Shown here in pieces: positions 1 through 64,000 of a DNA stretch of 64,000 nt. Positions within the stretch are counted from its first letter, which is position 1, and every line of letters begins with the position of its first letter. The stretch is taken from NCBI GenBank assembly GCA_025362495.1, contig JANYGI010000161.1, positions 1 to 64,000 of the forward strand. The letters are read 5' to 3'. The notes beneath the pieces are model-generated. The model was not told the origin of the DNA, did no database searches, and was given only the letters and a program-made list of their open reading frames with translations. The position numbers and the translations under genes were made by a program. This stretch comes from Byssovorax sp. (GTDB lineage Bacteria; Myxococcota_A; Polyangia; Polyangiales; Polyangiaceae).

Positions 1-540
1 ACGCTCGACGCGTACCACGCGATCATCCGCGCCATCGTCGGCGCGCCCAAGCCGGTGGTCGCGCTGGTCGAGGGCGGCGCCGTCGGCTTCGGCTGCGACA
101 TCGCCCTCGCCTGCGATCTGCGCGTCCTCGCGGAGGGGGCCTATCTGCAGGAGAAGTTCGTGAAGATCGGGTTGATGCCCGACGGCGGAGGCACCTTCTG
201 GCTGCCGCGGCTCATCGGTATCGGCCGAGCGATGGAGATGATCTTGATCGGCGATCCGGTCGACGCGGCGCGCGCGGAGTCGCTCGGCCTGGCCAACCGC
301 GTTGTCCCCGCGGCCAACCTGCGCGAAGAGGGGATGAAGCTCGCCCACAGGCTCGCTGCCGGGCCGCCGCTGGCCTATGCGGAGATCAAGCGCGCTGTCC
401 GCGCCGGCCTCGGCGGGACGATCGACACCGCCCTCGACCTGGAGAAGAAGGGGCAGTTGAAGTGCCTCACTTCCAGTGACTGCTTCGAGGGCGTGGCCGC
501 CTGGATGCAGAAGCGCGAGCCTGAATTCCAAGGGAATTAG
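1..540 (+). CDS. Enoyl-CoA hydratase/isomerase (crotonase) family, 3' part
   Basis: The gene enters from outside the window; 179 C-terminal codons are visible. It is a crotonase-fold enzyme acting on an acyl-CoA in the cytoplasm. The visible part has the KPVVALVEGGAVGFGCD oxyanion-hole region, then PDGGG and LPRLIG, and a C-terminal helix ending in EPEFQGN. Aligned to rat enoyl-CoA hydratase, the first catalytic Glu position (Glu144) is Asp (GCDIALACD) and the second (Glu164) is a hydrophobic residue. This fits isomerase-type members such as PaaG better than classical hydratases, but the substrate cannot be told. It stops 53 bases before the end of the convergent Uma2-like gene. Confidence 0.9.
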   Translation, partial: TLDAYHAIIRAIVGAPKPVVALVEGGAVGFGCDIALACDLRVLAEGAYLQEKFVKIGLMPDGGGTFWLPRLIGIGRAMEMILIGDPVDAARAESLGLANRVVPAANLREEGMKLAHRLAAGPPLAYAEIKRAVRAGLGGTIDTALDLEKKGQLKCLTSSDCFEGVAAWMQKREPEFQGN

Positions 541-592
541 CGATCGACATGGCCCGTGGCGAGCGGGTCACCTGAAGGCACGCGGCCCGGGT

Positions 593-1528
593 TCAGTCGG
601 CGAACACCTCGTCCACGACACCGGCGCTCGTGGCGCGGAGGAGCCAGCGCTGGAGTGTGGCCGCGTCGGAGCAGGAGGCGACCCGCGCTCTGGCTCCGTC
701 GGTGACAATGATGCCGCGGGCGCCGAGCAGGGCCGCGATCGCCTCGCGCAGCGCCGCGAGCGCCTGCGTGGCCTGCGCCTGCGCCTGCGTGGCCTGCTCC
801 TGCGCCTGCGTGGCCTGCGCCGCTGCGTCCTCGGCCCGCGCCTCGAGATCGGCCACCATTCTGTTGAGCCGGCCGATCAGATCGCCGCTCCCCGGCAGCT
901 CGGCCGTGCCGTTGAAGAACCGCAGCGTGCCCCCCTCGATGGCGAGGTCGAGACCCAGCACGGCGGACGCGTGACGGCCGAACTGCGGCACGATTCGCTG
1001 GTAGCGCCGAGCGTGCTCGCCGGTGAGGCGATACCCGTAGATGAGCTGGTGGAGGCGGTCGTACACGAAGTATTCGGGGATACCGAGCTTCGCGTAGCGC
1101 TCCACGTTGTCGATCAGGTCCTTGCTGCGGCTGCCGTGGTGCAGCACCTCGATCACCAGATCGAGCCCCTTGCCTTCGTCGGCGACGACCCACGCCATGC
1201 GCGCGTCGTCCTCGGGCTCGACCACACCGACGACGGCGAGCACGTCGGGCGAGAAGACGGCTTCTCCCGGGTACATGACGGCCATCTCCTCCGCGAGGTA
1301 GACGGCGCGCCCGATCGCGCTGAAATGCAGGCCGAGCGCGTCGATCGTACGAGTCTTGGCCTTCTTGTGACGCCGGCCCTCGGTCATGGCCGCGGCGGGA
1401 TCGGAGAGGGCGTCGAGGACGCGCACGAGGAAGCTCTCGCGCTCGGCCGGGCTCATCGCGCGCCAGGCCTCTTCGGTCGGGGCGATCACGGGCAGCGCGG
1501 GGGGGACATCGGGGAGCGTCTGGGCCAT
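593..1528 (-). CDS. Uma2-family (DUF820) putative endonuclease with C-terminal coiled coil
   Basis: Belongs to the Uma2/DUF820 family, which has a PD-(D/E)xK nuclease-like fold, is often expanded in myxobacteria and cyanobacteria, and has no settled role. The family signature is visible as FSPDVLAV, then DLVIEVLHHGSR, KDLIDNVERYAKLGIPEYFVYD. The last ~110 residues hold Ala/Gln-rich heptads (repeats of TQAQ) predicting a coiled coil, then a ~40-residue tail. I place the start at the Met that gives MAQTLPDVPP, for 311 residues. The frame stays open to 1699, but that extra N-terminus runs antisense to an SRPBCC-like sequence and looks unlike the family. Nuclease activity is family inference only. 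Confidence 0.8.
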   Translation of the reverse strand: MAQTLPDVPPALPVIAPTEEAWRAMSPAERESFLVRVLDALSDPAAAMTEGRRHKKAKTRTIDALGLHFSAIGRAVYLAEEMAVMYPGEAVFSPDVLAVVGVVEPEDDARMAWVVADEGKGLDLVIEVLHHGSRSKDLIDNVERYAKLGIPEYFVYDRLHQLIYGYRLTGEHARRYQRIVPQFGRHASAVLGLDLAIEGGTLRFFNGTAELPGSGDLIGRLNRMVADLEARAEDAAAQATQAQEQATQAQAQATQALAALREAIAALLGARGIIVTDGARARVASCSDAATLQRWLLRATSAGVVDEVFAD

Positions 1529-1583
1529 GAGATCCAGGCATACCACGTCGCCCGCGACGATCTCGGTGTAGACTGCCCGGCGC

Positions 1584-1853
1584 GTGCCGCCCGCGATCTT
1601 TCTCTCCACCTCTTCGTTCACCACCGAGGTCCGCGTCGACGCTCCTCCCGCGGCGGTGCTCGCCGTGCTCGACGATCCTCCGACATTCATGCGCCTCAAT
1701 CCACTGGTGGTCGCGGTGGATCCCGTGCCGGGCGAGGTCGATCACTACGTCGTGACGGATCGACTGCGCTTGCTCGGGATATCCTTCAATTTCCGTTACA
1801 GAGCGCGCGCTCGGCGGGTCGCCGCCGGCCTCGACAGCGAGGTGTGGAGCCCA
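1584..1853 (+). pseudogene. SRPBCC (START/polyketide cyclase-like) domain remnant
   Basis: Reading this strand gives a stretch starting about FTTEVRVDAPPAAVLAVLDD and continuing to SFNFRYRARARR and SEVWSP. This has the beta-strand/helix pattern of the N-terminal half of an SRPBCC ligand-binding protein. SRPBCC proteins are about 140-160 residues; here the similarity ends after about 80, and the frame runs on only as low-quality sequence to a stop at 1910. Another frame (1855-1989) encodes an unrelated-looking helical tail ending in VEAGIRDFVARMAR that I cannot assign. I read it as a decayed or deletion-truncated gene overlapping the 5' side of the Uma2-like gene. Confidence 0.45.
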
Positions 1854-2064
1854 GGTGCTGGACTCGATGGCGCTGCACCACCGCAAAGAGGGTGGCCGCG
1901 CCGCGATTGAAGCGCTGGAGATCGCCCTGGAAACACCTCGATCCGTCGAGGCGGGGATCCGCGACTTCGTGGCCCGCATGGCGCGCTGACGCTCGGCCTG
2001 GCCGCGCGCTTGCGCTCGGACCCGTGCAGCCCAAGGTCACCGCCGCGAACACGCGGAGGAGCCG

Positions 2065-5000
2065 ATGAGCACCGGGAGAGACCGAGACAGCTTGTTGACG
2101 AGCGCGCTGGAGCGCAGCCGCCGGATGACCGAGCACGATGACGAGCTCCAGCGCCTCGTGCCGCTCGGCGAAAGTCGAGAGCGCTTGCTCGCCGAGGCGC
2201 GGTCGAGCATCGAGTGCCTCGCCCGGGCCTGCGAGCTCTACGCGGAGCGAACCTGCTTTGCAGAAGCGCGCCCGTCGGCCTCCGACGATCTCGAATTCAC
2301 CACCTATGCTCGGCTCTGGAGCCGGATCGAGGCCGCCGCGAGCGGGCTGCGCCACCAGCGCCTCGCCGACACCGGCGCGTTCGTCGGGATCTGCGGCTTC
2401 GGGAGCGTCGATTGGGTGGTCGCCGATCTGGCCTGTCTCTATCTCGCGGCCGTCTCGGTCCCGATCCAGACGACCATCACGCGGGCCGATCTTCGCAACC
2501 TGATCGACGAGGCCGAGCTCCGCTGCGTGGTGTGCAGCCTGGCGCAGATCGAGCTCCTCGCCTCGGTCTTGCCCGACTGTCCATCGGTCGCGAGCCTCGT
2601 CGTCATCGACGTCGACGATCGCGATCCTCACGCGTTCGAGGCCTGGGAGCTCGCCCGGCAATCGCTCGAAGAAGAGCACGGTGCCAGGCTCACCGTCGTG
2701 CGCCTCGCGGAGATCGAGCACCTTGGCCGCCACACCGGGCTCGTTCCGTATGTCGAGCCGGCGCAAAGGCACGACGGCGGGCCTGATCCGCTGATGACCC
2801 TGATGTACACCTCGGGCAGCACCGGCTCGCCCAAAGGGGCCATGTTCCCGGAGAGCCTGTGGCGCTCGTTCTGGCGCTCCCCCTCGTTCGGCCGCTTCCC
2901 GCCGATCCCCCACGTCTTCGTCAACTACATGCCCCTCAACCACCTGGCGGGGCGGGCGTCGATCATCCGCTCGATCCGGGAAGGGGGGCGGACCAGCTTC
3001 GTGAGCCGGAGCGACATGTCGACGCTCTTCGAGGATATCCGGCGGACGCGGCCGACGTCGTTGATGCTGATCCCGCGCGTCTCGGCGATGATCCACCAGC
3101 GGTTCCAGTCCGAGGCGGTGAAGCGCGCCGCGGAGCGCGGGGTCGATCGGAGCGACGAGGCGGCGAGGGCGCGAATCGAGGACGAGATCATCGGCGAGAT
3201 GCGCGGCTCGTTCCTCGGCGATCGGCTCGTCTACGCGATGGCCGGGACCGCGCCTACCGCGCCCGAGGTCCGCGATTTCATCGAGCGTTGCTTCGAGATC
3301 CCGCTCTTCGACACCTATGGATCCACCGAGGCCGGCCCGATCTCCTTCGAGGACCGGATCATGAGCGAGGTGGTGAGCGAGATCAAGCTCGTCTCGGTGC
3401 CCGAGCTCGGTTATCGGGTCACCGATGTGCCCTTTGCGCGGGGCGAGCTCTGCCTGAAATCACCGCGGGTGATCCCCGGCTATTACCGGAACCCCGAGGC
3501 CACGCGGGGGCTCTTCGACGAGGATGGATTCCTGATGACGGGCGACGTGGTCGAGCAGCGTGGGCCCGACGAGTTCGCGTGGATCGACCGCAAGAAGAAC
3601 GTCCTCAAGCTCGCTCAGGGCGAGTTCGTGAGCCCCTCGCGGCTCGAGGAGATCTACGCCGCGGGCAGCCCGTTCATCCAGCACATGTACCTCCACGGCG
3701 ACAGTCTGCGGGCCTATCTGCTCGCCGTCATCGTGCCTGACCGCGCCGCCGTCGAGACGGCCTTGCGCGCGCGGAACGTCGCGTCCGACGAGGCGGCCGT
3801 CAAGGGGTTGATCCGCGAGGATCTCGCCCGGATCGCCCGGGAAGAGCCGCTGAACAGCTTCGAGATCCCGCGCGATTTCCTGCTCGAGCCCGAGCCGTTC
3901 TCGCAGAAGAAAGGCCTCCTCACCGAGAGCGGAAAGCCGATGCGCCCGCGGCTGCGCGCCTGTTACGGGGAGCGCCTCGAGCGCCTCTACGAAGAGATCG
4001 AGCGCCGGCAAATCGAGGAGCTCTACGATCTGGCCGGCAAGAAGGGCGGCGAGGGCACCGTTGCCGATCGCGTCCGCAAGGCGATGGAGGTCACTCTGGG
4101 GCTCCGCGACGTCGATCTCGAGAGCACGACGCGGAGCTTCCTCGAGCTCGGCGGCGACTCGCTCAGCGCGGTTCGCCTCGCCGATCTGATCCGTGATCTC
4201 TGCGGCGTCGAGGTGCCCGTGGGGATGTTGCTCGATCCCACGCTCCGCGTGAGCGGCCTGGTTCGTCACGTGGAAGAGCGCCTGTCGGGCCCGCGCCCGG
4301 GCAGCCCGGCGACCTTCGAACAGATCCACGGCGCCGGAGCGACGATCGTCCGCGCCGACGATCTGAAGCTCGATCGTTTCCTCTCTGCCAGCGACCTCGA
4401 GGCGGCGCAAAAGGCCCTGCCCGCGTCGGCGTTGCCGGAGGAGCCGAGGGTCACCCTCCTGACGGGCGCGAGCGGCTTCCTCGGTCGCTTCCTCACGCTC
4501 ACGCTGCTGGAGCGGGCGTCGCGCTCGGGCGGGCAGGTGGTTTGCGTGGTGCGCGCGTCGAGCGACGCGGAGGCCCTGGAGCGTCTGCGCGCCTCGTACA
4601 AGACCTCCGATCCGGCGCTGTGGACGCGGTTTCAGGCGCTCTCCCGGGGCCGGCTCACCGTGCTCCAGGGAGATCTGATGAAGCCGCAGCTCGGCCTCAC
4701 CGAGGAGGTCTACGACCGGCTCTGCGACGAGGTAGACTCCATCGTTCACAACGGCGCTCTCGTGAACCACGCGTTCTCGTATCCGCAGCTCTTCGAGCCC
4801 AACGTGCTCGGCACGGCCACGCTGATGCGGATCGCGACGCGCCGACGGATCAAGGCGTTTCGCTTCGTCTCGACGGTCGGCGTCGCCGCCGGCGTCGGGC
4901 AGCGGGAGCCGATCCGCGAGGACGAGGACGCGCGCTCGCTCTCTCGCGAGCGCCCGACCGACTCGGGCTACGCCGTCGGCTACGGCACCAGCAAATGGGC

Positions 5001-5667
5001 GGCGGAGATCCTGCTCCGGCAGCTCGCGGAGCGCCTCGCGGTCCCGGTCGAGGTCTTCCGGTGCAGCATGATCTTGCCGAGCCGGGAGTACGTCGGGCAG
5101 GTCAACGTGGGTGACTTCTTGACCCGGCTGCTCTTCAGCGTCGTCGTCACCGCGCTCGCGCCGCGCTCGTTTTACGCGGGCGACGCGCGCCGCGCACACT
5201 TCGACGGGCTACCGGTGGACTTCGTCGCGCGCAGCATCGCCGCGATCGGCGCCGCGCCGCGCCCCTCGTTCGCGACGTACCACGTCGTCAACGCGCAGTG
5301 GGACGACGGGGTCTCGCTCGATACGCTGGTCGACTGGATCGCGTCGGCGGGCTACCCGGTGACGCGCCTGGCGGATCACGCGGCGTGGCTCGCGGAGTTT
5401 CGCCGGCGGCTCCTGGCCCTGCCGCCGCCGCTGCAGCAGCGCTCGGCGCTGCCGATCCTGCACCAGTGGGCGCAGCCGATCCCGGCCTCTGCGGAGACCC
5501 GCTTCGACGCCCGGCAGCTGCGAGAGCGGCTCGAAGAGATCGGAGGCGGCCCGGTCGAGATCCCGCGGCTCGACGAGCGCGCGATCCACGCCTACCTGCG
5601 CGATCTGGTCGTGCTCGGGCTGATCGAGGAGCCGGCGGACCCGGCTCGCGCCAGGGGCGCCGCGTAG
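2065..5667 (+). CDS. car: Carboxylic acid reductase (adenylation-carrier-thioester reductase)
   Basis: A 1200-residue protein of the CAR family, which reduces a carboxylic acid to the aldehyde with ATP and NADPH. Domains in order: adenylation domain (about 1-640) with the phosphate loop MYTSGSTGSPKG from residue 247, YGSTEAG, and LMTGDVVE with the DRKKNVLKLAQGEFV hinge; phosphopantetheine carrier domain with LGGDSLS, modifiable Ser699; and an NADPH-dependent reductase domain with TGASGFLG (800-807) and catalytic Tyr973-x3-Lys977. Size and order match known CARs. A GGAGGA ribosome site lies just before the ATG. It needs a phosphopantetheinyl transferase, not seen here. The substrate is unknown; the upstream crotonase gives only weak context. 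Confidence 0.95.
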   Translation: MSTGRDRDSLLTSALERSRRMTEHDDELQRLVPLGESRERLLAEARSSIECLARACELYAERTCFAEARPSASDDLEFTTYARLWSRIEAAASGLRHQRLADTGAFVGICGFGSVDWVVADLACLYLAAVSVPIQTTITRADLRNLIDEAELRCVVCSLAQIELLASVLPDCPSVASLVVIDVDDRDPHAFEAWELARQSLEEEHGARLTVVRLAEIEHLGRHTGLVPYVEPAQRHDGGPDPLMTLMYTSGSTGSPKGAMFPESLWRSFWRSPSFGRFPPIPHVFVNYMPLNHLAGRASIIRSIREGGRTSFVSRSDMSTLFEDIRRTRPTSLMLIPRVSAMIHQRFQSEAVKRAAERGVDRSDEAARARIEDEIIGEMRGSFLGDRLVYAMAGTAPTAPEVRDFIERCFEIPLFDTYGSTEAGPISFEDRIMSEVVSEIKLVSVPELGYRVTDVPFARGELCLKSPRVIPGYYRNPEATRGLFDEDGFLMTGDVVEQRGPDEFAWIDRKKNVLKLAQGEFVSPSRLEEIYAAGSPFIQHMYLHGDSLRAYLLAVIVPDRAAVETALRARNVASDEAAVKGLIREDLARIAREEPLNSFEIPRDFLLEPEPFSQKKGLLTESGKPMRPRLRACYGERLERLYEEIERRQIEELYDLAGKKGGEGTVADRVRKAMEVTLGLRDVDLESTTRSFLELGGDSLSAVRLADLIRDLCGVEVPVGMLLDPTLRVSGLVRHVEERLSGPRPGSPATFEQIHGAGATIVRADDLKLDRFLSASDLEAAQKALPASALPEEPRVTLLTGASGFLGRFLTLTLLERASRSGGQVVCVVRASSDAEALERLRASYKTSDPALWTRFQALSRGRLTVLQGDLMKPQLGLTEEVYDRLCDEVDSIVHNGALVNHAFSYPQLFEPNVLGTATLMRIATRRRIKAFRFVSTVGVAAGVGQREPIREDEDARSLSRERPTDSGYAVGYGTSKWAAEILLRQLAERLAVPVEVFRCSMILPSREYVGQVNVGDFLTRLLFSVVVTALAPRSFYAGDARRAHFDGLPVDFVARSIAAIGAAPRPSFATYHVVNAQWDDGVSLDTLVDWIASAGYPVTRLADHAAWLAEFRRRLLALPPPLQQRSALPILHQWAQPIPASAETRFDARQLRERLEEIGGGPVEIPRLDERAIHAYLRDLVVLGLIEEPADPARARGAA

Positions 5668-5711
5668 GATCGCTGCTGGAGCACCGAACAGGTTGAAGAG
5701 TCGGAGAATTC

Positions 5712-5795
5712 ACAGGGAGGCGAGGAGGACTGGGAGACCCGAGGGAAAATCTTTCCCAATCTTCCTCTCACCTCCCCGTCTCCTCGCCTCCCTGT
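5712..5795. repeat. Dispersed palindromic element, copy 1, between convergent genes
   Basis: A perfect 16-bp inverted repeat, ACAGGGAGGCGAGGAG at 5712-5727 and its complement at 5780-5795, flanks a 52-bp loop. The loop holds a smaller hairpin (GGGAAA 5743-5748, TTTCCC 5752-5757). The same 16-bp arms, with related flanks ending in CCGGTC, occur at 47858-47991. Both copies sit between the 3' ends of converging genes, so each could serve as a bidirectional terminator as well as being a mobile-type repeat. Confidence 0.75.
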
Positions 5796-5839
5796 TAAAT
5801 TTCCGGTCTTTGTTTTGGCATTTAAAGCTGATCGGCGCC

Positions 5840-6709
5840 CTAGCGCCGACCCTTGCTGCGCTTGCGCGTCCCCTGGACGATCTTGGCGGCGTTGCGATCG
5901 GGCCGCGCGCTGGCGACGAGAAGATCGACGAGGCGCTTGGCCTCGGCGTTGGAGATGCGATCCTTGCGCAGGGCGCCGATGGCCTCGTCGACGACCTTGC
6001 GCGACTCGGGGCGCTGGATCTTCGAGACGCGCTCGATCCAGGTGATCGTCTCGGGGAAGCGGGCGGCCAGCGCGGCGATCTGCTTCGGCATCAGATCGCG
6101 GAGCGTGCGGACGCCCTGCGATCGCTCGGCGGCGCGCGGCGATCTGTCGGCCAGCGCGAACGCCTCGTCGAGGCGGGCAATGATCGGCTCGGGATCGTGG
6201 AGCGCGTCGAGGATGGTGCGATCCGTCAGCGCTTCGAGCACGACGTGGGCCTGGAGGTAGCCGTCGGTCCACGCGGCGAGCTCGCCCACGAAGGCGTCGC
6301 CCTTCGCGAGCAGCAGGGTGCGCACCGCCTCGATCACGCCCTGGCGCACGGCGAAGCGCGCGTCCTCCGCGAGGTCTTGCAGGCCGGCGAGCGCGGCCTT
6401 GGGCTCGTGTCCGGCGAGGTAGCGCGCGGCGAGCGTCATCGCGGCGACGAGGCGCGGGAACTCGCCCTCGTCGGCGATGAGCTCGCGCAGCAAGGGATCG
6501 CCCTTGCGCCCGTGAGGCGCGATCGTGAGGCCGACGACGCGGGCGAGATCGAGGTTCGGTCGCGGGCCGGGCAGGCCGGAGTTGCGCGAGAGCTGATCGA
6601 AGAGATCGGCCGTGTTCCCCTCGGAAATGGCGCGATCGAGGGCGGCCACGATGCGCGCGTTGCGCAGCGTCGACTCGGCCTGCGCGCGGGATGATCTCGG
6701 TATGCTCAT
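5840..6709 (-). CDS. Hypothetical helical protein, HEAT/ARM-like
   Basis: A 289-residue soluble protein with no signal peptide or membrane segment. It is almost wholly amphipathic helices, with repeated patterns such as FPRLVAAMTLAARYL, FAVRQGVIEAVRTLLL and AHVVLEALTD typical of HEAT/ARM solenoids. The tail is very basic (last 20 residues Lys/Arg-rich), which would suit nucleic-acid contact. No catalytic motif was recognised. It ends at the palindromic element, convergent with the carboxylic acid reductase, and its start lies a few bases downstream of the next gene's stop (6714), so the two are probably co-transcribed. DNA glycosylase-type AlkD repeats are an alternative I cannot support. Confidence 0.7.
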   Translation of the reverse strand: MSIPRSSRAQAESTLRNARIVAALDRAISEGNTADLFDQLSRNSGLPGPRPNLDLARVVGLTIAPHGRKGDPLLRELIADEGEFPRLVAAMTLAARYLAGHEPKAALAGLQDLAEDARFAVRQGVIEAVRTLLLAKGDAFVGELAAWTDGYLQAHVVLEALTDRTILDALHDPEPIIARLDEAFALADRSPRAAERSQGVRTLRDLMPKQIAALAARFPETITWIERVSKIQRPESRKVVDEAIGALRKDRISNAEAKRLVDLLVASARPDRNAAKIVQGTRKRSKGRR

Positions 6710-6713
6710 TCGG

Positions 6714-7967
6714 TCAGAACCCCAGGGCGAAGCCGGCCTCCGGGGTGATGACCGGAACGACCGAGGGAAACGTGATGCCCCCGCGTACCGCGAGGTGGAA
6801 GGCGATGCCAGGGCTCGGTGCGATCTGGACGCCGACGCCGCCCGCCGCGAAGGCCAGGCCGGCCTGCTTGTACGCCGAAACCGTCTGCTTGCGGGGCTCG
6901 AGGAATCCGTCGCGGCTCGGCTTCGTGCAGTCGCTGCCGGTGTCGCTGGGCTTCTTCGCGCCGCAGGTCGCGCCGTCTTCGAGGAGGTCGACGTCGACGC
7001 GGGAGTCGATCTGCGCGACGCCGCCCGCGAGAAAAAGGAACGGCCGCACCCCGGATCCGACGAACGGGTTGGCCCCGGGCCACACGGCGAAGCGCGCCTC
7101 GACGTGCACGGGGAGGAAGCTCGCGCCGCCGTCGTGCGCGCCGTTGAACGCGAAGCCGAGGCGCGCGCCGAGGGTGATCCGCTCGCCGATGAGCCGGTCG
7201 TAGCCGAGGGTGATCCGCATCGTCGAGAGCACCGCGCCGGTGTTGATCTTGTCGGCGTTCCCGGGCGTCGGCGTGCCGACGTAGTGCGTCCCGTCCTTGC
7301 GCAGGCAGAAGAGGTGCGAGCTGGCCTGCGAGTCCTTGCTGCAGACGTCGTCGCCGCCGACGAAGGCCACGTCGGGCGAGAACGCGAGCGTGATCCAGTT
7401 GCGCTTGGCCTCGGCAGGCGGCGGCGCTTCGGGGCGGGGCTCGGGCGGCTTGTCGAGATCGCCCTCGTCGGTCGCGGGCTTCTTCTTCTCGATCACCGGC
7501 TCGGGCGAGTCTCTCTCGACGGCGGGATCGGGGGCCTCGACGGGCGCCTTCTTTCCGCCTTTTTTCCCGCCGATCCCGAGGCGTTTCTTCGCCTGATCGA
7601 ACGCGAACGAGACCTCGCTCGACGCGAGATCGGGATCGATCTTGGCCCGGGGATCGAGCGAGAGCGCCTCGACGAAGGCGTCGCTCGCGTCGGACAGCTC
7701 CTTCTTGCCACCCGCGAGGACGCTGCCGAGCGCCATGTAGAGCTTGGCCGTGATCGCGGGCGAGCACGCGTCGCCGCCGCAGGCCTTGATCGCCGCGCGC
7801 AGCCGCTGATCGGCGTCGTCGAAGCGCGTCTCGAGGTAGTCCTCTTCGAGCGCCTTCTTGCGCGCCGCCTCGGCCTGCGCGTCCTTCGGGCCGGCGAGCG
7901 TCGAGCCGGCCAGCAGCAGCGTCGCCCCGAGAGCAGCCCATGCGAGCGCGGATCGACGATGCCTCAC
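6714..7967 (-). CDS. Outer-membrane beta-barrel protein with periplasmic helical N-domain
   Basis: A 417-residue exported protein. From the GTG start chosen here it begins VRHRR followed by a hydrophobic segment (LAWAALGATLLLAGSTLA), a normal signal peptide. The frame is open further upstream but without signal-peptide logic. Residues ~35-125 form TPR-like helices (FDDADQRLRAAIKACGG, ALGSVLAGGKKELSDASDAF). A Lys/Pro/Glu-rich linker follows, then from ~185 alternating hydrophobic strands with Gly turns, ending in the aromatic-terminated strand AGFALGF typical of outer-membrane barrels. Function is unknown. The 660 bp upstream, up to the RlmN-like gene, hold DnaA-box-like repeats. Confidence 0.75.
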   Translation of the reverse strand: MRHRRSALAWAALGATLLLAGSTLAGPKDAQAEAARKKALEEDYLETRFDDADQRLRAAIKACGGDACSPAITAKLYMALGSVLAGGKKELSDASDAFVEALSLDPRAKIDPDLASSEVSFAFDQAKKRLGIGGKKGGKKAPVEAPDPAVERDSPEPVIEKKKPATDEGDLDKPPEPRPEAPPPAEAKRNWITLAFSPDVAFVGGDDVCSKDSQASSHLFCLRKDGTHYVGTPTPGNADKINTGAVLSTMRITLGYDRLIGERITLGARLGFAFNGAHDGGASFLPVHVEARFAVWPGANPFVGSGVRPFLFLAGGVAQIDSRVDVDLLEDGATCGAKKPSDTGSDCTKPSRDGFLEPRKQTVSAYKQAGLAFAAGGVGVQIAPSPGIAFHLAVRGGITFPSVVPVITPEAGFALGF

Positions 7968-8164
7968 GGGTGCTGCGCCTCGGTCGCCATCGCGCGGCAC
8001 TCTACTGCGCATGCCCGGCGATCCGAGAGAACAAACGAGGACGCGCGTGGAGCGAAGCGACGGCGCGGACCGGACGAGATTCAACGTGACGGCTGCAAAG
8101 GATGGCAAAGGCGTGGTCTCCGCGCCTCGGCGGGCGACCCCCATCGCCCTTTGTCATGGACGGG

Positions 8165-8545
8165 TTCTCCACAGGTTGTCACCAGCCTGTGGAGAGTACA
8201 CCTGCGCCTTTGCACCCTTGCCCGGACCTTCGCCGCGACGGACGAGCGTGATCAGGGGGAGCAAGGGCGCGAGCGCCGGTGAACAATCCGGTGAACAATC
8301 CGGTGAACAAGATGGCTTGAAAGCCTGGTTGTGGACCGGGGTTGGCAGCGCCCCGGACGACTCCTGCGTTCGTTCGATCCGCGGTGTGTTTGCCGCGGAG
8401 CTTCGAGCGCCAAGGTCTCTCTTTTGACATCTGTTTGCAACCGAAAAAATGGGCGAAACCCCTCCCGATTCTTGCCCACGGCTTGTCCACAGGTTGTGCC
8501 CTCGATATGGATGAGCTCCACGGGTTCTCCACCGGGTTATCCACA
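8165..8545. other. Cluster of DnaA-box-like sequences, candidate replication origin or DnaA-binding region
   Basis: The gap between divergent genes contains a perfect DnaA box TTATCCACA (8537-8545) and near matches TTGTCCACA (8483-8491), TTCTCCACA (8165-8173), TTCTCCACC (8525-8533), and CTCTCCACA on the minus strand (8188-8196). The first pair forms a 10-bp-arm inverted repeat (8166-8175/8186-8195). The last boxes follow a 12-bp period from about 8516 to 8550. A relatively A/T-rich patch lies near 8420-8455. dnaA, dnaN and other usual origin neighbours are not in the window, so this could be oriC, a DnaA-titration site, or chance recurrence of one motif. Confidence 0.5.
8276..8310 (+). repeat. 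Three 12-bp direct repeats (iteron-like)
   Basis: CCGGTGAACAAT occurs head to tail at 8276-8287 and 8288-8299, with an 11-base third copy at 8300-8310. It lies inside the non-coding gap, between the two groups of DnaA-box-like sequences. Such short phased repeats are typical of protein-binding arrays such as origin iterons or operators. No protein partner can be named. Confidence 0.75.
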
Positions 8546-8630
8546 GCTTCTGAACCTCGTTGACAAGCCGGTGACGCTGCGTTTGCGGCCGCGCGGACGC
8601 CGTGGGCGCGGCGTGCTACCACCGCTGGCC

Positions 8631-9758
8631 GTGCTGGAACGTCGCTCTTCGCTGCCGCGCGCCCCCGTCCGGGGGGAGAACCTCCTCGCGTCGCACGACG
8701 CGGCCTCGCTCGCCGCCCTGCTCGAGCGGGCGGGCGGCGTCGCCTCGACCGCGCGCGCGACGGCCGCCAAGGTGCTTCGTCACGTGTACCGCGACGAGGG
8801 CGCGTTCACCGACGAGGCGCTGCTCGCCATCGGCGTCGGCGCCTGGGCCCGGCCGACGCTGCTCGAGCTCGATCCATCGCTCTCGCTCACGATCGCCTCG
8901 GAGGCGCCCTCGGAGGACACGACGATCCGGCTCGCTCTCCGCGCTCGCGACGGCGCGCTGATCGAGGCGGTGATCATCCCCGGCCCGGCGCGCACCACGC
9001 TCTGCGTGTCGAGCCAGGTCGGCTGCGCGCGCGCCTGCACCTTCTGCGAGACGGGGCGCCTCGGCCTGCTGCGGCAGCTCTCCGCGGGCGAGATCATCGA
9101 TCAGGTCCGGGTGGCGCAGCGGGTGTTCGCTCCGCGCGCGGCGGCCGGCGCGCCGCGCATCGGCAACCTGGTGTTCATGGGCATGGGCGAGCCCTTCGAT
9201 AACCTCGCCGAGGTGACGCGGGCGATCCGCCTCCTCACCGACTCGCGGGCGTTCGAGCTCGCGCCCTCGCGCGTGACGGTGAGCACCGTCGGCGTCGCCG
9301 ACAAGCTGCCCGCCTTCTTCCGCGACTGCCGCGCCGAGCTCGCCGTCAGCCTCAACGCGCCCGACGACGCGCGGCGCACGGCGATCATGCCGGTGAACGC
9401 GCGCGTGCCGATGGCGGCGCTGCGGGCAGCGATCGAGGAGCACCTGCCCGCGTCGCGCAAGGTGCTGTTCGAGTACGTGCTGTTCCACAACGTCAACGAC
9501 GCGATCGACGACGCGGATTTGCTCGCGGCGTACGTCGCGGGGCTCCGCTGTCGCGTCAACGTGATCCCCTGCAATCCAGGGCCGGATCCCGCGTTGCGGC
9601 CGCCGACGGTGGAGCGCATCGACGCGTTCGTCGCGCGGCTGTCGAGCCTCGGGGTGACGACGCTGGTGCGCCGCCCGCGCGGGCGCGACGTCGGCGGCGC
9701 GTGCGGGCAGCTCGCCGGGGCGCTGCGCGCTGCGGCCGAAGGCGTCGGCGAGAGCTGA
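8631..9758 (+). CDS. RlmN/Cfr-family radical SAM methyltransferase
   Basis: Radical SAM enzyme of the RlmN family, which methylates C2 of an adenine in 23S rRNA and tRNA. With the GTG start used here (375 residues), the iron-sulfur motif is Cys132-x3-Cys136-x2-Cys139 (GCARACTFCETG). A Cys at 125 sits seven residues before the cluster, and Cys358 lies in GGACGQLAG, matching the spacing of the mechanistic cysteines in Escherichia coli RlmN. GMGEPFDN is the SAM-binding GGE-like segment. The frame is open to 8331, but that sequence is the repeat-rich non-coding gap; GTG at 8613 is a second option. It may be the RlmN of this organism or a paralogue. Confidence 0.85.
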   Translation: MLERRSSLPRAPVRGENLLASHDAASLAALLERAGGVASTARATAAKVLRHVYRDEGAFTDEALLAIGVGAWARPTLLELDPSLSLTIASEAPSEDTTIRLALRARDGALIEAVIIPGPARTTLCVSSQVGCARACTFCETGRLGLLRQLSAGEIIDQVRVAQRVFAPRAAAGAPRIGNLVFMGMGEPFDNLAEVTRAIRLLTDSRAFELAPSRVTVSTVGVADKLPAFFRDCRAELAVSLNAPDDARRTAIMPVNARVPMAALRAAIEEHLPASRKVLFEYVLFHNVNDAIDDADLLAAYVAGLRCRVNVIPCNPGPDPALRPPTVERIDAFVARLSSLGVTTLVRRPRGRDVGGACGQLAGALRAAAEGVGES

Positions 9759-9792
9759 GACGTTGAGGCGCGGCGGCCTGGTGAGAAGTGCG

Positions 9793-9808
9793 GGGAGCCA
9801 GCGCTCCC
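9793..9808. terminator. Candidate bidirectional terminator hairpin
   Basis: GGGAGC and GCTCCC form a 6-bp stem with a 4-base loop between the 3' ends of the RlmN-like gene and the convergent DUF1501-like gene. GTGAG at 9781 and CTCAC at 9812-9816 extend it outward. There is no U-tract. Confidence 0.4.
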
Positions 9809-9812
9809 GAGC

Positions 9813-11123
9813 TCACGCCAGGGCGCCGGTGATCACGCTGCCCGTGGCGATCTGGTAGTCGATGTCTTTCGATGCGACGCCGATCGCCGAGAGCGTCGTC
9901 TTGCCGAACGAGGCCAGCGTGTCGACCGCGGAGATGCCCGCGCCTGCCATGCCTTTGCCGCTCTTCGCGTCGATCGGGAGCGCCCCGAAGTCGCCGTCGA
10001 TGGGGCCGACGCCGCCGATCACGCCGCCGCGGAACGGCTTGCCGATGGTGATCGAGGCCTGGTGATTGGCGTTGTGCTGGCGCCCGTCGGTGCTCGACGC
10101 GCCGAGCGTGCGACCGAAGACGTTGAGCGACATGAACGTCACGCTGTCCTGGAGCCCGAGGGCGTTGAGCTGCTTCATCAGCGAGACGATGGTCGCGACG
10201 CCCGACGCCGTCTGGGCCGCCTCGAGCGCGAGGCCGGTGTCGTGGTGGTTGTCACCGCCGAACGGGATGTGAATGGCGATGACGGGCGTGACCTTCATCT
10301 GGATGAGCGTGAGCGCCGCCAGGACCTGCGAGTCGGCCGAGTTGTCGGTGATGCTGTCGAGCGCGCTCAGCAGATCTTGCTTGATGTTCCGCACCTCGCT
10401 CTGCGACGTCGCGAGCGAGTCGAGGTAACGCTTCTGCGCCGGGCTCGCGCCCGTCTTGTAGAGATCGTTTAGCTGATTCAGCGTCTGATCGCGCAGCTTC
10501 TGGAGGTTGGTGAGCGGCCCCATCGGGTTCGCCAGCGTGGCTTTCAGCGCGAGAGGGGGGATGATCGGGAGCGCCGCGCCATCGTAGGTGAGCCCCTCGC
10601 TCGGCGACGTGGCGCCCAGGGTGATCGGCTGCGACTGGACCGTTCCGAGGCAGGGGGCGAGGTGCTTGGCGAGCAGCGAAGGGAACATCTCGGCCGGGGC
10701 GATGGCCCCCATGAGCCCGAGCACGTTGGGCTCCTTGGGGTGAATCGGCGTATTGGTCATCAGGTGCCAGAACGTCGTGCGATCGAGCACGGCCTGGGGC
10801 AGCGTGGCCCAGGGCGCCGCGGCGTCGAACGACTGGCCCGACAGCTTCAAGGCCGTCTTGGTCAGGAGCGGATCGTCGGTGTGGTGGACGCCGTTCACGT
10901 ACGTGCCAGGCACGTTGGCGTTGATCGGATCCCCGGACGACGACGTGCTCATGATGATGAACTGCGCTTTGTCCTTCGAGGCGCAGGTGGGCGGATCGCC
11001 CGCGAGCGCCTGGCGGGGATTGAGCAGGAGCGAGGCCGGCAGGCCGGTGGCGAGGGCGCGGAGTCCGATGTATCCCGCCCCGAAGAGCGTGGACATGAGG
11101 GCATTTCGTCGGCTGATGTTCAT
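9813..11123 (-). CDS. Secreted DUF1501-like protein, copy A
   Basis: A 436-residue exported protein with a Tat-like N-terminus (MNISRRNALMSTLFGAG) and a hydrophobic stretch to ~35. It resembles DUF1501, an alkaline-phosphatase-superfamily group common in Planctomycetes and myxobacteria, with some likeness to DUF1552 in its middle (SPAQKRYLDSLATSQ). Landmarks are IMSTSSSGDP, FGGDNHHDTGL, NVFGRT and HNANHQ followed by RGGVIGG, plausible metal or catalytic positions. Catalysis has not been shown for the family. It starts 11 bases after the upstream CxxCH lipoprotein gene stops, so they form an operon. It is clearly paralogous to the protein at 32009-33328. The start used is the Met before ISRR. 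Confidence 0.75.
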   Translation of the reverse strand: MNISRRNALMSTLFGAGYIGLRALATGLPASLLLNPRQALAGDPPTCASKDKAQFIIMSTSSSGDPINANVPGTYVNGVHHTDDPLLTKTALKLSGQSFDAAAPWATLPQAVLDRTTFWHLMTNTPIHPKEPNVLGLMGAIAPAEMFPSLLAKHLAPCLGTVQSQPITLGATSPSEGLTYDGAALPIIPPLALKATLANPMGPLTNLQKLRDQTLNQLNDLYKTGASPAQKRYLDSLATSQSEVRNIKQDLLSALDSITDNSADSQVLAALTLIQMKVTPVIAIHIPFGGDNHHDTGLALEAAQTASGVATIVSLMKQLNALGLQDSVTFMSLNVFGRTLGASSTDGRQHNANHQASITIGKPFRGGVIGGVGPIDGDFGALPIDAKSGKGMAGAGISAVDTLASFGKTTLSAIGVASKDIDYQIATGSVITGALA

Positions 11124-11134
11124 GACCGGGCTCC

Positions 11135-13264
11135 TTACATTCCAATGCCGATGGCGGAGGGCGCCAGGCATGCGGTGACGAACGTCGACTTGAGCGCGCT
11201 GGAAGCGTTCTCCCCGCTCGCGAGCGCCGCCGTGTAGTGGCCTTTGAGGAGCGCCGCCGCCGGGGTCGCCCGCGCGTCCGAGGGCGTGAGCGCCATGATC
11301 GTCCCCACGAAATCGGCGATGGCCGCGTCGGGCGTGCCCGTGCTCACCCAGTGCTTGGCCATCGGGGCGTTCGGGTCCACGGGAGCATCGATGACCTTGG
11401 CCGCGACGGCCTCACAGACGTTCTCGAGCCCGGCCCGGTAAAAGAGCGTCGGATCGTTCGGGAGGATCGGCGCGGTGGCTCCGCGCCCGTACCCGTCGGA
11501 CGGCAAACCCCCGACGATCTGCGCGATGAGCGTGGGTTTGCCCGCCTTGCCCTTGGCCACGACCTGGAGCCCGCACACGTCGACGAGCCCGAGCCGGAAG
11601 TTCAGCGCGGCGCAGAGGTGGTCGCGCCGGGCGACTGCCACCGTCTCGCTGGCGGCCGTGGTCTTCGTGGCGCTGGCGTTGGTGGTGAGCGGCGACGACA
11701 GCAGCTCTCGCACGAGGGCGCTCCACGAGAGCTTGGAGCCTTGAAACACCTTCACGACGCGGAGGAACTCGGGATCGTCTTCGAGGCACGGCTTCGAGTT
11801 CGCGTAGTAACAGAGCTTCTGCGCCCAGGCGGTGGGGAAGGCCGGGTGCGTCGCGAGGATGTCCGCGAAGTCGTCGATGCTGGAGACCGGCTTCTGCACG
11901 CCCTGGAAGGCGAAGAGGCCTTTCTGGTTGATCTGGGCCTGGAGGTCTTGCGTGGAGTACGCGTACGTCCAGGTGCTGGAGAGGATGGCGCGCGTCGGAT
12001 CGAGCGTCTGGTGGCAGAAGAAGCACGCGGTCCCCGGCATGGCGTGCTTGGCGTCGAGGCCCGGAGTCGACGTCGGTATGGTGGGATCGGTCCCGTCGAT
12101 CGACATCCCCGTGGCGACGATGAGCGATTGGTTGAGCGTGACCCGCATCTGGTTGCTGGTGTTGGTGGACCAGTTGGCGAAGAACGCCGGCGTGCTGAAG
12201 AAGCCCGGGCGAGGCGTGGTGATGACGAGCTCGCTCGCCGCGCGCAGCGCCGGGATGTCGAAGAACCTGGTCGGCTTCTCGCCCGCGGCCGGCGGGCGGA
12301 TGGTCACCATCTTCCAGGCGTTGAAATCATCGTCGCTGAACTGCGACGTCGCCCCGCCGCGACCGCCGCAGGAGACCGTCTTGCCCTTGTGACCCTCGAC
12401 CCCGCCGTAAAGGAGCCAGTGAATGTTGTACGAGGTCGCCGGCAACACCACCGGATCGAGGCCTCCGCAGCTGGTCTCGGCCACGCCCTGGAACGTGAAA
12501 TTGAGGATGTCCGGATCGTACCAGTGCATGTAGTGCTGAGCGTCGGTGGGATCGAGCGTCTGCGCGAGGGGAATGGGCCCGCCCGCGGCCTCGATGGTCA
12601 GGTTCAGCTTGGGGTGCGCGTCGCCGAACGCGTCGCTGTAGGTCGAGTCGTCGCCGACGTGCCACGTGTCGAGGAACGCATAGAGCTCCATCAGCGGAGG
12701 CGTCATCATCAGTCGCTTGGTGGTCATCGCCTCGCTCAGCGGCTTGCCCTCGTCGATGAGCGCGAGCACCGTCCGGGCGAAGCTCTCGCGGACATTGAGC
12801 ACGAGGTTCGGGACGCCGCCGCCGGGGCCGAGCCCCGCTTTGCCGATCATGTCGATGAAGTCCGCCGAGGTGATCTGCGTCTGCTGGAAGGCGAGCTCGA
12901 AGAAGACTTGCATCTTCTCCTGGTATTCGGGGAGCGTCATCCATCCGTCGATCAGCGTCTTCAGCGCCTCCGGATTGGCCTTGACCTGCTTCACCTCGTC
13001 GTCGGTCGGGGGCAGCCCGACCAGGATGTTCTTCACCTTGGCGACGTACACCTCGGGGCCGTCGGCCTGGAAAGGCACGCTGTCTCCGCCGCCCGCGCCG
13101 CCGCCGCCGCCGGCTCCTCCGGTCGAGGTCGAGGTCGAGGTCGAGGTCGACGACGGGGCGGCGCCGCTCGAGCAGCTGGCGATCGCCGTGGAGCCGGCCA
13201 CCACCGCCAGCGTCGATGCACAGGCCAGGAGACTACGCGACCAGGCGGAGCGAAGGAGTGCCAT
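11135..13264 (-). CDS. CxxCH-containing lipoprotein (DUF1588/DUF1592-like), copy A
   Basis: A 709-residue lipoprotein: the signal peptide ends in a lipobox with Cys (STAIASCSS), followed by a Ser-Thr repeat and Gly-rich linker, encoded by a tandem GAGGTC-type hexamer. A helical region similar to planctomycete/myxobacterial cytochrome-like proteins follows. CFFCH (Cys414, Cys417, His418) followed by QTLDPTR matches the heme-c site plus xxDP pattern of DUF1588. It therefore may bind one covalent heme and act as an envelope redox protein; heme attachment is inferred. Operon partner: the DUF1501-like gene downstream. A second copy of the same pair lies at 33348-35390 and 32009-33328. Confidence 0.75.
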   Translation of the reverse strand: MALLRSAWSRSLLACASTLAVVAGSTAIASCSSGAAPSSTSTSTSTSTGGAGGGGGAGGGDSVPFQADGPEVYVAKVKNILVGLPPTDDEVKQVKANPEALKTLIDGWMTLPEYQEKMQVFFELAFQQTQITSADFIDMIGKAGLGPGGGVPNLVLNVRESFARTVLALIDEGKPLSEAMTTKRLMMTPPLMELYAFLDTWHVGDDSTYSDAFGDAHPKLNLTIEAAGGPIPLAQTLDPTDAQHYMHWYDPDILNFTFQGVAETSCGGLDPVVLPATSYNIHWLLYGGVEGHKGKTVSCGGRGGATSQFSDDDFNAWKMVTIRPPAAGEKPTRFFDIPALRAASELVITTPRPGFFSTPAFFANWSTNTSNQMRVTLNQSLIVATGMSIDGTDPTIPTSTPGLDAKHAMPGTACFFCHQTLDPTRAILSSTWTYAYSTQDLQAQINQKGLFAFQGVQKPVSSIDDFADILATHPAFPTAWAQKLCYYANSKPCLEDDPEFLRVVKVFQGSKLSWSALVRELLSSPLTTNASATKTTAASETVAVARRDHLCAALNFRLGLVDVCGLQVVAKGKAGKPTLIAQIVGGLPSDGYGRGATAPILPNDPTLFYRAGLENVCEAVAAKVIDAPVDPNAPMAKHWVSTGTPDAAIADFVGTIMALTPSDARATPAAALLKGHYTAALASGENASSALKSTFVTACLAPSAIGIGM

Positions 13265-13284
13265 GCTCGCCCCCTAGCAGGATG

Positions 13285-13346
13285 CGAGCCGCGGTGGTTT
13301 TGCCCTGAAAATGCGGCAAATCGTCGCATTCACAGGGCACGGCTCG
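13285..13346. promoter_or_regulatory. Three-tier nested hairpin upstream of the CxxCH lipoprotein gene
   Basis: Three consecutive perfect arms are nested: CGAGCCG 13285-13291 with CGGCTCG 13340-13346, TGCCCTG 13301-13307 with CAGGGCA 13333-13339, and AATGCG 13310-13315 with CGCATT 13325-13330. It starts about 20 bases before the ATG at 13264 and about 70 bases after the stop of the cupredoxin-like gene. It may terminate that gene or form a structured leader for the lipoprotein mRNA. Confidence 0.55.
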
Positions 13347-13417
13347 TGGCGTGGGCGCATCGCCGTTGCGCCGGCGCCACGGGTCGCGGGGCGCGGACGC
13401 AACGGTCGATCGAGACC

Positions 13418-14416
13418 TCATCGATCGATCGCGGCGCGCGCTTCCTCTCCGCCGAACGTGAGCGTCACGGCGGCGTCGCCGCCCGGCACCACGTCGACCG
13501 CGCGCTCGACTCCGCTCCGCCCGTCGACGAGGCTCGTGAGCTTCACCCGCGCTCCCGGCACGCCGCGAAAGGCGAAGTGGCCGCGCTCGTCGGTCCAGGC
13601 GAAGAAGGGGTGTGCCACGACGAGGATCTGCCCCTCTGCCTCCGCGGGAGAAGGGTGGATGTTGCACTTGACGGTGACCAGGCCTCGGGCCTCGCCAAAG
13701 GTCGGATGGCTCGGGTCGCCCGAGGGGAGCAAAGGGGTGTTGAAGAGCGTTTTCCCGTCTTTCACGGCGATGAACGTGTGGAGCTTGCCGTCGGTCGAGC
13801 GCGCCAGGACCGGTTGATTGACCTGCACGACCACGATCGCGGGCGGTGAGGCGTGGTCGGCGCGGTCGATCGTGACAGGCGTGGTCGGCGGGGCAAATAC
13901 GTAGTCTTCGAGGCCCGAGGAGATCCACACCAGGGCTCCCGGAACGGGGTGGCCCGCGGCGTCGAGCACGGTGCCCGTGACGGCGCCGGTCGTCGCGGGA
14001 TCGATCGGCGTGACTGCCGCCCTCGACTCGGTGACCGCGAGGCGCGCGGCGTGCGGCAGGGCCGCCGCGTGGGCGCGGGCGGGGAAGGGCGTCACCTCCC
14101 AGAGCACGAGGGCGAAGGCGAAGGTGCAGGTGTATTTGACGAGCGTGAGCACCAGCGTGTCCACGAGGAAGGCCTTCCAGGAGAGGTGTCGCGACCAGGC
14201 GAGACAGCCAATCACCAGGAGCGGTAGGGCGACGTAGCTCCAGAAGATGGCGCGATTGAGGAGCTCCATGTCCCAGGGATGCCGCCAGATCGGCCCCGCC
14301 TCGAAGAGGAAGAGCGTGAGGGCGACCGCGAGCGCGCCCGCGAGCTGGGCCCGCGACATCCGCGCGGGCGCTTCGTGGCCCTGTGCCGAGGAGATCTCCG
14401 CTGTCGATGCTTTCAT
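13418..14416 (-). CDS. Membrane protein with periplasmic cupredoxin-like domain
   Basis: A 332-residue protein. Three or four hydrophobic segments occupy ~20-130 (AGALAVALTLFLFEAG, AIFWSYVALPLLVIGCLAW, DTLVLTLVKYTCTFAFALVL). A ~190-residue periplasmic part follows, combining a carboxypeptidase-regulatory-like beta domain (GTVLDAAGHPVPGALVWI) and a cupredoxin-like fold. VKCNIHP (Cys251, His254) followed by AHPFFAWTDERGHF is the copper-ligand type seen in plastocyanin/methylamine-utilisation-like proteins. It probably binds copper and handles electrons; the partner is unknown. It lies in the same direction between a sigma-54 activator and the CxxCH lipoprotein. Start alternatives are ATG 14416 or ATG 14359; the second fits the putative sigma-54 promoter better. 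Confidence 0.7.
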   Translation of the reverse strand: MKASTAEISSAQGHEAPARMSRAQLAGALAVALTLFLFEAGPIWRHPWDMELLNRAIFWSYVALPLLVIGCLAWSRHLSWKAFLVDTLVLTLVKYTCTFAFALVLWEVTPFPARAHAAALPHAARLAVTESRAAVTPIDPATTGAVTGTVLDAAGHPVPGALVWISSGLEDYVFAPPTTPVTIDRADHASPPAIVVVQVNQPVLARSTDGKLHTFIAVKDGKTLFNTPLLPSGDPSHPTFGEARGLVTVKCNIHPSPAEAEGQILVVAHPFFAWTDERGHFAFRGVPGARVKLTSLVDGRSGVERAVDVVPGGDAAVTLTFGGEEARAAIDR

Positions 14417-14429
14417 GTGTGGCGAACAG

Positions 14430-14445
14430 AGCAACGGGGATGCCG
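14430..14445 (-). promoter_or_regulatory. Candidate sigma-54 (-24/-12) promoter
   Basis: On the minus strand the sequence reads CGGCATCCCCGTTGCT. It keeps the invariant GG and GC with the exact 10-base spacing and matches most of the TGGCACG-N4-TTGCA consensus. It lies in front of the cupredoxin-like gene and directly downstream of a sigma-54 activator gene. The transcription start would fall near 14420, which favours the internal ATG at 14359 as the translation start. Confidence 0.4.
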
Positions 14446-14522
14446 CGCGAAAAGCCGCGGAAAGCCGCCGGGCGGGCCCCACGAGGCCACGACCGAGCGC
14501 GGTGGCCACGGGATATCGTGGG

Positions 14523-16094
<1,572 letters not shown>

Positions 16095-16307
16095 CGGGCG
16101 CCTCTCGCTCCCTTGGAGCCTGTCAAAGAGCCTCCTTTGCAGCCGTTCAAGTGGATCTGGACCACCGGGAAGAGGCCGGAGACGTCGACATGGACGAGGC
16201 CATACCTCGAGCGTGGACATCGGCCAACAGTCTCGCCCCTGGCCATCGCCCGGGTCGACCCTGGAGCCTCGCCGTTTCGGTTTGCCCTGGCGAGCCTGGC
16301 GCGGGTT

Positions 16308-16442
16308 GTCGCGACCACCCGGATCGGCCTTCGGAGGGCCTCCCGGTCGATCGCGAACCAATCCGGAGGCCCTCCGAGGGGGGGTCGGATTGGTTTCGAA
16401 CCAATGAGATGGCCCTCCGAAGGCAATCCGGGTGGTCGCGAC
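16308..16442. repeat. Compound inverted repeat in a 495-bp gene-free stretch
   Basis: Outer arms of about 31 bp (16308-16339 and 16412-16442, near-identical, containing TCGCGACCACCCGGAT and TTCGGAGGG) enclose further palindromes: CGGAGG-C-CCTCCG around 16370, and ATTGGTTTCGAACCAAT at 16389-16405. Overall it could fold into a branched stem of ~135 bases. The element lies between the start of the sigma-54 activator and the 3' end of the FG-GAP lipoprotein. The rest of 16095-16589 shows no gene I can support. It resembles REP/MITE-type repeats; no second copy is in the window. Confidence 0.65.
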
Positions 16443-16589
16443 CTCGCGGCGCCAACAAGGGGAGGTGGATGCTGCAAGGCGGCGCCTCCCGCGAGCGGCA
16501 GCCACGGAGGCGCAGAGCCCCCGAGCCGTGCCGGAGCAGCCGGCTTCGCGCGGTTCCGCGCTGCCAACCGGCGCGCGGCGCGGGTACTC

Positions 16590-17864
16590 CTATCTATCGT
16601 CGCTCTCGTCCCAGGAGTCATCGTCTCCCGGCTCTGACGGACAATCGTGGCCGTGGGGAATACAGGAGGTATTGAGGAGCACGCTCACGGTGTTGTCGAG
16701 GAGGTTCGTGACGGCCAGATCAAGCCTCTTGTCATGGTTGAAATCGCCCGCCGCGACGGCTGTGGGGGCGGAGCCGACGCTGACGGTCGTCGCGGGCTGG
16801 AACGTGCCGTCGCCGTTCCCCGCGAGCACGCTCACGGTACTGTCGCCGTTGTTGGTGACCGCCAGATCGACCACCTTGTCACCGTTGAAGTCGCCGACCG
16901 CGAGGGACGAAGGGACAGAGCCGACCGCGAAGCTCATCGCGGGTTGGAAGGTGCCATTGCCGTTGCCCAGCAGCACGCTCACATCGTCGCCGAGGAGGTT
17001 CGCCACGGCGAGGTCGGGCTTCTTGTCGCCGTTGAAATCAGCCACCGCCACGAAGAATGGAACCACGCCGGCGGGGAAGCTCATCGCGGGTTGGAAGGTG
17101 CCATTGCCGTTGCCCAGGAACACGCTCACGTCGTTGGTGATCTGGTTCGCGGTCACGAGGTCGGGCTTCTTGTCCCCGTTGAAGTCGGCCACCGCGACGG
17201 AGTTGGGACCGCCGGCGCCGGAGAGCACCATCGCAGGCTGGAAGGTGCCATTGCCGTTGCCCAGGAGCACGCTCACCGTGTTGTCGAAGAGGTTCGCGAC
17301 CGCGACGTCGAGCTTCTTGTCGCGGTTGAAGTCGCCCACCGCGACGGAGGTGGGGCCGCCGCCGACGGTGATGCTCATCGCCGGCTGGAAGGTGCCGTTG
17401 CCTTTGCCCAGGAGCACGCTCACCGTGCTGTCGTTCTGGTTGGCGACGACGAGGTCCGACTTCTCGTCGCGGTTGAAATCACCCACCGCGATGGAGACGG
17501 GACCGTTGCCGACAGCGAAGCTCATCGCGGGCTGGAAGGTGCCGTCGCCGTTGCCCAGCAGCACGCTCACATCACCGCCGACGATGTTCGCGATCACGAG
17601 GTCGAGCTTCTTGTCGCGATTGAAATTCCCGACGGCGACGGCGGAAGGCCCGTTGCCCGTGGCGAAGTCCCGCCGTGTGAACTCGATCGGTCCCGCGCCG
17701 TTCTTGCACGGTCTCGGCGAGCCGAGGCGCTCGACTCCGACGTTGATATCCTCCCTCGATTCGCCCTCCTGTTGAACCGGCGAGGTCGCACACGATGCCG
17801 CGACGAGCACGACGCCCGCCACCAAGGAGAGCCAGGCCGCCCCCGTCCAGCGAGAAGAATCCAT
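16590..17864 (-). CDS. Lipoprotein with seven FG-GAP/VCBS repeats
   Basis: A 424-residue lipoprotein: signal segment WLSLVAGVVLVAASC with Cys of the lipobox, a short spacer, then seven tandem repeats of about 47 residues. Each holds D-F-N-x-D-K-K-x-D-L (calcium-binding loop) and most end in GNGDGTFQPA. Seven repeats predict one closed seven-bladed propeller like that of integrin alpha subunits. The last residues are very acidic (DDDSWDESDDR). It probably sits on the outer membrane and binds a surface or matrix partner; no enzymatic motif is seen. The ATG at 17864 has a plausible ribosome site, and a 26-bp palindrome lies just upstream. Confidence 0.85.
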   Translation of the reverse strand: MDSSRWTGAAWLSLVAGVVLVAASCATSPVQQEGESREDINVGVERLGSPRPCKNGAGPIEFTRRDFATGNGPSAVAVGNFNRDKKLDLVIANIVGGDVSVLLGNGDGTFQPAMSFAVGNGPVSIAVGDFNRDEKSDLVVANQNDSTVSVLLGKGNGTFQPAMSITVGGGPTSVAVGDFNRDKKLDVAVANLFDNTVSVLLGNGNGTFQPAMVLSGAGGPNSVAVADFNGDKKPDLVTANQITNDVSVFLGNGNGTFQPAMSFPAGVVPFFVAVADFNGDKKPDLAVANLLGDDVSVLLGNGNGTFQPAMSFAVGSVPSSLAVGDFNGDKVVDLAVTNNGDSTVSVLAGNGDGTFQPATTVSVGSAPTAVAAGDFNHDKRLDLAVTNLLDNTVSVLLNTSCIPHGHDCPSEPGDDDSWDESDDR

Positions 17865-17883
17865 CGTTTCTCCTTTTCGTCCA

Positions 17884-17909
17884 GCGTGCATGACAGCGCT
17901 GTTGCACGC
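17884..17909. promoter_or_regulatory. 26-bp palindrome, operator-like, upstream of the FG-GAP lipoprotein gene
   Basis: GCGTGCA (17884-17890) and TGCACGC (17903-17909) flank an inner ACAGCGCTGT palindrome (17893-17902). It begins 20 bases upstream of the ATG at 17864, so it overlaps the leader or promoter of that minus-strand gene. Confidence 0.5.
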
Positions 17910-18464
17910 TTTTCGACGAAGCCGGCATGGTAGTTCAATTCGCGATCGCGTCAAACACCAACGGCGCCTCGGAGCACCTGGCCAGTGGAGGGCTCATCCT
18001 CGTTCGTCCGGGAGGTTCAGGCACGCTCGCTGCGTCGGGCGGAACGAACGGCGATATGGCCAGCCGTGAGGGCGTCGCGTACCGCGCTTCGATGCGCCTG
18101 CAACGGGTCGCCGCTTCGCGGAGGATCCAGCTCCTCGTCGCCCTCGCGCTCGTCCACGACGTCGATCGCCGCCTTCGCGCGCTTCAGAGGCGCGCCACGC
18201 CGAGCCGGCCTGGCGGTTCGTGAGGTGGACAATCGAGCGCGACCCCTCCCTCGTCGCCGTGGCCGAAGCCGCGTTTGCCGAGGCGGCGGCCGCGAGCGCG
18301 AGAGTGGCAACCTCGGAGTCGATAGGACCGGAGCTGGCGCTGGTGGTCAGTCCGTGCGCGGCGGCGCTGCTGGGCGGGAGAGGCGCGCTCGCGGCGCGAT
18401 CGACGGCCCTGCTCGCGCCGCCCATGCCCGGATGACCCCGGGCACGAGCGGTGGAGTCTGCGCT
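17910..18464. other. Gene-free stretch of about 550 bases
   Basis: Several frames are open by chance in this GC-rich sequence, but none has a convincing start, ribosome site or recognisable protein. One minus-strand frame (about 18017-18190) has a more protein-like composition (AAIDVVDEREGDEEL) and could be a gene relic. No RNA gene or repeat was identified. Confidence 0.4.
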
Positions 18465-19559
18465 CTACTTCACCGTGCCAGAAGCCTTGACGCTCGCCTT
18501 CACGCCGACGGTGGGAGTCGCCGCGTCCTTGCGTTCGTCGGCCGTGGTGACGTTCTTCATGTCGAACGACGGAGGCGCGTTCGGATCGCAGTCGGGCGGC
18601 GGGCCGAAGCCATCGGCGTTGAACTTCCACTCCAGCGCTCCGGAGCCGTTGGGGTTCTTGGCGTTGGCGACGATCTTCACCTCGTGATCGCCCTTGCGCG
18701 CCGGGGTGCAGTACGAGAGCAGGTAAAAGCGCTTGGTGTGGGCCTCGATCCGCGCGGCGGTGCGGTCGAAGGCCTCCTTGACCTTGGCCTGATCGGAGGC
18801 CAGCTCCGTCCCGTCGCGGCCCACGTCTTCGAGGTGGGCCTTCTCGATCTCGGCGCCGACGCCGATGGCCAGCATCTCGTAGTTTTCGTACTTCTCCTCG
18901 GCGATCTCGCGCTTCATCTCGTCGCGCGTGTGGCGGGCGGCGCGGTCGGTGCCGTCCGTGAAGAGCACGAGCGTGCCGAACTTCAGCGGCTTGCGCTCCT
19001 TGTCGAGCGAGCGCTTCAGCTCGCGCAGGCCCTCGATCACGGCGCCGTGGAGGTTCGTCGACGGGTCCTTGGCCTTGTACTTCCGGAGCCCTTCGAGGCC
19101 GCCCTGGACCTGGCCCTGCGCCTCGGTGAAGGGGACGACGGAGTGGAGCTTCTCCTCGCCGTCGAAGGCGAAGACGCCGACTTTTTGCGACTTCCCGAGC
19201 CGATCGGCGAACGACTTGCTCGCGTCGACGAGCGTGTCGGCCGCGCCGGACTCGGTGATGCTGCCGCTCATGTCGACCAGCAGCATCGTGTACATGACCG
19301 CGGCGACCTCCGGGTTCTGGATGGTCTGCTTGCTCTCGAACTTGGACACGAGATCGCCGTCCTCGTAGATGGCAAAATCCTCGGCGGCGAGCCCACCGAC
19401 GGGATCGTTCTTGCCCCGGTCGACGGTGAAGAACACCCAGACATTGTTGGGCTTCTTCTGCGCCGAATTGACGAGCTTGACGTTGACCCCGCCGCAGGCG
19501 CTGGCGAGGAGCGAGAGGGCAGCGACGGCGGCTAGGAACAGGCGGTTTGATCGGCTCAC
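18465..19559 (-). CDS. von Willebrand factor A domain lipoprotein
   Basis: A 364-residue lipoprotein from the GTG start (VSRSNRLFLAAVAALSLLASAC, lipobox Cys). The vWA domain begins ~85 with the metal-ion-dependent adhesion site DMSGS and includes FTDGTD. The helices and strands between (FADRLGKSQKVGVFAFDGEEKL, LHGAVIEGLRELK) fit the fold. The C-terminal ~80 residues form a beta-rich region ending in VKASVKASGTVK. The protein is likely anchored in the envelope and binds a protein ligand through a divalent metal. It lies in the same direction as the FG-GAP lipoprotein, ~600 bases apart. An ATG 13 codons upstream is an alternative start but would lengthen the signal peptide awkwardly. Confidence 0.85.
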   Translation of the reverse strand: MSRSNRLFLAAVAALSLLASACGGVNVKLVNSAQKKPNNVWVFFTVDRGKNDPVGGLAAEDFAIYEDGDLVSKFESKQTIQNPEVAAVMYTMLLVDMSGSITESGAADTLVDASKSFADRLGKSQKVGVFAFDGEEKLHSVVPFTEAQGQVQGGLEGLRKYKAKDPSTNLHGAVIEGLRELKRSLDKERKPLKFGTLVLFTDGTDRAARHTRDEMKREIAEEKYENYEMLAIGVGAEIEKAHLEDVGRDGTELASDQAKVKEAFDRTAARIEAHTKRFYLLSYCTPARKGDHEVKIVANAKNPNGSGALEWKFNADGFGPPPDCDPNAPPSFDMKNVTTADERKDAATPTVGVKASVKASGTVK

Positions 19560-19765
19560 ACGCCGAGGTTGCCCGCCTGGAGACGGGCCTGTCAACAACG
19601 TCGGACGTCCGCGCGGGGGATCTCCGTGGCGCTGGACTCAATTTCCCGCCTGCTCCGCATTTGGGTCCGAGGTCGCATGAGGTGGGCAGAGAAGACGCGC
19701 GCTCGGGAACATCGTCGCGAGCTACCTTGGCCGGCGACGCGCAATCCGGGTAGTCTGCCCACGAC

Positions 19766-20185
19766 ATGGCCCGGATACTCCTCGTCGAAGACTCCGCAGC
19801 GATGCGGACCTACGTGCGCGCCGCGCTCGAAGGCCTCCCGGCGCTCGGAGACGACGGCGAGATCGTCGAGGCCGCGAGCGGCTTCAACGCGCTGCGGCTC
19901 CTGCCGCGCGCCGCCTACGACCTCGTCATCACCGACATCAACATGCCGGACATCAACGGGCTCGAGCTCTTGAGCTTCGTCCGCAAGAGCCCGCTCTACA
20001 AGGAGATCCCGCTGCTGATCATCTCGACGCAGGCCTCGGAGCGCGATCGGGAGCGCGGGCTCGCCCTCGGCGCCGACGGGTTCCTCGCCAAGCCCTTCAC
20101 TCCCGAGGCGATCCGGCACGCCGTCACGCAGAGCCTCTCGGGGCGCGGCTCGTCCGGCGGCGACGCCGCGCGGAGCCGAGCCTGA
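19766..20185 (+). CDS. CheY-like response regulator
   Basis: A 139-residue single-domain receiver. It has the acidic pair Glu8-Asp9, phospho-acceptor Asp57 in DLVITDINMPD, Thr88 in IISTQAS, and Lys109 in LAKPF, so all conserved positions are present. There is no output domain, so it probably diffuses to a target when phosphorylated by the neighbouring CheA. Its stop codon overlaps the start of cheA by one base, a sign of translational coupling. It heads a seven-gene chemosensory operon. Confidence 0.92.
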   Translation: MARILLVEDSAAMRTYVRAALEGLPALGDDGEIVEAASGFNALRLLPRAAYDLVITDINMPDINGLELLSFVRKSPLYKEIPLLIISTQASERDRERGLALGADGFLAKPFTPEAIRHAVTQSLSGRGSSGGDAARSRA

Positions 20186-22419
20186 TGGCCGAGAGCGGCG
20201 ATCGGGCGCGAGAGGAGTTCCTCTCCGAAGCCCAGGAGATCGTGGAGGGGCTCGGGCGCGATCTGCTCGCGCTCGACGAGGGCCTGCGCGCCTCGCGCCT
20301 CGATCCGAGCCTGATCAACGACGTGTTCCGCGCGGTCCACACGCTGAAGGGGCTCGCCGGGCTCTTCGGCGCGACCCGCATGGCCTCGCTCTCGCACGAG
20401 CTCGAAGAGCTGCTCGACAAGCTCCGCCTCGGCAAGGTCGACCTGACGGCGGGCGTGCTCGATCTGCTCTTCCGATCGGTGCAGCTCTACGGCCTGATCT
20501 TGCAGGCCGAAAAAGAGGGGCGCGATCAGGTCATCCCCGAGGTCGACGAGCTGGTGCGCGAGCTCAACCGCAACGGCGGCGCCGGCGTCGCGGCGGCCGC
20601 GGCCGCGCCGAGCCGCTACGAGCTCGATCCCAGCCTGCTCGCGGTGCTGACCGAGTACGAAGAGCACCGCCTGCGCGCCAACATCGCCCAGGGGCTCCGG
20701 CTCTACCGGCTGCGCGTGCAGTTCCAGCTCGCGACGATCGATCAGGCGCTCGACGAGCTCAAGGCGATGGCCAAGCCGCACGGCGAGATCATCACCTACC
20801 TGCCGACGGGGGCCGGCGCCGACGCCGACTCGATCGAGCTCGACATCCTCATGGCCTCGGCCGTCGGGACCGAGGATCTCCGCCATGCGCTCGCGAGCGG
20901 CGGGGTCGATCTGGAAGAGATCCCGCGGCGCGCGGGCAGCTCGGGATCGTCGGGCAACACCGGGCCATCGTCGGTGCGGATCCCGCAGCACACGCCGCTC
21001 CCGGCGAGCGGCCTCGGGGTGCCGTCGCTCGCGCCGCCGTCCCGCCACGACGAGGTGAGCCACGGTCCGAAGGGCGATCTCGGCACGCTGCGATCCGTCG
21101 CTCAGACGGTGCGCGTCGACATCCACAAGCTCGACCGCCTGATGAACATCGTCGGCGAGCTATCCATCGTGCGCACGTCGATGGCGCGCCTGGTCGAGCG
21201 GCTCCGCGCCGAGCGGATCGAGCGCGATCTCGCGGCCGACGTGCACCGCCTCCAGCGCACGTTCGAGCGGCACCTCGGGGCGATGCAGCAGGGCATCCTC
21301 GAGGTGCGGATGGTCCCGCTGGGGCAGGTGTTCGACAAGCTCGCGCGCGTCGTCCGCCAGATCAGCCGCGAGGCCGACAAGCTCGTCAACCTGGTGATCA
21401 CGGGCGCCGAGACCGAGGTCGACAAGCTCATCGTCGAAGAGCTGAGTGATCCGCTCATGCACATGATGCGCAACGCCATCGATCACGGGATCGAGACGCG
21501 GGGCGAGCGGGAGGCGGTGGGCAAGCCGGCGCTCGGCACCATCGCGCTCAACGCCTTCCAGAAGGGCAACCACGTCGTCATCGAGATCGAGGACGACGGC
21601 CGCGGGATCGACACGTCGCGCCTCCTCGAAGCGAGCGTGCGCCGCGGGGTGATCTCCGCCGACGACGCGCGATCGATCAGCCGCGCCGAGATCCTCAACC
21701 TGATCTTCATCCCCGGCGTCTCCACGAAGAGCGAGGTCAGCGAGACCTCCGGCCGCGGCGTGGGGATGGACGTCGTCAAGACGAACATCGGCAAGCTCGG
21801 CGGCGTGATCGACGTGCAGAGCGAGCAGGGCATCGGCACGAAGATGACCGTCACGCTGCCGATCACGCTGGCGATCATCAGCGCGCTGGTGGTCCTCGTC
21901 GAGGACCGGCTCTTCGCGGTGCCGCTCGCCAACGTGCAGGAGGCCGTGGTGCTCGATCCGGCCGCGGTGCGCGTGATCGACGGCCGCGAGGTCGTGACGC
22001 TGCGCGGGAGCACGCTGCAGCTCTGCCGTCTCGCGCGGCTGTTCGAGCTCGAGACGCAGGCCAAACAGCCGACGACGAACGGGTGGCCGTCGAGCTCGGG
22101 CGCGGGCGCCCCCGGCAGCGCCAGCTCCGACTCGCGGCCCGCGGCGCGGCCCGCCTCCACGCGGCAATACGTGGTCGTCACCGCCGTCGGCGCGCGGCGG
22201 CTGGGGCTCGTCGTCGGCACCCTCGTCGGCGAGCAAGACGTGGTGATCAAGGCGCTCGGCCCGTCGCTGAAGGGCGTGCGCGGGTTCGCCGGCGCGAGCG
22301 AGCTCGGCGATCAACGCATCGCCCTCGTCATCGACGCGCCCTCGCTCGTCGACGAGCTTCATGCGCCCGGTGGCGAGCGCGTCCGCCCGATGATCGCGTC
22401 ACGAGGCAGTCATGGCTAA
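20185..22419 (+). CDS. cheA: Chemotaxis-type histidine kinase CheA
   Basis: A 744-residue CheA. The N-terminal Hpt domain has phospho-acceptor His52 in VHTLKGLAG. Residues ~145-255 hold an extra alpha/beta segment (SLLAVLTEYEEHRLRAN...) in place of a standard CheY-binding P2 domain. A linker precedes the dimerisation helices (VDIHKLDRLMNIVGELS). The ATPase domain has the N box HMMRNAIDHG, DDGRGID, and GRGVGMDVV. A CheW-like domain ends the protein, interrupted by a Ser/Pro/Ala-rich insertion (about 630-660). It phosphorylates CheY and CheB in a receptor array; no receptor gene is in the window. It overlaps the next gene by 8 bases. Confidence 0.93.
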   Translation: MAESGDRAREEFLSEAQEIVEGLGRDLLALDEGLRASRLDPSLINDVFRAVHTLKGLAGLFGATRMASLSHELEELLDKLRLGKVDLTAGVLDLLFRSVQLYGLILQAEKEGRDQVIPEVDELVRELNRNGGAGVAAAAAAPSRYELDPSLLAVLTEYEEHRLRANIAQGLRLYRLRVQFQLATIDQALDELKAMAKPHGEIITYLPTGAGADADSIELDILMASAVGTEDLRHALASGGVDLEEIPRRAGSSGSSGNTGPSSVRIPQHTPLPASGLGVPSLAPPSRHDEVSHGPKGDLGTLRSVAQTVRVDIHKLDRLMNIVGELSIVRTSMARLVERLRAERIERDLAADVHRLQRTFERHLGAMQQGILEVRMVPLGQVFDKLARVVRQISREADKLVNLVITGAETEVDKLIVEELSDPLMHMMRNAIDHGIETRGEREAVGKPALGTIALNAFQKGNHVVIEIEDDGRGIDTSRLLEASVRRGVISADDARSISRAEILNLIFIPGVSTKSEVSETSGRGVGMDVVKTNIGKLGGVIDVQSEQGIGTKMTVTLPITLAIISALVVLVEDRLFAVPLANVQEAVVLDPAAVRVIDGREVVTLRGSTLQLCRLARLFELETQAKQPTTNGWPSSSGAGAPGSASSDSRPAARPASTRQYVVVTAVGARRLGLVVGTLVGEQDVVIKALGPSLKGVRGFAGASELGDQRIALVIDAPSLVDELHAPGGERVRPMIASRGSHG

Positions 22420-22972
22420 TCTCGCCCGTCGAGGCAGCTCTCCTGCGGGGCTCCGTCGCGCTCGCCCCGCGGATCGCGGACCGCGCACCGAGTACCTCGC
22501 CTTCGTCCTCGCGGGCGACGTGTACGCCGCGCCGGTGTCGTTCGTGCGCGAGATCTTGAAGCCGCCCCCGCTGACGCCGGTGCCGCGCGCGCCCCACGCG
22601 ATCATGGGGATCGTGAGCGTGCGCGGGCAGCTCGTCACCGTCGTCGATCTGCGACGGCGCCTCCGCCTCGCCGAGCCGACGCCGACGCGACGCGCGCGGA
22701 TCCTCCTCGCCGACGCGAGCGGGGGCGAGACGCTGGGCCTCTTCGTCGACGAGGTGCTCCAGGTGTACCGCCTCTCGGAGAGCGAAAAAGAGCCGGCAGC
22801 CGCGGCGCTCGGCGGCGACGTCGCGCCCTACATCGAGGGGATCGCGCGGCCGTCGGTGGGCTCGGGGCTCGCGGCGGGAGGCCGCCGCAGCGTCGAGGGC
22901 CGCACCGACGACGAGTCGCACATCTCGGTCGTCATCCTCCTCGACCTCCGCGCCGTGCTCGGCTTTTCTTGA
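22412..22972 (+). CDS. CheW-like coupling protein 1
   Basis: A 186-residue CheW domain protein linking CheA to receptors. The typical opening YLAFVLAGDVYAAPVSFVREIL appears after a basic 26-residue extension. Then come VPRAPHAIMGIVSVRGQLVTVVDLR, the classic CheW core, and LFVDEVLQVYRL. Compared with the second CheW it carries a ~35-residue insertion (APYIEGIARPSVGSGLAAGG) before the last strand. It overlaps cheA by 8 bases and precedes the second cheW by 17 bases. Two CheW proteins in one operon suggest two receptor types or two interfaces. Confidence 0.9.
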   Translation: MANLARRGSSPAGLRRARPADRGPRTEYLAFVLAGDVYAAPVSFVREILKPPPLTPVPRAPHAIMGIVSVRGQLVTVVDLRRRLRLAEPTPTRRARILLADASGGETLGLFVDEVLQVYRLSESEKEPAAAALGGDVAPYIEGIARPSVGSGLAAGGRRSVEGRTDDESHISVVILLDLRAVLGFS

Positions 22973-22989
22973 GCTTCCAGGGGAACTCG

Positions 22990-23472
22990 ATGTCCGACAC
23001 CGGCCCGCGTCACCGCACCGAAGCCCAGAAGAACCTCGTCGGCTTCGTCGTCGGCCCGGTCGCCTATGCCGTCGACATCGGGCGGGTCCGCGAGATCGTC
23101 AATCCTCTCGAGGTCACGCCGCTGCCGCACATGCCGTTCGAGGTCGCCGGCGTCTCGGATCACCGCGGCGAGGTCATCCCGGTGATCGATCTGCGCGCGC
23201 GCTTCGGCCTCGATCGCGCCGAGAACGGTCGCAATACCAAGTGGATCCTGCTCCACGCGGGCGGCGAGCGATCGGTCGGCATCATCGTCGACTCCGTCAC
23301 CGAGGTCTTCGGTGCGGCCGACGGCATCCGGCCCACGCCCGAGGTCGGCGGCAACCGCGACGTGCGCGGCATCGCCGGCGTCGTCACCCACAACGGGCGG
23401 CTCACGTTCGTCCTGGAGACGGGGCGCTTCATCGAAATCTTCGAAGCCCTCTCGGCCTCGGGCGTCGTCTAG
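22990..23472 (+). CDS. CheW-like coupling protein 2
   Basis: A 160-residue CheW protein. Core motifs are NLVGFVVGPVAYAVDIGRVREIV, LPHMPFEVAGVSDHRGEVIPVIDLRARF and GIIVDSVTEVF, followed by a final strand LTFVLETGRF. I use the ATG at 22990, which has a CAGGGGA ribosome site; an in-frame ATG 21 bases upstream is at the edge of the preceding gene and less likely. Sequence is closer to canonical CheW than the first copy. It is followed after 8 bases by the HEAT-repeat gene. Confidence 0.92.
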   Translation: MSDTGPRHRTEAQKNLVGFVVGPVAYAVDIGRVREIVNPLEVTPLPHMPFEVAGVSDHRGEVIPVIDLRARFGLDRAENGRNTKWILLHAGGERSVGIIVDSVTEVFGAADGIRPTPEVGGNRDVRGIAGVVTHNGRLTFVLETGRFIEIFEALSASGVV

Positions 23473-23480
23473 GAGGCCAC

Positions 23481-25685
23481 ATGGGTCCTTCCGACTCGGA
23501 GTCTGTCCGCCTCGCCCTCGCGTCCGTGAACGCCGAGGAGCGCCGCCTGGCCACCTCGCGCCTCGCCGAGCTCGACCCCGCGGAGGCCATCCCGTTGCTC
23601 GTGCGCGCCCTCGGCGACGACGACTGGCGCGTGCGCAAGGAGGCCACGGTGGCGGCCCGCGGCATCCCGCCGGAGCCCGGCCTCGTCGCCGCGATGATCG
23701 ACGTCCTCCGCGCGGGCGACAACGTCGGCCTCCGCAACGCCGCGGTCGAGGTCCTCGCGGCCACGGGGTCGGCCGCGACGACGGGGCTCCTCGCGGCGCT
23801 CGGCGAGCTCGACGCCGACGGGCGCAAGCTGACGATCGAGGCGCTCGGAGGCGGCGGCGATCCGGCCTCGCTCGGGCCGCTCGAGGCGCTGCTCGCGCGC
23901 GACGCCGACGACAACGTCCGCGCGGCGGCGGCGCTGGCGATCGCGCAGCTCGGCGTGATCGCCCCGGCGCACGTCCAGGAGATCCTGCTGCAGTGCCTCG
24001 ACGATCGCGATCGCCTCGTGCGCCTCACCGCGCTCGAAGGCCTCGCGGCGCTGCGCGCGGCGACCCCGTGGGAGCGCCTCGCGCCGCTGTTCGACGATCC
24101 AATGCTGCGCGGCGCCGCGATCACCGCGGCGGCCCTCTCGGATCGCCCCGAGGCGGCGCAGGCCGTCGCGCGCGAGCTCGGCCGCGCGCGCGCCGGGGGC
24201 TTCACGCAGGCGCTGCCCGCGCTCGCGCAGCTCGCTGACGGCCCGCTCTCGGCGCGCGTCGAGGCCGCCCTCCGCGCCGAGGGGCCGGAGCTCGGCGCGC
24301 GCCTCGCGCAGCTCGCGGCCGACGTCACGCAACCGACGGAGCTGCGCGCGATGGCCCTCCGCCTCGCGGCCGCCGCTCGCGCCGAGGCCGCCGCCGGCGC
24401 CGCGTTCGCCGCGCTCTCGGAGGAGATGCTCACCGACGCCGCGCGCAACGCGCTGCTCGTGCTCGGCGCGCCGGCGTTGCCGTCAATGCTCGCGCACCTC
24501 GACGATCCCGCCGCGCCCGTCGACGCGCGCGCCCAGCTCGTCGAGGTCCTCGCCGAGATCGCCTCGAACCACCGCGGCGCCGTCGCCACGGGCGTCCTCG
24601 GCGCGCTCCGCCGCGCGGCCCGCGACGACGCGCGTGACGTCGCCAGCGGGGCGCTCAACGCCCTCGCGCGCCTCGGCGACGAGTCCGATCTCGCGCTCGC
24701 CGCGGCGGGGACTCTCTCGAAGGAGCGGGCGATCGCCGCCGCCGCCGAGGCCGCGCTCTCCACGCTCTCGGGCCGCTTCCCCGAGGCCGCGCGCGCCCAC
24801 ATCGCGCGCCTCGTCGAGAGCGAGCCGCACCACCTCGCCGCGGCGCTGGTCATGGGCGCGCTCGCCGGCCTCGGCGCCGACGAGGGCGACGACGCCACGT
24901 TCCTCGCCCACGTCGCCACCACGGGCAACACCGACGCGCGGCGCGCCGCGGTCCTCGCCGTCGCCGAGATCGGCGGCACCGCGGCGATGGAAGTGCTGAG
25001 CTTCGCCCTCGCCGACGAGGAGCGCGAGGTCCGCTTCGCCGCGGCGCGCGCCCTCGGCCGCCGCTGCGTCGCGCTGGCCTCGCCGTCGCCGAGCGAGATC
25101 CTCGATCTCGTCGAGCGCACCGGCGCGTCCGAGCTCGTCGCCACGACCGTGCGCGCCGTGGGCGAGGGGATGAGCCTCGCGTACTCCGAGCGCCGATCCG
25201 CGCCGCCCGCGCCGCCTCCGCCCGAGCTCATCTCGGTGCTCGCCCTCTTCGCGCGCGGGGCGCCCAGCGCCGTCGCGCTCGCGGCCGTCGACGCCCTCGG
25301 CCAGACGATCGCCGCCGGCACGCTCGCGGCGTGCGACGCCATCGCCGCGGCGCTCGAGCACCCTGACGCCTCGGTCGCCAAGGCCGCAGCGTTCAAGCTC
25401 GCCGAGACGGCGCTCGGCCGCGAGGCGCTCGGTCGTTGCCTCGATCACCCGTCGCCCGGCGTCCGCCTCCTCGCCGTCGAGCTGCTCGCCGAGGTCGACC
25501 TCGCCGGCGCGCGCGCGCGCCTCACGCGCCGCAGCCTCGTCGAGCTCGATCGCGACGTGCGCAACGCCATCGATCGCGCGCTGTCCCCGGGCTCGCGCAG
25601 CTTCGGCTCCATGGGCCCGCCCCAGTCCGCGCACGAGGGGACGCCGCCGCGCGGCCTCTCGCGCCTCGGAGAGGGAGACCGGTAG
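23481..25685 (+). CDS. HEAT-repeat protein of the chemosensory operon
   Basis: A 734-residue protein made nearly entirely of HEAT (PBS-lyase-like) repeats, about 30-35 residues each. Examples are AIPLLVRALGDDDWRVRKEATVAAR and REVRFAAARALGRR. It starts at an ATG eight bases after cheW, with a strong AGGAGG site, and its stop TAG overlaps the GTG of cheR. No catalytic Cys/His or bilin-lyase residues were recognised, so it is probably a scaffold. HEAT-repeat partners occur in some myxobacterial chemosensory clusters, for example Che7 of Myxococcus xanthus. A role in assembling or tuning the array is inferred. Confidence 0.88.
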   Translation: MGPSDSESVRLALASVNAEERRLATSRLAELDPAEAIPLLVRALGDDDWRVRKEATVAARGIPPEPGLVAAMIDVLRAGDNVGLRNAAVEVLAATGSAATTGLLAALGELDADGRKLTIEALGGGGDPASLGPLEALLARDADDNVRAAAALAIAQLGVIAPAHVQEILLQCLDDRDRLVRLTALEGLAALRAATPWERLAPLFDDPMLRGAAITAAALSDRPEAAQAVARELGRARAGGFTQALPALAQLADGPLSARVEAALRAEGPELGARLAQLAADVTQPTELRAMALRLAAAARAEAAAGAAFAALSEEMLTDAARNALLVLGAPALPSMLAHLDDPAAPVDARAQLVEVLAEIASNHRGAVATGVLGALRRAARDDARDVASGALNALARLGDESDLALAAAGTLSKERAIAAAAEAALSTLSGRFPEAARAHIARLVESEPHHLAAALVMGALAGLGADEGDDATFLAHVATTGNTDARRAAVLAVAEIGGTAAMEVLSFALADEEREVRFAAARALGRRCVALASPSPSEILDLVERTGASELVATTVRAVGEGMSLAYSERRSAPPAPPPPELISVLALFARGAPSAVALAAVDALGQTIAAGTLAACDAIAAALEHPDASVAKAAAFKLAETALGREALGRCLDHPSPGVRLLAVELLAEVDLAGARARLTRRSLVELDRDVRNAIDRALSPGSRSFGSMGPPQSAHEGTPPRGLSRLGEGDR

Positions 25686-26716
25686 TGCCCGTCGGCGGCG
25701 ACGTTCACCTCGAGATGGCCGAGTTCCGGCTGCTGCGCGAGCTCTTCAACGAGCACTGCGGCATCCTGTTCGGCCCCGAGGCCAAGCCGATCGTCGAGCG
25801 TCGCCTCCGCGATCGTATCTCCGCGCTCGGGCTCCACTCGTTCAGCGAGTACTACCAGCTCCTCCGCTTCGAGGAGCGCGGCCGCGCCGAGCTCGACGAG
25901 GCCACCGATCTCATCACGATCAACGAGACCTACTTCTTCCGCGAGACCTACCAGCTCCGCGCCTACCGGGAGGAGATCCTCCCGATGCTCCGCTCCGGCC
26001 CCGCGGCGCGCGATCGCCTCAACGTGTGGAGCGCGGGCTGCTCCACGGGCGAAGAGGTCTACTCGATCGCCATGCTCACCCGCGACGCGGGGCTCTTCCC
26101 CGGGCGCACCGTGCGCATCTTCGGCAGCGACATCTCGCGCCGCTGCGTCATCGCCGCGCGACGCGGCGTCTACGGCCCGTCGGCGTTTCGCGCGACGCCG
26201 GTCGACATGCGGCGCCGCTACTTCGTCGAGCGCCCCGACGGCATGCACGTCGCCGACGAGCTCCGCGCGCTCTGCCAGTTCGGCCAGCTCAACCTCCTCG
26301 ACGGCGCCCGCGCCTCGGTCGTCGGCCGCGTCGACGTGATCTTCTGTCGCAACGTGATGATCTACTTCGACGAGGCCTCGCGCCGTCGCGTGATCGAGAT
26401 GTTCTACGATCGACTTCTCCCGGGCGGGTTCTTGCTCCTCGGCCACTCGGAGTCGCTGCTGAACGTCTCGACCGCGTTCGAGCTCGTTCACCTCCGCGAA
26501 GACCTCGTCTACCGCAAGCCCATCACCGCGACGCGGCTCGGCGCCTCATTTTATCCGGCTGCCGGTGAGGGCCGCATGACCTCGCCGATGTCGGGCGGCT
26601 CGCAGACGCGCGCGCCGCGCACGCTCGAAGCGCCGATCGCGCCCACGCCGGCGGCGCCGCGATCGCCCGCGGTGAAGCCGAGCTCCCCGCCGGGTGCCGG
26701 CAGCGACAAGCGGTAA
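25685..26716 (+). CDS. cheR: CheR-type protein-glutamate methyltransferase
   Basis: A 343-residue CheR that would methylate receptor glutamates with SAM. The GTG start overlaps the preceding TAG (TAGTG). An N-terminal helical domain is followed by ITINETYFFRE and the SAM-binding loop VWSAGCSTGEEVYS (from about residue 113). It then has GSDIS, the RRRYFVE helix, and VDVIFCRNVMIYFD, all typical. The last ~70 residues are a Pro/Ala/Ser-rich disordered tail, longer than in Escherichia coli. Thirty-five bases separate it from cheB. A receptor substrate is expected outside the window. Confidence 0.92.
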   Translation: MPVGGDVHLEMAEFRLLRELFNEHCGILFGPEAKPIVERRLRDRISALGLHSFSEYYQLLRFEERGRAELDEATDLITINETYFFRETYQLRAYREEILPMLRSGPAARDRLNVWSAGCSTGEEVYSIAMLTRDAGLFPGRTVRIFGSDISRRCVIAARRGVYGPSAFRATPVDMRRRYFVERPDGMHVADELRALCQFGQLNLLDGARASVVGRVDVIFCRNVMIYFDEASRRRVIEMFYDRLLPGGFLLLGHSESLLNVSTAFELVHLREDLVYRKPITATRLGASFYPAAGEGRMTSPMSGGSQTRAPRTLEAPIAPTPAAPRSPAVKPSSPPGAGSDKR

Positions 26717-26751
26717 CGTTCGATCCGTCTTCCAGGTAGGATAGGTTCCCC

Positions 26752-27828
26752 GTGGTGACTGCCTCCCCGCTCCGCGTCCTGGTCGTCGACGACTCGGCGT
26801 ACAACCGCAAGAACATCTCCGAGATCCTCACCACCGGGAGCGAAGACGTCGAGATCGTGGGGAAGGCGGGCGACGGCGACGAGGCCCTCAAGCTCGCGGC
26901 CCAGCTCAAGCCCGACGTCATCACGCTCGATCTCGAGATGCCGCGGATGGACGGCTTCACCTTCCTCCGCATCCTGATGGCCAGGCAGCCCACGCCGGTC
27001 ATCGTCATCTCGAGCTACTCGAACAAAGAGAACGTCTTCAAGGCGCTGGAGCTCGGCGCGATCGACTTCGTCGCCAAGCCCGATCGCCAGTTCGCGCCCG
27101 ACGGCCCGATCCGCCGCGAGATCCTCGGCAAGGTCCTCCTCGTCCGGCACCTGCGCCCGCTGTCGACGATCTCCGCCGCGCGCCACAGCACGCCCACGCC
27201 GCTCCGCGCGCCCGACGCGCCGCCTGCCCGCGCGGGCGGCGTCCCCCGCTACGTCGTCGGGATCGCCTCGTCCACGGGCGGCCCCTCCGCGCTGCTCGAG
27301 CTCTTCTCGCGCATCCCCGAGCGCTTCCCCGGCGCGATCCTCATCGCCCAGCACATGCCCGACAAGTTCACCAAGACGTTCGCTGAGCGCCTCGACAAGA
27401 AGGGCGCGATCCGCACCGTCGAGGCCCAGGACGGCGACATCGTCTCCGCTCGCCGCGCCTACGTTTGCCCCGGGAAAATGTGCATGGAAGTCACCGGCGG
27501 CTTCGGCGCGACCGGCGGCTACAACGAGATGCGGCTCCGCATCGCCGCGCCCAACGCCAACGATCGCTACGTGCCCAGCGCCGACCGGCTCCTCCGCAGC
27601 GTCGCCCAGGTCGCGGGCTCGCGATCGATCGGGATCATCCTCACGGGCATGGGCGACGACGGCTGCGTCGGCGCCCGCGCGATCCGGGCGGCGGGCGGCA
27701 CCGTCATCGCCGAGAGCGAAGAGACGGCGGTCGTCTACGGCATGCCCGGCGCCGCGGTCCGCGCCGGGATCGTCACCGAAGGCCTCGCGTTGCCGGCGAT
27801 CGGCGACTACCTCGCCACGCTCCAGTGA
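26752..27828 (+). CDS. cheB: CheB receptor methylesterase/response regulator
   Basis: A 358-residue CheB. The receiver domain has Asp60 in VITLDLEMPRMDG as phospho-acceptor. A linker rich in Pro/Ala/Arg follows, then the methylesterase with the catalytic triad: Ser174 in SSTGGPSAL, His201 in QHMPDKFT, Asp303 in GMGDDG. All are intact. The start is one of two adjacent GTG codons (26752 or 26755). It ends the chemosensory operon; 90 bases follow before the lytic transglycosylase gene. Together with CheR it allows adaptation, so this is a full signalling unit lacking only receptors. Confidence 0.93.
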   Translation: MVTASPLRVLVVDDSAYNRKNISEILTTGSEDVEIVGKAGDGDEALKLAAQLKPDVITLDLEMPRMDGFTFLRILMARQPTPVIVISSYSNKENVFKALELGAIDFVAKPDRQFAPDGPIRREILGKVLLVRHLRPLSTISAARHSTPTPLRAPDAPPARAGGVPRYVVGIASSTGGPSALLELFSRIPERFPGAILIAQHMPDKFTKTFAERLDKKGAIRTVEAQDGDIVSARRAYVCPGKMCMEVTGGFGATGGYNEMRLRIAAPNANDRYVPSADRLLRSVAQVAGSRSIGIILTGMGDDGCVGARAIRAAGGTVIAESEETAVVYGMPGAAVRAGIVTEGLALPAIGDYLATLQ

Positions 27829-27918
27829 TCCCGCGTCGCTCCCGCGCGCGGACCGCGTCTCACGTTTTCGCGCCAAAGTTGACCCATCCCGCCTGACATC
27901 GGTCACAATCCGCGCCCA

Positions 27919-30117
27919 ATGCGGATCCTTTGCGCCGCCCGCGCGCTGGTTGTTGCCGGCGCCCTCTTCTCCCTCGTCGCCCCGACCGAGGCGCTCGCGC
28001 AGGGCGCCCCCAAGGGCGCGGTCAAGCCCAAGCCCGCGGCTGCCAAGCCCGGCGCCGGCAAGGCGCCCGCGAAGCCCATCGCCAGGCCTCCCGCGGCAGC
28101 GGCGAAGGGAGGGGGCAAGAAGGGCAGCGGCGGCGGCAAGAAGGCCCCGCGCAAGCCCGGCGCCGAGGCCGGCCAGCCCGACGAGGCCACGCGCCGGATC
28201 ATCGCCGGCACCTCCAGCCACGGCGTCCACGAATCGTTGGAGCTCAAAGCAATGCGCGAGCTCGACCTCGCGCTCTTCCCGAGCAACGCGGCCGGCGCCG
28301 GCGCGCCCTGGCTCGCGGAGGGCTCGCCCCTCGTCGATCGCGGCGAGCCGAAGCTCCTCGCCACCGGCCTCCCGCCCGCGGCCCCGATCGCCGCGCAGAG
28401 CGCCGACGCCGCGCCCGCGCCCGATCTCGCCTGGCTCCGCCAGCTCGCGATGCCCGACATCCCCGTCCGCTGGGACGGCCGCGTCGTGCGCTACCTCGAG
28501 TACTACAAGAACAACCCCCGCGGCCGCTCCATGGTCCAGAGCTGGCTCCGCCGCAGCGGGCGTTACGGCGGCTCGATCCGCCGCATCCTCCGCGAGCAGA
28601 ACCTCCCCGAAGACATCGTCTGGCTCGCCCTCGTCGAGAGCGGCTTCGACGCCTCGATCAGCTCCCCCGTCGGCGCCGCCGGCCTCTGGCAGTTCATGCC
28701 CGAGGGCGCGCGCATCTACGGGCTCACCGTCGATCGCTGGATCGACGAGCGCCTCGATCCCGAGCGCTCGACCCTCGCCGCCGCGCGCTACCTCGCCGAT
28801 CTCCGCCAGCGCTTCGGCGGCTGGGAGCTGGCGTTCGCGGCCTACAACATGGGCTACGGCGGCCTCCTCGCCTCGATCCGCAAGTACAACACCAACGACT
28901 TCTGGGAGCTCTCGCGCCTCGAATCCGGCATGCCCCTCGAGACGGCGCTCTACGTCCCCAAGATCGTCGCGATGGCCATCGTCGCCCGCAACAAGGCCAT
29001 CTTCGGCTGCGACGATCTCGAGCTCGATCCGGCGATCAATTTCGACAAGGTCGCCGTGGGCACGGGGGTCTCGCTCCGGGCCCTCGCGCTGGCGTCGGGC
29101 ACGTCGGTCGAGAAGCTCGAAGAGCTCAACCCGCAGATGCTCGCGAGCCGCGCCCCGCCGCTCGCCGCGGGCGACAAGAGCGATCTCACCTGGAACGTGC
29201 GCGTCCCCGCCGGCGCCGCATCGAAGGCCGCCAAATCGCTGAGCGCGTTCGTCGACGGCGACGGCAAGCTCGATCGTTACACCGTCCGCTGGGGCGAGTC
29301 GCTCGAGGACATCGCCCAGCGTCGCGGCGTCGCCCGCTACGCGCTGCAGAGCCTCAACGGGGTTCGTCGTGACGAGTCGCTCCGCCCGGGCACGGTGATC
29401 TTCGTCCCGGCCTCGGCCGCCTCGGATGTCTACGACGCGCCCACGGGCAAACCCACCGTCGTCGTGCCCGCGCAGGCCTTCACCTACGTCGATCGCGAGC
29501 GCGTCTTTTACCGCGTGATCCCCGGCGACACGCTCCGCGCCTTGGCCGCGGTCTTCAGCGTCTCTCCCGACGAGATCTCCCGCTGGAATGCCATCGATCC
29601 TTCCGCCGCATTGCACGATGGCATGACGCTCCAGATCTTCACGTCGAAGGAGAAGATACCCGCCGACGCGCTGGTCCTCGCCGAGAAAGACGCGATGATC
29701 CTCGCCTCGGGGACGCCGGAGTTCGTCGCTCATTTCGAGTCGCTCCGCGGCCGCTCGCGGGTCGAGGTCGTCGCCAAGCAGGGTGACACCTGGCGCACCG
29801 TCGCGGGCCGCTATGGCCTCTCGATGGGGCAGATGGAGCGCATCAATCATCGCTCGCGCACCAGCCCTCTTTGCGAGGGCGATCGCTGCGTCGTCTACGT
29901 GCCGACCGCCCGCGCGGCCGACGTCGCCAAGCGGAGCGGCGGAGTCATCACCGGAGCCGCCCCGGACGAGGCCCCGGCCGTCACCAAGCCCGTGGAAGAA
30001 GACGCCGCGCCCGCCAGCGCGGGCAAAGACGACGAAGGAACCACGTCCGCCGTGCTGATCAAGCCCGGCGCGACTGCCACTGATCCCGCGCCCGCGAGCC
30101 CCGCCCCGAAGCCCTGA
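27919..30117 (+). CDS. LysM-containing membrane-bound-type lytic transglycosylase (MltD-like)
   Basis: A 732-residue exported peptidoglycan-cleaving enzyme. Signal peptide at 1-28 (ending EALAQ), then a Lys/Ala/Pro-rich linker to ~85. The SLT goose-type lysozyme domain has catalytic Glu240 in LALVESGFDASISSPVGAAG, then LWQFMP and FAAYNMGYG. Three LysM motifs lie at about 453-495 (WGESLEDIAQRRG), 530-575 (PGDTLRALAAVF) and 615-660 (QGDTWRTVAGRYG), for binding glycan. The tail is Ala/Pro-rich. The domain order matches MltD. It probably acts in cell-wall remodelling in the periplasm. Hairpins follow its stop. Confidence 0.92.
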   Translation: MRILCAARALVVAGALFSLVAPTEALAQGAPKGAVKPKPAAAKPGAGKAPAKPIARPPAAAAKGGGKKGSGGGKKAPRKPGAEAGQPDEATRRIIAGTSSHGVHESLELKAMRELDLALFPSNAAGAGAPWLAEGSPLVDRGEPKLLATGLPPAAPIAAQSADAAPAPDLAWLRQLAMPDIPVRWDGRVVRYLEYYKNNPRGRSMVQSWLRRSGRYGGSIRRILREQNLPEDIVWLALVESGFDASISSPVGAAGLWQFMPEGARIYGLTVDRWIDERLDPERSTLAAARYLADLRQRFGGWELAFAAYNMGYGGLLASIRKYNTNDFWELSRLESGMPLETALYVPKIVAMAIVARNKAIFGCDDLELDPAINFDKVAVGTGVSLRALALASGTSVEKLEELNPQMLASRAPPLAAGDKSDLTWNVRVPAGAASKAAKSLSAFVDGDGKLDRYTVRWGESLEDIAQRRGVARYALQSLNGVRRDESLRPGTVIFVPASAASDVYDAPTGKPTVVVPAQAFTYVDRERVFYRVIPGDTLRALAAVFSVSPDEISRWNAIDPSAALHDGMTLQIFTSKEKIPADALVLAEKDAMILASGTPEFVAHFESLRGRSRVEVVAKQGDTWRTVAGRYGLSMGQMERINHRSRTSPLCEGDRCVVYVPTARAADVAKRSGGVITGAAPDEAPAVTKPVEEDAAPASAGKDDEGTTSAVLIKPGATATDPAPASPAPKP

Positions 30118-30126
30118 ATCCCGGAG

Positions 30127-30174
30127 CGAGCACGGATCAGAGGGGGAGTTGCTGCCCACCCTCGCCCGTGCTCG
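30127..30174 (+). terminator. Candidate terminator hairpin after the transglycosylase gene
   Basis: CGAGCACGG (30127-30135) pairs perfectly with CCGTGCTCG (30166-30174) ten bases after the stop codon, with a 30-base loop. A second stem, GTCCCTCCC (30197-30205) with GGGAGGGAC (30227-30235), follows. Neither has a U-tract. Confidence 0.4.
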
Positions 30175-30290
30175 GCCTGCGGCCTCCGCGCGGTCGGTCC
30201 CTCCCCAATCGCGCCTCCGGCGCTCAGGGAGGGACATCCATTCGAGGTCGCGGCGAAACTAACGGCCTCGGCGCGTGTCCGCCCCGGAGC

Positions 30291-31313
30291 ATGGCCCCGC
30301 GACCCTTCCGCCCTCCGTTCCCATGGATCCGAGTCGCCCTGGCGCTCGCCGCCCTCGGCGGAGCCGGCACGCTCGTCTACGGCTGCATGATGTCCATGCC
30401 CGGGCGGACCGCGACGCCGCCGCTCGCGCCGCTCACGCCCGTCGAAAGCTCTGCCGCCGAGCGACTGCGCGTCGATCTCCAGGCCCTCGCCGGTGACATC
30501 GGCGAGCGCAACCTGCGCAGGCCCGAGGCGCTGGAGCGCGCGGCCCAGCTCATCGAGGAGCGTTTGCGCGCGTCGGGCAACGTGCCAGTCCGACGGACAT
30601 ACGCTGTCGATGGACAGCCGTGCTCGAACATCGAAGCGGTGATCCCGGGGCGGTCCGAGGCGACGCTGGTCGTCGGCGCGCACTATGACTCCGTCCGTGG
30701 CAGCCCTGGGGCCAACGACAACGGCACGGGCGTCGTCGCCCTGCTCGAGCTCGCGCGTCGACTCCACGGCTCCTCCCCGGAGCGCACGATAGCGCTGGTC
30801 TTCTTCGTCAACGAAGAGCCACCCTATTTCAAGACCGAGCGCATGGGCAGCCGCGTCTGGGCCGGCGAGGCCGCGCAGCGAGGCGTGATCGTCGTCGGCG
30901 CCGTCAGCCTGGAGACGATGGGCTATTTCACCGAGGCGCCGTACAGCCAGCAATACCCCTTCCCGATGGGCCTGGCGTACCCGGACAAGGGGGACTTCAT
31001 CGGCTTCATTGGCAACATCGACAGCCGCGCTCTGGTGCGTGACGTCGTCGGCAGCTTTCGCGAGGTGGCCTCGATCCCGTCCGAGGGCGTGGCGCTCCCG
31101 GATCACACCGTCGGCGTCGACTTCAGCGATCACGCCTCGTTCTGGCTCCACGGCTGGCCAGGGCTGATGGTCACCGACACGGCCCTGTTCCGCTATCCGC
31201 ACTACCACCGGCCCACCGACGTCCCGGCCCGCGTCGACCCCGGCGCGCTGGCCCGCGTCGTCGTGGGCGTCGAGCACGCCGTGCGCGCGCTCGCCGGCGC
31301 GAGCTCACCGTGA
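30291..31313 (+). CDS. M28-family metallopeptidase, membrane-anchored or exported
   Basis: A 340-residue di-zinc aminopeptidase-like protein. An N-terminal hydrophobic segment (VALALAALGGAGTLVYGC) could be a signal peptide, with the Cys a possible lipobox. Zinc-ligand and catalytic positions typical of M28 are present: His131 (AHYDS), Asp143 (ANDNGTG), Glu175-Glu176 (VNEEP), Glu208 (SLETMG), and His304 or His306 near the end (PHYHRPTD). It would remove N-terminal residues from peptides or act on another amide outside the cytoplasm. I chose the ATG giving MAPRPF; the frame is open upstream through the hairpin region. The closest described relatives are Xaa-specific aminopeptidases; substrate unknown. 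Confidence 0.88.
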   Translation: MAPRPFRPPFPWIRVALALAALGGAGTLVYGCMMSMPGRTATPPLAPLTPVESSAAERLRVDLQALAGDIGERNLRRPEALERAAQLIEERLRASGNVPVRRTYAVDGQPCSNIEAVIPGRSEATLVVGAHYDSVRGSPGANDNGTGVVALLELARRLHGSSPERTIALVFFVNEEPPYFKTERMGSRVWAGEAAQRGVIVVGAVSLETMGYFTEAPYSQQYPFPMGLAYPDKGDFIGFIGNIDSRALVRDVVGSFREVASIPSEGVALPDHTVGVDFSDHASFWLHGWPGLMVTDTALFRYPHYHRPTDVPARVDPGALARVVVGVEHAVRALAGASSP

Positions 31314-31471
31314 ATCGAGGCCGATCGCGCCGGCGCTGCGGTCCGGCCTTCGCGGCGCTGTGACGGCCGAGCAACACCCGCGGGGCGAACCACTGTGATG
31401 CTGCGGTCACGAAGGACCATGATTTCTCGACGAATCCACCTGGCCAGCCGCTTGCAATCGCGCTCCACGCG

Positions 31472-31879
31472 ATGCGTGTCAAACCGGCTCAAGTCCTCCC
31501 CCTGATGCTCCTCCTCGCCTGCATGTTCGGGTGCAAGGGAGCCGGGCAGGTGCTCAATGTGGTGGGCGCGGTCGCCGTGACGACGGCGCGTGTGGCGGCC
31601 ATCGCCGCTGCGGCGTCGCGGCACAACCATGTCGAGGTGAACGGCGGGAGCGGGACCGCGAGCGCCCCGCCCACCGAGGCCGAGCTGCGTGCCCAGGAGA
31701 TCGCCGACAACGCACCTGGCGGATGCACCGAGCTCTTCGTGGAGATGGTCCCGCCGCCGCCCCCCGGGACGGTGCCCCCGCGCGCGGCCGATTGCGGCGG
31801 CAACGTCCTTATCCAGGACGCCGACGGCCACTGGCACCGTCACGGCGACGGCGCAGCCCCGCCGATTGAAGAGCCCTGA
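31472..31879 (+). CDS. Small hypothetical lipoprotein
   Basis: A 135-residue lipoprotein: MRVKPAQVLPLMLLLACMFGC gives a clear signal peptide and lipobox Cys. A hydrophobic Ala/Val stretch (VVGAVAVTTARVAAIAAAA) follows. The remainder is polar with a Pro run (VPPPPPGTVPP) and a His-rich end (DGHWHRHGDG) that could bind metal. Two Cys in the second half (GGC, ADC) may form a disulfide. No family recognised. It lies 158 bases downstream of the M28 peptidase, same strand, and converges on the second DUF1501-like gene. Confidence 0.7.
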   Translation: MRVKPAQVLPLMLLLACMFGCKGAGQVLNVVGAVAVTTARVAAIAAAASRHNHVEVNGGSGTASAPPTEAELRAQEIADNAPGGCTELFVEMVPPPPPGTVPPRAADCGGNVLIQDADGHWHRHGDGAAPPIEEP

Positions 31880-32008
31880 GCGGGACGCCGACCCTCGCCG
31901 GCTCGAGCCTCCTCGCAGAGATAGACCGCCTCGCGGTTGAAGGCCTTGACGCCCTGGAGGCGCGCGCCCTTGAACGGTTCGTCTTCCGGTTGCTCCGAGA
32001 CAGCCTCT

Positions 32009-33328
32009 TCAGCCGGCGGCCAGCGCAGCACTGATGATTTTCCCGCCCTTGATCCGGGACTCCAGCGTACCGGCGTCGACCCCGAGCGCGGCGCCCAGCG
32101 TCTTGCCCATCGATTCGAGCGTTTGGTTCTCCGGGATATCGCCCTTCGCCGCGGCCGCGCCGGTGGAAGAGTCGATGGGTGAGGCGCCGAAGTCCTTGCC
32201 GGCGCCAAGGTCGCGCAGCCCGCCGATCACGCTCCCCTTGACGCCCTTGCCGATCATCACCGTGACGTGGTGGTCGGCGTTGTGGCTGCGCCCGTCCTTC
32301 GAGTCACGGAAGGTCCGGCCGAAGACATTGGAGAGCGCGAGCGTCACCCGGTCCTGGAGCCCCGCGCTCGTCAGGCCCGCGAGCAGGCCGCTCACTCGAT
32401 CGACGCCGCTCACGATCTCCTCGGCCTCGTGGGCGAGGCCGGTGTCGGTGTGATTGTCGCCGCCGAACGGAATCCCGATGGTCACCACCGGGCTCACCTT
32501 CATCAGCACGAGGGTGATGGCCGCGTTGATCTGGTCGTCGGGCGAATCGCCCGTGATCGCGTCGAGGCGCGCCAGCAAGCTATCCTGGATACCGCGGACC
32601 TGGGTCTGGCTGCTGGCATAGGCGTCGAGGAACTTGCGCTGAGCGAGGCTGCTGTCCTTGAGCTTCTCGTGCATCTGGTCGAGCGACTTGTCGCGGAGCT
32701 TGCGGAGGTCGCCGAGGATGCCCTTCTGGGCGCCGAGGATCCGCTTGAGCGCCGAGGGAGACACGCTGTTGAGGACGCGACCATCGTAGCTCAGGCTCAG
32801 GTCCTCGACCGAGATCGGCTCGATTTGCAGGGTGTCGAGGCGCGGCGCGAGGCGGCTCGCGTAGATGGATACCGCCATATCTTCACCGTTGATGACCCCG
32901 CCGCTGAGACGCTTGGCCGAGCCCATGAGACGAAGCACCTTGGCCTCGTCGCTGTGGCTCAGCGTGTAGGTCGAGTTGTGGAAGAACGACGTGCGCGCCC
33001 GCACCTCGGCCGGCAGCGTGCCCCACGGCGCGGCGCCGATCGCCGACGTCGCCCCGAGCTGGATCTTGGTGGGCAAAAGCTCCGCGCGCGCGTTGTACAC
33101 GGCGCCCTCCGCCTCGTGCCCGTAGCTCCCGGGCGCCGACGTGTTGAGCGGATCGCCAGCGCCGGAGGTGCTGAGGATCAGGAACTGGGCGTCGTCCGGC
33201 GGAGGAGGCGTGTCCGCGCGGGCGTCGGCGAGGAAGCTCATCGGCAAGCCGGTTGCGAGGGAGCGGAGCCCGAGCAGGCCACCGCCGGCGAAGAGACCGA
33301 AGAGAAATGCGCGTCGCTGGGTGTTCAT
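32009..33328 (-). CDS. Secreted DUF1501-like protein, copy B
   Basis: A 439-residue exported protein, paralogue of the one at 9813-11123. It has a Tat-like start (MNTQRRAFLFGLFAGGGLLG). The shared landmarks appear in the same order: ILSTSGAGDP, FGGDNHTDTGL, LSNVFGRT, HNADHHV and a Gly-rich loop (KGVKGSVIGG). The membrane-distal helices (QRKFLDAYASSQTQ) also match. It is encoded 19 bases downstream of a CxxCH lipoprotein gene, exactly as in the first module. Function unknown; an alkaline-phosphatase-like fold is inferred from the family. Confidence 0.75.
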   Translation of the reverse strand: MNTQRRAFLFGLFAGGGLLGLRSLATGLPMSFLADARADTPPPPDDAQFLILSTSGAGDPLNTSAPGSYGHEAEGAVYNARAELLPTKIQLGATSAIGAAPWGTLPAEVRARTSFFHNSTYTLSHSDEAKVLRLMGSAKRLSGGVINGEDMAVSIYASRLAPRLDTLQIEPISVEDLSLSYDGRVLNSVSPSALKRILGAQKGILGDLRKLRDKSLDQMHEKLKDSSLAQRKFLDAYASSQTQVRGIQDSLLARLDAITGDSPDDQINAAITLVLMKVSPVVTIGIPFGGDNHTDTGLAHEAEEIVSGVDRVSGLLAGLTSAGLQDRVTLALSNVFGRTFRDSKDGRSHNADHHVTVMIGKGVKGSVIGGLRDLGAGKDFGASPIDSSTGAAAAKGDIPENQTLESMGKTLGAALGVDAGTLESRIKGGKIISAALAAG

Positions 33329-33347
33329 GGGAGATCTCCTGTCCGGC

Positions 33348-35390
33348 TCAGAAGCCCAGAGAAGCGGTGAAAGGCGAGGTGCAGGCGAGCGTGAAGGCCG
33401 ACTTCAGCCCTTCGGTGGGCGTGGCCCCGGCGGTGTGCGCGTCGGCGAGGTGACTCGCGAGGAGGGCCCGCATCGCCGGCGCGCGGGCGTCGCCGTCCGG
33501 CAAACCCATCACGATGTGAACGAAATCGTCGAGCGCGGCGCCCGTCTTGGTGCTCACGTAGCGACCGCCGGTCACGTCGACGAGCTGATCGGCCAGCGAC
33601 TGGCAAATGGACTCCATCGTGCCTCGATAGAACATGTCCGGGAGCGTCGCCAGGAAGGGCCGCACCGCCCCCCGACCGAACCCGTCGTTGGGCAGGATGT
33701 GGACGAGCTGCGCCGTCTCGCTGAACTTGGGCTTGCCGTAGGTGTCGAGCTCGATCATCGGATCGCACGCGTTGGAGACCCCGAGGCGCGCCGAGAGCAG
33801 CCCACACATGTGCTGTCGCCGCATGATGCTGACCGGAAAGTCCTGCGTGTTCCAGGTGATCGTCCGCGTCGCGCCCGTCACCAGCGGAGAGCTGTAGAGC
33901 TCCCGCACCAGCGTCTTGAGCTTGAGCCCGCTCTTCTGGAAGACCTCGACGATGCGGATGAACTCTGGATCCTTCGCGCTACACCCGACGCTGTTGGCGT
34001 AGAAGCAGAGCTTCTGTACCCAGGCCGGCGCGAAGCTCGGGTGGGCCGCCAGCGTGTCGGCGAAATCGAGGATGCTGCCGCCGTCCTTGACGACGTCCTC
34101 GAAGCCAAAGGAGGCTCCATCGCTCTTGATCTTCTGGTCCGGCTGCGGGCGATAGTGGCTCTGGAAGTGCTGCCGGAAGTAGTTCCGCATCGGATCGAGG
34201 GTGCGGTGGCAGCCGTAGCAGGCCGTCCCGGGGACCGCGTGATCGGCTCCGAGCCCGACCTCCGTCGTCGGCACCGTCACGTCCTCCGGGTTGATGCTCT
34301 TGCCCAGCGCCACGATCAGCGTTTGATTCGTCACCACGCGGGAAGAGTTGCTGTCGTTGGTCGGCCACGTGGCAAAGAAGGCTGGCGTGGTGAAGAACCC
34401 GACCCGCGGCTGGCGCAGGTAAAGCGTCTTCACCGGCTCGAGCGCGGGGATGTCGTAGAAGCGCAGCGCGGGGGTCTTGTCCGAGGCCGCGGCGACGGTG
34501 ACCGGGCGCCAGTCGGTGTAGTCGGCGTCGGAGAAGCGCCCTTCGAGGTGGTGGTAGAACCCGCTGCAGTGGAGCGCGCCATGCAGGAAGTTGAGCAGCC
34601 AGAACGAGCTGAGCGTCCAGGGCTCGGGGCAGCTCTTGCCGGCCGGCCCCACCGTGAAGTCCACGTTGGTCCACCAGACTTTGTTCGTCATCTCGTAGTC
34701 CATCGACCACGGCGGCGCGGGGAGCCCGGCGGGGGGCTTGTGATAGAAGACGTGCTTGTCGGCCTGGATCGTCGGGTAGGGGACGTCCAGGTAAAGCAGG
34801 TACGAGGCGATCGCCGTGGTCATCATCATCTGACGGGTGTTGACGATCCCGCTCCAGGGCTCGTCTTTCTGGACGATCTGCACGGCCGTGCGCGCCGCCA
34901 TCTCCTGGAGGTTCGCGAAGAGCCGGACCGGGTTGGCGAAGAACTCTTCTCCATTCTGGTCCTGGATGGTCGAGTGGTTGATGTTGGTCTGCTGGAGGGC
35001 GACCTTGAACAGCTCCATCAGCTTGAGCTCGAAGGTCGGGCTCTTCATCCACTCGTCGATCAGGCCCTTCAGCGCGTCGGGATCGGCCTTGACGCTGGCG
35101 AGCTCCGCCGCGGTGACCGCGCCTCCGTTGATCAGGGTCTTGACGTGCGCGACGTAGGCCTCGGGCGGCTGGGGCTCGAAAGGCACCTGCGCGACCGGCG
35201 TGGACGGGCCTCCCCCGTCTCCGCCGCTCCCGGTGCCTGTGCTGTCACTCGCAGGCTGCTCGCGGTCCCCGAGCGTCCCCACGCAGCTGGGCGCGGCCGC
35301 CAGAAGCAGCGAAGCCGCGACGCCCGCCAGCGCGGCGCGAGAGGTGGTGACGAGCGTCGCCCTGGAGACGGAGACGGGTGAGGAACGCAT
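33348..35390 (-). CDS. CxxCH-containing lipoprotein (DUF1588/DUF1592-like), copy B
   Basis: A 680-residue lipoprotein and paralogue of the one at 11135-13264. From the ATG at 35390 it has a long signal region ending in LLLAAAPSC (lipobox), then a short Ser/Gly linker and the shared opening PPEAYVAHVKTLI. CYGCH (Cys391, Cys394, His395) followed by RTLDPMRNYF is the putative heme-c site, matching CFFCH-QTLDPTR in copy A. Extra Cys occur in both C-terminal halves (HMCGLLSARLGVSNAC; HLCAALNFRLGLVDVC), also conserved between copies. The frame stays open upstream, but 35391 onward is palindromic non-coding DNA. Confidence 0.75.
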   Translation of the reverse strand: MRSSPVSVSRATLVTTSRAALAGVAASLLLAAAPSCVGTLGDREQPASDSTGTGSGGDGGGPSTPVAQVPFEPQPPEAYVAHVKTLINGGAVTAAELASVKADPDALKGLIDEWMKSPTFELKLMELFKVALQQTNINHSTIQDQNGEEFFANPVRLFANLQEMAARTAVQIVQKDEPWSGIVNTRQMMMTTAIASYLLYLDVPYPTIQADKHVFYHKPPAGLPAPPWSMDYEMTNKVWWTNVDFTVGPAGKSCPEPWTLSSFWLLNFLHGALHCSGFYHHLEGRFSDADYTDWRPVTVAAASDKTPALRFYDIPALEPVKTLYLRQPRVGFFTTPAFFATWPTNDSNSSRVVTNQTLIVALGKSINPEDVTVPTTEVGLGADHAVPGTACYGCHRTLDPMRNYFRQHFQSHYRPQPDQKIKSDGASFGFEDVVKDGGSILDFADTLAAHPSFAPAWVQKLCFYANSVGCSAKDPEFIRIVEVFQKSGLKLKTLVRELYSSPLVTGATRTITWNTQDFPVSIMRRQHMCGLLSARLGVSNACDPMIELDTYGKPKFSETAQLVHILPNDGFGRGAVRPFLATLPDMFYRGTMESICQSLADQLVDVTGGRYVSTKTGAALDDFVHIVMGLPDGDARAPAMRALLASHLADAHTAGATPTEGLKSAFTLACTSPFTASLGF

Positions 35391-35504
35391 ACGATATCGA
35401 TGCTCCGCGGGACGAGGAGTCGGCCCCGGGCCGTCAATGGCACCTGGTGTGCCAACCGGAATCAGCCACAATTGGCGGGCTCCGGGCCGATTCGACTGGT
35501 CGGA

Positions 35505-35523
35505 GATGATCCACTGGATCATC
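35505..35523. promoter_or_regulatory. Palindromic operator-like site in the gap before copy B
   Basis: GATGATCCA-C-TGGATCATC is a perfect 9-bp-arm inverted repeat. A second one, GGATCGC (35539-35545) with GCGATCC (35552-35558), lies 16 bases further. Both are in the 308-bp gap upstream of the minus-strand CxxCH lipoprotein gene and downstream of the MFS permease gene. No other gene is visible in that gap. Confidence 0.45.
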
Positions 35524-35698
35524 CTTGCACCAGGCTTTGGATCGCGCGGCTGCGATCCAGCGGATCACCCCGGGTGCTCGAGCGCGGCGCCGATCCCGGC
35601 GACCACCGCGTCGAGCCGCGCGAAATCGACCTTGCCCCGGGCAACGACACGGCCTGTCCGCGGATGCCCGCTCGAAGAGCAACTAACTTCTACAGCCA

Positions 35699-36943
35699 TC
35701 AGGCGCGCCGCGAGCCACGCAGGCCGTAGAAGACCACGTATCCATAGCAGAGCGCCGGCAGCGCCAGCGCGGTTTGCAGGCTGAACCGGTCGGCCACCAC
35801 GCCGAAGAGCACCGGGATCACCGCGCCTCCGACGACGGCCATCACCAGCAGGCTCGACGCGCGGCTCGTCAGCTTGCCGAGGCCGTCGACGGCGAGCGTG
35901 AAGATGGTCGGGAACATGATCGAGTTGCAGAGCCCCACCGCGAGGAGAGACCACATCGCGAGCGTGCCAGTCATCGCGAACGCGACGCCCACGAGCGCGG
36001 CGGCCACGGCGGCGCAGCCGGCGAGCAGCCGGCCCGCGTCGAAGTAGCGGAGCACCAGCGCGCCGACGAAGCGGCCCACCATGGCGCCTCCCCAGTAGTA
36101 GGCCACGTGGCGGGCGGCGCTCATCGGGTCGAGATTGCCAATCTTCGGTTGCTCGAGGAAGCTCACCAGGAAGCTGCCAATCGATACCTCGGCGCCGACG
36201 TAGAGGAAGATGGCGAGCACGCCGAGGGCGAGGCGGCGCACGCCGAGGGCGTCGCGGATCGAGTGCGCGCCGGGATCGCCCTCGACCGAGTCGATCCGGG
36301 GCAGCTTGAACAGCGCCACCGCGACGGCGAGCAGGAAGAGCGTCAGCGCGAGTCCGACGTAAGGTATCCGCACCGCTTGAGCCGAGGCGAGCTTGCTGCG
36401 CTCTCCGGTGCTGGCGAGGAACAGGTAGCTGCCGAAGAACGGCGCAAGCGTGGTGCCGAGCGAGTTGAACGCCTGCGTCAGGTTGAGCCGGCTCGGGGCG
36501 CCCTCTTCCGGGCCGAGGCCCGCGACGAAGGGGTTGGCGGCGACCTGGAGAAAGGCAATCCCCGAGGCCAGGACGAAGAGCGCTGAGAGAAAGAACCCGT
36601 AGGAAGGCAGGCTCGCCGCCGGATAGAAGAGCAGCGCGCCGACCCCGGCGAGGGCGAGGCCGATCAGGATACCGCGCTTGTAACCCACCTTCGCGATGAC
36701 CTTGCCCGCGGGCAGCGAGACCAGAAAATAGGCCGAGAAGAACGAGAATTGCACGAACGCGCCGCCCGCGTACCCGAGATCGAAGACGCCTTTCAGGTGC
36801 GGGACGAGGATGTCGTTCAACGCCGTCAGGAAACCCCACATGAAGAAGAGCGCCGTCGCCGCGGCGAGGGCCGGGCGATACCGCGCATTCTCTGCGTGCC
36901 GCGCGGCGGTGCTCGGGCCAGGCTCGCCGGGCGGAGGGTGCAT
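35699..36943 (-). CDS. FHS-family MFS sugar permease (GluP/FucP-like)
   Basis: A 414-residue proton-coupled sugar transporter with 12 predicted membrane helices. The family signature is clear: FFMWGFLTALNDILVPHLK in helix 1, FSAYFLVSLPAGKVIAKVGYKRGI around helices 2-3, and QVAANPFVAGLG with LNLTQAFNSLGTTLAP in helices 4-5. These match glucose/galactose (GluP) and fucose (FucP) permeases. The substrate is most likely a hexose. The start used is the Met giving MHPPPGEP; an upstream extension is possible. It is divergent from the kinase-WD40 gene with ~250 bases between, holding two AACTCCTC direct repeats near 37050 and 37070. Confidence 0.88.
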   Translation of the reverse strand: MHPPPGEPGPSTAARHAENARYRPALAAATALFFMWGFLTALNDILVPHLKGVFDLGYAGGAFVQFSFFSAYFLVSLPAGKVIAKVGYKRGILIGLALAGVGALLFYPAASLPSYGFFLSALFVLASGIAFLQVAANPFVAGLGPEEGAPSRLNLTQAFNSLGTTLAPFFGSYLFLASTGERSKLASAQAVRIPYVGLALTLFLLAVAVALFKLPRIDSVEGDPGAHSIRDALGVRRLALGVLAIFLYVGAEVSIGSFLVSFLEQPKIGNLDPMSAARHVAYYWGGAMVGRFVGALVLRYFDAGRLLAGCAAVAAALVGVAFAMTGTLAMWSLLAVGLCNSIMFPTIFTLAVDGLGKLTSRASSLLVMAVVGGAVIPVLFGVVADRFSLQTALALPALCYGYVVFYGLRGSRRA

Positions 36944-37193
36944 CGCAATTGTCTCTTTCTGCTCGGGGGCGCTCTGCTGATGACCTGATCGGCCGAGCAG
37001 CACGCAGACACGGTATCACGAGCGCGCGGCGGGGCGTCTATTTCGTCCCAACTCCTCGGAGTGTCAGGAAACTCCTCAATTCGCGGTGCGAATCAGGTCG
37101 GGGCTGGTCGCCGCTCGAGAACGCCCCCATGAAGAGTCTGGAATTCGAGGAGGCGTAGATCCTCGCGAGGAGCAGGTGGGGCGAGTCCGGGCA

Positions 37194-40100
37194 GTGAATC
37201 AGATCGACGACGATTGCGCCGTGACGGCGCGCGGAGCCGCGCGCGCGCTCGATTACAGCGCTGCGCCCGCCGCGACCCCGGCGGCGGAAGAGGCCTTCGC
37301 GGATGCCACGATGGCCTCGTCCGGCAAGCGGAGCCGTCCCATGGACCCGACGTACGTGCTCTCGGGCGCGGGCTCCTCACCGGGCTTGATGGACTCCGGC
37401 GCAGCGAGCGAGCGAGAGAGCGCGCGGGGGCGCCCGCGCCTGCCCACCGTGGAGCGCGAGGATTACGCGATCCTCGGTGAGGTCGCGGTGGGCGGGACAG
37501 GGCGGATTCGCCGCGCCCACGAGGCACGCCTCGGGAGGCCCGTGGCGCTGAAGGAGCTGCTCGGCGTATCCGATGCTCACGTCGAGGCGCGCTTCGTCCG
37601 AGAGGCCTTGATCACCGCGCGGCTCCAGCACCCCTCGATCATTCCCATCTACGACGCGGGGCGCTGGCCGAGCGGCGAGCTCTTCTATTCGATGAAGCTC
37701 GTCGCGGGGCGCTCGCTCGCCGAGGTCCTCGAGGGCCGGAGCTACGAGGAGCGACTCGCGCTCTTGCCGCACGTGCTCGACGTGGCCGAGGCCATCGCCT
37801 ACGCGCACAGCCGGCGGATCCTCCACCGCGATCTCAAGCCCTCCAACATCCTCGTGGGCGAGTTCGGCGAGACGGTCGTCATCGACTGGGGCCTCGCCAA
37901 GGACCTCTCGAATCCCATCGACAGCGACGACGCTGCCTCCGAGCTCGCGCCGGGCACCGGGATCGAGATGAAGATTGACGCCTGCACGCCCGAGGGGGCG
38001 GCAGAGGGGCTGTTGACGGTCTCGGGCGCGGTGATGGGCACCCCCGTGTACATGCCACCCGAGCAGGCGTCGGGCCTCGCCGTCGACGAGCGCGCGGACG
38101 TCTACGCCATCGGCGCGATACTGTATCACGTCCTCGCCGGGCGCCCGCCGTACGCGGCCGGGCCGCCGATGGATGTCGTGCGCCGGGTCCTCGCCGGCGC
38201 GCCACCCCCGCTCCACGAGGTGCAGTCGGGCGTCGCCCAGGACCTCTCGACGATCGTCGAGAAGTCGATGGCGCGCGCCCCGGTCGACCGCTATCCAACC
38301 GCGCTCGAGCTCGCCGACGATCTCCGCCGCTTCCAGGCGGGCCAGATCGTCGGCGCTCACCGCTACTCGCCCCGCGATCTCGCCCGGCGCTTCACGCGTC
38401 GTTATCGCCCGGCGTTGCTGGTCGGCCTCGCCGCGCTCGCGGTGATGGCCGCGCTGAGCGCGCTCGGGCTCCGTCGGCTCGTCGCGGAGTGGCGCCGCGC
38501 CGAGACCAAGCAGGCCGAGGCCGAGGAGGCGCGCCGGATCGCGGTGGAGCACGCCGACGATCTGACTCTCATGCACGCGCGCGCCGCCGTGGAGCACGAT
38601 CCCACTCAGGCGATAGCCTGGCTCGCGAGCCTCTCTCCCTCGTTCTCGCGCTGGTCGGCGGCCCGCGTCGTCGCGGCTGACGCCAGGGCCCATGGCATCG
38701 CCGCCGTGCTCGTCGGCCACCGCGGCGCCGTCAACGACGTCGTCTTTTCCCGGGATGGAGCGACGCTCGCCACCTGCAGTGACGACCACGCCGTCCGGCT
38801 CTGGGACGTGAGCACCGGCCACGCGCGCGTCCTCGAGGGGCACACCGACGAGGTCTATTTCACGGCGTTCTCGCCCGACGGCGCGCGGATCGCGAGCGCC
38901 GGCAAAGACGAGACGATTCGCCTCTGGGAGCTGCGCTCCGCCGCTTCGACTCGCGTGCTCAACGGGCACACCGGTCGAATCGGCGGGCTCGCGTTCTCGC
39001 CCGACGGCCGGCGCTTGCTCTCCGCGGGGTTCGACGGCACCGTGCGGCTCTGGGACGCCGAGAGCGGTGACGCGACGCTGCTCTCGAGCACGCACGAGCC
39101 CGTGCGCGCCATGGCCTTCTCGCCCGACGGCAAGCTCGCGGCGCACGGCGGATTCGACCGCAAGCTTCACGTTCACGATCTCGACAGCGGCCATGAGCGG
39201 GTCCTCGCCGGGCACGATGGCGCGATCATCGCGCTCGCCTTCTCGCCCGACGGCGCCTGGATTGCCACCCGCGATCTCGACGGCGCCGTGCTCGTCTGGG
39301 ATGTGAAGACAGGCAATCACCGCGCGCTCGTCGGGCCGCCGCCGTCGACCAGGGCGCTCTCGTTGACGGGGCTCGGCGCCCTCTATTTTTCGCCCGACAG
39401 CGCCGCCCTCGCCTCGGTGGGCGAGGACGAGTCGCTGCGCCTCTGGGACGTTCGCACCGGCGCGATTCAGGTGCTCCGCGGGCACGAAGGGCGGATCCTC
39501 GCGGCGGCCTTCTCGCCCGACGGCTCGGCGCTCGTCACGGGCGGCTACGACAGGACAGTGCGCCTCTGGAGCATCGCTACCGGCAAAGGCCGGATCCTCC
39601 ACGAGTTCGCCGACGCGGTGATCACCGTCGCTTTCTCCCCCGACGGCGACCACCTCGCGGCCGGCGGCGCCGACGCGACGGTGCGGATCTTCCCCACGTC
39701 GAGGGGCGCGGATCGCGTCCTCTCCCATGCTCGCTCGGTCGCCGCCGCCGACTTCTCCTCCGACGGCAAGCTGCTCGCGAGCGCCGACAGCGACGGTGTG
39801 GTGCGGGTCTGGGACCTGGCCAGCACGACGGCGCGAGTCGTTCACGATCACGGCCCCGGCGCCGCCCTGGTGCGCTTTTCGCCCGACGGCCAGCGCCTTG
39901 TCTCCGCCGGCGCGGACGGCGCGGTGCTCCTCTGGGATCGCGCGACTGCGGGGCAAAAGACGCTGACCACCTATCCTCGTGGGAGCGTGCGATCCCTGGT
40001 CTTCTCGCCCGACGGGGTGCGCGTGGCCTCGGCGGGAGGCGATGGCCTGGTGCGCGTCCACGAGGTGTCCTCCGGAAAAGAGCGCCCGCTCGTGGGCCAC

Positions 40101-40784
40101 GAGAACGCGGTGACTGCCACTCTCTTCTCGCCGGATGGACAGCAGCTCGCGAGCGCGGGGCTCGATGGAACGGTGCGCCTCTGGCGGCTCGCCACGGGGG
40201 AGGCCCGCGTGCTGCGCGGGCACGACGAAGCCGTCTCCGCGCTGGCGTTCTCCCCCGACGGCTCCAGGCTCGCTTCAGGCAGCCTCGATCACAAGCTGCG
40301 CTTCTGGGACACGGCCACGGGCGAGTCGCGCCTCGTCGACGCGGGCGGGAGCGGCATCACCCAGATCGCCTTTGCGGAGGACGGCGCGACGGCGATCACC
40401 GTCAGCAAGGTGGAGAGCAGCGTGCGGATCTGGGACGTCGTGACAGGCACTCAGCGGGCGGCGCTCCGCGGGCATGGCGGGGAGATTGTCGGATTCTCGC
40501 TATCCCCGGATCGCCGCAGGCTCGCCACGGCGAGCACCGATCACACGGTGCGTCTCTGGGATCTCGCGAGCGGGGAGAGTCGGGTGCTCCGCGGGCACGA
40601 AGGGACGGTGCTAGGGGTGACGTTCTCGCCGGATGGGCGGCGGCTGGCGTCGTTCGGGCAAGACGGTCTGGCGCGGATCTGGGCGGACGATTTGCCCGAG
40701 GACGGTGCGGCGCTGCGCGACTGGCTGGCAGGCGGCGACAGGGGCGGTGATCCGGCGCTCGCGGCTCCCCACGAGAGCCATTGA
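37194..40784 (+). CDS. Ser/Thr protein kinase with C-terminal WD40 repeats
   Basis: About 1196 residues; the exact start is uncertain (GTG 37176, GTG 37194 or GTG 37221). A disordered leader precedes the kinase domain: Gly-rich loop GEVAVGGTGRIRR, Lys120 in VALKEL, HRDLKPSN at 211-218, and Asp231 in IDWGLA (DWG instead of DFG). A membrane helix follows at about 405-427 (ALLVGLAALAVMAALSALGL), then a short helical stretch. About 16 WD40 repeats run from ~505 to the end, each with FSPDG and a closing LWD, enough for two propellers. The kinase would face the cytoplasm and the propellers the other side. The partner is unknown. Confidence 0.88.
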   Translation: MNQIDDDCAVTARGAARALDYSAAPAATPAAEEAFADATMASSGKRSRPMDPTYVLSGAGSSPGLMDSGAASERESARGRPRLPTVEREDYAILGEVAVGGTGRIRRAHEARLGRPVALKELLGVSDAHVEARFVREALITARLQHPSIIPIYDAGRWPSGELFYSMKLVAGRSLAEVLEGRSYEERLALLPHVLDVAEAIAYAHSRRILHRDLKPSNILVGEFGETVVIDWGLAKDLSNPIDSDDAASELAPGTGIEMKIDACTPEGAAEGLLTVSGAVMGTPVYMPPEQASGLAVDERADVYAIGAILYHVLAGRPPYAAGPPMDVVRRVLAGAPPPLHEVQSGVAQDLSTIVEKSMARAPVDRYPTALELADDLRRFQAGQIVGAHRYSPRDLARRFTRRYRPALLVGLAALAVMAALSALGLRRLVAEWRRAETKQAEAEEARRIAVEHADDLTLMHARAAVEHDPTQAIAWLASLSPSFSRWSAARVVAADARAHGIAAVLVGHRGAVNDVVFSRDGATLATCSDDHAVRLWDVSTGHARVLEGHTDEVYFTAFSPDGARIASAGKDETIRLWELRSAASTRVLNGHTGRIGGLAFSPDGRRLLSAGFDGTVRLWDAESGDATLLSSTHEPVRAMAFSPDGKLAAHGGFDRKLHVHDLDSGHERVLAGHDGAIIALAFSPDGAWIATRDLDGAVLVWDVKTGNHRALVGPPPSTRALSLTGLGALYFSPDSAALASVGEDESLRLWDVRTGAIQVLRGHEGRILAAAFSPDGSALVTGGYDRTVRLWSIATGKGRILHEFADAVITVAFSPDGDHLAAGGADATVRIFPTSRGADRVLSHARSVAAADFSSDGKLLASADSDGVVRVWDLASTTARVVHDHGPGAALVRFSPDGQRLVSAGADGAVLLWDRATAGQKTLTTYPRGSVRSLVFSPDGVRVASAGGDGLVRVHEVSSGKERPLVGHENAVTATLFSPDGQQLASAGLDGTVRLWRLATGEARVLRGHDEAVSALAFSPDGSRLASGSLDHKLRFWDTATGESRLVDAGGSGITQIAFAEDGATAITVSKVESSVRIWDVVTGTQRAALRGHGGEIVGFSLSPDRRRLATASTDHTVRLWDLASGESRVLRGHEGTVLGVTFSPDGRRLASFGQDGLARIWADDLPEDGAALRDWLAGGDRGGDPALAAPHESH

Positions 40785-40860
40785 ACCCGCGCCCGATCGT
40801 CGTCCGCATGCTCGATCGCGCTCGCGCTCGCGAACGAGCGAATCGCCCCCTGGAGCCCCG

Positions 40861-42393
40861 CTACTTCTTGGCCTTCGGAGTGCTCGCCGCCGGCTCCACC
40901 ACCGGATCTTCGCCGGTGTGCGCCGGATCGAAGGTGTAGGCGATGCCGAGCCCGATCACGTCCGCTCGCTGGCTGTAGACTCCGCCGTTGATGTAGTCGG
41001 GGTTCTTCGCCGCGTTGGCGTTCACCGGGCTGACCTGCGTTATCTTCGCCTCCTTCGGATCCACCGTCGTATCGAAGGCGAACAGGTGCGCATAGGTGAC
41101 GTCCACCCGCAATTTGCCGAGCTTGACGCTGGCGCCGATGGCTGTCGTGATCTTCCCGGCGTCGAGCGTCAACACCGAGAGATACTCCCTCGGGATCGCG
41201 CTCGACTCGTAGCTCACGCCGGCGCGCGCCGTCAGAGGCACGTTGTCGACGGTGAAGCCATATTCGCCGCCGAGGCGGACAGAGGCCGAGTCCTGGAAGT
41301 TGCGCTGGAGCGAGATCGCCGGGATGAAGAGCTGCTTGGGCAGGAGCGCCACGTCGTTGAGGGCGATGTTGTGCGGCGTCATTCGGATGGAGTCGTGCAT
41401 GCTCCAGCGCTCGAAGGCGCCGCCCAGCTCGACGCGCAGGTTCTCGATCACCCTTGTTTCCACGCCGATCTTCACGTTCCAGGGGAGATCGAAGGCCACG
41501 TCGGCCGCTTCTCCGCTCTGCGTGGCCTTCTCGAAGATGGGAGTCGCCGGGAGGCGCGTGCGGACGGTGGCCGAGGAGCGAACGTAGATCGGGAGCTGCG
41601 ACGAGACGCCGACCCGTAACGAAGGCGTCGGGATCCACACCGCGCCGAGGCTGCCATAGGGCGCGAAGATCGGCCCCACGTCGAGCTGGGTGAGCACGTC
41701 CCAGCTCGGGCTCTCCTGGGCGCAGAGGAAGCGCTCGGGGATGCAGCCCGAGAACGCCACCGTGGTGTTGAACTTGCCAGTCAGCATCCCCGCCGTGACG
41801 CCGAGCCGCCAGTTCCTGGTCGGCGCGAAGGCCGCGCCGGCCGCGATCACGGCGAGGGCCGACCCGTCGAGCGTCACCAGCGAGTAGCGCTGGGGAGAGC
41901 CGTTGGCGATGTCGGCCGTGGATTTCCCCTTGAAATCGTCGGCCGAAGGATAGGTGGGCAGGGCCGCGTAGGGCGCGAAGACGCCGAGCGCGACGACCCA
42001 CTTCGGGTGCGGCTGGAACGAGACGGCGAGCGTAGGTATCGGGAGGAAGGGAGTCGATCCGTGCACCGGCGCGAACGTCTGCACCGTGGTCCCGACCGTC
42101 TGCCCGGTGTTGGGATCGGTCTGGTGGAGCAGCGTTTGCCGGGTGTAATCGCTGGTGAAGTGCACCCAGCCGCCGTCGACCAGGACCTGGCCGCCGGCCT
42201 CGTAGAGCCCCGCGGGGTTGTAGGCGATGGCGCCGAGATCGTCGCCGCCCGCGATGAAGGCCCCGGCGCGCCCGAGCGGGCGGACGCCGCGATCACCGTA
42301 GTAGAGCCCCGCCGCCGGGGCGATGGAGGCGCTGGACACCGTCGCCGCGAGCGCCGCGAGCCCGAGGAGGCGTTTCGTCAAGGAGAGTGTCAC
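40861..42393 (-). CDS. FadL/OmpP1-family outer-membrane transporter
   Basis: A 510-residue outer-membrane protein. Signal peptide (RLLGLAALAATVSSASIAPAAG) is followed by the FadL plug-type N-terminus GLYYGDRGVRPLGRAGAFIAGGDDLGAIAYNPAGL, a strong match to this family of hydrophobic-substrate porins. The rest is beta strands ending YTFDP; the last residues (EDPVVEPAASTPKAKK) extend beyond the barrel. It would admit fatty acids or aromatic hydrocarbons. The GTG start lies 5 bases after the stop of the 1289-residue lipoprotein gene, so they are an operon. The long open frame continuing upstream on this strand is antisense to nothing real and is ignored. Confidence 0.88.
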   Translation of the reverse strand: MTLSLTKRLLGLAALAATVSSASIAPAAGLYYGDRGVRPLGRAGAFIAGGDDLGAIAYNPAGLYEAGGQVLVDGGWVHFTSDYTRQTLLHQTDPNTGQTVGTTVQTFAPVHGSTPFLPIPTLAVSFQPHPKWVVALGVFAPYAALPTYPSADDFKGKSTADIANGSPQRYSLVTLDGSALAVIAAGAAFAPTRNWRLGVTAGMLTGKFNTTVAFSGCIPERFLCAQESPSWDVLTQLDVGPIFAPYGSLGAVWIPTPSLRVGVSSQLPIYVRSSATVRTRLPATPIFEKATQSGEAADVAFDLPWNVKIGVETRVIENLRVELGGAFERWSMHDSIRMTPHNIALNDVALLPKQLFIPAISLQRNFQDSASVRLGGEYGFTVDNVPLTARAGVSYESSAIPREYLSVLTLDAGKITTAIGASVKLGKLRVDVTYAHLFAFDTTVDPKEAKITQVSPVNANAAKNPDYINGGVYSQRADVIGLGIAYTFDPAHTGEDPVVEPAASTPKAKK

Positions 42394-42398
42394 TCGGT

Positions 42399-45300
42399 CT
42401 ACTCGCGGGGCCGCTTGGCCATGATGGTGTAGAACTGCTCGAGGCCGCGGGTGTCGCTCGTCATGAAGTCGTGGACGGTGCCGAGGATGGCCCGGTAATC
42501 CTCGGTGTCGAGCGGGCTCTTCGCCGCCGCGTCGATGCGGTTGATCTCGGCGATGGTGTCCATGAAGACCTCGATGGGGGAGGCGCCCTTGCCGCCGTCC
42601 ATCGGAGTCACCAGGGCCGGGAGGACGGTATCGAGGATGTGATAGCGATCGAAGTCGTCGCCCGTGAGGGCCTTGAGGACGCTCAGCGTGGTGTCGGCCG
42701 CGCCGGGCCCGTCCTTGTCGGCGGCGGGGCTCGACGCGGTGGCCGCGGCGTTGAAGATCGGCGAGAAATTCCCGTCGTCCGCGAGGAGCTGGAGAATGTC
42801 GGAGAGCGACGCGAGGGTGCTTTGCAGCGCCTCGCCGTCCGAGGCCGCCTGGAGGAAGTACGTGAGCAGCCGCTCGACCCCGCGGCGCGAGGGCTCGTCG
42901 GCGCGGAGCTTCTCCTGCACGTCCATCAGCGCGGCGAAGAGCGGCCCGCTCAGGGTGGAAGCGAGCTTGTCGCCCAGATCCTTCTTCGCCCAGGTGCAGG
43001 CTTGCCCGTTCTCGCGATCGGGGCAGTTGGCGTTGAGCTGCTCGCGCGCCACGCGGAGGAGCGACGTCAGCGTGCGCGCCGTGGCCGCGTTGTGGAACTT
43101 CGCCGAGGTCCCCGTCCCGTCGACGGCGAGGAACTCGTCCACGAGCTGCGAGCGGGCCCGCTTCCACTGCCCGTGGCGCAGGTCGGCGTCGGCGGCGCAG
43201 GCCGTCTGCTCCGCGCCCGAGAGGCCTTTGCACGTCTCGGCCCAGCGGAGATCCATCTTGTGGAGGGCGTCGGCGACGAGGTTGAAGATGGTGAGCTGCG
43301 GCTGCGCCGTGCCATCGACCCAGCTCGCGCTGCTCTTGCCGCTGCGGTCGACCATGCCGACCGCCTTGGCGTACTCGGGATCGAAGAGGACGCGCGTCAT
43401 CTTCTCGATGAGAGAGGCGCCGCTCACCGTCTGTCCGGCGTTCGGGCCGCGCTTGATCGTGATCTTGGAGATCTCGGTCGCGACCTTGGCGAACTCGTGC
43501 AGAGCGGGGACGAGATCGGTGCGGAACGCCTCGCCGAGGAGCGGCTCGTAGGTGTTGATCCCGGCCTCCGAGCAGTACTCCTTGTTGCTCTGGGCGTTGC
43601 CCGTCTTCGAGCACTCTTTGCCGTGATCCTTGCCCGGCCAGTGGCGGTTCAGGATGTTGACGATGTCGACGAAGATCTGCTCGCCGCTCACGTCCGCCTT
43701 GTCGCACGAGGAGAGATCGGCAGTGCACGAGTCGCTCGCGAAGGCGGTGACGACGGGGCGGAGGTAGTTGTAGAAGCCGAGCCGCTCCCAGAGGAAGATC
43801 GAGTTCTTGTCGGCGACGCGGAGGGTGCCCTCGTTCGTCGCGCACTGGAGGACGCCGTTGCCGTTCACCGGGCAAGAAGCCTTGGAGACGGGCTCGATCA
43901 CGTTGGAGATGAAGGTGTCGGTCAGGCCTCCTTCGTTGACGGAGTCGTGATCGGGCATGCTCGGATAGAGGCCCTGCGAGGCCCCGAAGAGCATGAGCCG
44001 GCTCAGCGCCGGGGAGCTCGGGTGGAGGGTGAGGCCGGTGATCCCGCTCGACGTCTCGAAGAGCGCGTCGGCGTCTTGCCCGACGCCGCCGAGGAAGCCG
44101 ATGATCCCGTTGAGCGTCGAGCTCTTGATGTTCAGGAACGAGCGCTTGGGGTGGTTGACGTCGAGCATCGAGTCCAGATAGAAGATGGCGAGGCGGTCGA
44201 ACTGGAAGAGCTCGCACTCGGAGTACGAGCCGATCAGCGGCCAGGTGACGGTGAGCCCGCCGAGCTTGGCCTTGACCTTGGCGCCGTTCTTGTTGCAGGC
44301 CGCGCCGCCGTCGGCGTCGTGGATCAGCTGAAACGAGCGCTGCATGCACGATCGATTGGTGTCGATCTTCGCCTTGGTCTGGTCGACCGGCGATTGCGGA
44401 TCGTTGGTGGCGGGCGCGCCGATCGTGAGGTTGACGGCCGGGCCGTTGATGTCGAACGGGTTGTAGGTGAGCTCGTCGCGGTTGACCATGAAGGTCGCGA
44501 CCGTCTCGCCGAGGTGGGCCGAGGGGCCCTGTTGCGATACCATGGTGTCGCTGGCCAGCGCCTCCAGCAGGTGGGTGAGCAGGCCAGGGTGCTTGGCGGT
44601 GATCGTGGCGATCATCCCGGCCATCTCGTCCCAGATCGGGGTGGCATACGGCATCTGCGCCAGAGCCTCTTTCCCCTGGGCGGCGAGCTGGTCGTGCTGG
44701 AGCGAGATCTCCCGGATCTTCAGCGCCGCGCCCATCAACCGGGCCACCACGTCTTCGTGGTTCTCCAGCAGGTCGATGACCGACGCGAGGATGGCGTCAG
44801 AGTCCTTGTCGGCGAGGAGCTGGCCGGCCGCGTGGGCCAGGTCGGGGATCACCGACTCTTCGCCCTTGAAGCGCTTGTACGGCACGCACGTGGAGCAGGC
44901 CTCGGTGGCGGCCTTGCGGGTGTCGGTCTTGTAATCGTACTGCGCGTCTTCGCGGTCGCCGTAGAGCAGGTTGGCGCCGGCGAGGGCGTACATCAGCGTC
45001 TCGTGCTCGCCCTGCCAGGCGTCTGCGCCGCTGCCGGCCTGGGTCGCGTCGACCAGCGGAACCAGGTGCCGCCCCGTGGCGCCGGCCACCGTGCGCGAGG
45101 TGTCGATGTACTGAAAGAGCTGGATCGATTTCGTGGGCCGGCCGAACGCGTCGACGTCGGCGAGGGTCGAGGCGGGGAGCACGAATGGCCCGTCGATGCC
45201 GAGGGGCTTCCCCTGGCCGTCGACGAAGCGGCCGAATCCATCGACGTCGGAGAAGCCGTCTTGATCGAGGTCGACGAAGGGAGCGCCGGAGACGGTGGCG

Positions 45301-46268
45301 ACGAAGCCGCGGTGATCGCGCATGGCGATGAAGCGCTGCGGATCTCCGGGGCTCTCCGCGAAGGACGTGTGCTCGCTCAGCAGGAACGACGACACGAACT
45401 CGATCGTCGAGCGCGGGCGATTGGGCTGCACCGTGGCCGGATCGACGTAGACGCGCGGCAAAGGGCCCACCACCGGCTTCGAGGTCAGCAGCTCTTGCTT
45501 GGTGACGGTGAGGAGCTGCTGGAGCTCGGGGACGGCGGTGCCATCGGGGCCGAGGACGGCGAGGGCCGACTTCGTCATCGGGCGGAGGCCTGGATAGGTG
45601 AGCGCCGGGCGGATCGCGCCGAGGGCGACCTGGAAGGGGCGATAACCCTGCCTCCCCCAGATCCGTGTCAGGGCCTTGCGCGCCTCGTCGCTCTCGCCGA
45701 GGGCGCCAAAGAGGCGCGCGATCGAGCGCGTCGACGTGGGGAAGAGCGGATCGCCCGTCTTGTCGAAGGGGTTCGACTCGTAGAGCGGGACCAGCTTCTG
45801 CGTGAAGTCGAGGAGCGCGTCGTGGAGCTTGATCGTGCTGGCGCCCTTGCCGGTGAGATCGGGGATCTCGGTGTCGGGCAGCGCGGCGTTCACGGCGCGG
45901 ATCAGATCGCTGCGGCGACGCACCATCGCGGCCATCTTCGCGAGCGCGAGCTTGCGCGCCGTCGCGGCTTTGGCGTCGTTCGTGGGCGGGAGCGCGGTGC
46001 TGTCGATGGTGTCGGCGTACTTGCCGGCGTCGTCGTAGTGACACGCGGCCTGGTACGAGGCGCCGGAGAGATCTTCCGAGAGCACGCTGGCGCCGATGCG
46101 ATCGCAGAACACGCCGTAGACGTCGTCGCCGAGCGTGGCCTTCGGCGGCGCCTGGCGGGTCGTGTCGATGGTGTGGCACGACGACGCGAACACCGAGACG
46201 GCGCCGAGCGCGACGACGGAGCGCAGGCCCGTGAGGACGTGGGAAAAACGGGGCGTACGGGTTCGCAT
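42399..46268 (-). CDS. Very large lipoprotein of unknown function, operon partner of the FadL-like protein
   Basis: A 1289-residue lipoprotein from an ATG with a GAGAGGT ribosome site. The signal peptide ends VSVFASSC. I do not recognise a family. It is helix-rich, with Cys-containing loops (STCVPYKRF, CHYDDAGKY, CTWAKK), one Asp-rich loop that resembles a calcium-binding motif (DLDQDGFSDVDGFG), and many hydrophobic helices but no membrane helix after the signal. The 5-base spacing to the FadL-like gene implies joint expression and perhaps a joint complex. A periplasmic or outer-membrane-attached scaffold or lipid carrier is conceivable, but not shown. It diverges from glmU with 157 bases between. 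Confidence 0.8.
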   Translation of the reverse strand: MRTRTPRFSHVLTGLRSVVALGAVSVFASSCHTIDTTRQAPPKATLGDDVYGVFCDRIGASVLSEDLSGASYQAACHYDDAGKYADTIDSTALPPTNDAKAATARKLALAKMAAMVRRRSDLIRAVNAALPDTEIPDLTGKGASTIKLHDALLDFTQKLVPLYESNPFDKTGDPLFPTSTRSIARLFGALGESDEARKALTRIWGRQGYRPFQVALGAIRPALTYPGLRPMTKSALAVLGPDGTAVPELQQLLTVTKQELLTSKPVVGPLPRVYVDPATVQPNRPRSTIEFVSSFLLSEHTSFAESPGDPQRFIAMRDHRGFVATVSGAPFVDLDQDGFSDVDGFGRFVDGQGKPLGIDGPFVLPASTLADVDAFGRPTKSIQLFQYIDTSRTVAGATGRHLVPLVDATQAGSGADAWQGEHETLMYALAGANLLYGDREDAQYDYKTDTRKAATEACSTCVPYKRFKGEESVIPDLAHAAGQLLADKDSDAILASVIDLLENHEDVVARLMGAALKIREISLQHDQLAAQGKEALAQMPYATPIWDEMAGMIATITAKHPGLLTHLLEALASDTMVSQQGPSAHLGETVATFMVNRDELTYNPFDINGPAVNLTIGAPATNDPQSPVDQTKAKIDTNRSCMQRSFQLIHDADGGAACNKNGAKVKAKLGGLTVTWPLIGSYSECELFQFDRLAIFYLDSMLDVNHPKRSFLNIKSSTLNGIIGFLGGVGQDADALFETSSGITGLTLHPSSPALSRLMLFGASQGLYPSMPDHDSVNEGGLTDTFISNVIEPVSKASCPVNGNGVLQCATNEGTLRVADKNSIFLWERLGFYNYLRPVVTAFASDSCTADLSSCDKADVSGEQIFVDIVNILNRHWPGKDHGKECSKTGNAQSNKEYCSEAGINTYEPLLGEAFRTDLVPALHEFAKVATEISKITIKRGPNAGQTVSGASLIEKMTRVLFDPEYAKAVGMVDRSGKSSASWVDGTAQPQLTIFNLVADALHKMDLRWAETCKGLSGAEQTACAADADLRHGQWKRARSQLVDEFLAVDGTGTSAKFHNAATARTLTSLLRVAREQLNANCPDRENGQACTWAKKDLGDKLASTLSGPLFAALMDVQEKLRADEPSRRGVERLLTYFLQAASDGEALQSTLASLSDILQLLADDGNFSPIFNAAATASSPAADKDGPGAADTTLSVLKALTGDDFDRYHILDTVLPALVTPMDGGKGASPIEVFMDTIAEINRIDAAAKSPLDTEDYRAILGTVHDFMTSDTRGLEQFYTIMAKRPRE

Positions 46269-46425
46269 GGACAGCACCTCTCGACGGCAGCGCCAGGGTA
46301 GACCAACCCGCCACGTCGGGGAGGGGCTTTCGCGGTCGTGATCAGCATTCGCGGAGGGGCGGAGTCGAATAACGCAACGCATTGGAGACGAACGGCGCGG
46401 CGAGGATGCTAGGCTCGCGGCCCTC

Positions 46426-47835
46426 ATGACGACCGACTCCAGTGCTTCTCCGCTCTCGGCCATCATCCTCGCCGCCGGTCAGGGTACGCGCATGAAGAGC
46501 GGCCGCCCCAAGGTGCTCCACGAGCTCTGCGGGAGGCCGATGATTCACTATGTCGTCGACGCCGCGCTGGCTGCAGGGGCGGCCGATGTGGTGGTCGTCG
46601 TCGGCCACGGGCGCGACGAGGTGACGGCGTACCTCGCGCGAGAGTTCGGCGCGCGGGTGCGGATCGCGGTGCAGGAGACCCAGCAGGGGACGGGGCACGC
46701 CGTGCGCTGCGCGCTGCCTTCGCTCGCGCCCGACATGGAGCGGGTGTTCCTGCTCTGCGGCGACACTCCGCTGCTCGGGGCCGCCGAGCTCACGCGCCTC
46801 CCGGCCGCGATGGGGACGAGCCCGCTCGCGATGCTCACCGTGCGCACCGTCGATCCCACGGGCTATGGCCGCATCCTCCGCGACTCGGACGGCCACGTCG
46901 TCGGCGTGCGCGAGCAGAAGGACGCCAGCGCGGACGAGCTATGCATCGACGAGGTCAACCCCGGCGTGTACCTCGCGCGCGTGCCCTTCCTGCGCGAGGC
47001 GGTGAGCGCGCTCCGCGCCGACAACGCCCAGAAAGAGCTCTATTTGACCGACGTGGTCGAGCTCGCGTCGCGCGGCGGCGGCGTCTGCTCGGTGGCGGCC
47101 GACGATCCGGCGTCGCTCGCGGGCATCAACGATCGCGCCCAGCTCTGCGCCGCCGAAGAGGTGCTCTACGTGCGCATCGCCGATCGCCACCGTCGCTCCG
47201 GCGTCACGGTGCGGGGCACGGCGCGCGTCGACGCTGGCGTGGTGATCGAGCCCGACGCGGTGATCGAGCACGCCGTCGTGCTGCGCGGGGCGACGCGGGT
47301 AGGCGCCGGCGCGCGGGTCGACGTCGGCTCGGTGCTCACCGACGTGCAGGTCGCTGCGGGAGCCAATCTGAAGCCTTATTCGATCGCGCAGAGCTCGACG
47401 ATCGGCGTCAATGCGCAGATCGGACCGTTCTCGCACCTGCGCCCCGAGAGCACGATCGAGGAGGACGCGCACGTCGGCAACTTCGTCGAGACCAAGCAGA
47501 CGATCGTGCGACGCGGCGCGAAGGCCAACCACCTCGCGTACCTCGGCGACGGCGACATCGGCGAGGGCGCGAACGTCGGCGCGGGGACGATCTTCTGCAA
47601 CTACGACGGCTTCAAGAAGCACCGCACCGAGATCGGCGCGGGCGCCTTCATCGGCAGCGACTCGCAGATCGTCGCGCCGGTGCGCATCGGCGTCGGCGCC
47701 TACGTGGCGACGGGGACGACCGTGACGCGCGACGTACCCGATGGAGCCCTGGCCATCGCGCGGACCAAGCAGGAAAACAAGGAGGGTTACGCCGACCGGC
47801 TCAAGGCCCGCTTGAAGGCCGCTTCGAAAAAGTGA
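46426..47835 (+). CDS. glmU: Bifunctional UDP-GlcNAc pyrophosphorylase / GlcN-1-P acetyltransferase
   Basis: A 469-residue GlmU, making UDP-N-acetylglucosamine in the cytoplasm for peptidoglycan and lipopolysaccharide. The N-terminal uridyltransferase has LAAGQGTRMKSGRPKVLHELCG and QGTGHAV, LLCGDTPLL and EVNPGVY. The C-terminal left-handed beta-helix shows hexapeptide repeats (IGVNAQIGPFSHLRPES) with VEIKKS-type active region FVETKQTIV, KANHLAYLGD, and NYDGFKKHRTEIG; the tail is Lys-rich. Length matches the family. It ends 3 bases before the palindromic element copy 2 and is divergent from the big lipoprotein gene. Confidence 0.95.
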   Translation: MTTDSSASPLSAIILAAGQGTRMKSGRPKVLHELCGRPMIHYVVDAALAAGAADVVVVVGHGRDEVTAYLAREFGARVRIAVQETQQGTGHAVRCALPSLAPDMERVFLLCGDTPLLGAAELTRLPAAMGTSPLAMLTVRTVDPTGYGRILRDSDGHVVGVREQKDASADELCIDEVNPGVYLARVPFLREAVSALRADNAQKELYLTDVVELASRGGGVCSVAADDPASLAGINDRAQLCAAEEVLYVRIADRHRRSGVTVRGTARVDAGVVIEPDAVIEHAVVLRGATRVGAGARVDVGSVLTDVQVAAGANLKPYSIAQSSTIGVNAQIGPFSHLRPESTIEEDAHVGNFVETKQTIVRRGAKANHLAYLGDGDIGEGANVGAGTIFCNYDGFKKHRTEIGAGAFIGSDSQIVAPVRIGVGAYVATGTTVTRDVPDGALAIARTKQENKEGYADRLKARLKAASKK

Positions 47836-47838
47836 GGG

Positions 47839-48005
47839 GACCGGAGGGGAAAATTTAACAGGGAGGCGAGGAGGTGGGGAGGTCGGAGGGATCGGAGAAC
47901 GAAGGCTCCGTTTGCGACTCCAGAGCGTCTTCGAGCTCCTCCTCCGACCACGAAAATCCGATCCGACCTCCCTGTCTCCTCGCCTCCCTGTGAAAATCTC
48001 CGGTC
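47839..48005. repeat. Dispersed palindromic element, copy 2, between convergent genes
   Basis: Perfect 16-bp arms ACAGGGAGGCGAGGAG (47858-47873) and complement (47976-47991), as in copy 1. Outer arms GACCGGAG (47839-47846) and CTCCGGTC (47998-48005) extend the inverted repeat. Further pairing inside (GGGAGGTCGGA with TCCGACCTCCC) makes a long imperfect stem around a ~70-base core that differs from copy 1. It separates the 3' ends of glmU and ribA. Confidence 0.75.
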
Positions 48006-48018
48006 CGAAATCCGGCGA

Positions 48019-48693
48019 TCACTCGATGGTCGCAGGGACCTCGACGGGGGCGATCGTCGGGAGCGAGTGGCCCATGCGGACGCGCTTCGCTTCGAGGTAC
48101 GGCGCGGAGTACTTGTTGTGGCCGACCAGCGAAGCGCGCTGGCTGTCGATGGTGATGCCGAGGGCGCGGAGAGAGCGCACCTTCTCGGGGTTGTTGGTGA
48201 GCAAACGGATCGACGTCACCCCGAGGTGATCCAGCATCGCCGCGGCGGCGCCGTACTCGCGCGCGTCGTCGGGGAGGCCGAGGATGCGGTTGGCGTCGAC
48301 GGTGTCAGTCCCCGTCGATTGCAGCTCGTACGCGCGGATCTTGTTGGTCAGGCCGATGCCTCGGCCTTCTTGCCGCAGGTAGAGCACGACGCCCTGACCG
48401 CGCCGCCCGATCTCGGCCTGCGCGGCCTCGAGCTGCTCGCGGCAATCGCACTTGAGCGAGCCGAAGACCTCGCTGGTGAGGCACTCCGAGTGGACGCGCA
48501 CCAGAACGTTGCTGGCGCCGCGGACATCGCCCATCACGAGGGCGACGTGGTCGGCGGAGAGGCCGAGCGCCGCGTCGGCGACCCCACCCCAGTGGAACAC
48601 CGACATCTGAAACGTGCCGTACTTGGTCGGAACGGGCGCCTGGGCGAGCACTTTGAGCTGAGGCCGGATCGCCGCCACGGGGGGGACGTGCAT
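48019..48693 (-). CDS. ribA: GTP cyclohydrolase II
   Basis: A 224-residue stand-alone RibA, opening GTP to start riboflavin synthesis. The zinc site is Cys-x-x-x...-Cys-x-Cys in CLTSEVFGSLKCDCREQL; QEGRGIGL, LGLPDDAREY and LLTNNPEKV are the standard motifs. There is no fused RibB domain. It starts at an ATG with AAGGAGAG upstream. The frame remains open upstream to 48867, but that lacks the conserved protein start. No FMN riboswitch consensus was found in the leader, though a perfect 8-bp hairpin is present (48771-48807). Confidence 0.93.
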   Translation of the reverse strand: MHVPPVAAIRPQLKVLAQAPVPTKYGTFQMSVFHWGGVADAALGLSADHVALVMGDVRGASNVLVRVHSECLTSEVFGSLKCDCREQLEAAQAEIGRRGQGVVLYLRQEGRGIGLTNKIRAYELQSTGTDTVDANRILGLPDDAREYGAAAAMLDHLGVTSIRLLTNNPEKVRSLRALGITIDSQRASLVGHNKYSAPYLEAKRVRMGHSLPTIAPVEVPATIE

Positions 48694-48770
48694 CTCGCTC
48701 TCCTTGTTTGTCAGGTGGTAGAACCTTCCGCCGGCAGCGAGCCGACGGGAGGGGCTTTCCGGGGGCTCCT

Positions 48771-48807
48771 CGAACGAAGAGAGTGTCCGGTGAACCTGGT
48801 TCGTTCG
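48771..48807 (-). promoter_or_regulatory. Hairpin in the ribA leader
   Basis: CGAACGAA (48771-48778) pairs perfectly with TTCGTTCG (48800-48807) about 80 bases before the ribA ATG. It may be an operator, leader hairpin or chance. The surrounding 48694-48953 contains no gene I can support and no FMN-riboswitch consensus. Confidence 0.3.
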
Positions 48808-48953
48808 CTCGGGGGCGGACGAGCCAGACGTGATCCAACCCGTAGCGTAAGGCGTGGGCCTCGACAAGGTCGCGCCGCGTTCCTGCTTGCTCTGCTTTCC
48901 CCCGGAGGCGCGGGTTGCGTCGTGATCGCCGGCGCAGAGCGCGAGCCCACGAG

Positions 48954-49174
48954 CTACCGGGTCGGGACGTATTTCTCGAGGAACTCGACGGCGCGACGAT
49001 CGGCGTCGATGCGGTTCTCCGTCCGCGCAAACGACTGCCCCTCGTCGGCGTACACCTTGATGTCCACGACCGCGCCGCGCTTCTTCAGCGCGTCGGCGAC
49101 CTGGATCGACTCGTCGGGGTGCAGTCGAGGAGCGCGAGAGAAGCGGTGATCAGCAGCCCTGACGTGAAGCGCAT
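48954..49174 (-). pseudogene. S9-type peptidase remnant: signal peptide fused to C-terminal tail
   Basis: From an ATG at 49174 the strand encodes a normal signal-peptide start (MRFTSGLLITASLALLDC). It soon runs out of frame to a stop (ending SPTR). A second frame overlapping it gives HPDESIQVADALKKRG, VVDIKVYADEGQSF and RRAVEFLEKYVPTR, the final ~55 residues of prolyl-oligopeptidase/alpha-beta-hydrolase proteins. The expected catalytic His in DEGHSF is Gln. I read this as one gene that lost its middle by deletion and was frameshifted, leaving its two ends. Confidence 0.65.
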
Positions 49175-49219
49175 GGCGCTTGTACGTGGGGCATCCGGGC
49201 TTGACCAGGGCTGCCGGCG

Positions 49220-49726
49220 TCAGCCGATCTCGCGCGCGTGATCGGCGAGCATCCCCGCGACGCGCTGGAGATCGAAGGGCCACGCGTAGCGGAGCGTGAC
49301 GGCCGGGTAGGCGGCGCGCAGCTCGGCGAGGATCGCCGGGATCTCCACCTCGGAGTGGACGCCGCCCGGCGTGAGCATCGAGGGGATCACGGTGATCGAC
49401 GTCGCGCCGTGAGCGATGGCGTCGGCCACGGCGACCTCGATCGAAGGCCCGCAGAACTCGTTGTAGGCGACGAAGAGCGGCGCGCCTCCGAGCTTCGCGC
49501 GCAGCGCCTCGGCGAGGGCGAGGAGGCCTTCGCGATAAGGATCGTTCTCGGCGTTGCGCGGCCAGTCCCGGATCTTCGCGTCGAGCTCGCGCTCTTCGTC
49601 GCCCATCGCGCCAGAGGTCGCCTGGCGCCGACCCTCGAGGGCCTTGAGGCGCGACACGAGGTCACGCGGGAAATCCTTCGGCGGAGCGCCGTGGCCGACG
49701 AGGAGGACGGCGTGGGAAGCGAGCAT
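49220..49726 (-). CDS. CbiX/SirB-type chelatase
   Basis: A 168-residue protein of the class II chelatase family that inserts Co or Fe into sirohydrochlorin. Metal-ligand His5/His12 in SHAVLLVGHGAPP and a His in TPGGVHSEVEIP are in the expected places. FVAYNEFCGPSI and VIPSMLTPGG match the family. The single-domain size fits CbiX-small and SirB. Which metal it uses cannot be decided; no other cobalamin or siroheme genes are near. The DHA2 efflux-pump gene lies 13 bases upstream on the same strand, so they are co-transcribed. Confidence 0.8.
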   Translation of the reverse strand: MLASHAVLLVGHGAPPKDFPRDLVSRLKALEGRRQATSGAMGDEERELDAKIRDWPRNAENDPYREGLLALAEALRAKLGGAPLFVAYNEFCGPSIEVAVADAIAHGATSITVIPSMLTPGGVHSEVEIPAILAELRAAYPAVTLRYAWPFDLQRVAGMLADHAREIG

Positions 49727-49739
49727 GCGAGAGAGCCTT

Positions 49740-51215
49740 TCAGTGCCCGAGATCGACGCTGTCCGTGGGGACCGGCGCCCTGGCGTGCGTGGGGATGTGC
49801 GGGAACCAGAGGCTCGCCGCGAAGGCGACGAGGCCCATGCCGGCGATGATCCAGAACACGGTACCGAGGCCGCGCGAGAGGGCGTCGCCGAGGCGCGCGA
49901 AGAGCTCGGGCGAGAGCGACGCGGCGCCCTCGCGGCTGAGCACGCGGCTCGCGGCGTCCTCGGGGATCGACGCGTCGGCCATCAGGCTGGCGTTGATCAC
50001 GCCGCCCATCACGCCGACGGCGAGCGTGCCGCCGATGGTGCGGAAGAACATGGTGCTCGCCGTGGCGATGCCGCGCTGCTCCCACGTGACGCTGGTCTGC
50101 ACGGCGATGAGGAGCGCGGTGTTCGCGAAGCCCATGCCCACGCCGAACGCGCCGGTGATCACCCGGAGGCCGCCCAGCCCGTGCGTCTGGCCGAAGAGCG
50201 CGAGGGCGAGCCCCGCCGCGGCGGTGCAGCCGAGGCCGGAGCGGATCAGCGGGCGAAAGCCGAGCTTCGGGATCAGGCGGCCGGCGACGGCGCTGGCGAC
50301 AGGCCAGGTGATCACCATCGGGGTGATCGCCGTGCCAGCCTGCGTGGGCGTGCCATGGAGGACGCCTTGCACGAAGAGCGGAACGTAGGTGAGCGTGGCG
50401 ATCATCGCGCCGCCGATCACCGCGCCGGTGAGGCTCGACACGGCCATGACCGGGCGCGCGAAGAGCGGCAACGGCACCACCGGCTCCTTCGCGGTGCGCT
50501 CGACCGCGAGGAAGCCGACGAGCAGCGCGAGGGCGATCGCGCCGCAGAGCAACGTGGTCTGCGCGCCGAGCCGGCTCGCCGCGAGGAGGAGCGCGACGAC
50601 GGCCCCCGCGAGGAGCCCTGCGCCCAGGAAATCGAGGGTGTGGACCTTCTTTTCGACGCGCTCGTGGAGCTGGGTGACGATGAGCAGAATGCCCGCGAGG
50701 CCGAACGGAAGGTTGATGTAGAACACCCACCGCCACGAGAGGTGATGCACGAGCAGCCCGCCGATCATCGGCCCGGTGAGCCCGAAGATGCCCCACGCCG
50801 CGCCGAAGACGCCCTGCATCTTCGCGCGCTCTTCGAGATCGAAGATGTCGCCCACGACGGTGATGGCCATCGGCTGCATCGAGCCCGCGCCGAGCCCCTG
50901 GATGGCGCGAAAGACGATGAGCTGCCCCATCGACGTGGCCGCGCCGCTCGCCGCGGATCCGAAGAGGAACATCGCGATGCCGAAGAGCAAGATCGGCTTG
51001 CGCCCGTAGATGTCCGCGAGCTTGCCGTAGATCGGGACGGTGACCGACGAGGCGAGCAGGTACGCGCCCGTGACCCAGGCGTAATAGTGGATCCCGCCGA
51101 GATCGCCGATGACGGTGGGCATCGCGGTGGAGACGACGGTCCCTTCGAGGGCGCCCATCGCCAGCGCGAGGATCAGGCCGACGACGGTGAGCGCGCGGTT
51201 GGTGCGGCGAGGCAT
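49740..51215 (-). CDS. DHA2-family MFS drug/metabolite efflux transporter (EmrB/QacA-like)
   Basis: A 491-residue exporter with about 14 predicted membrane helices. Family motifs: LEGTVVSTAMPTVIGDLGG after helix 1 (motif D1), GKLADIYGRKPILL (motif A), FRAIQGLGAGSMQPM (motif B), and WGIFGLTGPMIGGLLVHH (motif C, antiporter). It drives export of a drug-like compound or metabolite by proton antiport. The start used gives MPRRTNRAL; a longer frame exists upstream. It precedes the CbiX gene by 13 bases; joint function is not obvious. Confidence 0.9.
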   Translation of the reverse strand: MPRRTNRALTVVGLILALAMGALEGTVVSTAMPTVIGDLGGIHYYAWVTGAYLLASSVTVPIYGKLADIYGRKPILLFGIAMFLFGSAASGAATSMGQLIVFRAIQGLGAGSMQPMAITVVGDIFDLEERAKMQGVFGAAWGIFGLTGPMIGGLLVHHLSWRWVFYINLPFGLAGILLIVTQLHERVEKKVHTLDFLGAGLLAGAVVALLLAASRLGAQTTLLCGAIALALLVGFLAVERTAKEPVVPLPLFARPVMAVSSLTGAVIGGAMIATLTYVPLFVQGVLHGTPTQAGTAITPMVITWPVASAVAGRLIPKLGFRPLIRSGLGCTAAAGLALALFGQTHGLGGLRVITGAFGVGMGFANTALLIAVQTSVTWEQRGIATASTMFFRTIGGTLAVGVMGGVINASLMADASIPEDAASRVLSREGAASLSPELFARLGDALSRGLGTVFWIIAGMGLVAFAASLWFPHIPTHARAPVPTDSVDLGH

Positions 51216-51318
51216 TGAGCCCCGGGATGTGGTGCAGGATCGGCGCGCTGGCAACCGGCCTCGGCGAGGGACGGGACGCCCCATGGCGGTGGCAGCCGGA
51301 GCGCCCCCTCGCTCCCAA

Positions 51319-51813
51319 TCAGCCGGTGGGCTTGCTGGCCAGCTTCGCGGCCTTGTTCCTGGTGCGCGTCTTCACGGCCTTGTCGGCGGCCTGCTGCTTG
51401 TAGCGAATCGACTTCTCGAACGGCGCGAGGATCGCCTGGTTCCGGCTTCGCTTCGCGGTCGACTTCACCGCGTCGACGATCTGGCTCAGCGCCTGCTCGC
51501 GCTCGTTCTCGTAGGTCGTCTCCGTCTCGGCGAGGACCTCGGCCATCTTGAGGAGAGCCGCGCTGTTCAGGCGAAGCTTGGTGAGCTTCTCCGTGCTGTC
51601 GAGGAAGCGCTGGTAGGCGTGCGCCGCCACGCCGGCCTCGGTCCCGTTGTTCTTCACGGCACCGGCGAGCTCGTGAATGACATCGTCGATCCCCGGCTGA
51701 TCGCGGCGCATTCCGCGGAGCGCGCCGGGGGGTTGATCGATGAGAATGGTGGCAATCGCGGTCAGGTCGAACGAGAGCGGTCCAGTGTAGGGCTGGCCAG
51801 TACCGGTGGTCAT
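51319..51813 (-). CDS. Hypothetical helical protein
   Basis: A 164-residue cytoplasmic protein from an ATG with a strong GGAGGAAA site (the upstream open frame is discarded for this reason). It is helical (FDLTAIATILIDQPPGALRGM, ALLKMAEVLAETETTYENEREQ) and ends in a very basic tail (KQQAADKAVKTRTRNKAAKLASK). Basic tails suggest nucleic-acid or membrane contact. No family recognised. It stands alone between the DHA2 transporter gene and the repeat-coded region. Confidence 0.6.
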   Translation of the reverse strand: MTTGTGQPYTGPLSFDLTAIATILIDQPPGALRGMRRDQPGIDDVIHELAGAVKNNGTEAGVAAHAYQRFLDSTEKLTKLRLNSAALLKMAEVLAETETTYENEREQALSQIVDAVKSTAKRSRNQAILAPFEKSIRYKQQAADKAVKTRTRNKAAKLASKPTG

Positions 51814-51937
51814 GGTTTCCTCCGTGATGGGGATGCGGCGGCGGTCTTCACCGTCGCTCGGGGTATTCGACGGACCCTCGGCCGAATTCTTCGAGGTGAT
51901 TGTTGAAAAAAATTCAGCGTTCGGGTGGGGGCTGCGC

Positions 51938-52190
51938 CTACATGAATGCCTGGAGTCGGGGCCCATTGCAGTCGAGGAGGTCGGCGAAGTACTCGACTGC
52001 ATCGGGGGAGGGATCGAGTGCGTCGGCGAGGCAGTCGAGCGCGTCGAGGATGCCGTCGAGCGCGTCGGCGAGGCCGTCGAGTCGGTCGACGAAGCCGTGG
52101 TGTGCCTCGGCGAGGCCGTGGAGCACCTCGGCGATGCACTCGACGACGTTGCCGAGGCCGTCGACTGGCGGAGGGAAGGGATCGTGTGGA
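51938..52190. other. Low-complexity region encoding amphipathic heptads on both strands
   Basis: The DNA repeats GTCGAGGC/GTCGACGA-type units about every 21 bases. The minus strand reads DGLADALDGILDALDCLADAL... from about 52200 to a stop at 51938. The plus strand reads VGEAVERVEDAVERVGEAV in an open frame from 51806 to 52534. Both would form an amphipathic coiled coil, and both lack a clear ribosome site; the minus-strand version has a plausible GTG at 52126 (62 residues). At most one is likely real. The stretch 51814-52223 otherwise holds no gene. Confidence 0.45.
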
Positions 52191-52223
52191 TCGCGGAGGG
52201 CGAGAGGACCCGAGCCGGAGCGT

Positions 52224-53180
52224 TCAGGGTGCCGAGCGCGCGATCAGGCCGAGGATGGCCTCAAGGTCGGCTCGCAGGCTGGCCGGCGCGAGGTCTTCGA
52301 GGACGATCACCCGCGAGCGCAGGGCGTCGTGGATGTTCGCGAAAAAATTCGAGTCCCACGATCGCGCGCCGAGCAGCGGCTTCCCGAGCAGGATCACGCG
52401 GCGTCCGTCGGCGAGCGCGGGGATGTCCCGCGGGGACCCTTCCACCGGGATCCATGAGCCGAGATCGGGCTGGAGGCTGGTCGAGGTGCGGAGACCTGTC
52501 CAGCTGTCGAAGCGGAAGCGCTGGTGATCGGTGAGGAGCTCTTCGTGCCGTGCTTCGCCGGTGGCGACGGCGATCACCGCGGGATCGGGGGCCTCGGCGG
52601 AGAGTCGACCTTCGCCGATCAGCGCGCCTTGCAGCAGCGTGAAGAGATGGGCATTGGTCGCCACGGCCTCGAGTCGGACGCGGAAGCCGCGGGCGTGCAC
52701 GGGCGCGAGGACGAGCAGCTCCAGATCATCGACGAAGCCGAGCACGGCGCTCGTGAACGTCTCGCCCGAAGACGCGAGCGCCTCGATGAGCCGAGGGAGC
52801 TTGCGCGCCGCCACGCGCAGCGCGGCGCTGCGGCAGAGGTGGGCCATCGCGGCCTGGTCGAACATGGCCATTGCGGCCTGGTCGCGCGGAGGCGGGGCTG
52901 CGGCGGCGGCCTGGAAGCGCTGGAGAATCGCCAGGCCACCGACGGCGGGATCGGCGCCCCACTCGACCAGCGTTCCACAGCTGATCGCGGCGCAGGCGGC
53001 GGCGTGCGCGCCGAGCGCGGGGAGCTCGGCCACGAGCGCTTCGACGATCTCGCGGAGGCCGTGGGCGTCGCTGCGACGGGCCGCCGCGAAGAGGGCGCGG
53101 ACGGCGGGATCGTCGAAGGGGCTTTGGCCCGGCGAAAGACGATGGAAGACGGCGATCGCGGCGGTGACTTCGGCGGTCAT
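52224..53180 (-). CDS. Hypothetical protein, possible signalling or immunity-type protein
   Basis: A 318-residue cytoplasmic protein starting at an ATG giving MTAEVTAAIAVFHRL; the frame continues upstream into a divergent gene and is ignored. It is Ala/Leu-rich and helical to about 170, then alternates strands and helices (FVDDLELLVLAPVHARGFRVRLEAV, SWIPVEGSPRDIPALADGRRVILLGKPLLG). There are no recognised motifs, no signal peptide and no membrane helix. It is divergent from the small partner gene of the HNH nuclease with ~160 bases between, so the three could share a promoter region. Confidence 0.6.
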   Translation of the reverse strand: MTAEVTAAIAVFHRLSPGQSPFDDPAVRALFAAARRSDAHGLREIVEALVAELPALGAHAAACAAISCGTLVEWGADPAVGGLAILQRFQAAAAAPPPRDQAAMAMFDQAAMAHLCRSAALRVAARKLPRLIEALASSGETFTSAVLGFVDDLELLVLAPVHARGFRVRLEAVATNAHLFTLLQGALIGEGRLSAEAPDPAVIAVATGEARHEELLTDHQRFRFDSWTGLRTSTSLQPDLGSWIPVEGSPRDIPALADGRRVILLGKPLLGARSWDSNFFANIHDALRSRVIVLEDLAPASLRADLEAILGLIARSAP

Positions 53181-53340
53181 CGAGTGGGCTCCAGGCGCGG
53201 CGTGGAGGCTGGAGGGTAGGGCGAACGCGGCCGATCCTGCACGTCCAATCCCGCTGGGTCCGGCGCGCGTGGCTCTCGCGCCGATGGAGCCGCGTGCTAC
53301 CGTCAGGGCGCTCGAAGCGCTGCCCGATCGGAGATTTCCC

Positions 53341-53697
53341 ATGTCCGCCATCACCCTCGATCTGCCGGACGACCTCGTGGAGCGGTTGCGCGCCGCGGCC
53401 GATCGGCTGCCACGTATCCTCGAGCTGGGCCTCCGCGAGCTCGATGCCTCGTCCCAGAGCGGCTTCTCCTCGACATCCAACGTGCTCGAGTTCCTCGCCG
53501 GTCTGCCGAGCCCCGAGGAGATCCTGGCATTCCGGCCCTCTCCGCTTCTCCGCGATCGGGTGAGCGCGCTGCTCGAGAAGAACCGCACGACGGGGCTCGC
53601 GGCGGATGAAGAGGAGGAGTGGCAGCGCTACCAGTACCTCGAGCACCTGGTCCGCATCGCGAAGGCGAAGGCCGCGCTCAAGCTCCAGGCACCGTGA
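53341..53697 (+). CDS. Small partner protein of the HNH nuclease
   Basis: A 118-residue acidic, helix-rich protein from an ATG with CGGAGA in front. It opens SAITLDLPDDLVERL, a ribbon-helix-helix-like or antitoxin-like pattern. FLAGLPSPEEILAFRPSPLLRDRVSALLEKN and EEEEWQRYQYLEHLVRIAKAKA are typical of small proteins encoded beside HNH nucleases. Its last codon overlaps the next gene (GTGA), a 4-base overlap typical of coupled two-gene modules. Whether it is an antitoxin or a DNA-targeting partner is unknown. Confidence 0.75.
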   Translation: MSAITLDLPDDLVERLRAAADRLPRILELGLRELDASSQSGFSSTSNVLEFLAGLPSPEEILAFRPSPLLRDRVSALLEKNRTTGLAADEEEEWQRYQYLEHLVRIAKAKAALKLQAP

Positions 53698-54122
53698 GCC
53701 GCGTTTCCGCGGCGTTGAGACGAGCGGTCCACGAGCGAGCCGGCGGCGCTTGCGAGTGCTGCCTGCTGCCGGAAGAGCTGGCGTTCGCGGCGCACGAGGT
53801 CGATCACGTCGTCGCTCAGAAGCACGGCGGCGCGACCGAGGCCGAGAATCTGGCGCTGTCGTGTACCCTTTGCAACAAGCACAAAGGGAGCGATCTGGCA
53901 TCCATCGATCCCGAGACAGGCGCTCTCACTCCGCTCTATCACCCGCGCCGGGAGCGCTGGTGGGAGCACTTCCAGATTGACGCGGGGAAGCTCGTCCCGC
54001 TCACGCCGGTGGAGCGAGTCACCGTGCGGCTCTTGCCGTTGAATCACCCGGATCGCGCTGTGGAGAGGGAGCTGTTGATTTCTGCGGGGTTGATCCGGCC
54101 GCCGTTGGCGTCTGCTGGATGA
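53694..54122 (+). CDS. HNH endonuclease
   Basis: A 142-residue nuclease with a beta-beta-alpha metal site: Asp37-His38 in EVDHVVAQKHGG, Asn52 in ENLAL, and a zinc-binding Cys set (Cys20, Cys22, Cys23; Cys57 and Cys60 in CTLCNKHKGSDLAS) with His63 completing HNH. The GTG start overlaps the partner gene by four bases. A helical C-terminus follows (VERELLISAGLIRP). It would cut DNA; target and role (defence, toxin-like, or mobile) are not shown. Confidence 0.85.
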   Translation: MSRVSAALRRAVHERAGGACECCLLPEELAFAAHEVDHVVAQKHGGATEAENLALSCTLCNKHKGSDLASIDPETGALTPLYHPRRERWWEHFQIDAGKLVPLTPVERVTVRLLPLNHPDRAVERELLISAGLIRPPLASAG

Positions 54123-54231
54123 GCGGACGGGATCGGCCCGAGCACCGGTGACCACGCGCGCGAGGTGGTTCGGCCGCGCAGGTTTGGTGGTAGGCTCCGG
54201 CCTCGCCGCCCTCCGCCGCCCGAGCCTCGAA

Positions 54232-54498
54232 ATGACTCTCCCCGCCCTCTCCCCCGCCGAGCACGCCCTCCTCCGCGAAGTCCACGTCTCCGACGAAGAT
54301 CACGGCGGCCTCGACGGCGCCGAGCTCACCACGGACGAGTACGAGGCCATGGAGCGGCTGTGCGAGCTCGGCCTTGTCGAGGCGCTCGGCGAGTTCGGCG
54401 AGGCGCCGGACGGCGAGGAAGACGAGCGCGAGATGGGGGAGAGCGTGGTGGTCTATCGCATCACGGGCGGCGGCGTGGCGGCGCTCGCGGTCGACTGA
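54232..54498 (+). CDS. Small acidic hypothetical protein
   Basis: An 88-residue protein beginning MTLPALSPAEHALLREV, then acidic stretches (DEDHGG, TTDEYEAMERLCELGLVEAL, EEDEREMGES) and an end GGGVAALAVD. The frame is open upstream to a GTG-type start at 54148. No family recognised. It lies ~110 bases downstream of the HNH gene, and a perfect stem (54505-54519) follows its stop. Confidence 0.55.
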   Translation: MTLPALSPAEHALLREVHVSDEDHGGLDGAELTTDEYEAMERLCELGLVEALGEFGEAPDGEEDEREMGESVVVYRITGGGVAALAVD

Positions 54499-54831
54499 GG
54501 CTGCGCCCCGGCGCGGGGCCTCTCCGGCCTCCGTGGCGGAGAGAGTTGATGCTGGCCCGGTCGGCGACGTTCGCGTTCCCGTGAATCGCGAGCCACGTTG
54601 ACGGTCTCCACGACGGGGCCACCGTGGGGCTTCGAGCGTCTCGAGCAGGGTACGCCCCGGGCCATGCCGACCGTCGATGCGGTGTATCGGTCAGGTCGAT
54701 TCGCCATCCGACGGGAGATGTCTAACTTCCGGCTTCCCCGCACCGAACGAGCCCTTCGCCGGGCGCGCGGCGCGGCGGCGCACCGGGGCAAACAGCTCCG
54801 CAAATAGACACTCTCGACCCAGGGATCACCC
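54499..54831. other. Gene-free stretch with terminator-like hairpin
   Basis: A perfect stem GCCCCG-GCG-CGGGGC at 54505-54519 lies 7 bases after a stop codon and can end transcription of the upstream small genes. A second stem CTCTCCG/CGGAGAG follows at about 54520-54544. A short open frame (54598-54807) is not convincing. The rest shows no gene. Confidence 0.45.
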
Positions 54832-55207
54832 ATGAGATTCTCCACGATTTTCTCTCGCTCGCTCCTCGTCGCGGCCCTCGGCCTCGGCGTCTCACTCGCT
54901 GCCTGCGGCGGCGATCTCGCGCCCGGCGGCGGCAGCACCGTCGCCGGCAGCAGCGGCGGCACGAGCAGCGCTGTCTCGTCGAGCGCCAGCGGCGGCGGCA
55001 GCGAGGCTCCCGAGCTCGCCTACCTCGCCAAGTTCGACGCCGCGAAATATGAGCTCCCCGAGGGCCTCTGGGTCACCCCGGACAGCAAGACGGCCTATGT
55101 CGGCTTCGCCCCGACGGGCCAGATCCTGTCGATCGCGCTCGCCGACGACAAGGTCTCCGAGTTCGCCACGGTGCCGGCGCCGCCCGCCAGCAAGGGCTTC
55201 GTCACCG
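54832..55207 (+). pseudogene. Truncated lipoprotein with an SMP-30/NHL-like beta-propeller start
   Basis: From the ATG the frame gives a clear lipoprotein signal (LGLGVSLAACGGD), a Gly/Ser-rich linker, then FDAAKYELPEGLWVTPDSKTAYVGFAPTG, as in propeller proteins of the SMP-30/gluconolactonase type. Protein-like sequence stops near FVTG at about 55207; after that the frame is antisense-like Arg-rich noise to a stop at 55719. Only the first ~125 residues of a protein that should be ~300-350 remain. Confidence 0.7.
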
Positions 55208-55216
55208 GGCCACGTG

Positions 55217-55969
55217 ATGCAGCCGACGGCGAGAGCGCACGCGCTCGCCGAGCACGTGTCACGGGTCCTCGAGCAGACGCAGGCCATCCTCCGCGGCAGC
55301 GAGGCCTTCGAGCCCACCACGGCCGACTGCACCTTTCGTATCGGCTTCTCGTGCGAAGAGCTGCTGGTGCTGCCGGAGCTCAGCTCGGGCCTCGAGCAGC
55401 TCGGGCGCGGGCTCAAGCTCGTCGCCCAGCGCGTGCTCGCGGAGAACGTGGGCCTCGAGCTCGACGAGGGCGTCATCGATCTCGCGATTGGCTGTTACGC
55501 GCCGGAGCCCGCGCGCTACCGCAGCGTGCACCTCTTCGATCAGCGGCTGGTCTGCTGCTACAAGCCGGAGCACTTCACCGCTTCTCCACCGGTGAGCCTG
55601 GCGAGCTACCTGGCCGCCCGTCATGCCGTGGTCTCGCAGCGCGACGGCATGCAAGGGTGCCTGGGCAGCCAGCTCTCGGCCGCCGGCTACGAGCTGAACG
55701 CGGTGATCGCCGTCCCTGATTATCTGACGGCGCTGGCCGCCGCCGCCGCCGGGCCTCTGGTCGTCACCCTGCCTGATCCGATCGCGCGGCGTTACGCGGG
55801 CCTGTTCGGCCTCACGACGACCCCCGCGCCAGTCGCGCTGAAGCTCCCCGCCGTGACGATGACCTGGTCGACCAGCACCGAGGCCGATGGCTCCCTCGAG
55901 TGGCTGCGTCAGCAGGTCCTCGACACCATCCAGCGGCGTGAGCTGGCGACCGCGCCGGCGGGGAGCTGA
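55217..55969 (+). pseudogene. LysR-type regulator lacking its DNA-binding domain
   Basis: Another frame from about 55209 encodes the C-terminal two thirds of a LysR-type regulator: MQPTARAHALAEHVSRVL is the linker helix after the HTH, followed by the effector-binding domain (RIGFSCEELLVLPEL, VGLELDEGVIDLAIG, RSVHLFDQRLVCCYK, GPLVVTLPDP). The ~60-residue HTH is missing. The ATG at 55217 may be fortuitous. It begins exactly where the lipoprotein fragment ends, so both look like halves of two genes joined by deletion. Confidence 0.7.
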
Positions 55970-56000
55970 GGTAGCTCGTCCCCGCCGACCAGCGGGGCTC

Positions 56001-59000
56001 TCAGGGCCCCTTTGCCAGCTCGCGCAGGCCGTCCAGCTCTTCTTTCTCGCGCGCGAGCCCGGGCAGGAGCTTGGCGTCGATCTCGGCCCCGGCGCGGGTC
56101 GACGCTTGCCGCGAGCCCACGCGCGCCGCCCTCTCCAGCTCGGCGTCGCCGGCGATCTGGGCCAGCAGCACGTCGAACGGCCCGAGCGCCGTCTCCTTGC
56201 GCAGCTTGCGCAGCTTCACCGCCTCGGCGAGCTCCGGCCGCGCGCGGAGAGTGGCAGTCACCGCGGCGCCGTCGGGCCCGGCGACGAGGTGACGCAGCAG
56301 CAGCAAGCTGCCCTGCGCGCGAAGGTCGGTGTCGAGGGCCTTGCGAAGAGGGGGAGAGTCGGCGGCCGCGCGGTACATCGTCGCGAGCGAGAGGCCCCCG
56401 GCGAGGGTCTGCTGCATCCCGCCCTCGGGCCAGCCTTCAGCGGCCTTGCGGTCGGCCTCGATCATCGCGTCGACGTTCTCGGCGGAGCCCTCGAGCGCGA
56501 GCATCGCCGCGTAGCTCTCGCCGAGGAGCATCCACGCGGCGGCCAGCGTCGGCGCGTGCGCGGCGTGCTGCGCGCGCTTCACGTCCTCCCTGGCGCGGGC
56601 GACCTCCTGCAAATAGAGCGGCTTGTAGCGGTCGTCCTTGCTCTTCGACTCCCACTCCCGGCGCTGCGTCGCCACGTTCTCGGAGTCGAACGGCGGCATC
56701 GCGTCGATGCGCTTGGCGAGGGCGACGAGGCCCGCGTCGTCGTCGATCCAGCCGAGCCAGCGGATCTGGCGGTGGTAGCCTTCGGCCTTCTGCGGCGCGA
56801 GCGTCTGCTCTTCCTGGCCGAGCTCCAGGCTGCGGTGGAGCGAGCTGTCCTGCTTCAGCGCGGCGACCACCTCGTCGTGGAGCGGGCCGGCGAGGAGGCT
56901 GCCGAGCACCGAGCGGGCCCCGGAGCCGTCGAGGAGCAGCGTCCGCGTGCGCACCCAGCGCTCGAGCACCGTCGTCAGGCCCTGGAGCTCGAGGGTGTTG
57001 GCGAGGTTGCCGACGACGATGGCGTTCTGCGGCGCGAGGCTGCGCGCGGCCTCCATCTGCTTGACCGCGGCGCGGAGCCGCGCCGGATCACCGCCGGCGC
57101 GGAAGCACTCGAGGTAGGCGACCGAGGCGTTGTTGGCGGCCGCGGGCGAGTGCTTGGCGTCGCGCTCGTGGAGCTCGGCGATGTGCGCGTAGGCCCGCTC
57201 GGCCTCGGCGTTCTTGCCGTCGCGGAGGAGCCGCCGCGCCGCGAGCTCGAGCAGCATCGTCTTCGGGCCTTGCGCCTCCACGTCGGATCGCTTGAGCCAC
57301 ATCTCCTCGTCGTCTTCGTTGAACCCGACCTCGTTCACGAGGTGCGCGAGGATGCTCGCGGCGGCCTGCTTCGACGCCGTCGTCCCCGTGGGCGCGTTGT
57401 AGAGCTCCTCCGCGATCTGCTTCGCGCGCACCGGCAACCCGAGCTCGCGGTACACGTCGACGACCGCGAGCGTGAGGCCGACGTCCTTCTTTTCGAGCAC
57501 GTGCGCGAGCTCGACGTTGCCGTCGTCGGCGCGGCCGAGCCGGTGGAAGACCTGCCCGAGCCCGAGGTGGAACGAGGGATCGCCCTCGGCCTCCTGGCGG
57601 ATCGCGAGGAAGGTCTTCTCGGCCGATCCGAGCAGCGCCTTGCGCGCTTCGCCGGACGCTTCGTTGGCGCGCCGGAGCTGGATCGTCCCGAGCGAGAGCG
57701 ACGCGCCGACCACCGCGCCCTGGCGCATGACGTCGCTCCGCAGCGACGCGAGGACGGAGTCGCGATCGATGCGCTCCGACACATAGTCGCGGAAGATCCG
57801 CGGCTGATCGGCCTGGCTCGCGCCCTCGAGCCGCTGCTTGAGCTCGCCCTCGAAGACGTCGCGCTTCGCGTCGTCGAGGAGCTTCTTCTGGAGCGCGTCG
57901 ACGGCCGACGCGTACTCGCGCTGCGCCTGCTGGAACGGCGCGAGCCGGTCGGCGAGGAAGCCGGTGAGCAGCGCGTCGGCTCGCGGTAGATCGCCGAGAT
58001 CGCCCGCGCACGTCGCCAGGAGGCGCACGGCGTCGCTCGTGAGGCGCCCCGGGATGCCGAGCGCGTCGAGCGTCGCCGTCGCCGCCTTGACGTCGCCGCG
58101 GCGTCGCTGCGCGGCGGCGACGGCGACGGCGAGCTCTTGATCCGCGGGCATGGCCGCGAGCGCCTTCGCGAGCTGCTTCTCGTCGCCGGCCTCGATCTTC
58201 ACGAGATCGTCGGCGTGGGTGGCGCGCGCGTTCGCGAGCCTGGTGCGGACGTCGGTCGCGGGCTCGTCGCCCGGCAGCGCGAGCCAGGCCTCGACGTCGT
58301 GCGCGGCCTCGATCCACAGCGACGGCGCGTCGCCGAAGCTCAGGATGATCGCCCGGGCGCGGGCGACGGACTCGGGGTCGCCCTGGCCTTCGACGTAGAG
58401 CGAGAGCGCGCGGAGCGGCCTCTGCGCGGCGATCCGATCGGCGAGCGCGCGGCGAACGCGGACGCGGCCGGCGTCGATGGCGGCCCTCTCGGGCGTCCCC
58501 GCGGCGACGCGGCTGCCGAGATCGAGCACCGTCAGCGCCGCGGCGGCGTCGGCCTCGCTCGCCTCGCCGATCTGCCCGGCCCACGTCGCGAGGCGCGTCG
58601 CGAGGAGCGACGCCGCCCGGCCGCGTCGCACCGACTCGGGCAGCTCGTAGAAGCCGTTGACGACGCGGCCGATCGTCTCGACCGACGCCGCGGTGCACGG
58701 CTCGGACACGCCGGCGGCCGCGAGGCGCACCACCGACTCTGCGGCGGCATCGAGATCGACCTCCCGCTCCCCGGCGAAGCGCTGGATCGCCGCGTTGTAC
58801 TTCGCGATCGCCGCCTCGCGATCGCCGGACTTCTCGGCGGCCTGCGCCGCGTCGAGCGCGACGCGCCCCTGGTGCGCGGGCGAGCCGAGCCAGCTCGACA
58901 CGCCGTTCACGCCGACCGCGAGCACCACGGCCGCGAGCATGGCGATCTGGACCCCGCGCATCAGCGGGCTCAGGTGCTCGCGCGCCGAAAATTGATAGCG

Positions 59001-59681
59001 GTTGTCGCCTGCGTTGCGCACGCGATACGCCGTCAGCGGCAGGACCGGGATGAAGAGCACGCAGAGGCAGTACGTCGCGATGTACGAGCCGTCGGGTCGA
59101 CGATCGCGCTGCCCGTAGAGCCCGACGCCGCAGCCGTTGAGGCGAAAGAGCGCCGGCGCCGACGTGAGCGGACGCGGCCCGCGCAGGACGCTCTTCGCGG
59201 CGTCGCGCAGCGCGGGGACCTTCGTCTTGTCCGCGAGGCGCTTCATCACCCGATCGGCCTCGGCGCGGCGCCCGTGCTCCAGGAGCCAGCGCCCGTGCCA
59301 CAGCAGGACGTAGCCGTCGGCGTCGTCGCCGGCCGCCGCGAGCTCGGCTTGCTGCCCGGGATCCGCGGCGATCTTCGCGGCCTTCTTCGCCCAGTCGAAG
59401 CCGCCTTGCTTGTTCCCCGTGAGCAGCCGCAGCGCCGCCGCAGCGCCGACGAGCCCGGCCACGCGACGCTTGATCAGCGCGCGGATCTCGTCGGTGTCGG
59501 CCTCTTGCAGCGCGTCGGCGATCGGATCGAAGAGCTGGTGCTCGACGGCGTCTTCCACGAGCGCGACGCGCGCCTTCATCCGCGGCCAGTCGTCGCGCGC
59601 GGGATCCGGCTCGAGGACGTCTTCGTCGATGAGCGCGTCGACCTGCTTGATCCCTGCGACGATGGTTCCGAGCGCATCCAT
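56001..59681 (-). CDS. Large membrane-anchored TPR-repeat protein
   Basis: A 1226-residue protein. The N-terminal ~190 residues are cytoplasmic helices (LRLLTGNKQGG, WHGRWLLEHGRRAEADRVM). A Cys/hydrophobic stretch at ~205-225 (YCLCVLFIPVLPLTAYRV) and a second at ~255-275 (IAMLAAVVLAVGVNGV) may be membrane segments. The rest is helical pairs typical of TPR/SEL1-like solenoids: ALDAAQAAEKSGDREAAIAKYNAA, and repeated A..YL..., with no catalytic motif. It probably scaffolds or senses in the envelope. It is convergent with the LysR remnant and begins close to the next gene's stop. Confidence 0.75.
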   Translation of the reverse strand: MDALGTIVAGIKQVDALIDEDVLEPDPARDDWPRMKARVALVEDAVEHQLFDPIADALQEADTDEIRALIKRRVAGLVGAAAALRLLTGNKQGGFDWAKKAAKIAADPGQQAELAAAGDDADGYVLLWHGRWLLEHGRRAEADRVMKRLADKTKVPALRDAAKSVLRGPRPLTSAPALFRLNGCGVGLYGQRDRRPDGSYIATYCLCVLFIPVLPLTAYRVRNAGDNRYQFSAREHLSPLMRGVQIAMLAAVVLAVGVNGVSSWLGSPAHQGRVALDAAQAAEKSGDREAAIAKYNAAIQRFAGEREVDLDAAAESVVRLAAAGVSEPCTAASVETIGRVVNGFYELPESVRRGRAASLLATRLATWAGQIGEASEADAAAALTVLDLGSRVAAGTPERAAIDAGRVRVRRALADRIAAQRPLRALSLYVEGQGDPESVARARAIILSFGDAPSLWIEAAHDVEAWLALPGDEPATDVRTRLANARATHADDLVKIEAGDEKQLAKALAAMPADQELAVAVAAAQRRRGDVKAATATLDALGIPGRLTSDAVRLLATCAGDLGDLPRADALLTGFLADRLAPFQQAQREYASAVDALQKKLLDDAKRDVFEGELKQRLEGASQADQPRIFRDYVSERIDRDSVLASLRSDVMRQGAVVGASLSLGTIQLRRANEASGEARKALLGSAEKTFLAIRQEAEGDPSFHLGLGQVFHRLGRADDGNVELAHVLEKKDVGLTLAVVDVYRELGLPVRAKQIAEELYNAPTGTTASKQAAASILAHLVNEVGFNEDDEEMWLKRSDVEAQGPKTMLLELAARRLLRDGKNAEAERAYAHIAELHERDAKHSPAAANNASVAYLECFRAGGDPARLRAAVKQMEAARSLAPQNAIVVGNLANTLELQGLTTVLERWVRTRTLLLDGSGARSVLGSLLAGPLHDEVVAALKQDSSLHRSLELGQEEQTLAPQKAEGYHRQIRWLGWIDDDAGLVALAKRIDAMPPFDSENVATQRREWESKSKDDRYKPLYLQEVARAREDVKRAQHAAHAPTLAAAWMLLGESYAAMLALEGSAENVDAMIEADRKAAEGWPEGGMQQTLAGGLSLATMYRAAADSPPLRKALDTDLRAQGSLLLLRHLVAGPDGAAVTATLRARPELAEAVKLRKLRKETALGPFDVLLAQIAGDAELERAARVGSRQASTRAGAEIDAKLLPGLAREKEELDGLRELAKGP

Positions 59682-59780
59682 GGAGCATTCCCCCTCGCGC
59701 GCGGACGGCCCAGCGCGACGATCTTCTTTACGCTGGTCGTGCCGAGTCGAGCCGATAAATCGCCCCGCCCCGGTCAGCCC

Positions 59781-60680
59781 TCAAGGCTCGTCGGGGGCCT
59801 TCGGGCCGGCGCGAAAGCGCACCGCCTCCGCCGCTGCCCGGTAGCTCTCGTAGCGGAGATCGTCGTCGAGGGCGCGGGCGAGCTCGGAGGTGCCCGATCC
59901 GTCGGACAGGTCGCCGATGCGCCGGGTGTACTTGAAGCGCACTTCGTCGCTGTTCTCCGCGTGGACGAGCCCGGCGCAGGTGATGGCTTTGCGTCGGTAA
60001 TCGTACAGGTACGCTCGCCCTTCGATGATGCCCGACTCGAACCCTGCTTTGCCGGAGAGGCTCACCGGCTCGACGCGCTTGTCGATGACCATCAGCACAT
60101 CCCAGCTCCACACCTCGTCTCGGGCAAAGGCGGTCGCGTCCTTCACGAGCCGTTCGGCCTGCTCATCGGTGTGCTGCGCGGCGGCGCGGCTCGCGAGGCC
60201 CCGCGCCGCGACCTCGGCCGAGGACCAGAGCGCCGGCTCGGCGGTCGGGACGTCGGCGGGCGACTTCGCGATCTCGAGCCACGAGGGCGCTGACAGCCAC
60301 TGATCCTTGCCGCGCGGGCCCACGTACGGGCTCTCCGGGCACTTGCCGAGATCGGGTCGCGAGGTGATCCCGCCTTTGATCGCCGCGTCGATCGCCGCGC
60401 GCCAGCCCTGCTTGCTCTCCGCGCGCCGCGCGCTCGCCTCCGCGAGGGCCTTGTCGATCGTCGCGCGCTGATCGGCCGTGAGATCGTGCTCGAACCTCGC
60501 GTGATCGAAGAGACGATTCTCGAAGTTACTGTAGCCGTGCGACGCCGAGAGCGCGCAGCTCCGCGTCACGAAGCCGAGCGGAAGGACGAACACCAGGATG
60601 GTCGCGATGAAGATCCGGCGGTTTCGCCGGCGGATCCCCGCCATCAACGGATCGACGCTCTCGGGCTCTCTATCGCTCAC
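59781..60680 (-). CDS. Hypothetical membrane-anchored protein
   Basis: A 299-residue protein from a GTG start (VSDREPESVDPLMAGIRRRNRR), with one membrane helix at ~25-43 (IFIATILVFVLPLGFVT) and a periplasmic remainder. It has Cys in FVTRSCALSAS, GKCPESPY and ITCAGLV, and ends ALDDDLRYESYRAAAEAVRF. No family recognised. Its start is 13 bases after the stop of the lipoprotein gene upstream, so they form an operon. The longer upstream frame would overlap that gene and is discarded. Confidence 0.65.
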   Translation of the reverse strand: MSDREPESVDPLMAGIRRRNRRIFIATILVFVLPLGFVTRSCALSASHGYSNFENRLFDHARFEHDLTADQRATIDKALAEASARRAESKQGWRAAIDAAIKGGITSRPDLGKCPESPYVGPRGKDQWLSAPSWLEIAKSPADVPTAEPALWSSAEVAARGLASRAAAQHTDEQAERLVKDATAFARDEVWSWDVLMVIDKRVEPVSLSGKAGFESGIIEGRAYLYDYRRKAITCAGLVHAENSDEVRFKYTRRIGDLSDGSGTSELARALDDDLRYESYRAAAEAVRFRAGPKAPDEP

Positions 60681-60693
60681 GGCGTCTCCGCGC

Positions 60694-61428
60694 TCAAGGC
60701 ATCTTGAAGACGTGGAGCTCTTGCACGAGGCCCTTGGCGTCGCCGCTCGGCTTGGTGAACACCGCGAGCAGCTTGCCGCCCGGCACGACGAACACGGCCT
60801 CGGGGGCGCTGTCGAAGCGCGGGCCACCCTGCTTGGTCAGGGCCGCGGCGGGCTTGCCGGCGATCACCTTGGTGAGGCGGCCCTTGTCGTAATGGAGCTT
60901 GGCGCCTAGGCTCGACACCTCGAGCTCGTCGCCGCCGCCGGGCCAGCCGATGGCGCGCATCGTCGTGTAGCCGTCGTGATCGAGGCGCTCGGTCAGCTTC
61001 GGCAAGAAGGCCTTGAGCATCTCGTCGAGGCGGTCTTCGCACTCGCCGGGCTGGCAAACACGCATCGTGTCGTGCGGACTCCCGTCCTCGTTGGTGAACT
61101 GGATATCGAGGCTGAAGCCATTCTGGATGTGGCGCTCGACCGGGTGGGCAAAGGCCTTCTTCGAGGCCGAGTAGCCGATGCGACGCCCGCCGCTCTTGGC
61201 GAGCTCGCGCGCCAGCGTCGCCGCCTCGGAGCCAGGCGCGTCGGCCGTCGCTGCGGGCGCCGCGCTGGGGGCGGCGTCGGCGGTGGCCGCAAGCGCCGCG
61301 CTGGCCTCGGGCGCGGCGGTCGCGTCCGGCGTCGCGGTGGGCGTGGGCGGCGCGTCGGCGGGCGGCGGTGAGCCGCAGCTCGCGAGCATCAACACGAGCG
61401 GCGCGGCCAGCGAGAAGGAACGGTGCAT
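60694..61428 (-). CDS. Hypothetical lipoprotein
   Basis: A 244-residue lipoprotein: MHRSFSLAAPLVLMLASC gives a lipobox. An Ala/Thr/Pro-rich disordered stretch runs to ~75 (repeat of PTATPDATAAP kind), followed by a compact domain with Cys pair CQPGECEDRL, which may form a disulfide, and strands RLTKVIAGKPAAAL and GGKLLAVFTKPSG. No family recognised. It is followed by a membrane protein gene 13 bases away, suggesting joint action in the envelope. The longer upstream frame lacks a signal peptide. Confidence 0.7.
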   Translation of the reverse strand: MHRSFSLAAPLVLMLASCGSPPPADAPPTPTATPDATAAPEASAALAATADAAPSAAPAATADAPGSEAATLARELAKSGGRRIGYSASKKAFAHPVERHIQNGFSLDIQFTNEDGSPHDTMRVCQPGECEDRLDEMLKAFLPKLTERLDHDGYTTMRAIGWPGGGDELEVSSLGAKLHYDKGRLTKVIAGKPAAALTKQGGPRFDSAPEAVFVVPGGKLLAVFTKPSGDAKGLVQELHVFKMP

Positions 61429-61481
61429 GGGGACCTCGCGCCGGATGCTAGCGGATGTCGGGGCCCGGGGGATCGCGCCGA

Positions 61482-61724
61482 TCAGCCGCGCGGAGCGGGC
61501 GGCGTCCGTCGCGTGGACGCGAGCCGGGTCTTCGCGCTGGCGAGGGCGGCGCGCTCGGCGTCGGCCTTCGTCGCCGCGACGGCGCGCGCGATCAGCGCGC
61601 CGGGGCTGACGTTGTCGACCTTGCAGAAGCAGCGTCCGCCGAGGCGATAAGTGGTGATCCCGATCTCCCAGCCCTCGAGGACCTCGTGGCGACGCTCGTA
61701 CTCCTGCGCCGTGAAGTGGCTCAT
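61482..61724 (-). CDS. Small protein, paralogue 2 of a tandem pair
   Basis: An 80-residue protein with a CAGGAG ribosome site. Core pattern GITTYRLGGRCFCKVDNVSPGALIARA then AATKADAERAAL is shared with the preceding gene (GITSYRVGN...ARIDNIDPGAIIGRG...AATRDEAESIAL). The start overlaps the stop of that gene (ATGA). Two extra Cys occur in RCFCK. A basic Pro/Arg tail ends it. Function unknown; a beta-beta-alpha substrate- or protein-binding domain is plausible. Confidence 0.7.
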   Translation of the reverse strand: MSHFTAQEYERRHEVLEGWEIGITTYRLGGRCFCKVDNVSPGALIARAVAATKADAERAALASAKTRLASTRRTPPAPRG

Positions 61725-61990
61725 CGAATTCTCCTGCTGCTCGGGACAGGTCGGTCGGCGTTGAGGTGGTCGGCGCTCTTCCGCAGCGCGTGCCCGGACT
61801 GCTCGAGATCGAGTGAAAGCAGCGCTTTTTCAAGGGCGATCGACTCGGCCTCGTCGCGCGTGGCGGCGCTGCCGCGGCCGATGATCGCGCCGGGATCGAT
61901 GTTGTCGATCCGGGCCGCGAAGAGGTTCCCGACGCGGTACGAGGTGATGCCGAGGACGCGCGCGCCGACCGTCTGCTTGCGGTGCTGCAT
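61721..61990 (-). CDS. Small protein, paralogue 1 of a tandem pair
   Basis: An 89-residue protein starting at the ATG (MQHRKQTVGARV) with a CCGGAG site; an upstream ATG at 62014 would add 8 residues. It shares ~27 residues of core pattern with its downstream neighbour, and has a longer helical tail (KALLSLDLEQSGHALRKSADHLN). It lies 32 bases after the stop of the rhodanese gene in the same direction, so the three genes appear to be one operon. No family name is known to me. Confidence 0.7.
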   Translation of the reverse strand: MQHRKQTVGARVLGITSYRVGNLFAARIDNIDPGAIIGRGSAATRDEAESIALEKALLSLDLEQSGHALRKSADHLNADRPVPSSRRIR

Positions 61991-62022
61991 CTCGGGGCTC
62001 CGGCTAGCCGCCATGGTCGAGA

Positions 62023-62865
62023 TCAGCCCTTCTCGATCGGCGCGTTGACGAGGTTCCCCCACTCCGTCCACGATCCATCGTAGTTGCGCACATCGGCGTA
62101 ACCGAGGAGGTACTTGAGCACGAACCACGAATGGCTCGATCGTTCGCCGATCCGGCAGTACGTGACGACGGGCTTGTCGCGGGTGATCCCGGCGTCGGCG
62201 TAGAGCTTGTCGAGCACGTCGCGCGAGTGGAACGTGCCGTCCTCGCGGCAGACCTTGCCCCAGGGGATGCTCGACGCGCCGGGGATGTGGCCGCCGCGCT
62301 GGCACGTCTCCGGGAGGCCGGGCGGAGCGAGGATTTCGCCGGTGAACTCGGCCAGGCTGCGGACGTCGACGAGCCCGATGGCGCGCGCGGCCGAGTCGCG
62401 TCGGACGTCGTCGAGGAAGGATCGCAGCGACGGATCGGCGTCGTGGGCCGTGTACGCGGCGGGCGCGTGCGTCGGCACCTCGTCCGTCAGCTCGCCGCCC
62501 ATTTCGAGCCATTTGCGGCGGCCGCCGTCGAGGAGCCGCACGTCGTGGTGCCCGTAGATCTTGGCTTGCCAGAACGCCCAGGCGGCGAACCAGTTGTTGT
62601 TGTCGCCGTAGAGAATGATCGTCGTCTGCGGGGTGATCCCGGCGGCGCGCATCAGCGCCTCGAAGTCGCTCTTCGAGAGGATGTCGCGGCGATGGGTGTC
62701 GCAGAGCTGGGTCGACCAGTTCCACCCGACGGCCCCCGGGATGTGGCCCTCGTCGTACGAGTACACGTCGACGTCGACCTCGACGATCCGCACGGAGGGA
62801 TCGTCCTTGTGGGCCTGCAGCCACGCGACATCGACCAGCACCTGACTCTCGGCGTTCGCTGTCAC
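62023..62865 (-). CDS. Thiosulfate/3-mercaptopyruvate sulfurtransferase (rhodanese)
   Basis: A 280-residue two-domain rhodanese. The N-terminal inactive domain has VDVAWLQAHKDDPSVRIVEV and YDEGHIPGA; the C-terminal active domain has LVDVRSLAEF, GHIPGASSIPWGK and catalytic Cys237 in YCRIGERSSHSW. GTG start with a strong GGAGGAGG site. It transfers sulfane sulfur from thiosulfate or mercaptopyruvate to a thiol acceptor. The frame is open upstream, but the ribosome site picks this start. Two small paralogous genes follow in the same direction. Confidence 0.92.
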   Translation of the reverse strand: MTANAESQVLVDVAWLQAHKDDPSVRIVEVDVDVYSYDEGHIPGAVGWNWSTQLCDTHRRDILSKSDFEALMRAAGITPQTTIILYGDNNNWFAAWAFWQAKIYGHHDVRLLDGGRRKWLEMGGELTDEVPTHAPAAYTAHDADPSLRSFLDDVRRDSAARAIGLVDVRSLAEFTGEILAPPGLPETCQRGGHIPGASSIPWGKVCREDGTFHSRDVLDKLYADAGITRDKPVVTYCRIGERSSHSWFVLKYLLGYADVRNYDGSWTEWGNLVNAPIEKG

Positions 62866-63046
62866 GTTCGATCCTCCTCCAAGCATTCGAGCGAACCGTA
62901 AACTCCGGACGCGGCGCTGTGCAAGGCCTTCTCGTCGATAGCGACGAGCGCTCCCGGGGGCGGCCCGCTCGACTCGACCTCGGGCTTCGTTGCGCGGAGC
63001 CGCCCGAGCGCCGGCCCGCCCGTGTATGCTGCCCGATGGAGGTTCC

Positions 63047-64000
63047 ATGAAACTCGCTCACGTTGCCCTCGGTTCGCTGGCATTGCCGCTCATCGTCATC
63101 TCGTGCAGCGCCCAGGTCGCGCCTGTCGGCTCCACCGCCTCGACGGGCGCCGGAGGCGACGACAGCCCGGTACACGCCGGCGGCGCGGGCGGCGTCGCCA
63201 CCGGCAGCAACACCACCGCGAGCACCGGCGGCGCGTGCGTCGACGGCGCTCAGCAGTGCAACGCCGGCGTCCACCAGACGTGCGCCAAGGGCACCTTCAC
63301 CGACGCGCCCTGCGCCGACGGCCTCGGCTGCGACAAGGCCACGGGCGCGTGCCTGCCGTGCGCGTGCTCGCCCGGCGTGGCCGGCGCCTGCGTCGACGGC
63401 AAGACGTCCCAGGCTTGCAACGCCGACTGCTTCGGCTTCTCGCCCACGCCATGTCCGGGCACCGAGAGCTGCGTCAACGGCGCCTGCACCAGCATGGTCT
63501 GCTCGCCCGGCCTCGCGCACTGCATGGACCAGAACACCGTGGTCACGTGCAACGCCGACGGGAGCGCGTTCGGCATGCCCACCGCGTGCGCCCCCAAGGA
63601 GCAGTGCAGCGAGGGCCCCGGGTGCCAGTCGCTCTGCACCATCCTCGGCAACTCGCCGTCGAGCGTCGGCTGCTCGTTCTTCGCGATCAACATGTGGAAC
63701 TTCAACGACGTCAACCCCGACGCCGTCGTCCTCGGCAACACCAGCTCCACGCTCACCGCCGTGGTCAACGTTTACAGCTCGCCGAACGGGGTCGAGACGC
63801 TCCTTCAGGGCAACATCCAGGTCCCGCCGCTCGGCGAGTTCACGTTCTTCATCCCCAACGCGTCGAGCGACATCATCACCGGCACGGGCCTGCGCAAGGG
63901 CGGCTCGTTCCGCGTCACCAGCGATCTGCCCGTCGTCGCGTACCTGCACTCGCCGCTCACGCCGCAGGCCACCAACGACGCCTCGTGCTTGCTGCCCGAG
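63047..64000 (+). CDS. Lipoprotein, IgGFc-binding-like, 5' part
   Basis: The frame is open from an ATG to the window end; 318 codons are visible. The signal peptide ends LIVISC (lipobox), then a Gly/Ser/Thr linker and a Cys-rich region of about 130 residues with paired Cys (CNAGVHQTC, CADGLGC, CACSPGV, CNADGSAFG), probably disulfide-rich. The following beta-rich part (FFAINMWNFNDVNPDAVVLGN, TFFIPNAS, GGSFRVTSDLPVVAYLHSP) resembles the IgGFc-binding N-terminal domain found in many myxobacterial surface proteins. Ligand unknown. It is divergent from the rhodanese gene with 180 bases between. Confidence 0.8.
   Translation, partial: MKLAHVALGSLALPLIVISCSAQVAPVGSTASTGAGGDDSPVHAGGAGGVATGSNTTASTGGACVDGAQQCNAGVHQTCAKGTFTDAPCADGLGCDKATGACLPCACSPGVAGACVDGKTSQACNADCFGFSPTPCPGTESCVNGACTSMVCSPGLAHCMDQNTVVTCNADGSAFGMPTACAPKEQCSEGPGCQSLCTILGNSPSSVGCSFFAINMWNFNDVNPDAVVLGNTSSTLTAVVNVYSSPNGVETLLQGNIQVPPLGEFTFFIPNASSDIITGTGLRKGGSFRVTSDLPVVAYLHSPLTPQATNDASCLLPE

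Follow-up and report, generated by a model that had tools for sequence, protein, structure and literature searches.

The 64,000-nucleotide stretch of Byssovorax sp. DNA analysed here (the window) carries, at 19766-27828 on the + strand, a chemosensory operon probably of the Che8/beta-group type, which very probably uses a single conserved receptor gene found at another place in the genome. Its 734-residue HEAT-repeat protein is most likely, judging from sequence and from analogy with a published system, CheY's partner in output and not a kinase scaffold. The gene order cheY-cheA-cheW-cheW-HEAT-cheR-cheB given in a preliminary description holds in full, with the HEAT gene between the coupling and methylation genes, and each of the seven proteins exceeds the curated cut-off of one or more Pfam families. 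The genes and their downstream neighbour are:

19766..20185, + strand: cheY, single-domain response regulator of 139 aa with D9, D57, S87-T88 and K109; Pfam Response_reg
20185..22419, + strand: cheA, 744 aa, without receiver domain; Pfam Hpt, H-kinase_dim, HATPase_c and CheW
22412..22972, + strand: cheW1, 186 aa; Pfam CheW
22969..23472, + strand: cheW2, 167 aa with the TTG start at 22969 or 160 aa with the ATG at 22990; Pfam CheW
23481..25685, + strand: HEAT solenoid protein, 734 aa from the ATG at 23481, 43 predicted helices; Pfam HEAT_2/HEAT
25685..26716, + strand: cheR, 343 aa with the GTG at 25685 or 333 aa with the ATG at 25715; Pfam CheR_N and CheR
26752..27828, + strand: cheB, 358 aa, receiver and methylesterase; Pfam Response_reg and CheB_methylest
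27919..30117, + strand: LysM lytic transglycosylase (MltD-like), 90 nt downstream of cheB; a neighbour, not counted as part of the operon

The CheY residues D9, D57 and K109 are invariant among the 72 CheYs aligned, and CheA contains at ~146-245 what appears, by eye only, to be a P2-like stretch. This CheA is 45-78% identical to those of 19 relatives; the nearest named one, from Minicystis rosea (79% identity), and the lack of a receptor in the cluster agree with the earlier assignment to the alternative-function systems of myxobacteria. The gene overlaps described before are found at cheY/cheA (1 nt) and cheA/cheW1 (8 nt) and depend on the start codon at cheW1/cheW2 (4 nt with TTG) and HEAT/cheR (1 nt with GTG), the remaining junctions being gaps of 8-35 nt. 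A search of 19400-28100 for a sigma-70-type promoter upstream of cheY, not informative for this organism, returned none. The che genes adjoin the HEAT gene in all 24 non-self loci checked and in all 80 named loci kept from the HEAT-protein scan, which excludes a chance association; final gene detection relied on profile searches over all ORFs, and five more complete operons from other families (L258-L262) each encode both CheY and HEAT. As stated previously, no receptor, flagellar or pilus gene lies nearby: Pfam recognised no flagellar or pilus protein among the 33 other window proteins (four small ORFs lay outside the scan), and a receptor hidden in the cluster or window was ruled out, the contig having no MCP match and all seven MCP-type matches of this genome lying on other contigs.

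Comparison with the Che classes of Myxococcus xanthus, by gene content and order from published tables and not by sequence, matches the operon to Che8 (MXAN_4751-4759) and not to Che7. In the available part of PMC3945109, Che8 reads by locus tag cheY-cheA-cheW-cheW-(two tags unlisted)-cheR-cheB with no mcp, in agreement with the window order cheY-cheA-cheW-cheW-x-cheR-cheB, and both clusters have a CheA without receiver, a CheR without TPR (no Pfam match in the window protein) and a CheB with receiver. The beta group comprises che clusters devoid of mcp genes in Geobacter, Stigmatella, Anaeromyxobacter, Plesiocystis and M. xanthus (PMC2577667, in the part available), and the window likewise has cheA, cheW, cheR and cheB with no mcp in the cluster; the M. 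xanthus representative is presumably Che8, which is reported to be conserved in A. dehalogenans and G. sulfurreducens (PMC2330069). In M. xanthus Che8, cheB is followed by a second cheY, which is absent from the window, where the lytic transglycosylase comes next; several relatives carry this second cheY, but because many do not, it was not treated as defining Che8. Literature searched by six Che8 locus tags contained no mention of MXAN_4754/4755, and the accessible portions of the literature searched for a HEAT protein in Che8 held no description of one. The 80 loci kept from the HEAT-protein scan included no M. xanthus record, and no CheA of the window type was found in the 13 genomes of one family (f36, suspected Myxococcaceae).

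The preliminary description had allowed that a well-studied orthologous cluster might already include the HEAT protein. This is half true: the related Che7 of M. xanthus has a HEAT protein, Cpc7, which interacts with CheY7 (review PMC11514114, available in part); in both systems the che genes include a HEAT gene paired with that of a single-domain CheY. The matching Che8, by contrast, is described in the accessible text of PMC9040617 without an identified function apart from a groEL effect of cheA8 deletion. If the operon were the Che7 orthologue, its output would be the coupling of aggregation and sporulation, and the shared HEAT protein speaks for this, although in the window the link to CheY appears as co-absence, and binding is putative. 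We consider such orthology highly improbable and rejected it on account of differences in gene order, number of cheW genes and receptor. Che7 of M. xanthus includes a receptor, Mcp7, and a single CheW (PMC3945109, in part), whereas the window has two cheW genes and no mcp in the cluster. Moreover, a Che7-like cluster exists separately: genome G153 has one by gene order (L154, cheY-cheA-cheW-mcp-HEAT-cheR-cheB), whose CheA is a distant relative, scoring just 288 bits with the CheA profile built for this set, and six related genomes (G002, G013, G019, G031, G043 and G050) carry, besides a window-type operon, CheA, MCP and HEAT genes clustered within 7.2 kb.

The search for co-conserved receptors proposed earlier yielded an orphan MCP in the same genome (G000:C220:51959-54094), a 712-residue protein that has a pair of adjacent predicted membrane helices, lacks a periplasmic domain and carries the hairpin tip NAAIIAAQAGEHGKGFA. 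Orthologues (at least 390 bits; 51-100% identity across the aligned part) occur in 49 of 59 genomes, the own genome and 58 relatives; at the thresholds used, both operon and receptor are found in 49 genomes, the operon only in two, neither in eight and the receptor only in none (Fisher p 2e-8, kinship not corrected for). One of the two operon-only genomes (G010) has a sole MCP just 32% identical to the orphan receptor, and the other (G021), an 88% complete assembly, has no MCP match. A genome tallied under 'neither' (G041) contains a diverged cheY-cheA-HEAT cluster (L257) cut by the contig end and no receptor of the orphan-MCP type; recounted as operon-only, it changes the tally to 49/3/7/0. 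Eleven genomes have exactly one MCP each, and in nine of them it is the orphan receptor; one single-MCP genome (G003) has a single CheA match also. On a contig titled Thermodesulfovibrionia (L139), a relative of the orphan MCP with the tip AILAAQAGEHGK adjoins cheW-HEAT-cheR-cheB. The operon thus very probably uses this one receptor, and the label 'receptor-less' applies to the cluster only, because the co-conserved orphan receptor sits elsewhere in the genome.

A similar arrangement is known from the Esn system of Geobacter sulfurreducens (EsnA GSU1704, EsnB GSU2220, EsnC GSU2222), in which, according to the available part of PMC5585712, the receptor EsnA lies away from the gene cluster of EsnB (CheW) and EsnC (CheA), has no periplasmic domain and is two-hybrid positive with both. 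EsnA has a GAF domain, and the proposed Esn output is the diguanylate cyclase EsnD; esnBC would belong to beta-group cluster 5. In M. xanthus, the counterpart of the orphan receptor is likely McpJ, to which the name RppA would also refer. Published assays revealed no defect after deletion of McpJ (PMC3945109, in part), which counts against the proposed receptor role.

The evidence on the HEAT protein comes from operons that lack it. Across 77 assessable operons, CheY and HEAT are both present in 70 and both absent in seven, with no case of one alone; ten loci that could not be assessed were left out, and the sample is non-random, HEAT having been the query for nearly all HEAT-bearing operons. 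The CheA tree implies at least four CheY/HEAT changes, and the independent pairs (three on supported branches, four on the best tree) are all concordant, too few for the sign test (p 0.25). Assembly gaps were ruled out as the cause, since all seven operons span cheA to cheB on one contig, as was relocation of CheY: the best CheY match genome-wide reaches 70-89 bits in nine HEAT-less genomes, none of which holds a close copy, versus 116-183 in seven HEAT-bearing ones. These nine genomes retain CheA in all cases and the receptor in eight. Two operons without HEAT and CheY (L202, L211) also lack cheR, so some HEAT-less operons may be decaying. Two genomes (G035 and G036; 77% and 88% complete) have cheY beside cheA on contigs that end before the HEAT position and, as neither gives a HEAT match anywhere, could be discordant.

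Co-absence alone does not amount to CheY-HEAT binding, nor does co-occurrence; together with the published Cpc7-CheY7 pair, it makes HEAT most likely the output partner of CheY. The scaffold suggested in the preliminary description, organising CheA, CheW and receptors, would suit the position of the gene between the cheWs and cheR, its direct adjacency to a cheA in G041, and the best PDB fold matches among those listed (CAND1, karyopherins and SF3B1), which are generic large HEAT solenoids that serve as scaffolds elsewhere. This role appears quite improbable, because HEAT goes missing with CheY and not with the proteins it would organise: each of the seven complete operons lacking HEAT retains CheA, CheB and both CheWs, and five of them retain CheR. 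The same co-absence would fit a HEAT protein acting on CheY itself, as phosphate sink, phosphatase helper or stabiliser. We regard this as unlikely, given that Pfam identifies no catalytic domain in HEAT and that the published HEAT precedents are a CheY target (Cpc7) or lie on the flagellar side of CheY. The latter is Halobacterium OE2401F (HEAT_PBS), whose gene likewise belongs to a che region and which is required for the coupling of Che signalling with the flagellum; it is archaeal, it is reported to partner with CheD and the DUF439 protein OE2402F instead of directly with CheY (PMC2666748, in the part available), and we claim no common descent.

The pathway that we find reasonably probable has the operon as a Che8/beta-group core with a receptor in trans. 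The orphan MCP would form a signalling complex with the two CheWs and CheA and be adapted by CheR and CheB; CheA would pass its phosphate to CheY, and CheY~P would act on the HEAT solenoid as its output partner, the role that Cpc7 has for CheY7 in M. xanthus Che7. The contact site is probably the conserved N-terminal patch of HEAT, where R21, R22, D46, W49, R50, R52, R85, N86 and K116 are invariant, and our best guess for the final output is control of the cell surface or matrix (biofilm) rather than swimming. The persistence of receptor and CheA without CheY and HEAT is not accounted for by this proposal and counts against it. A more tentative reading, though quite possible, is that CheY and HEAT form a detachable output cassette, repeatedly shed as a whole from a conserved receptor-CheW-CheA core with its single receptor elsewhere, and that HEAT solenoids are a recurrent kind of CheY effector, comparable to FliM in flagella; a core kept after cassette loss would then have to work through another response regulator. 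Clusters of the Che8/beta-group type occur widely in Myxococcota; for Che8, the literature covered gives no firmly assigned receptor and no direct CheY target; one candidate for each can now be named, and the single-receptor genomes are places to study the pathway free of cross-talk. Should HEAT be a CheY effector, it would provide a second system beside Cpc7, suggesting a general class of CheY targets other than the flagellar motor.

Downstream of the operon, a lytic transglycosylase homologue on the same strand and within 5 kb of cheB was found at 16 of 59 assessable named loci. The orphan receptor gives a weak CheY-binding Pfam match, below the cut-off. No gene is common to all 20 receptor neighbourhoods examined; a tatC-family gene lies near the receptor in five of them, with one member Pfam-checked as TatC and one adjacent TatA.

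The genes cheY, cheA, cheW1, cheW2, HEAT (encoding a 734-residue HEAT solenoid protein), cheR and cheB all lie on the plus strand from 19766 to 27828, in the order given in the preliminary description; of the overlaps it claimed, some junctions do overlap by 1-8 nt, but at others the genes stand as much as 35 nt apart. CheY residues D9, D57, S87-T88 and K109 are present, and CheA comprises Hpt, dimerisation, ATPase and CheW domains without a receiver, its closest named relative being that of Minicystis rosea (79%), followed by Sorangium, as expected of a myxobacterium of Polyangiaceae type. As described, no receptor is near: the window's contig (C97, of which the window is 1-64000) yielded no methyl-accepting chemotaxis protein (MCP) match, and Pfam scanning of 33 other window proteins found no flagellar or pilus gene.

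The cluster thus contains no receptor, but an orphan MCP elsewhere in the genome (10.8 Mb, 240 contigs) tracks the operon. Six MCPs scored above the cut-off and one weakly, two of the six being end-cut at contigs C95 and C119. The tracking receptor (712 aa; contig C220, 51959-54094) has no che genes within the 12 kb examined. Its orthologue (at least 390 bits) was found in 49 of 59 genomes, comprising this one and 58 relatives, and the remaining MCP matches in the same table reach at most 206 bits, the one exception being a fragment in G033 that scores 264 bits. The operon was called in 50 of the 59 genomes from CheA (at least 45% identity with N-terminal coverage, or at least 420 bits), a count that takes in G035 with a contig-end CheA fragment; G034, whose assembled part is the cheW2-HEAT-cheR-cheB end only, was added. 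Operon and receptor occur together in 49 genomes, the operon only in two (G010, G021), neither in eight and the receptor only in none (Fisher p 2e-8, uncorrected for kinship). Counting G041, a 'neither' genome with a partial HEAT match and a diverged cheY-cheA-HEAT cluster cut by a contig end, as operon-only changes the tally to 49, 3, 7 and 0. In that cluster (L257:9-2868; G041:C133, cut by the contig start) the three genes are directly adjacent, HEAT touching cheA with no cheW between. Eleven genomes have a single MCP (E<=1e-10), which by coordinates is the C220-type receptor in nine (G003, G006, G024, G030, G039, G040, G049, G051, G054); in G010 the single MCP is a relative at 32%, whereas G023 lacks the operon as well as the receptor.

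Among 30 receptor loci (own included), exactly two closely spaced membrane helices are predicted in 27, three in one and none in two. The hairpin tip of the examined loci reads NAAIIAAQAGE or nearly so, and that of four other MCPs of the genome NAA(V/I)EAARAGE; two altered positions probably correspond to receptor trimer-contact residues of E. coli Tsr. At locus L139, a receptor with the tip AILAAQAGEHGK adjoins cheW-HEAT-cheR-cheB. That contig is titled Thermodesulfovibrionia, which would place a HEAT-che cluster with a linked same-type receptor outside Myxococcota, possibly through transfer, great age or mis-binning. By eye, the C220 receptor (L164:3960-6098) has repeated stretches of ~50 aa between membrane helices and signalling domain, possibly degenerate HAMP-like units.

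HEAT matches at E<=1e-3, some weak and to generic HEAT proteins, occur in 44 of the 59 genomes (own included), and che genes adjoin HEAT in all 24 non-self loci fetched. A 23-sequence profile (E<=1e-10) matched 215 of 329 genomes of the phylum, many matches being partial and to other HEAT proteins; full-length, high-scoring matches are spread across many families. A scan of genome contigs confirmed 130 relatives, and in all of the best 80 che genes are adjacent.

The HEAT gene and the upstream cheY are absent together. Among genomes with this CheA type and no HEAT match better than E 1e-4, seven operons complete from cheA to cheB on a single contig (L201-L206, L211) all lack the upstream cheY; L202 and L211 also lack cheR between cheW2 and cheB. 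Across 77 assessable operons, with 10 set aside as not assessable, both genes are present in 70, neither in seven and one alone in none (Fisher p 4e-10, kinship ignored), in a sample that is not random because HEAT as query found nearly all HEAT-bearing operons. The 70 include L208, where a contig end leaves the HEAT start only, with the family motif. On the CheA tree the 77 labels require at least four changes, and the three independent pairs on supported branches are all concordant (p 0.25, too few for significance); adding the partly assessable L207 and L209 gives seven changes, five forced by supported branches. The best genome-wide CheY match scores 70-89 bits in nine HEAT-less genomes versus 116-183 bits in seven HEAT-bearing ones, and eight of those nine keep the receptor orthologue, G010 having the 32% relative only. 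Five more complete operons of other families, found via HEAT (L258-L262), carry both genes. G035 and G036, with cheY beside cheA on contigs ending short of the HEAT position and no HEAT match genome-wide, might be discordant, given assembly completeness of 77% and 88%. In G029, one of the nine HEAT-less genomes, another HEAT gene sits within a separate che cluster (C76), and G009 has two CheA matches of this type (C104:63197 and C35:324; 59% and 60% identity).

AlphaFold2 on 63 sequences predicted a confident solenoid of 43 helices (mean pLDDT 93.5). Certain Asp and Arg positions are generally typical of HEAT repeats; here conservation peaks in the first repeats (invariant R21, R22, D46, W49, R50, R52, R85, N86 and K116), and this concentration suggests a putative binding site in the N-terminal repeats. 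R487, D512 and V517 are also invariant. The best 50 PDB matches, including CAND1, karyopherins, SF3B1 and other large HEAT solenoids, contain no chemosensory protein.

We consider it fairly probable that a membrane receptor encoded elsewhere would act on a CheW1/CheW2-CheA complex, that CheA would phosphorylate CheY and CheY~P act on the HEAT solenoid, with CheR and CheB providing adaptation. The receptor-to-CheY steps follow the established chemotaxis biochemistry of these families; placing HEAT downstream of CheY~P draws on the co-absence, the precedent of Cpc7 (the Che7 HEAT protein of Myxococcus xanthus) and analogy with OE2401F. G035, G036 and G041 slightly lower our confidence.

From its gene content and order, the operon probably belongs with Che8 of M. 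xanthus, which reads, by locus tags, cheY8b-cheA8-cheW8b-cheW8a-(4755, 4754)-cheR8-cheB8-cheY8a, without an mcp (PMC3945109), the same order as here; several relatives also have an extra cheY after cheB. Assignment to Che7 is unlikely: unlike the window operon, Che7 includes a receptor gene and a single cheW, and a Che7-like gene order forms a separate cluster (L154, and in six relatives). In M. xanthus, pull-down with an orphan groEL regulator recovered CheA8 as well as CheA7, in a study whose text gives Che8 function as unidentified (PMC9040617). Five of the 20 receptor-gene neighbourhoods examined contain a tatC-family gene. In M. xanthus, McpJ is MXAN_5907, with two membrane helices, and its authors link it to Che7/Che8 (PMC3945109); MmrA is MXAN_5906 and TatBC MXAN_5905-5904 (PMC3924187). 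Because of this shared tat-gene neighbourhood, and of grouping, McpJ is probably the orthologue of the C220 receptor, and we infer that RppA is McpJ.

One paper describes the beta-group che clusters of Geobacter as free of mcp genes and as present in M. xanthus too, and includes an unpublished remark concerning extracellular matrix (PMC2577667); the Esn system of G. sulfurreducens, with an unlinked receptor, is required for growth on electrodes (PMC5585712). These reports, the title of a paper on RppA/MmrA and the neighbouring lytic transglycosylase gene, which 16 of 59 named loci have on the same strand no more than 5 kb away, lead us to favour, weakly, surface or matrix control as output, against which counts the deletion of McpJ, without defect in the assays published in that account (PMC3945109).

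Two minus-strand gene pairs flank the operon (9813-13264 and 32009-35522), their larger products being 38% identical over 652 columns. These and other window genes are:
2065-5667, plus strand, AMP-binding / carrier / NAD_binding_4 protein, 1200 aa
9813-11171, minus strand, DUF1501 protein, paired with the next
11135-13264, minus strand, ~710-720-aa protein without Pfam family, DUF1501 partner
32009-33328, minus strand, DUF1501 protein, paired with the next
33348-35522, minus strand, ~710-720-aa protein without Pfam family, DUF1501 partner
37086-40784, plus strand, WD40-rich protein, 1232 aa
42399-46466, minus strand, very large protein, 1355 aa, no Pfam family at E<=0.001
56001-59681, minus strand, very large protein, 1226 aa, no Pfam family at E<=0.001
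The product of 2065-5667 resembles a carboxylic acid reductase.
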